Part shown: positions 1 through 28,495 of the stretch, in pieces | How positions within the stretch are numbered: position 1 is the first letter of the stretch | Layout of the letters: each line of letters begins with the position of its first letter | Origin: Ectocarpus siliculosus | Lineage: Eukaryota; Sar; Phaeophyceae; Ectocarpales; Ectocarpaceae | Assembly: GCA_000310025.1 (NCBI GenBank) | Contig: FN649726.1 | Span: 363,830 to 392,324 of the forward strand | DNA: 28,495 nt | Reading direction: 5' to 3' | Notes under the pieces: generated by a model | The model's database searches: none | The model's input: the letters and a program-made list of their open reading frames with translations, nothing else | What the model was told of the DNA's origin: nothing | Program-made: the position numbers and the translations under genes

Positions 1-543
1 GTGAAGACAGCTGCCTTCGCCGGACCGCTGGTGCAGAAAATCACGCGGCGCAAGGAGGGGGGGGGGTACTCTTGTAAACGCATGCCGTAGTTGCTAGACC
101 ATTGTCCTCGCAATGCCGGAACGGAGCGATATGCTGGTTTTCCGTGGGGCTAGGCTGACCGGGGGGGGTAGTTACTATCGTGCGTGGTGGTAAGTAGAGT
201 ACTTCCATTAGACACTCGTTCCCCTGTGCTACAACGAGCACGTCGGGTTTCATGGACCTGACGAGAGCTTTGGGGCAAGGCCGGAGGCAAAGGCCAAAAG
301 CAGCTTGCAACCGACACGCCAAATGCCCTCCAGCGTGGAACAATGTTTACATCTAACCGTCCCGGTGTCTGCACACTACCGGTCCAATTGACGAGGATGG
401 AGGATAGGACAACTTCTTGGCAAAGGCGGGGTGGGCTAGAGTAGCAATCGATTCGGGCTAGCCGAGTACAACACAAACGCCAGCGAGAGCTGTCCCATGA
501 TTGCTGCACCGAGAACGTTCCTCTCCAAAAGCTCCTATCTCAC
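1..543 (-). other. Intron or uncharacterised tail of the kinase gene
   Basis: Reading the minus strand in all frames I see no DFG, no APE and no convincing splice-bounded exon. The stretch therefore looks like intron, with the remaining kinase exons beyond the left edge. It contains one short copy of the dispersed repeat at 66-126. Confidence 0.4.
66..126 (-). repeat. Dispersed repeat family, copy D (diverged)
   Basis: The complement of the same core is recognisable: GTACTC, GCATGCCGTAGT, GACCATTG, CCTCGCA and GGAACGGAG, in order and with correct spacing. Confidence 0.65.
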
Positions 544-600
544 CTTGATATCCTTGTGGATGACATCCGAATCGTGCAAGTGCATCACGGCGCACATAAC
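544..600 (-). CDS. Exon 15, start of the kinase catalytic loop
   Basis: Acceptor CTCGCCAG and donor GTGAGA bound 19 codons (AVMHLHDSDVIHKDIK at the end). HKD replaces HRD, but the catalytic Asp (1314) and the loop Lys (1316) are kept. The next exon, with the metal-binding Asn and DFG, was not found to the left. Confidence 0.85.
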
Positions 601-1575
601 CTGGCGAGCCGAAGAGGAACCAAAACAAGAAAACGAATGAAAAAACACGCCAAACAACAACAACAACAACAACAAAAATCTCGCGTTAACACCCAGAAAC
701 GATGGCGATGGTTGCTTCAATTGTGAGGGCGTCCTACACGCACACCAAAAACAAAAACAAGCAGAGCGTGATGGAAACAGCAGGAAGTCGCGCAAGATGA
801 CACAAAGGGTCGGCGGAAAAGGATGAAACCGCCGAAATTCGTAAAAATGACCACGCGAAAGGTCCTCGCGAAAAGGTGAACCGCTGGATTTCGTGCAGAA
901 GACGATGCAAAGCCAAACCCCACATCGGTCGGAGTGGGGGCAAAGCCAAACCCCACATCGGTCGGAGTGGGGGCAAAGCCAAACCCCACATCGGTCGGAG
1001 TGGGCTTCACTTACCAGCCTCACGAACCAGCTCAACGCCGGTCGAAACGCCGTTTTCGTGCCAGAGTACGGGTAACCCCCCCCTTCATACACAAACTGCT
1101 GTGTCTACACCAATCAAAGGATTGGAACTGCCATGCGGAACCCTGGTTCCAACATATTTAAGTATACCACTTTTTAGGTTAAGCTAGCCTGTGGCCACGG
1201 GAATCGACAGCGTCAACTGGTAGACCAGCAGGGACAGAAGGAGGTACTGGGTGGAGAGATAGGAACGGTATTGAGTGTCAAGACCACACCGGCAACAAAC
1301 GTGGATGCCAAGCACCGGTGAACGCAACGACAAATACCCTTCTCCTCAACCACACGAAGCACGTACTCTGTGGTTGTTCTACGCATACTTCTGTGATCTC
1401 TTCTGATCTGTTGTGGAGAAGTATGAAGTACGACGTCACCTGTCGAAAGGCCTCTTGCAGCTCCCACGGCTGTCTGGGTCGGGCCTGTAACCATTGACGA
1501 AGGTTTCCTTGGGCGCAGTAGGGGAACTTGCCGAGAGAGAGAGAGAGATCGACAGAGAGGCAGATAGGCAGAGAT

Positions 1576-1636
<61 letters not shown>

Positions 1637-2612
1637 GAGGGAGAGAGAGCGGGTGTGCATCGGAAGCTGACCAAGTGGTATTACGACGAAAGAGCGTTGT
1701 AGGAATTGCCAAAACATTTATTTCGTGCCATGTTCTTTTGTTGGAAATCAACAATCAAGCAACATGACAGAGACACTTGCATCTGTTCCGCTACCCCGCC
1801 GCCTACGGTGGATGTCTGGGTCTTTTTAAACGTCTCGGCGCATTCTCTGGGCGAATTCGCTGCAAGCACGAGGGGTTGGCCTGGCCGCACACAGAACGAC
1901 GCACGCCTTTGCGACCCACCATGCCATGACAACGTAGCACGCGCGATATTGATTTGTTCAGCAATCCTTTTCCCCGTCGGACAAAAAAAACAGCTGGTGA
2001 TGAACGACAAGACTAGACTTGGAATGCGCACGTTGTTTGCAAGGCAACACTCCGTGCTCAACTGGACCAAACGGGGGGCTTGGGATGCACGCGGTACTGT
2101 ACCCCTACGCGCCTCCAAAACCACCCGCCTTCAACCAACCTTCCACCATGATGTGGTAGTGGTCTTTTAGCGGTACCCACACCAACAAGCAGACGGACCC
2201 TTCCCTTCATCACGTTTTTTTTTTTTACCGATTGTCGTGTGTGTTTATTTCATTTTTTCAACACCGATGGTGCCCACATTTAAACAGACACAGCATTCAC
2301 ATTCGATGAACGGGGGGTTGGTTTGAGATGAAAAACGCCGCCGGACTGCTGTCTCCGCTATGCCACCCTATCAGCGGTAACAGGACAACTATGGTCTCGT
2401 CTATCCTCTAGAATGCAGCGCGGAAAGCACGAAATTAACGAAAAAACAACATGACATCGACGACAACGCACCCATAAGAAACAAGAATATTTACCTCACG
2501 ATGCACACACCCATCCATGGCACAACTCTCTCAGTCTCACCTCGATGTAGAGCATCGGGATAGCGTTGTCAGCCCTCACTCTCTCTGTCTCTCTCTGTCT
2601 CTCTCCTCTCTG

Positions 2613-2652
<40 letters not shown>

Positions 2653-5214
2653 CTCACCTCTATGTAGACCACCGGGCTAGGGCAGCCTCTCTCGCTGTCT
2701 CTCAGTCTCACCTCCATGTAGAACATGGGGATAGGATTGTCGGCACAACTCCTCTCACTCTCACCTCGATGTAGAGCATGGGGATAGGGTTCTCATTTCC
2801 ACCGTCATCCTCGACGATTGCCCCCGCCCTGATTATGGCCCCATGTCGAACCCGGTCCAAAATGTGCAGCTCCCGCTCTAGGCTGCGTCTCTGGAGGGCG
2901 TTCACCTGCAAAAAAACATCATGGTTCAACCGTAACAAAAAAAAAAAAAACACGACAAAATAGCACTGATCGGTCGGTACTCATTTCCTTCATTCTAGAA
3001 CGTAGACTGTACTGTTCTCAAGTAGAAGCGCGGTGTTGTCTACATCATCTTCGTGCTACATGAGCAAACATCGACGTGTTGATGCCAGGCCAGACACGGG
3101 ACCAGGAGCCTTCCTTGCTACCCTTGTTCACAAGAAAGTTAGCGATTTGCGTCGCTTGTCGGTCCAGGGCGCAGCTACCAAAACGCCAAGAAAGTTAACG
3201 ATTTGCGTCGCTTGTCGGTCCTCGGCACAGCTACCAAAACGCCAAGAAAGTTAACGATTTGCGTCGCTTGTCGGTCCTCGGCACAGCTACCAAAACGCCA
3301 TGAAAGTTAGCGATTTGCGTCGCTTGTCGGTCCTCGGCACAGCTACCAAAACGCCATGAAAGTTAGCGATTTGCGTCGCTTGTCGGTCCTCGGCACAGCT
3401 ACCAAAACGCCATGAAAGTTAGCTATTTGCGTCGCTTGTCGGTCCTCGACAAAGCTATCAAAACTCGCGATCCCGTGGTCCCTACTTGGTGCTCCGCCCT
3501 AACGGGTGGTGCGAGAAGAAGACCGCACATAGGCTCTCTCTCGGCACGACAGTCGGCAGTCTACGGCGAACCCCCACAGAGGGGTAACGCCTGCAACCGT
3601 GGTAGAGAGGCGTGACGATTGATACCAGCACCAGGGGATATAGCCCTCAACCACAACGGTTTCACCATGAACGAATACCATAAGAACGGTAAAACTGATC
3701 GTGCTTACTATTATACAGTAAAAATATCACTCCAAAACAATTACTTCTTCTTTGCAGAGCGATGTTGTCTACATCATCTTCGCAATGTACTACATACATA
3801 CATGACACACGAAACTGGTGGGTGGCCAACAGCTGTTTTTCAAGGACGACGGAAAGTAAGCATACAGGTGTCTTCCAAATAAAGTGAAAACAAATACTCA
3901 ATTAAATTGAACACGTATTTAACATTTCTTGTGTCCCCAAACCTCCAAAAATATTTGATTAAATTAGAAATACGAAATGCTTCGAAGTACACTTATACCT
4001 ACCTCCTTCGAAAAAAAAAAGGAACGGAAATAAAAAAAAAATACTTGCCAGGGCGTATCCCTTGAGGACGACGGTTTCGTCGTCGTACTCCGCCAGGAAG
4101 ATGCGATGCCGGCCCTGACCCCCCCCCGTGGAGCCCTCGTCCTCCATGGCCCTCACGGCCTCGTACTCCTTCAGCCGCCGGAGGGGGAGGTCGATCTCCG
4201 CTATGCTTACATCTTGCACCACCTGCTTATGTTTTTCGTTACCCATCATGAAAAACACACACGGGGTTCCAGGTCATGACCTGCAGAAGTGTTTCATGTT
4301 CTTGGCCGTGGCGTTGAGACTCGCGTCTTCCCCTTTACATTCATCCGCCGATTGGCACGGCCGATGCCAAGCAACGAAACGCACACACAGCCTCCCCCAT
4401 GACGCCCCCCCACGGGGTTCCAGATCATGGAAGCCTTAAGCAGCGTTTTCTGTTTTCAGCCGAGCGAAGACCGACATTTTTCGTTGATTAGCCGGTCAGT
4501 GCGGCCTTTGCCCTGCATCCCGAACGATAATGTCAGTCGCGGCCAAAAACCAACAACACCATTTTTCGCGGATAGGAAAATCGCGGGACACGACTCGATG
4601 TTATCCGTGTAATCCCTTCCTCAGAACGGACCGCATGGTTGCTTTCCTCCCGGCCCCTTTCCTCTCTCACGTCGCAATATTCCGCGAGGAGCTCTCAATA
4701 TTTTTTCGAGGTGCACCCGCGAAAAAGAGCCATTCCAGAACTATGTACAACAGTTGTTAGCCCGGTGTGTGTAATCAGCTGGTTGGTGTAATCACATCAT
4801 TTTATTTACTTTTTCTGTTTGAAGAAAGCCTAACAACCTGCTCTTTTCGTTCCAGTGAACTCGCTCCGGAGGGAACGCCGGAGAGCTCCCGGTTTAAAAT
4901 GGCCTAGTAATCACGGTTCAACGATGAATGTTAATGTTTTTATCCAATGAACGACAAGCCAAGAGACATCGGGTAGAGGTGTTGAGGACGCGATGCTTAA
5001 AACAGCGACACACACGCACCTACGCCCCACCCACCTTCTGCCTCCCGATCAAGGGATTGAGCGCCTCAGGGAGGTCCAGAGCAATCTCCGGAGATAGACC
5101 GTGCGCCAGGGCCGCCGCATTCGCCGCTGCTTTCCTTCCCGCCCGTCTCGCGCGCCGTGCAGCCTTCTCGGCGGAGGTCAAGGCCGCCTGGCATCGTCGT
5201 CATCGTCGTCGTCC

Positions 5215-5267
<53 letters not shown>

Positions 5268-8200
5268 ATTGTTGATGTTATTGGTGTAGTTGTTGCTTTG
5301 TATTGTTGATGATGTCGTTGTTGTGGTCGTTGTTGTGGTTGTTGTTGTTGTTGTTGTTGTTGACATTGTTGTTGACATTGTTGTTGACATTGTTGGTGTA
5401 GTTGTTGCTGTTGTTGTTGTTGATGATAATGTTGATGTTGATGTTAATGTTGGTGGTGGTGTTGTGGAGGCGGCGTTATTGTTCTCGCTGACTAGACTAT
5501 AGCGTAGTTGCGGGCGTGGTTGTTGTCCGTGCAGTTACTGTTACCGTCGTCTTCCCCCTGTACGGCACCACAAACGTTATAACGTTTCGCCAATCACAAT
5601 CTCCCAAGTCGCCAAACGACGACACACTTAAACCACGTTCTCGCCGATTCACAAAACACGCCGGCTTTAAAATTCACGTATGAAACCTGATGCGCACGTA
5701 CATCGTACAGTAAACTTATTTCCACCCGTAATACTACACGCAACCTTCATCGTTCCAAACCTGAAGCGGTTCGAGCTCGTCAGTGTTGCTCGCACCGATT
5801 CCCAACACGCGCCGGCTTCTACGTTCACGTAGGGAAAATATCGTGCACAAAATTCGTTGCCACAGAGAAAAAAATCACTCCACGAAACTTTCATCGGTCC
5901 CAAACCTGAAGCGGTTCGAGCTCGTCGGCTTTGGCGCCCCTCCTTCGCCTTTTGTCCAAGGCCCCTTCACAGTCGGTCACCACATCCTCCTGGTCGAGCA
6001 CGCTGTTGATTGACCCATCCATTTGTTTTGGGGCACAGACGGGGGGGAGTTGGACGTGCTAGATCAAGGCTTCTATCTCAAAGTCAGCGATTCCTGAGCG
6101 CCCTTGCCCCCCGTCTGAAGCCCTGCTACAATAGTCCGGTCCCACTTGTCCCGGTCGCTGCAGAGAAACACAATCTACCCCTGTTCACCCTCCGCTTCGC
6201 CCACTCCTTCAACGTTCCGTGTCAACCAAACCTCATGCTATGCTGTACAGCCGTAAGTAGATCGACAATGGCTAGCCACTTCATTCATCCTGTCATGTGC
6301 CTGGCATGCAGTGTCAGAAATGTCTTTCGCATGAAAAGGGGCAGGTGTTCTATCACGGGAAATGCTGTGTAAATACGTAAATGCACACATTCCCTCTGTC
6401 CGGCCTTGTCTACCCCGGCGGCGGGCTCACCTGTTTCTCAGCTCCTCGACTTTGGCCTTGAGGGCCAGACCCTTAGCGGCAAGGCCTTCCGCGTCCACAA
6501 GCTCGCCCACTGTCCCCGCCCAAGCGCTGGCTTCCTCTGCCATGATGGAAGCTTCGGCGGAATCGCGGCCGGCTTCGGCTAGCGCCTAGCAGGCCAATGA
6601 AAACACGATATTCAACAATTCGGCACAATACTGATTGGTCACCTGCGTAAGCGGCATAGATAGCGCCAAGGGACTTCGCTGGACGTACACCGGACAGCCG
6701 TCTCTACGTATAGTGGTATGAGACACCATGAACATTCCATCTGTCTCACGCGCTTTCACCTGCCATATATACAGGGCGAAACCCCTTATTCACCCAGGGT
6801 AATACAGGGATCGCTACCGAAAAACTACCAAGTCACACTTTCAAGACTAAACAAACGACCTAGAAAAACGAGCCATACCCCCCTGGGGTCGCACTATGCC
6901 ATGCCTAGAGGCACATCGCGGGGAAAAGGGAGTTGGGCCCTGAGCTTTTAAGCTTGGCAAGAGCCTACACACCCTTTTCCTGCCTTTCATATCCGTGGAT
7001 CTCCGCAACACCGCGCTCGAAATTCCGGAGAAAACACCAACCCCAAACGGCAAGCCACCCCAACACACCTGAGATAGGTAGTCGTGCCCCTTGAGTATCA
7101 GAGCATTCCCGAGCGCGCACGCCTCCCTGTACATCTCGGGGGTCCGGTGTATCTCCTCATCTGCTGCACGGTGGGCCTTGAAGCGCTCCCGCTTGACCCG
7201 GCTTTCGAGCACGTCCGACTCTCGAGACAGCTCCAGCATCGCCCTCACCCCATCCTCCTCGCTCGACGACCCCGCGACCTCGAACCCGCTTTCGCCGCTT
7301 GGGCCCGGGCAAGACGGCGACGGCAAATCGCCGTGCGCCTCGACTCCTACCGCTGCGGGATGGTTTTCCATCGGAGCAGCAGCCATCAAGCCGGCTTCGC
7401 TGCCGCCTGCGGGCAGCGGCGGCGGCGGCGGCGGCGGCGCGACATTGAACATCCACCCCGCCAGCCGCGAGAGCGCCGCCGAGTGCTGCTCCATGGCGTC
7501 TCGGAGTTCCGACACCGCCTCGTCGGTGTCCCGCCGGTCGCCGTCGCCGTCCACGGAGGCGAGCCTCGCCAGGTGCCCGAAAGAGTCAGCCGTGCTTGCT
7601 TCGCCGGCGGCGGCGGCGGCGGCGGAAACGGCGGCCGCCTCCGCACCCGCGGCTGCCGCCCTGACGGGTCCAACCTCATCGCCATCCAAGAAGGAGCCTC
7701 GCCGCCGCATGCGCGTCAGCTCCAGCCGCGACAGCACCCACTCTGGCGCCGCGGCGTCACCGCCGCCGCCGCCATCATGCTCGGACGGAAACAAGCCTCC
7801 GCCGCCGCCGCCGCCTGCTGTTCTCGTCGATGCCGTCGCTTCCCCTCCCCCTCCTCCTCCTCCTGCACCGGCGCTGCCGCCGCCCTCGGTGACGGGGTTA
7901 AGGCCGTCGTTGCCGTCGTCTCCTTCGTCATCGTCGTCGTCGTCATCATGGCTCGAGTGCTGCCGACTCTGCCCGCGGATGAGCGCCCACACGCGGCCGC
8001 CGGCGGTCCGGGCGCGGCGCTCCACTTCCCGCATCGCCGAGTCCACGTTGGAGTGGTTCGACTGCCGTTCGTTTGCGCGAGGGGGTAAAGCGCATGGGAC
8101 AAGGGAGGGGTACCGGAGTACACGTTGGAGTGGTTCGACTGCCGTGCGATTGCACGAGGGGTAGCGCGGATGGGACAGGAGTACGACCTCGTTTGCTTGT

Positions 8201-11200
8201 CTTTGTGGCGAGTGTTACTGCTGACATCACTTATCCTGCATCGACGAACACAAGCTGCGCACAAATGGTATTGGAGGGGCTAGGCTCTGGCGATAATTTT
8301 CGGCGATGAATGCCACAGCGCCACGTCGCAGCAACCACAGCTACAGCAGCACCAGCACCAGCAAACGCGAAGCACAACACACCATCCCGCCGCCTCGCTT
8401 GCTTCTCCTACCTGCTGCGCCTCCGAAATCTCCTGCAAACGCTTCGCCATCCTCTCGGCGTCTGCTCGAGCCGCCGGCGCGAGCACCGCCCTCCGCTCCA
8501 CCAGCGGCGCCACCCGCGCTCTCGTCTCTTCCGCATGCCCCCCTTCTCCGCCCCCGCGCACTAGCCGCCTGATCTCCCTCTGAAGGCCCTCGATCTCGGC
8601 CCTCGCTTCCACCACCCGCTGACGAAGGCCACCGGCTTGTCCCCCGCTCTTCTCGTCGTCTCCGGTCGATTCCGCGGCGGCGGCTAGCCCTAACCCCGAC
8701 GCTCCGCTAGACCCGTTCTCGTCGACGGAGGAGGCCACCTCTTCCCCGCTCTCTTTGCCTTCCTCCTCGTCCTCGTCCTCGTCCTCCTTTTGCTTCGCCT
8801 CAGAGCCGGCCTCCGCTCCCGACCGTAGCCGCTGTCTCCCCCCGGGCGGCGAGCATCCCGCCGTGAAGTGGACCGCTCTAGTAGCTGGACAGCTTACTTG
8901 CGCCGTCACCGCCTTTCCCGACACCGCGGCGGCGGCGGCGGCGGCGGCGGCGGCCACCCCCTCACCGAGAAACGCGCTGTGCACAGCGGACGTGACAACG
9001 GAGGCGAGGGAGCGCGTGTCCGCCCTCACCCGGTCCAGCAGCACGCGGCCCGCCGAGAGCTTCGCGAGGCGCTCCGTGAGCGCCAGCGTGCTGACCGTCA
9101 CCCCAGCGTTTTCCGCCGCCGACCCGTTGACACCGATACCGCCGGCGGCGGCGGATTCCGCCGCATCGCCTCTTGCCATGGCGTGGAGGGCGGTCTCCGA
9201 CGGAGGACGGTCGTCTCCAAACCATCCCCAGAGATCATCCTCCATCGACTGGTGTCTGGAGGCGCGGCTGCTCGGGCGGCGAGAAAGAGCCGCGCCGCTC
9301 CCGCCGCCGCCGCCACCGCCGCCCTCGGCGTACCCGAAGGAGGTGGCGCTGCCCCTCCCTCCCCCGCCGCCGTAGCTTGGCCTCCGCAACGCGGCCCCGC
9401 CACCCACGACGAGAGTACCGTTGTTGAGTATCGCACCGGGGGTATCGCTGCCGATGGCGGCAACAGGGGGGGGAGGAAACAGCAGTGCGGTAGCGCCGTG
9501 ACTGCGGGTCGAGGAACCCGCGTCGTCGCTGGCTCCCGTAGACGTTGTGCTGGCCCCTTGCTCACGCAAAGCACCCGCCGTGAGTTGTGCGGATGATGCG
9601 CCTCTGGGGGGAAATATGGAACGTTCCATTTCCGTCCCGTAACAAGGACGCGTGGGGGAGGGGAGGATGTTGACAACATACTGTGCAAACGTGCAGGAAA
9701 ATCGATGCAACGCTGCCGACACGTCGTCGAGCGAGCAGCGTCGCCCTTTTGTGGAGCAGAAAATGAGGCCGCGTGTCGCGTGCTGATCCGTACCAGCACA
9801 CACGCCGACCAATAGAAGCTGGACGAAAGGAGCACCCACCATCACCCACACTCCGCGCTTGTCCTTGCACCAAGAACAACACTCCCACCGCCCGACACCA
9901 CCACCGCCCCCAAAGAAAAGCTCGATTGTCATACAACACCGAACAACAGACGCGGCAGGCAGCAACGGAAAATCGCAACGATCGGTTTCAACTCACGCTA
10001 GGCAGTCGTTCATGAACTCCGTCCCCTCAGAAACTCCGCCGAGAACGAGCACTCTCCGCTGGTGGCAAACCGCGGCGTGACCCTGCCTCGCCACACGGAC
10101 ATCCTCCTGCGACAAGACGCACACAACACAACACAGCAGTGTCTTCAGTCCCGGGAATAGCCTAGCCTCCCCCATGACCCCTCCTCACGGTGCCCCCTCA
10201 GGCCGTGGCCATTAGGAGCGTCTTCCGCTGTTAGCCGAAGTGGGACTGACGTCTTGTCGTTGGTCAGCCGGATAGCATGGTCGATTCCAAGTAACGAATA
10301 CACGTGCGCGTTTTCTTTATTCGTTTTCTTGTATTGTTTGGTTAACTGTCACCCGAAAACTGACGCCTTTTCGCCGGCAAAGCTGCTTCTTCGCGCGGTC
10401 TTATTTAGCGAAGGAGCCACACATGCACTAAGCACCGACAGACCTCCTTCCAGCCCTGAAGCGAGCCAGCATGACGGACTTTGAAACAGACATGATGGGC
10501 CTCACACTTGACAGCGTGGGCTTACCAAGCATGTCGGCCACTCTTGCACACAACCCGGCGCAAACATTACTGTATGATTGTTCCTCTAGCGCCAGTGTAA
10601 TTACGCCTCGAGAACACAAACAACCCTTCCAGGAACAAAAAAAAATCTACGTCGAGCCAAACGCCCACATCTCTCTCTCTCTCTTTCACCCCCTTCATAC
10701 GACTCGCCGAATACCTCACGGTGCTTCGCGCTTGGTGATGTGAGAGCCTGGTCCGGTGAGAACCCGGCATGCTCCGTCCCGGCTTTGTAGGGATGCGAGG
10801 TCAACGGTCCAACGACTGCGGCATGCACGACCATGAGTACACCCCCCCCCCCTCCCCCCCCCAGCCTCACCTCGATCCTCGTCCAGTGTGCCCCGTCTTC
10901 GGAGCGCCAGACGTCTTTCAGCTTGCCGTTGCTGCCCTCGCCCCCAATCACGTACAGGGAGTTCTCGAAACAGATGGAGGCGTGTCCGCTGCGGGGGCTC
11001 CACTGACATTCGTGGGTCACGAGGTTCCAATCCCTGCAGATGCGAGGCCAACGAGGAGAGAGCACTTGTGTTAGCGCAGCCAATGAAAATTCGTATTTAG
11101 TATTTGCTTTGGGGTAGTTTTCTGCCAGGAGAGAGCACCGGCTACAGCTGGCGAGATGCAAAGGGGGCATCGGGAGACAACAGCAGCAGCAGCAGCAGCA

Positions 11201-14200
11201 GTAGCATCAGCAGCAGAGGCAACAGCGGCAGAAGCAGAAGCAACGGGAGGAACACATCGGCTCCTAAGAGAGAAGCGGCAGCAGCAGCGGCAGCAGAAGC
11301 AGTACAGCAGCAGCAGCGATACACGCTGGCATCAGCATCAATGCAGCGAGAACCCGTCCGGCCAAGCCGCCGTGCTAGCCGTCTCGCCCCCCGCTCCCTC
11401 GCCGACCGGCTGCGGTGCAGGAAAGGACGGTACAGCCGACGTCGTTATCCATCCGCTGCTGGACCGCAACTCGTTCCCTCTCGCCAACACGGCGTTGCCT
11501 TGCAGTACACTAGGTCCACTGTTTGCTTGCATGTCAAGCGGCTTCGGTTTCTGCCCGCACACATCCGCCAAACACCTCGTCCTCCCTTCAGATTGAAACA
11601 AAGCCATTTCATTCGCAGCTGTTATCCGCACGCAAGGAAGTAAGCACAAGATGCCGAACACCCTGAGCAGGATGCAGCGTACCCTTCATGCGACTCGCCG
11701 AATACCTTACGGCGCTTCGCGCTTGGTGATGGGAGAGCTTGGCCCGATGAGAACCCGGCGTGCTCCGTCCCGATTTTGCAGGGATGCGAGGACAACGGTC
11801 TAACGACTACGGCATGCACGGCTATGAGTACACCCCCCCTTCAGACAGAACCCCGGACCGGATAAAAGGGCATAAGGGGACGAGTGCAAGAAAAATAAAC
11901 GCCCTTACAACAAATAGCATTCAACTATTGTTGGAAATACACGCCCTTCTCTTCACCTCGCATCCATGAAGACCCCCCTCCCGGCCTCGCAACAATCACA
12001 TCACATCACACAGGATGGGCGGACGAAAAAACGCCTCTTTCTCCGAGAAAAAAATGACACAAGTAATGCCTCTTTCTCCACGAACAAAATCAGACAACAG
12101 TCTCTTTCTCCAAGAAAGACAAAAACGCCTCTTTCTCCGAGAAAACAAATGAAACAACAAACGCCTCTTTCTCCAAGAACAAAATCAAACAAGACAGAGT
12201 TTTTCTTCGACAAAAAATAATCTACAAAAAACGCCTTTTTCTTCACCTGCCATCAGTGGAAACCCATGCGTCGTTGAGCTTCTGGCGGCCGTCGGAGCCT
12301 CCCAAGACGTACATGGCTCCATTCGCTTCCACCATGGAGTGGAACATCCGACCGCCCCAGGGCGTGTTCGAGCACGTCTTGCTGCGGTTTTCGTGGACAA
12401 AATCACACGAAACACACACGCGAAAAGAAGAGTCGATGGTGAAGTGGGTAGGTGGGCTGAGTGGGCTCAGAGCAGGTCAGACTAGACTGGACAGGGGACC
12501 ACCGACAACAAGAGATAAAAAAGAGCCGGCGTGTTTCCAATCGTAAGGGTAACCACACACACTGTAAAAAATCAGACTTACCCATACAGTGTGGAGCTAC
12601 AGGACGACCTGCAGTACTTTAAGCCAGACACTCTAGAGCTACAGGAAAACCGCTATCCCGATGTTGTGGTGCCAGAAAAATGTCTCACGTCCACCGCACT
12701 CCGTCGGCAGACCGCCAGGCGTCCTTGAGGCACCCGGGCCCTTCCCGCCACCCCCCTACCACGAAGATGTACCCCTGGTAGCTGAGAGCGGCGTGTTGCC
12801 ACCGCCCTTGCCAGGGCGCCTGGCGACAAACCTGACAAGTCCAATACATACAACAGAGGGGAGGGAGGAAGGGAGGGAGAGAGAGCTAACAACTCAAGAG
12901 AAAGAGAAATACAGATCGAAGAATGCGGGCGCACCCAACCAGATCAGACACAGAGAACGAGCGAGAGCAAGGACCGACACAGAACAGACTTGTATGTGTA
13001 CACGGGGGGATTCGACTGAAATGAAAAAAGGACCAAATAAAACAAAACGAAATAAAAAAGGGAAAACGACACAACAGGGTATACCCTGGTCGAAAAGCGA
13101 CACACCTGGGTACACAGTCATTAACAGCAGTAAATGCACTCATATCATTGTTGTTGTTGTTTTTCTTCACATTAAACTCGTGTCAGTTGCTAATCCCAAA
13201 ATCTAGCAAAGACTCGGCCCGTGGTCACAAAAATGCTAAAGCCATCAGAAGATCTAAAGAACACGCTATTAGCAAGAAAAGGGTACACAAGCCCAAGGAG
13301 GTACACCTACAATCCCTGCAGCACGTTTGCGTGCTCACAACTGAACTACACGCCCACACACTACAATTCGACTACAGCAGGCGGCATCACCCCCCTTGTC
13401 CCGCACTTCACCAAAATGAATGTTTGTCGACTACAGCGTACTGCTGTCTGAAGTGCTGTCTGCACAAATAACACCATGGTGTATGGTGCACAACAAGCTC
13501 GGGGCATGCATATCATTGGTCAGCGCCCAATTTCACCCCGGTACGTCCGAAAAGGCGCAGGGTATACCCTGCCGTGACTACTTTTCTCAGCAACTGCTGT
13601 ACCCTGTTTTCGGAGATGTACCCTGACCTGACGGGAAAAAAGACCCTTTCATCAATCATTTCCCCCGCAGGAATCTTCCCAACTCCTTTTCCCCTCCACC
13701 CATGGGATACCAAACGGCGAATCTTCCCGCCGAATAACAACCACCATGGCAACGGGGCAGGAATCAGTTTCGGCCTTGCGAAACAATACCAACCATCACC
13801 TCTTCCGCTCTAAATCAACAACGGAATCAACAATGGCCGGGCAACACCCCAGCACAATTGTTCCGTTTGGAAACATGCACACATGCGTACGATATACCCC
13901 GTGGACTACTGCTTGCTGCAGTCTATGTGCGAGATGCACGGGTCACGCTATGAAAGCAAGACCGATCCAGCATGGTTGACATGCATATGCATGTGTGCGT
14001 GTGTTGTCGGTTGTGTCTCAATTGCGATGTGCCGTGTGTGCGTGCGTGTGTTGTCTGTTGTGTCTCAATTGCGATGTGTTTCTTGCTTGAACTACTGCTG
14101 TAGCAGTAGCGGACACGCTTACCAGCCAACCAAGCCGACCAATCAATCAATGTAGTAAGAAGACGTCAGGCAAAATGCGGGATGAGACGATGAAATACAA

Positions 14201-16955
14201 CGCGAGCACTCTTTCTTCTTTCTACCGACAGGGAGGGTGATTGAGTGGGACGACACAGCAGTGTCCTGCTGCTAGAGTAAGGATAAGACTCGTGTGTGCG
14301 TGATTGATATGTCAAGGGCATGTCTGTGTGTACTGGTCCTGCCTCTCCCCTCTCCCCTCTCTGCGGGCGCGAGCTCGCCGCCAGCACAGCGCCACACATT
14401 GGCACATGCATATGCATGTCAACCATGCTGGATCGGTCTTGCTTTCATAGCGTGACCCGTGCATCTCGCACATAGACTGCAGCAAGCAGTAGTCCACGGG
14501 GTATTGTACGCATGTGTGCATGTTTCCAAACGGAACAACTGCGCTGGGGTGTTGCCCGGCCATTGTTGATTCCGTTGTTGATTTAGAGCGGAAGAGGTGA
14601 TGGTTGGTGTTGTTTCGCAGGGCCGAAACTGATTCCTGCCCCGTTGCCATGGTGGTTGTTATTCGGCGGGAAGATTCGCCGTTTGGTATCCCATGGGTGG
14701 AGGGGAAAAGGAGTTGGGAAGATTCCTGCGGGGGAAATGATTGATGAAAGGGTCTTTTTTCCCGTCAGGTCAGGGTACATCTCCGAAAACAGGGTACAGC
14801 AGTTGCTGAGAAAAGTAGTCACGGCAGGGTATACCCTGCGCCTTTTCGGACGTACCGGGGTGAAATTGGGCGCTGACCAATGATATGAGTGCATTTACTG
14901 CTGTTAATGACTGTGTACCCAGGTGTGTCGCTTTTCGACCAGGGTATACCCTGTTGTGTCGTTTTCCCAATAAAAAAGGTGTGTGGGAATACTGCATTGC
15001 CAACTACCAACTACTGTCTGCTGTATTGAGAAATCTGTCCGCGTGACGTGCAAGCAACGAAGTCCAGGGCCAGGGCAGATCTCAGCACGAAGAGCCTGCC
15101 TGTTTGGAGGTAACCCTCCTGCACTTAACGCTTCTCCAGTCACCGCAGCTCAGCAAGCAAGTCCTCCGATAGTATCATCTGCCACAGAACGTGGCCCGTC
15201 CACGCTGCTTTCAAGCCGCCCAGCAAGCGCTCTGTCCCACGTGCCGACGGAGGAATCGCGCAACTACTAAAGGCAAGTGGTCCATTCTCTGGGCTGTTCT
15301 ACATATCTACAGCAGCAGGAGGGGTCCCCGTGGAAGGCTGCAAAAATAAGGGCGATTTCCCTGTTTAACTGCTGTATATATATATATGTACGCGGTACGG
15401 ATGGAATATTCAAATTGTCCCGTAATTCTCTAAAACGTGCCTACCAGGTGCCCGGTATAAGGCTCGCTAAAACCCTTGGGCTATGCGGCCGTATACACGG
15501 ACCATTACTACTGCTGTATTGGCTGTCCCCAGCTGTGGTCTTCAACATCGGAAGAAATCGGGCCGTCCAACGCAGATATAGTTGAGGCACAAAACGTCTA
15601 TTCTAAAGTTCGTATATGATTCGATCCGCCTACAATCTGCTTCATGAATTCATGAAACAAACCTCGAGCACACCAGCGGACCGCGGCCGTAGCCCAAACG
15701 TCACACCCGGCAGAACAACAAACATATGCCTACACCTACCTGGACCCAATCCTTGCCGTTCACCGATCTCCACACATCGCTGAAGTTGTTGCGTGGGTCC
15801 TGCGTGCCGCCCATGAGAAAAATGGCTCCGTTGTGGGTCAGCGCCGCGTGTCCGTCTCTGCCGCTCCAAGGCGCGTGCTCGAGTAGCCGCACCCACGCCT
15901 GAAAGAGGGCACGGGACGTCGTGAAACATGCATGGACATTGACCGTGCAATACCGCCGTGCAGACCACGGTGGAAATCGTTCAGTTAGCAGGCGAAGTCG
16001 AGATCACGATTTGCTGCAAAAACACAAACTGGCAGGAAATAGGGATACAGCAGTGCGCGATGACCTCTTCGTGCTTCACAAATACTTTGAGGTGGTACGA
16101 CCTACAGAAACATCTGTGTAGGTGATGAAAAACCGCCGGAGGAATTACCGTAGGTGTCACAAGATACCACGCCCCCTGGACCGATTTTCCATTTTCAAAG
16201 CTTGATTACTCCGCAGCAGAAAGATTGGCAGAGGCGAAAATGGCGGCGTTGGAACCATCCCGTCCAGATCTTTCCGAAAACGCAACGAAATGAGCTGGTA
16301 TCTTCTTCTTCTTGGAGCAGCGGAGCTTTGAAAAATTGGTCCAGGGGGTGTGGTATCTTGTGTCACCTACGGTAAGTTTCCCCGCATTGCACGATCGCCG
16401 AACATGCATGCGACCAAGCTCGGACAGACCCCGAGCTTTCGAGTCGAATGCTACACAGCCACCAGCGCTTTGGTCTGTCCGAAGGTTCGTGCAAGAGCAC
16501 TTTCAACGTTCCTGACCCTGCCCAGTCCGAAAAATGATGACCGGTCGCCGGGCACCTGTTGTGTCCATACGTGCCTTCATGGTGTGTGTTGCCTGTCCTG
16601 TCTATTGTATGTACAACAGAAAGTCCCCAAGGATGCTGCTGCAGCACATGAAGACTATGAATACCGCCGTTGCAGCACAGAAAAAACTGCCTTTGTGATG
16701 CACACAACAACCCAGCGGCAAGAAAGACGGGAAGAGTATCGCACAAAACACGGCACGCACCGCTCCATCAGTCGACTTCCAGACATCATGGAGGTTGGCG
16801 TTACGGCCGGCACCAGCAGTCCCCAGCACCCCTCCAGACGTGAATCCACCCAGGAGGAACAGGGAACCTCTGTGCGAAACCACCTGGTGCTTCCGACGCC
16901 CGCACCAGCCGGCTTCACCATTCCGGGAGACCACGGCCCATCGCTCGATCGGCAT
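544..16955 (-). CDS. Kelch-repeat/coiled-coil protein kinase, 15 exons, C-terminus missing
   Basis: Joining exons 16761-16955, 15740-15898, 12689-12831, 12247-12381, 10871-11033, 9997-10106, 8412-9603, 7069-8061, 6431-6585, 5906-6002, 5035-5187, 4049-4222, 2765-2905, 1015-1095 and 544-600 gives 3948 nt, or 1316 codons with no stop; every donor and acceptor phase agrees. Residues 1-302 are six kelch repeats, each with a GG doublet and most with a DVW..DG..W end. Residues 302-1030 are low-complexity and charged. Residues 1031-1165 look helical and coiled. A protein kinase N-lobe follows: VVLK (K1219), LEREL (E1235), then HKDIK (1312-1316). DFG and the C-lobe are not seen. The kelch propeller probably binds partners and the kinase phosphorylates Ser/Thr targets; both roles are inferred from the families. 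The hinge/helix-D part resembles NEK kinases. The weakest junction is exon 6 to exon 7; if it is wrong, there are two adjacent genes. Earlier exons cannot be excluded. Confidence 0.72.
907..1004 (-). repeat. 33-bp tandem repeat, three copies, just after a donor
   Basis: Three nearly identical units start at 907, 940 and 973, the last one base short. The array begins 10 bp inside the intron that follows exon 14. It is not coding on the gene's strand, although all frames stay open because 33 is a multiple of three. Confidence 0.9.
1015..1095 (-). CDS. Exon 14, kinase hinge and helices D/E
   Basis: Acceptor ACAGCAG and donor GTAAGT bound 27 codons, phase 0 at both ends. Joined to exon 13 it reads LYIE-FVYEGGG, a normal kinase hinge. 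It then gives TAFRPALSWFVRL, close in spacing to the NEK-type ILDWFVQI segment. Thirty-three-base tandem repeats lie just inside the next intron. Confidence 0.8.
1533..1648 (+). repeat. GA microsatellite
   Basis: Two GA/CA-rich blocks include an uninterrupted (GA)n of about 50 bases. It lies in the intron between exons 13 and 14. Ser/Leu and Arg/Glu ORFs over it are artefacts. Confidence 0.95.
2525..2774 (-). repeat. Fourfold duplication of an exon end with its 5' splice site
   Basis: Four blocks carry a version of the exon 13 end, (C)TACAT(C/A)GAG|GTGAGA. The last exon bases are at 2765, 2712, 2658 and 2541. CT/GA microsatellite separates them. Distances from the true donor are 53, 107 and 224 bp, none a multiple of three. 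The extra copies also carry coding-like sequence (IPMLYIE-type). Confidence 0.8.
2765..2905 (-). CDS. Exon 13, kinase helix C to hinge
   Basis: Acceptor TTTTTTTGCAG and donor GTGAGA bound 47 codons, phase 0. The peptide has SLERELHILDRVRHGAII, which matches helix C (E1235 pairs with K1219) and beta4, then PIPMLYIE, the beta5/hinge strand. The exon end and donor recur three more times downstream. Only this copy continues in frame into exon 14. Confidence 0.82.
3134..3465 (+). repeat. 56-bp tandem repeat, about six copies
   Basis: GAAAGTTA starts units at 3134, 3190, 3246, 3302, 3358 and 3414, an exact 56-bp period. Each unit contains GATTTGCGTCGCTTGTCGGT and AGCTACCAAAACGCC. The last copy is diverged. 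The array lies inside the GC-AG intron (2906-4048). There is no spacer, so it is not a CRISPR array. Confidence 0.92.
4049..4222 (-). CDS. Exon 12, kinase glycine-loop region and beta3 lysine
   Basis: Acceptor ATAAGCAG bounds 58 codons that end at a GC donor (CTG|GCAAGT). The peptide has IDLPLRRLKEYEAV, a Gly-rich stretch (STGGGQGRHRIFLAEYD) and ETVVLKGYAL. The Lys of VVLK (K1219) is the expected ATP-anchoring residue. The glycine loop is unusual: G-Q-G-R replaces a clean GxGxxG. Confidence 0.78.
5035..5187 (-). CDS. Exon 11, basic helical segment before the kinase
   Basis: Acceptor GATGCCAG and donor GTGGGT bound 51 codons, phase 0 at both ends. The peptide is Ala/Arg-rich (TSAEKAARRARRAGRKA), then LSPEIALDLPEALNPL. 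In this frame a TGA lies just upstream, so an acceptor is required here. The acceptor lacks a pyrimidine tract: it is preceded on the coding strand by an (AAC)n array and GAC/GAT codons. Confidence 0.72.
5203..5460 (+). repeat. (GTT)n array with GAT/GAC interruptions
   Basis: Long GTT runs are broken by GTTGAC and GATGTT units. On the kinase gene's strand this is (AAC)n and lies immediately upstream of the exon 11 acceptor, where a pyrimidine tract would be expected. Confidence 0.93.
5645..5935 (-). repeat. ~145-bp tandem duplication including an exon end and donor
   Basis: Both copies contain AACACGC(G)CCGGCTT, a TTCACGTA motif and CCAAACCTGAAGCGGTTCGA. The second copy covers the end of exon 10 and its donor (5905). 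The first puts an equivalent junction at 5760/5761. The offset of 145 bp is not a multiple of three. Confidence 0.75.
5906..6002 (-). CDS. Exon 10, coiled-coil segment
   Basis: Acceptor TCAACAG and donor GTTTGG bound 97 nt (1 + 32 codons). The first base completes a Ser codon left open by exon 9, giving VLDQEDVVTDCEGALDKRRR. The GTTTGG donor is weak. A second copy of this exon end and donor lies 145 bp further on. Confidence 0.68.
6431..6585 (-). CDS. Exon 9, coiled-coil segment
   Basis: Acceptor CTGCTAG and donor GTGAGC bound 155 nt (51 codons + 2). The peptide is Ala/Glu-rich and should be helical (ALAEAGRDSAEASIMAEEAS, later LKAKVEELRN). It continues in frame from the DYLSQ end of exon 8. 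It probably forms a coiled coil next to the kinase. Confidence 0.75.
7069..8061 (-). CDS. Exon 8, low-complexity linker
   Basis: Acceptor CGGCAG and donor GTGTGT bound exactly 331 codons, phase 0 at both ends. The N-terminal part has basic residues (MREVERRARTAGGR), then an Asp run, poly-Gly, poly-Ala and poly-Pro runs. The C-terminal part is charged and likely helical (SRVKRERFKAHRAADEE). Out-of-frame ORFs on both strands across 7084-8164 are shadows of this GC-rich exon. The acceptor and first exon bases are duplicated 77 bp upstream on the coding strand. Confidence 0.75.
8041..8184 (-). repeat. Tandem duplication of an acceptor and exon start
   Basis: The block CACGTTGGAGTGGTTCGACT occurs at 8044 and 8121, followed in both by GCCG, a CGAGGGG block and ATGGGACA. 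On the minus strand each copy gives CGGCAG|TCGAACCACTCC. The two junctions are 77 bp apart. Only the one at 8061 keeps the frame into exon 8. Confidence 0.82.
8412..9603 (-). CDS. Exon 7, low-complexity region ending in coiled coil
   Basis: The acceptor TTTCCCCCCAG supplies the one base that exon 6 needs; the donor is GTAGGA. This gives 397 codons, residues about 302-699. It is rich in Ser, Gly and Ala, with poly-Gly and poly-Ala runs, an acidic DEDEDEEE tract and a helical end (EARAEIEGLQREIRRL). The open frame continues upstream of the chosen acceptor, so the 5' boundary rests on phase and consensus only. No catalytic domain is visible. The region is probably a flexible linker. Confidence 0.65.
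9997..10106 (-). CDS. Exon 6, partial kelch repeat 6
   Basis: Acceptor GTCGCAG and donor GTGAGT bound 110 nt (36 codons + 2). The peptide has VARQGHAAVCHQRR, VLGG and FMNDCLA. The usual W..S.DG..W end of a kelch repeat is not present here or at the start of exon 7. The last blade is therefore shortened, or a small exon was missed. Confidence 0.78.
10690..10850 (+). repeat. Dispersed repeat family, copy A (full ~160 bp)
   Basis: This copy runs from CCCTTCATACGACTCGCCGA to ATGAGTACACC and matches copy B (11680-11838) along its whole length, roughly 88% by eye. It sits in the intron after kelch exon 5, next to that exon's donor. Part of it (GGTCCAACGACTGCGGCATG) loosely resembles a tRNA A-box region, so a tRNA-derived SINE is possible. 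Confidence 0.75.
10871..11033 (-). CDS. Exon 5, kelch repeat 5
   Basis: Acceptor CATCTGCAG and donor GTGAGG bound 163 nt (1 + 54 codons). It encodes the DW end of repeat 4, then WSPRSGHASICFENS, YVIGG and DVWRSEDGAHW. Directly after the donor the intron has two long G-runs on the coding strand (about 10841-10865), followed by a dispersed-repeat copy. Confidence 0.88.
11180..11330 (+). repeat. CAG-rich low-complexity tract in an intron
   Basis: CAGCAG/GCAGCA runs with few interruptions lie in the intron between kelch exons 4 and 5. The Gln/Ser/Ala ORFs across it have no splice support. Confidence 0.8.
11680..11838 (+). repeat. Dispersed repeat family, copy B (full ~160 bp)
   Basis: It has the same start (CCCTTCATGCGACTCGCCGA) and end (GCTATGAGTACACC) as copy A, in the same orientation, one intron upstream in the kelch-kinase gene. 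Confidence 0.75.
12025..12246 (-). repeat. Degenerate tandem copies of the sequence after a donor
   Basis: CGCCTCTTTCTCC-type units recur about six times with A-rich spacers. The last unit, CGCCTTTTTCTTCAC, is the complement of the donor of exon 4 and the bases after it. The intron thus begins with a unit of this array. Confidence 0.72.
12247..12381 (-). CDS. Exon 4, kelch repeat 4
   Basis: Acceptor ACCGCAG and donor GTGAAG bound 135 nt (1 + 44 codons + 2). The repeat reads NTPWGGRMFHSMVEANG, YVLGG and DAWVSTDG. The split codon joins exon 5 to give STDGRDW, which restores the kelch DG..W end exactly. The first bases of the following intron are repeated several times further into it. Confidence 0.85.
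12689..12831 (-). CDS. Exon 3, kelch repeat 3
   Basis: Acceptor TTGTCAG and donor GTGAGA bound 143 nt, entering in phase 0 and leaving two bases of a Thr codon. The peptide has APWQGRWQHAALSYQG, VVGG and DAWRSADGVRW. Exon 4 supplies the one base needed to finish the codon. Confidence 0.85.
13150..13508. mobile_element. 359-bp segment nested in the left arm
   Basis: The right arm lacks this segment. Its two ends are flanked by CATATCATT (13141-13149 and 13509-13517), while the right arm carries that sequence once. A 9-bp target duplication is the simple reading. I see no terminal inverted repeats; the left end starts with (GTT)n. The alternative is a deletion in the right arm between short direct repeats. 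Confidence 0.6.
13995..14078 (+). repeat. Tandem duplication in the transposon spacer
   Basis: Two 37-bp copies (13995-14031 and 14042-14078) differ at one base and are spaced 47 bp apart. Both contain GTGTCTCAATTGCGATGTG. They lie just inside the left arm. Confidence 0.75.
15740..15898 (-). CDS. Exon 2, kelch repeat 2
   Basis: Acceptor CTTTCAG and donor GTAGGT bound 53 codons, phase 0 at both ends. The encoded repeat shows HAPWSGRDGHAALTHNG, the MGG doublet and DVWRSVNGKDW, which is a textbook kelch spacing. The intron downstream (12832-15739) is the longest in the gene and holds the foldback transposon. Confidence 0.85.
16145..16375. mobile_element. MITE, 231 bp, with ~40-bp terminal inverted repeats
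   Basis: The ends are TTACCGTAGGTG and its complement CACCTACGGTAA. The inverted match continues through CACAAGATACCAC and CCCCCTGGACC with few differences, and weaker pairing goes further in. The target site could be a TA dinucleotide, as for mariner-type elements; the flanks do not settle it. It lies in the intron between kelch exons 1 and 2 and codes for nothing recognisable. Confidence 0.8.
16761..16955 (-). CDS. Exon 1, kelch repeat 1
   Basis: The first in-frame ATG is at 16955-16953, with G at -3. The frame stays open upstream without another ATG to a possible acceptor near 17085, so a further 5' exon is possible. The exon encodes one kelch repeat: RWAVVS, then the GRRKHQVV strand, the LLGG doublet, a long Gly/Ala loop and DVWKSTDGA. 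It ends in phase 0 at a GTGCGT donor. The intron downstream (15899-16760) carries a MITE. Confidence 0.75.
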
Positions 16956-17247
16956 CTCGCCGAGAGAGGGAGGAACACTGCGAGTCGTGACGATCGCGGA
17001 GCGCGTGCACAGCAGCAGCAGAGCAGGCTGAGGGTAGAAAAGGTAGATCGACGGCCCATTTTGCACCTTCGGAGACGCGGCGACCTGCGTGCATAAAAAA
17101 GGCGGAGATCGTGCATTCCGCGGTGCCCCCGAGCTAGCTTGGTCAGGAACTCAAACCAGCACACACATCACACATGTGCAGACAACACGCGATACGTTGT
17201 TGCGCTGTCCCCTCGTTTCCTCTGCTCTCTCAAGGGGTGTTGCTGCA
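16956..17247. promoter_or_regulatory. Head-to-head intergenic region, possible bidirectional promoter
   Basis: Fewer than 300 bases separate the first ATG of the minus-strand kelch-kinase gene from the first ATG of the plus-strand P-loop gene. Both 5' UTRs and core promoters should lie here. I see no clear TATA box. A shared promoter is inferred from spacing alone, and an unseen upstream exon of either gene would weaken it. Confidence 0.4.
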
Positions 17248-17481
17248 ATGCGAGGAGCAACGACACGAAGAAGTTCGCGCCGCAGCCGGTGTATTAGGTC
17301 GTCGAGAGCGCGCGGGAGCCAGCCTCATCAGCGCCTCCTCTGTGCGCTTTATTTGTTCCTCGTAGCAGGTGGCGCTGCTCTTGCAGCGTTCGGCGACAAC
17401 AAGGACTCAATGCACCACACCTACCGCCACCATGGCGGCGAGGGATATGCAAGAACAGAGGAGCGCAGGGGAGACTCGGGC

Positions 17482-17522
<41 letters not shown>

Positions 17523-18234
17523 AGCGTCGAGCGCGATGGGCGCTGATTTTCTCAATCGACCGTCTCCGCTGCCGTATCGCCGCGTGGAAGGCACAAACCG
17601 CCGCAGGACTAGTATGTATAGCGGTAGTAGGGGAGTGACCACTGGCACCGGGAACCGGGGCGGATCGCCTCTTCGTGGCTCAGCAGCACTGTCGTCAACT
17701 ACCGCGTTCGTTGCCTCCCCTGGGTGGCGGGTGGCGAGCAGCAGCACCAGCAGCAGCAGCACATTGCGGCAGCAGCAACAGCCGTTGATGACGCGCCGCC
17801 AACCGCCCGCTCAACAGCAACAGCAACAGCAGCGTCCGCAGGGGTGGTCGCAGCAGCAGCAGCAGCAGTGGTCGCAGCTCCCCACAGCTTCGCGAGGCCA
17901 CGACGCGTCGTCTGCTCGTCACAGCAGCAGCTGGCGAAACGACTTCCTCTGGGCAAGCTCTGGCTTCGCCTCTCGTTCTCACGGTGTCCGCAACAGCGAC
18001 GACGGGCGTTCTCCGAACGGTTCGTGGGGGATGATGGTACGCGGCGATCCCACTGCTGTGTGCATGGGCGCGGTGGCGGGGGCAGAGGCGGCAACAAACC
18101 GGCCTGCGCTGCTGGTGACAATCGGTCCGCAGTGCGCCGGGAAGACTAGCCTGCTGAGGGCGCTGGCGGCGAAGAGTGAGGCGGCTCGAGAGGAGCGCAG
18201 AAGCAGCGGGGGCGGCGGCATGACCAGCGGTAAC

Positions 18235-18266
<32 letters not shown>

Positions 18267-18306
18267 CCCATCCGTTGCAGATATCACAATCGATGACCAT
18301 CCTTCG
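17248..18306 (+). CDS. Exon 1: presequence, low-complexity region and Walker A
   Basis: This exon has 353 codons and ends at TCG|GTGAGA. A basic N-terminus precedes the hydrophobic stretch LLCALYLFLVAGGAALAAF (30-48). CTG/GCT arrays at about 17480-17525 and 18236-18267 encode Ala runs, and CAG arrays encode Gln runs. The P-loop sits near the 3' end. Confidence 0.83.
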
Positions 18307-21300
18307 GTGAGAACCAACACGTGTAACGATGATTGCGCATGTCTTCTTATGTGTGCTGTTTTTCGTGCCGAGGAGTGGTTGCTCTCTCTATAATACCACA
18401 TAGATATTAATAGTCTACTCCTTCTTGCGCGACATGCTGTTGTGTGTGTTGTGCCCCGCTTCCGGAAAACATGGAAGTCTGCCTGCGACGCAGAAGGCGT
18501 CCGCGTCAGTTGGACAAGCACGGGTGTTAGAAGGTGGTACAGGACAAATGAAGATTCTCAATGTGGACACACCACCACTACCGGTAACAGCAACAACAAA
18601 CGACAACATTCCTGCTGGCCGCGAGGCTCGTGTTTCCACATGTTCACTCCGAATTTTGCCCGTTACTCCCACAGGTGTACCACAAGATCCCCACGGCTCT
18701 CTTGCTAGGCGGCTGCGCCCGGGGTAGCCCGGAAGATTTACTGCTGGCGCAGCGCCCCCTGAGCGATCGCCTCGGCGACCCCGGTTGCGTGGAAACCCGA
18801 CTGGTGACCTTTCGGCTTGAGGGGCACATCTCTGCAGAGGAGTTTGCGGGCCGGCTGGGGGAGTGCAGGGGTCAGGTACGTTTAACGGAGGGAGTATTTT
18901 GGCAGACGGGGGAAGGTGTGATGGCGTACGCGTGTCACAAGCAGTGGGAGCATGTCTCAGAGAAGAGATTTCGGGAGGTTGTCTTGGGTAGGTTTGTTCC
19001 AGCCTCCCCACCGTTGAACAGGTTACAGAGCTGTTGCTGCCGCGCTGCCGCTTTTCCTGTGATCGAAGTTGGGCAAGAACCGTGGTCGTTGTCGTAGCCG
19101 TTGACTCTTTTCTTGTGCTACTACTGGGCCTCCTCTAGGCGAACGCGTGTGTTGCGTGTCCTTCCATTCTGGTGACTGCGGCGGTGATCCCTGCAGGCGA
19201 GAGGGTTCAACAATTGCATGCGTACATTCGGCGGCAGTGAAAATATACGGTGTGCTGGAAATTGCTCATTAGATGCGGGCGACTGCCGCGATACGCGCAG
19301 CCTACGGCAACATGAGTACACCCCCTCCTCTACCTGTGCGCTGAACCGTCGTCGTCGGCAGGCGTCGCCGGCAGCCATCGCGGCTCTCTGCAGGGCCGTA
19401 GAGAGCGCGGTGTCGGACAACGTGAGGATTTCCACCCCCACCGTAGACGTTTTCGTGAGGGAAAACCTCTTCCCTGACGCCATCTCGTCCAGCCAGGAGA
19501 GGTTGGCGGCCGCTGCGACGGACGAGGACGGGCTAGTGGCGTGGGGGAACACCAATACCCAGGTTTGTGGCTGGTAGTTGAAAGCTTGACTCCGTCAAGT
19601 TGTGCGTACTCAATTTGTTTGCCTGGTGTGCTCGTGGTAGAGCGCGGCACACGATCAATTTGGTTGCATATACTTGTGTGGTGAATTGTAGCCTATTATA
19701 GTTTCACGTAGGTGTTGGCTTTCCCTGTGGGTCGTGGCAGCGTGGCTCTGGGGCGGTGGGACCTGGTGTGCTAACGAGAACTAGCTGAAGCTGATCACGT
19801 GGAATATCCCTCCACAATCCTACTCATCTTGCTTCCGCCGTCGCCTCTGCCTGCTTGGTGTATCGGTTTCGAAATTCGTCCCCCCTCGGAGTTTTGCAGC
19901 CTACCGAGAAAAGTTTGCACGCGGCTCGAGCTGTAACCTCGCGCTTGTGTTTATCCTGCCCCTGAGACACATCACCCACGCCCTCTACACTGATGCTTCT
20001 TCTGCCCCCCCCCCCCGTGGAAGGAACGATTGGCCATCGGTGATCGGTCCTGTGGGAACAATGGTCCGTCCTCTCGAGGACGCGTGGTCAATGACCTAAC
20101 CGCTAAGGCATGCAAAACATAAGAGTACGCCCCCACCCACCCACCCACCCACCCCCTGTGACCGATGGTTGGTGAACCGGCACTAACTCGGTTTAGGCGA
20201 GGGACTACCGGGGAGCGCTAGAGCAAGCAGAGCGGACCGGACGGCCGGTTCGGTTCCTGCGGTGGGGCCACGAGCTGCCCTTCTTGAGCCTGGAGGAACT
20301 GAGTCGGCGCAACGTGTGCCGTTTCGCGTATACAGGAAGGTTAGTGGTACGGAAACAGCATCCAAGGGGTGTGTTTAGAAACTCACTCGCGTGCGTTTGT
20401 TTGTTTTGTTTTTTCGGGAGCCATGTAAACATGTCGAAAGACGTTTGAAACTTCGTTTTCGGAAGGGGTGAAAACGACCAAGAGCTTTCCTCCTGGAACA
20501 GGGCTTAGGGATCATGTTGTGTTTCTTTCACGTTAGTTAAGCTTGTGAGGCTCATGTGTATTTTCGGCCAATAAGAGGCTACTGGATTTGGGCAGTTTGT
20601 TGGAGACGAGTTATGTCGATTTTGCGCGATGTCTTGGTTGTTTTCGAGGTATGTATCCGACGTGCCCACTCTTGTTGATCTTGTGGTGGAGAACTCTGCC
20701 GCTGTTTGTTGTTTTGTTACTTGCGCCGCCCCTGGCGTCACCTCCGTCATATGTCACCCCTTTCCACATTCTTCGCTGTTGCTTCTGTTGCCCTCGCGTG
20801 TACATATGTAAACCAGGTACGTCGAAACGGCGGCCATCGAGAACGCCCTCGCTCGAGTCGACAAGCTCTACGCCTCCACCGCTGGGGGAGACCCAGCGAG
20901 GCTAGCCCTTGCGGCCGGTTTCCAGATGGATGCCTCCGGCGGGGTTCACTCCCAATCATCCCCCCCCCGACGCAGGCACGACAGCCCAAGATCTCGTGCC
21001 GGCCGCGGCAACGGCAGTTGGGAGAGGAATACGCGGCGACGCGTGGGTGGCGGGGGAACAGCAGACACGAGCGCGTACAGCGGCGGCGGTATCGGGGGCT
21101 CGGAAGGTGTCGTGCGTGGGAGGGACGGGGCGTGGGACAACAGAGGAGGCAGCGGGACGTGGTTCCATGACGAAGCGAGTCGGCGAACCACGCGGCGGGA
21201 AGCTACCTCGCACGGCGTACCGCCGCCGCCACCGATGGCACAACCGACACCGGCCGCCGGGCCTGACCGGTTCACAATCGAAGGCGCGGATCGTCGGCGC

Positions 21301-21657
21301 TACGAAGACACCGGCGCTCCTCTGGGGCTAGCGCAGGAATGGACCCCTCGGGGAGGCACCGGCGCGGGGGGAAGCAGCCGACGTCGGGACCACTCCGACA
21401 CGGGGTGGGGGGTAGGGGGCCCCGCGGGCGTGCCCCCGACGGTGATGTTCGGGAACGAGTGGGGAAGGAAGCGGGAGTGGCGACGGACCGGCTACACTGA
21501 CGATGACATCGACCCGGGGATGGGGTCGTGCTTCTTCAGGACCCCGGCGAACTCCACCGGGGTGCTCAGGCGCAGCGACCTTGGGGAAGGGATGGGGGCG
21601 GACCTGGAGGAGATGGAGCTCGTGCGGCGGATCAAGAGTTTCCGGCAGCGACGATGA
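17248..21657 (+). CDS. Polynucleotide-kinase-like P-loop protein, five exons, complete
   Basis: Joining 17248-18306, 18675-18875, 19362-19562, 20197-20339 and 20817-21657 gives 2445 nt: 814 codons and TGA, with all phases consistent. The ATG is the first in frame. Residues 1-28 are Arg/Ser-rich; 30-48 form one hydrophobic segment, a signal peptide or anchor. Residues about 50-285 are low-complexity (Ala, Ser, Gln runs). Walker A is GPQCAGKTS (293-301, K299), followed by DITIDDHPS (345-353), WGNTNT (481-486), ELSRRN (521-526) and AYTGRYV (531-537). An NTN motif, then RRN and a GR(Y/V) lid, is the layout of AAA_33/polynucleotide-kinase-type ATPases. A kinase acting on a nucleic acid or small molecule is likely, but the substrate is unknown. 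Residues 560-814 are Gly/Arg-rich and probably disordered. Confidence 0.82.
18675..18875 (+). CDS. Exon 2 of the P-loop gene
   Basis: Acceptor CTCCCACAG and donor GTACGT bound 67 codons, phase 0. The peptide has VYHKIPTALLLGG, a core strand, and later ETRLVTFRLEGHISAEEF. It continues the DDHPS segment of exon 1. Confidence 0.85.
19272..19325 (+). repeat. Dispersed repeat family, possible copy F (old)
   Basis: GATGCGGGCGACTG, CTACGGCAACATGAGTACAC and a following C-rich tract resemble the family's 3' end. The match is short. Confidence 0.35.
19362..19562 (+). CDS. Exon 3 of the P-loop gene (NTN motif)
   Basis: Acceptor GTCGGCAG and donor GTTTGT bound 67 codons, phase 0. The peptide includes VDVFVRENLF and ends GLVAWGNTNTQ, which matches the D/G-N-T-N strand end of polynucleotide-kinase-like folds. 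Confidence 0.85.
20062..20140 (+). repeat. Dispersed repeat family, copy E (old)
   Basis: GGTCCGTCC, GTGGTCAATGACCTAACCGC, AAGGCATGC and GAGTACGCCCCC follow the family order. It lies in the intron before exon 4 of the P-loop gene. This copy looks the most tRNA-like. Confidence 0.45.
20197..20339 (+). CDS. Exon 4 of the P-loop gene (lid region)
   Basis: Acceptor GGTTTAG and donor GTTAGT bound 143 nt (47 codons + 2). The peptide has RDYRGALEQAERTGRPVRF, then SLEELSRRNVCRFAYTG. The RRN..R pattern supplies the arginine-rich lid typical of this ATPase class. Confidence 0.86.
20817..21657 (+). CDS. Exon 5 of the P-loop gene (lid end and disordered tail)
   Basis: Acceptor AAACCAG adds one base to finish the Arg codon (TGRYVE). 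The fold ends around AIENALARVDKLYAS. A Gly/Arg/Ser-rich tail follows with repeated RRR and GGG clusters, ending with a charged segment (LEEMELVRRIKSFRQRR). The stop is at 21655-21657. Confidence 0.84.
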
Positions 21658-23905
21658 TGACGTTGGTGGTGATTATTCCCACGGCGTGCTTGATGGGCTG
21701 TTGATCTGTTGTGGTTAATTTAACATCCGGCTCTCTTTTCATGGTCGAATCGGTCCTTGTCGCAATTCTTGGGTCGGTTCTGATTGGATCAGCTGTTTGC
21801 CGTGGTTGCTGGTTGGTGGGTTTCGGATGGATGGGCAGCTTTACAACTTCGATTGCGATCGGTTCATCAGACTTGACGGATTAGATGAAAAGACGAGCGT
21901 AAGAATTTACTTTCTAAGGAGGCGTGTGTTGTTTCTCCATCGTCCGACTTCTGCAACGGAAACCAAAATTCCGCCACAAACGAGATAGACAAGAAGGGAG
22001 TGAGGCCATGTGGAGTTGACTCTTGCCTGGTCACATGTTTTTTTTGAAGAGTTCAGTTTAGTTTTTGACGTCTCTGTTTTGTGGTGTTCGTGGGGGACGT
22101 TGCTGTTGTTTTGTGAGTGGTGCCTCTTGCGGGAGGAACCGCCCGCCCGGGTCTACTTGCAGCAGCAAAGAGCGTCAGGTTTCGCCTGTGGGCGTTATTT
22201 GTTGACCCCATAGCGCGCGCGCGGGGGGGGGGTGGGTAGCACCCGTGTGCCGCAGTTGCGGGGAGACGGATTGAAATAGTTCGGAAAAATCAGGGACAAA
22301 AGGACAATTATTAGAATGGCAATGGGAGAAGTCGGCACGCATGAACGGGAGCGCACTAGACAGGGCTGGAGAGATTTCGACGCGAAGGTATAGGGACCGC
22401 AAGGCGCGCGTGGTATACGGGAGCAGATCAGCTATGTGTAGGTTTAATACGAGGGTAACGCCACAACTCAAGAACTCGGCAATCAAGATCAAGAGATTTG
22501 AGGCACAATGCTTGCAACATTTTAGGTCGGACGCAATTTTTGTTTCTGTGCAAGTGATGTGCTGGGTTGACGACCCCTCACACTCAAAGCGTGAAGTATC
22601 ATGAAGAACGGCTTGGTTGTAGTCCAAGGTAAACATAAACAGTATCATCTCGACATTCCGGCAAATTGTGGGGTTCTCAAGTGATGGCCCCACCCGTTCT
22701 TGGTGTTTTCGCTTGGGGATGTGTGTGTTGGGGGGTGGTGGTTGTGTTTCTTAGGGATGTGAAAGTTCTCTCGTAGGAAGAATGGTAGTTGTTTTTTAGT
22801 TTGCCACCATGATACGGGCCCGTACTAACGATAAGGACAGACAAGCGCTAACCGAGGAGGAGGAGGCCGATGTTGTGCGCATTCGTAGTTGTAGAGTGGT
22901 ACAAGTGTGTGGGGAAGCCTACCCTGCGTCCTCGGCACCACGTCCGTCCGCTTCTCCAGGGGACAACTTCCCATTTGACTCCGGCCGCACGCGGTTGTTG
23001 GATGCTTGCTTTCCCCCCCGTTCGTGTGGACAACTTATTTCGTTTTTTTTTTTGCAGTTCCGGGTGCGGGGCTGGTCGTTGGGTAGTCTTACCCCGATGG
23101 TGGTCTGAAGAAAATCGTGGTGGCTTGTTTGTCTCTGTGTCGTTGTCGTCGCGCCTCTGGGCTAAATTGAATCTCTTGCGGGGGGGGTTTCAACACGCGT
23201 GCGTGTTTGTAGGCGGGGTCGGCACGGTTGCTTGCGTTAGAGGAGCAGCGCTGTGATACTTCCGACGGTTTGTTCGGCACGGTGCTGCTGTAGCCGGCAC
23301 GTTGGCTCTTTGCCAGAAATCCCCATCGCTCTGTCTCGTTGTTGTTGTTGTCACACGGGGGCTTGTGTGTTGGCACGACGACGATGACCGCTTGTTGCTT
23401 CGTCGACGGCGCGACTGTGGGCGGCGCACCTTCTTTGCAAAGAAAACACGGGAGAGAATGTCCGCCACGCGGAGGCATCATGCTCCGAGTTTCCCTGTGT
23501 TGTTGCCATCAGCGCGTGAGCCGGTGGTATAGTTTGGGGATAAGGTACTTTGTGGCCTGGGCTGCTGCCCGTAGGAAGAGCCCACCCGAGGACCTTTATT
23601 TGCCTCGGAACGGTAGTTGGACGAGGGGGGGGGTTCGGGGGCTAGGCTTATAGAGGCCGGCAAGCAGCTATTTTTCTACTGTGTTTCAAGTAATGGTGTG
23701 CGGTTGTGTGTTGTTTGTGCACATGAATTGGGTCACGTGCGGCGGAAGTCGAACAGACGAAAGCGCAACCACCGCACACTTTTCCCGCCACGGGGAACTT
23801 TTTCTGGCGCCCTCGTTGGCGAAAAACATGCTATAATGGAGGCATGTGGTGCGTGGGAAATATGAAAACTCGGCGGTTCGCCTTTTTTGGGGGGGCGGGG
23901 GGCGG

Positions 23906-23976
23906 GGTGTACTCATAGTCGTGCATGCCGTAGTCGTTTGACCATTGACCTCGCATCCCTACAAAGCCGGGACGGA
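23906..23976 (-). repeat. Dispersed repeat family, copy C (3' part)
   Basis: The complement of the last ~72 bp of copies A and B is almost intact (GTACTCATAGTCGTGCATGC through TCCGTCCCG in reverse). A G-run follows and similarity stops there. Confidence 0.75.
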
Positions 23977-26499
23977 GGGGGGGGGGGGGGGCGCAGCCCA
24001 GCACGAACGGAATGCGCTTGGCCCGCGCTTCGATGAACAAGCAGTGCGAGTCGCCGCACACACTTTTTCGCTTGCTGTGGTAGCACGAGGTCGGCCGAAA
24101 CGACCAAACACGCATCGCTTCGAGGAGTACCTCTCTGTTTCAACACCTTCACGACCCAGCGTTGTTGTTGTTGTTGTTGTTGTTGTTGCTGTATTCCACA
24201 CAAAAAGCCATCCCGACCTTCTGATACACCCGCAACCGTTCCAACGGACGCGGACGCCTGGACAAAAAAGACAGACTCCTCCTACACTCAGCCATCTCCA
24301 GGAATATACATATCAAGCTCGACCGTTGGGGTTTCTACATGACATGGGCGGCGGTGTCGTCGGCCACCGCGACTGAAACTCCGCGGACGGCATTCGGCTC
24401 TGGATTCATTTGTTCTTGATTCGCATCTGTACAGCACACACCAAAACATCTTGCCGATACTAGTTTATAAGCAACATCAAGGCTTAGCTTGCGTTCACAA
24501 CCTCGAGGGCGGGTCAAACAAATAGAAGAGAAGAGTACACACTAACCCGCCTTGAAGGCCCCGCAAGTTGCGCACAGGTACACACACACATTCCAAGGCA
24601 AGCGATGAACAAGCACCCTCTTCTTTTCGGGGTATGCACAGCACCAACGCCTGCACGACATACCTAGACACCGTTTGGGGCAACGATGCGGTTGCCCCCT
24701 TTCTCTACACCGCGGGCGCGGTTGGAGCAAAAAAAGGGTCCTCCGCTCCCTCCAGCAACTCGCTCGCTCCCCGCCCCCACAACTTGGCTGCTCTCCGCTC
24801 CCCCCTACTTCGATCACAAAAACAGATGCTCAAATGCTCCCAACCACAGCCCTCACGAACTCCCACAATAATAATCACCTACAACGGCTCAGTTTGAGTC
24901 CTGATCATCACGTCCATAAAATGATTTCCCCGTATGCTTTCGTGCGCACCCACGTCATGTGCCCTAGGTGCTTCACCCCGTTGCGGCGTTCCACGCGAAG
25001 AGAATAAACCGCACAGCACCACACCGCAAGTTGGTCAAGTGTTGGTGTACGTACATAAATCACCGCGCAACACACACTCTCTTTTCACGCGCGTCTTCGC
25101 AGGAGCTAGCGCACCCCGAGCCGGTTGAGTCTCCTCAGCAAATCCCCGCCTCCATTCCCATCCGGCCTACTCTACGCGTCGTCGTCTCAACTCTCGCGAG
25201 CGAAGTACACACCAACCTTCAGTGTAGCACCGCGCCCCCCCCTCCATGTCCACCACAAACAAATAATAGCACATCCGACACCGCTCCGCTTTGATGTAAA
25301 GTCGACCTACGTAGCCGAAGCAAGAACTATTTCAGAGTAGATCCGTTTGCACGGTAAAGTTGTAGGGGGGGCCAAAAATAGGTCCCACGTTTTCCAAAAG
25401 CCCCGACCAGAAGGGAGTAATTGTTTCTAGCAGCGGCACATACTTACTATCGATGTAGGCTGGAGATTTCTCTGCAAGGACTATTTTCTAGCAGCACGGC
25501 AACACTATTACGATAGATGCCTCCAGCTTTCCCTCCCACCAGCTTTTGCCCACCACTACAGCGGCAGGAGACGATAGACAGGCCTAGAATTGACACCCCA
25601 GGAGTCCCCCCAGGCTAGAACTACACCCCCCTAATGCACGAGAGACGACCCCCTTTTCAAGACTAATTACGACGTGCTTGAGGCCGAAACAGACCCAAAG
25701 TCCGTGCGGCCAAAAGAGCAAAACAAACCCGGCCAAACAGGGGGCTACACAGCTTTACACTCTCTTGACTCAAGTATACATCCCCGAATGTAAATCAGTA
25801 CAATCACGGTGGGGGCGCGGGGGGGGGGGGGGGCACGGTAAGGTGTTTCCATGTGAGGAAAGAGGAGGAAAGAGGAGAATCGCCATGCAAAACAGGAAGT
25901 AACCGTTTCGCGTGCTACACACCCATACAGCGGCTCAATCGCGGCCGTGATACCCCGGCATGTTTCTCGCTATCTGGACGTCGAGGCCCCGGCTCGTTGG
26001 CTTCGCCGACTGCTACAACAACACAGCCTTGTGGTTACACCTACCTGTATTGGAAACGCTCACGCAACATGTAGGTGGAAGGACGATTCCATGACGACAA
26101 CGAAATAACCACGGTTATTCCGTTCCGCGAGAAAAAATCCAGGGAACACGCCACAATGGTTGTTGCTCCCCACCACAAACCACAAAACGTACCAACAGAC
26201 CATTTGTTCCTTGCATACACGCACGGTGTCCTGACAGTTTGGAACCCTCTATCCCACCGGCAACACCTGACAGTCTCGAACTCCGATCACGCCGCGCACG
26301 TCCAAACGGTGAAGAGGCCCTTGAACATAGCCTGTCGTCACGCGGTCGGAACTACTGAATAATCGACCTCACACCCGATAACTCCGCAAAACTTAGCCGC
26401 GTTTTGCTAGCCGCGTTTTGCTCAGACCCCCCCCCCCCCAAGCCACATCGTTCAACTCACAAGCCTTGCTGCTGCGTGCCGTTGTGACGTTGTCCAGAT

Positions 26500-26581
26500 G
26501 AATACCAAACCCTGCCAAATATTTACGAATGCCAAGCCCTGCCATACACTTACGGATGCCAAAATCCTGTCCTATATTTAC
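26500..26581 (+). repeat. 27-bp tandem repeat, three diverged copies
   Basis: Units at 26500, 26527 and 26554 (27, 27 and 28 bp) share GAATGCCAA, CCCTGCCA and TTTAC. It lies in intergenic sequence and is not coding. Confidence 0.8.
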
Positions 26582-27587
26582 AGAAAAAGACGACTGTACC
26601 AGGTGTAACCACCGCCGCGCTGCGCTGGTTAACAGTCTAAAACCTCAGACACGCACCAGTCGGAAGTCCAAACTATAAGCTTTCAAGTACATGCATGTGT
26701 GAGGGCCAAGGGTCTACTCAAGAAAACACCACCAAACTTTTGCCCATCTTTCACAACGAACATCCATAAAATAGCTGATTACACGCGTAACTGGAACCGT
26801 ACCGTACACGCCCAGAACGAGCAGGACATGCGCCAAAAAGCAGGCGAGATAAATCCCCCGGCTTAGAAGTGACGAGCAAATAATACCCCTACCTCGACAG
26901 CAGTGAGATACAGGAACTTGAAAACCTCTTGGCTGTAAAGTAACGGACGCTGATACTCGAATTTCCTTGATGGAAAAAAACAACTAACGCACTTCAGTCA
27001 CACACATGTCAACATTGGACATTGCACAGCAAAAACAAACTTGCATCATACAACCGGAGCACGCACGCCGCCGCCGCCGAAAAGCTACAGGACTTTTCAC
27101 CGCCGGTTGCACGAACCTTGGGAGGAAAGCACTCGAGGTTTTCCTCGCCTTGCTCACACACACACAACCTTGCCCCATACAACCAGGCCACAGCAGCAAC
27201 GACAGCAGTAACCGCTATGTAACAAAGGACATCAACGCCAAGCCACGCCCAAGCACCTGGGATTGTCCGCCGACACAACACAAATTAACAGAGATAATCA
27301 CAGCGTCACGGCAGGTCCAACCTCAGCAGCCATCCCTGCCCACAGCACTGATACAACGTTGGGAATTGTGCCACTGGTTCTTGCAGCACCCCCGTACGAA
27401 ACGACAACCAGAAGACGATGCTCCGCAAAAAACAAACCCACGGTACAACCACCTGCGGGAACAGAGCTCTCTCAAGTCTCTACCCCTTCGGCAGGCATCG
27501 GCACACCAAATCTATAAGATTCAAGCCTATACACTCTCGATACATCTCTATCCTGCAGCATCGCGCCCCCCACGTGTGACTCCATAA

Positions 27588-27675
27588 CCCCCCCCCCCCT
27601 CGTCTGCCAACGTCAAAACAGCAAAGCAGACGTTTCAATCCCCCCCCCCCAACAACAGCTACCCCCCCCCCCCCC
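27588..27675 (-). other. G-run cluster with hairpin after the stop of the right-edge gene
   Basis: On the minus strand three G-runs of 10 or more follow the stop codon at 27735. Between two of them are inverted 7-mers, CGTCTGC (27601-27607) and GCAGACG (27626-27632), with an 18-base loop. A G-quadruplex or hairpin in the 3' UTR is possible. Confidence 0.5.
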
Positions 27676-27734
27676 CTTCCCCTGGCACACGTGGTATTCC
27701 GAATCACCCATGAAGCAGCAGAGACCATTCTTGG

Positions 27735-28495
27735 TTACCGTCGCGCCTTGGACCAAAGCAAGTTGGCCGCCAGGGTGGGCTCGAAAGGAACCCCCGCCTC
27801 CTGGCACCTGGTGAGCAGCTCCTCCATCATGGTCTCATCCCTCCTCCTCCGCAGCACCTCCACGTCCGCCGGCACGGTCACCAGCCACTGCTGCTCCTTC
27901 GCCACCCACGACAGGAACCCGCAACGCTGCAGGAGGTTGGCCACCCGAAACGCCTCCTCGCGGTCGAGGGCCACACCCGCCCCCCCGCCGCCGCCGCCAC
28001 CACCACCGCCGAGGGCCGCCGCAGCCGCTGCAGCCGCCGCCGCGCGGGAGTTGTCACCGCCGCCCTGGCCACCGCAAGCCTCGGCGAGGGAGACCAGTCC
28101 TTTGGCTAACGTGACTTCGGAGAGGCCGCTCCCCCAGTCGCTCGCGAGGCTCCCGGCGGTGTCTCCGGTGCGGTCTGCTGCCGCCGAGGGAGAGTACTCC
28201 ACGCTGAGCAGGTGCATGTAGAGCTTTTCTGACGGGCGGATCACCGACAGTGCTCCCAGCCCGCCGAACGCTGGCGGGAGAGACGGCGGCGGCGGCGGCG
28301 GCGTTGACGCTCCAGCTCGCCACCCGTGTCCCCTGACACCGCCATTGCCGCTGCCATTTCTGCTGTCAAAACGGGCGTTCTGCGCCGAGTGCGCTTGCCC
28401 GCCGTATACCGCCGCCGCCCCCCCCCCGCCGATTTCGGGAGCACCTCCGCTGGCGTCGAAAACGCCTCCGGGTGTCCTCCGTGGGGGGGACCGTG
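27735..28495 (-). CDS. 3' terminal exon of an unknown protein, possibly with a DEP-like winged helix
   Basis: The minus frame ending in TAA at 27735 is open to the right edge, longer than the part starting at the GTG near 28244, so the gene continues outside. The visible 252 codons begin with Gly, Asn and Pro-rich sequence and a poly-Pro run. SEKLYMHLLSVEYS follows, then a poly-Ala run and a poly-Gly run. The C-terminal 75 residues look folded: DREEAFRVANLLQRCGFLSW, then WLVTVPADVEVL and an EELLTRCQEAGV helix. The helix-then-strand pattern (EEA..VAN.L...GF) recalls a DEP or winged-helix domain, but that is a weak resemblance. The function is unknown. Confidence 0.65.
   Translation of the reverse strand, partial: RSPPRRTPGGVFDASGGAPEIGGGGAAAVYGGQAHSAQNARFDSRNGSGNGGVRGHGWRAGASTPPPPPPSLPPAFGGLGALSVIRPSEKLYMHLLSVEYSPSAAADRTGDTAGSLASDWGSGLSEVTLAKGLVSLAEACGGQGGGDNSRAAAAAAAAAALGGGGGGGGGGAGVALDREEAFRVANLLQRCGFLSWVAKEQQWLVTVPADVEVLRRRRDETMMEELLTRCQEAGVPFEPTLAANLLWSKARR

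Follow-up and report, generated by a model that had tools for sequence, protein, structure and literature searches.

The minus strand of the region analysed here probably carries a single gene, whose product would combine a six-bladed kelch propeller, a linker of ~860 residues and a C-terminal serine/threonine (or TKL-like) kinase, the two parts being connected by a predicted splice between exons 6 and 7. The region, referred to as the window, is a 28,495-nucleotide stretch of the Ectocarpus siliculosus genome (G000:C1:363830-392324; genome of 189.5 Mb in 492 contigs). Its bases 1–19400 were read, the open frames were listed, and the gene was rebuilt exon by exon.

The rebuilt gene comprises 15 exons on the minus strand, extending from 16955 to 544 and joining with consistent phases into 3954 nt, or 1318 stop-free codons. 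It reproduces, with our own exon borders, a chain for which a first-pass annotation had counted 1316 codons. After six kelch exons come two long exons of low-complexity sequence, then three short ones, and the kinase is spread over the last four. Thirteen of the 14 introns have GT-AG borders, and intron 12 is GC-AG. Scored with a leave-one-out matrix, the acceptors of exons 10 and 11 are weak, as is the AAG acceptor that exon 14 needs, so the splice details at these three exons may shift. The GC content is 0.59–0.71 in 14 of the 15 exons and 0.49 in exon 15, and 0.45–0.58 in the introns other than intron 6. Ectocarpus genes have seven introns on average, according to the accessible text of PMC6337836. 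The ATG of exon 1, at 16955, is a provisional start, with the frame remaining open upstream to 17150. On the plus strand, positions 17248–18393 hold a divergent frame with a P-loop-like motif (GPQCAGKTSLL) and a weak AAA_28 match under the cut-off; as the two ATGs are ~290 bases apart, this frame and the kelch gene may share a promoter region. A dispersed repeat was seen by eye at three places (10680–10860, 11690–11850 and 23940–24000), with SHPYKAGTE-like frame text in two of the three, and a search of the window with Rfam gave 0 matches at the gathering cut-off.

Exons 1–6 each encode one kelch repeat. Exon 1 (16761..16955, minus strand, as for all exons below) contains the N-terminal strand RWAVV and blade 1, and is placed by alignment of its repeat with the other blades, its frame alone giving no kelch or kinase match in Pfam. 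Blade 2 is encoded by exon 2 (15740..15898), which is part of the joined Pfam match described below and on its own falls barely under the cut-off (Kelch_1, 6.5e-4, 19.6 versus 20.1 bits). Exon 3 (12689..12831; blade 3) is assigned by the joined match and the repeat alignment, and exon 4 (12247..12381; blade 4) by the joined match and by a kelch family search of the genome, where it exceeds the Kelch_1 cut-off. Exon 5 (10871..11033; blade 5) was found in both of these searches, and its frame alone is over the Pfam cut-off (Kelch_4, 3.8e-6; Kelch_1, 2.2e-4). Exon 6 (9997..10106; blade 6), ending in MNDCLA, is assigned by the repeat alignment. Joined together with the opening residues of exon 7, these six exons match PF24681 (3.3e-29, 102.2 bits, cut-off 50) and PF01344 (1.1e-26, 92.3 bits, cut-off 20.1), in agreement with the earlier kelch assignment of the N-terminal exons; such joined-exon E-values flatter the model, because kelch and kinase patterns guided the choice of exons. 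The single-frame Pfam searches, made before joining, covered nine frames from a subset of the exons. All six repeats align, each starting with a tryptophan strand, and the additional RWAVV strand at the N-terminus could allow closure of the ring at the end of exon 6. The propeller looks complete at this point, with closure predicted to occur through pairing between RWAVV and the final strand of blade 6. Intron 2 contains a large palindromic element (13060–14968) with inverted arms of 391 nt (98%), 111 nt (96%) and 91 nt (100%); it resembles a foldback transposon and would account for the length of this intron (2.9 kb).

The low-complexity linker of ~860 residues lies between the propeller and the kinase. 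Exons 7 (8412..9603, with an acceptor at 9447 possible instead) and 8 (7069..8061) are rich in Ala, Gly and Ser and have no Pfam domain over the cut-off. Exons 9–11 are rich in Ala, Leu and charged residues, with exon 9 (6431..6585) forming an A/L/E-rich segment, exon 10 (5906..6002) a charged segment and exon 11 (5035..5187) an A/R-rich segment. These five exons are placed by the exon chain, together with composition for exons 7, 8, 9 and 11 and the acceptor matrix for exons 10 and 11. A candidate coiled coil at residues 961–1170 was rejected as unsupported, its crude heptad score being matched by 38 of 200 shuffles. The most hydrophobic stretch of the modelled chain, with a 19-residue Kyte-Doolittle mean of 1.56, falls within an alanine run, so no transmembrane segment is suggested; the product is probably cytosolic.

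The kinase domain begins in exon 12 (4049..4222), which encodes a degenerate glycine-rich loop and the β3 lysine (VVLK, K1219) and ends in the GC donor. Exon 13 (2765..2905) extends from helix C (E1235) to the hinge, exon 14 (1440..1526) contains the hinge and the following helices, and exon 15 (544..600) encodes the catalytic loop VIHKDIK (D1316). Exons 12 and 13, whose frames alone have no kelch or kinase match in Pfam, are assigned by the joined Pfam match and by alignment to solved kinases, exon 14 by this alignment and the acceptor matrix, and exon 15 by the exon chain and a single-frame Pkinase match (0.011) under the cut-off. When exons 12–15 are joined and searched with the end of the linker, they match PF00069 (2.6e-11, 43.8 bits, cut-off 31.7) over profile positions 22–125 of 263, from near the β3 lysine to the HKD catalytic loop. 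The chain had previously been described as ending in a kinase N-lobe; the match to the joined exons bears out the kinase and carries it beyond the N-lobe as far as the catalytic loop. On the strength of these profile matches, the kelch and kinase domains are both real.

Protein kinases conserve a β3 Lys, a helix-C Glu and a catalytic-loop Asp. K1219, E1235 and D1316 occupy these places, and the catalytic loop reads HKD, not HRD. From these three residues, with the DFG motif unread, we infer that the kinase would be active. The frames of positions 1–543 show no next kinase exon; the 6807 bases directly left of the window (C1:357023-363829), where the C-lobe and DFG fall, are all N, as are all 10,000 bases examined on the right flank. 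Exons 12–15 align without a frame break to solved kinases. The closest is PDB 9gmp (1.7e-7, kinase query residues 41–153), a ‘Map kinase kinase-like protein’ that consists of a kinase chain of 285 residues; a literature search on this entry gave only an unrelated chemistry paper. NEK1, MARK, RIPK, PERK and GCN2 follow with scores near 1e-4, so no kinase family is assigned. Several repeats accompany these exons: at 2500–2790, the end of exon 13 and its donor (PIPMLYIE followed by a GTGAGA-like sequence) recur just downstream as degenerate copies, forming duplicated donor sites; intron 12 contains a 56-bp unit repeated six times in tandem (3131–3464, 96% alike); and in intron 14 a 33-bp unit occurs three times in tandem without mismatch (907–1004).

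The junction between exons 6 and 7, singled out as the weak point by the first-pass annotation, remains so, and the alternative of a stop followed by a new ATG is well formed. Exon 6 ends CTAGC/GTGAGT and, read unspliced, continues with LA and then a TGA at 9995–9993; an ATG in the frame of exon 7 is located at 9629, 363 nt past this TGA. The interval 9604..9996 on the minus strand is accordingly disputed, as a 393-nt intron 6 (GTGAGT...CCCCAG) or as an intergenic gap. Phase consistency at this junction is no evidence for splicing: of the AGs in 9996–9300, 17 allow a join that stays free of stops down to 9300, and nine of these 17 fall in the frame of exon 7. The exon 7 acceptor at 9603 has an unremarkable score of 2.46, which 21.5% of AG equal or exceed and which is lower than that of the in-frame AG at 9447 (8.82), leaving the exact start of exon 7 unsettled. 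The exon 6 donor has GTGAGT on its intronic side and is poor overall owing to the AGC on its exon side, its score being equalled or exceeded by 11.8% of all minus-strand GT. GC content by codon position is 0.57/0.54/0.60 in intron 6 and 0.66/0.72/0.71 over the initial 393 bases of exon 7; being flat in both, it does not mark a coding start. The sequence permits one gene and two alike.

Counting for one gene, the GC content of intron 6 (0.57) is intron-like, lying inside the range of the other introns and under that of 14 of the 15 exons. Counting against it, no stop interrupts the exon 7 frame in any of the 129 codons of intron 6 that follow the TGA. Such openness is uncommon: open 128-codon segments number 89 of 7184, counted with overlap, in the other 13 introns, two of which are too short for any. 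Under a two-gene arrangement, a 302-residue kelch protein would end at the TGA and be followed on the same strand by a kinase gene with a low-complexity N-terminus, starting at the ATG at 9629 or slightly downstream. The in-frame TGA directly follows the last propeller strand, six blades with the N-terminal closing strand would form a complete domain, the ATG has G at both −3 and +4, and any of the nine in-frame AGs would give a spuriously consistent join. The 363 nt would, however, have to accommodate a 3′UTR, a promoter and a 5′UTR. Ectocarpus 3′UTRs have a mean of 845 bp, intergenic regions a median of 2529 nt and introns a median of 531 nt, as given in the accessible part of PMC6337836, and the shortness of the gap against the 3′UTR and intergenic values tilts the balance to one gene. 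Two same-strand genes this close would be unlikely on these spacings, and we regard their presence here as a possible but less probable arrangement.

A single gene with alternative processing, producing a kelch-only protein from the TGA form and a kelch-kinase from the form spliced between exons 6 and 7, would account for the stop and the GTGAGT donor occurring at the same point and for an intron length (393 nt) divisible by three. No function has to be invoked for the overlap, however, as any GTGAG donor contains a TGA when read in this phase, and we consider this form of regulation highly improbable. The preferred reading is one gene with exons 6 and 7 spliced: of the earlier proposal of kelch and kinase in one polypeptide, both domains stand and their residence in one gene, through the predicted exon 6/7 splice, is the likelier case.

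Protein, family and flank searches of limited sensitivity revealed no further kelch-kinase gene in the genome, a result that counts against the single-gene reading. Of the five matches that the kinase part, searched as protein, gave at E<=1, four were its own exons and the fifth (E 0.61) was an exon on contig C14 that reads like an NEK-type kinase. With the kelch part, six of the seven matches at E<=0.01 were its own; the seventh, at C26:2355237 (38%), belongs to the closest kelch relative found in the genome, a gene with kelch repeats and other sequence but no kinase match in ~10 kb on either side. Two kelch family searches (21 and 52 matches) yielded 18 kelch loci including that of the window, and a kinase family search, in which 120 of 678 candidates were scored, gave at least 138 Pkinase matches. 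Among the 18 loci and 138 matches listed, the smallest distance between kelch and kinase is 28,385 bases (on C6), and four of the 18 loci are on contigs without a kinase match among the matches listed. The flanks of seven of the 17 other kelch loci showed no match to the window's kinase or to six kinase frames taken from eight loci of the same genome. These genome negatives carry little weight, given that the short kinase exons of the window itself escaped the kinase family search; the six kinase frames also failed to detect them.

The pairing of kelch and kinase, earlier called unusual, is uncommon, but the combination is already known from a few protists, with precedents in Entamoeba, Trypanosoma brucei and Leishmania major. 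As far as the accessible text of each source goes, Src-like kinases of Entamoeba carry kelch domains (PMC5648430, PMC2939887), and EhSrc of E. histolytica and E. invadens resembles the Ectocarpus model in having kelch and a protein kinase in one protein (PMC5648430). In EhSrc the kelch part is KELCH 1 and 4 (E. histolytica) or KELCH 6 (E. invadens), and a propeller could, according to the portions available, not be recognised (PMC5648430), whereas the Ectocarpus model has six repeats and the ~860-residue linker. The T. brucei kinase Tb927.5.3150 likewise has kelch domain(s), but is described in the available text with predicted transmembrane segments and a signal peptide (PMC8519429), neither of which was seen in the Ectocarpus model. 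One L. major kinase is listed with kelch in a table entry, as seen in part of PMC1266030. Kelch-phosphatases (PPKL/BSU1) also place kelch repeats on a signalling enzyme, according to the part of PMC3143110 available, but that enzyme is a phosphatase, with activity opposite to that of the kinase modelled here. The word ‘kelch’ is absent from PMC3019232, whose accessory-domain table for Phytophthora infestans has no kelch entry in the accessible text. Searches with kelch-kinase phrases returned no papers, and the literature searched yielded no account of this gene.

In the arrangement that we favour, splicing of exons 6 and 7 would place the propeller and the kinase in one protein. The propeller, its ring closed by the RWAVV strand, could bind a partner or substrate, which the kinase, tethered by the long flexible linker, might then reach. 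A scaffold kinase choosing its substrates via the propeller is a reasonable reading of the domains, and stays conditional on their being joined. An extension of this scheme, in which a kelch gene joined to a kinase gene of no assigned class gave rise to a lineage-specific kelch-kinase whose six-bladed propeller is complete, and in which a choice between stop and splice at exon 6 yields a free propeller or a propeller-guided kinase, appears unlikely. If the two parts are separate genes, the locus would hold an ordinary kelch protein beside an ordinary kinase. If they belong to one transcript, it would provide an apparently separate example of a propeller-kinase outside Entamoeba and the trypanosomatids, and a straightforward way to ask whether propellers select the substrates of kinases.
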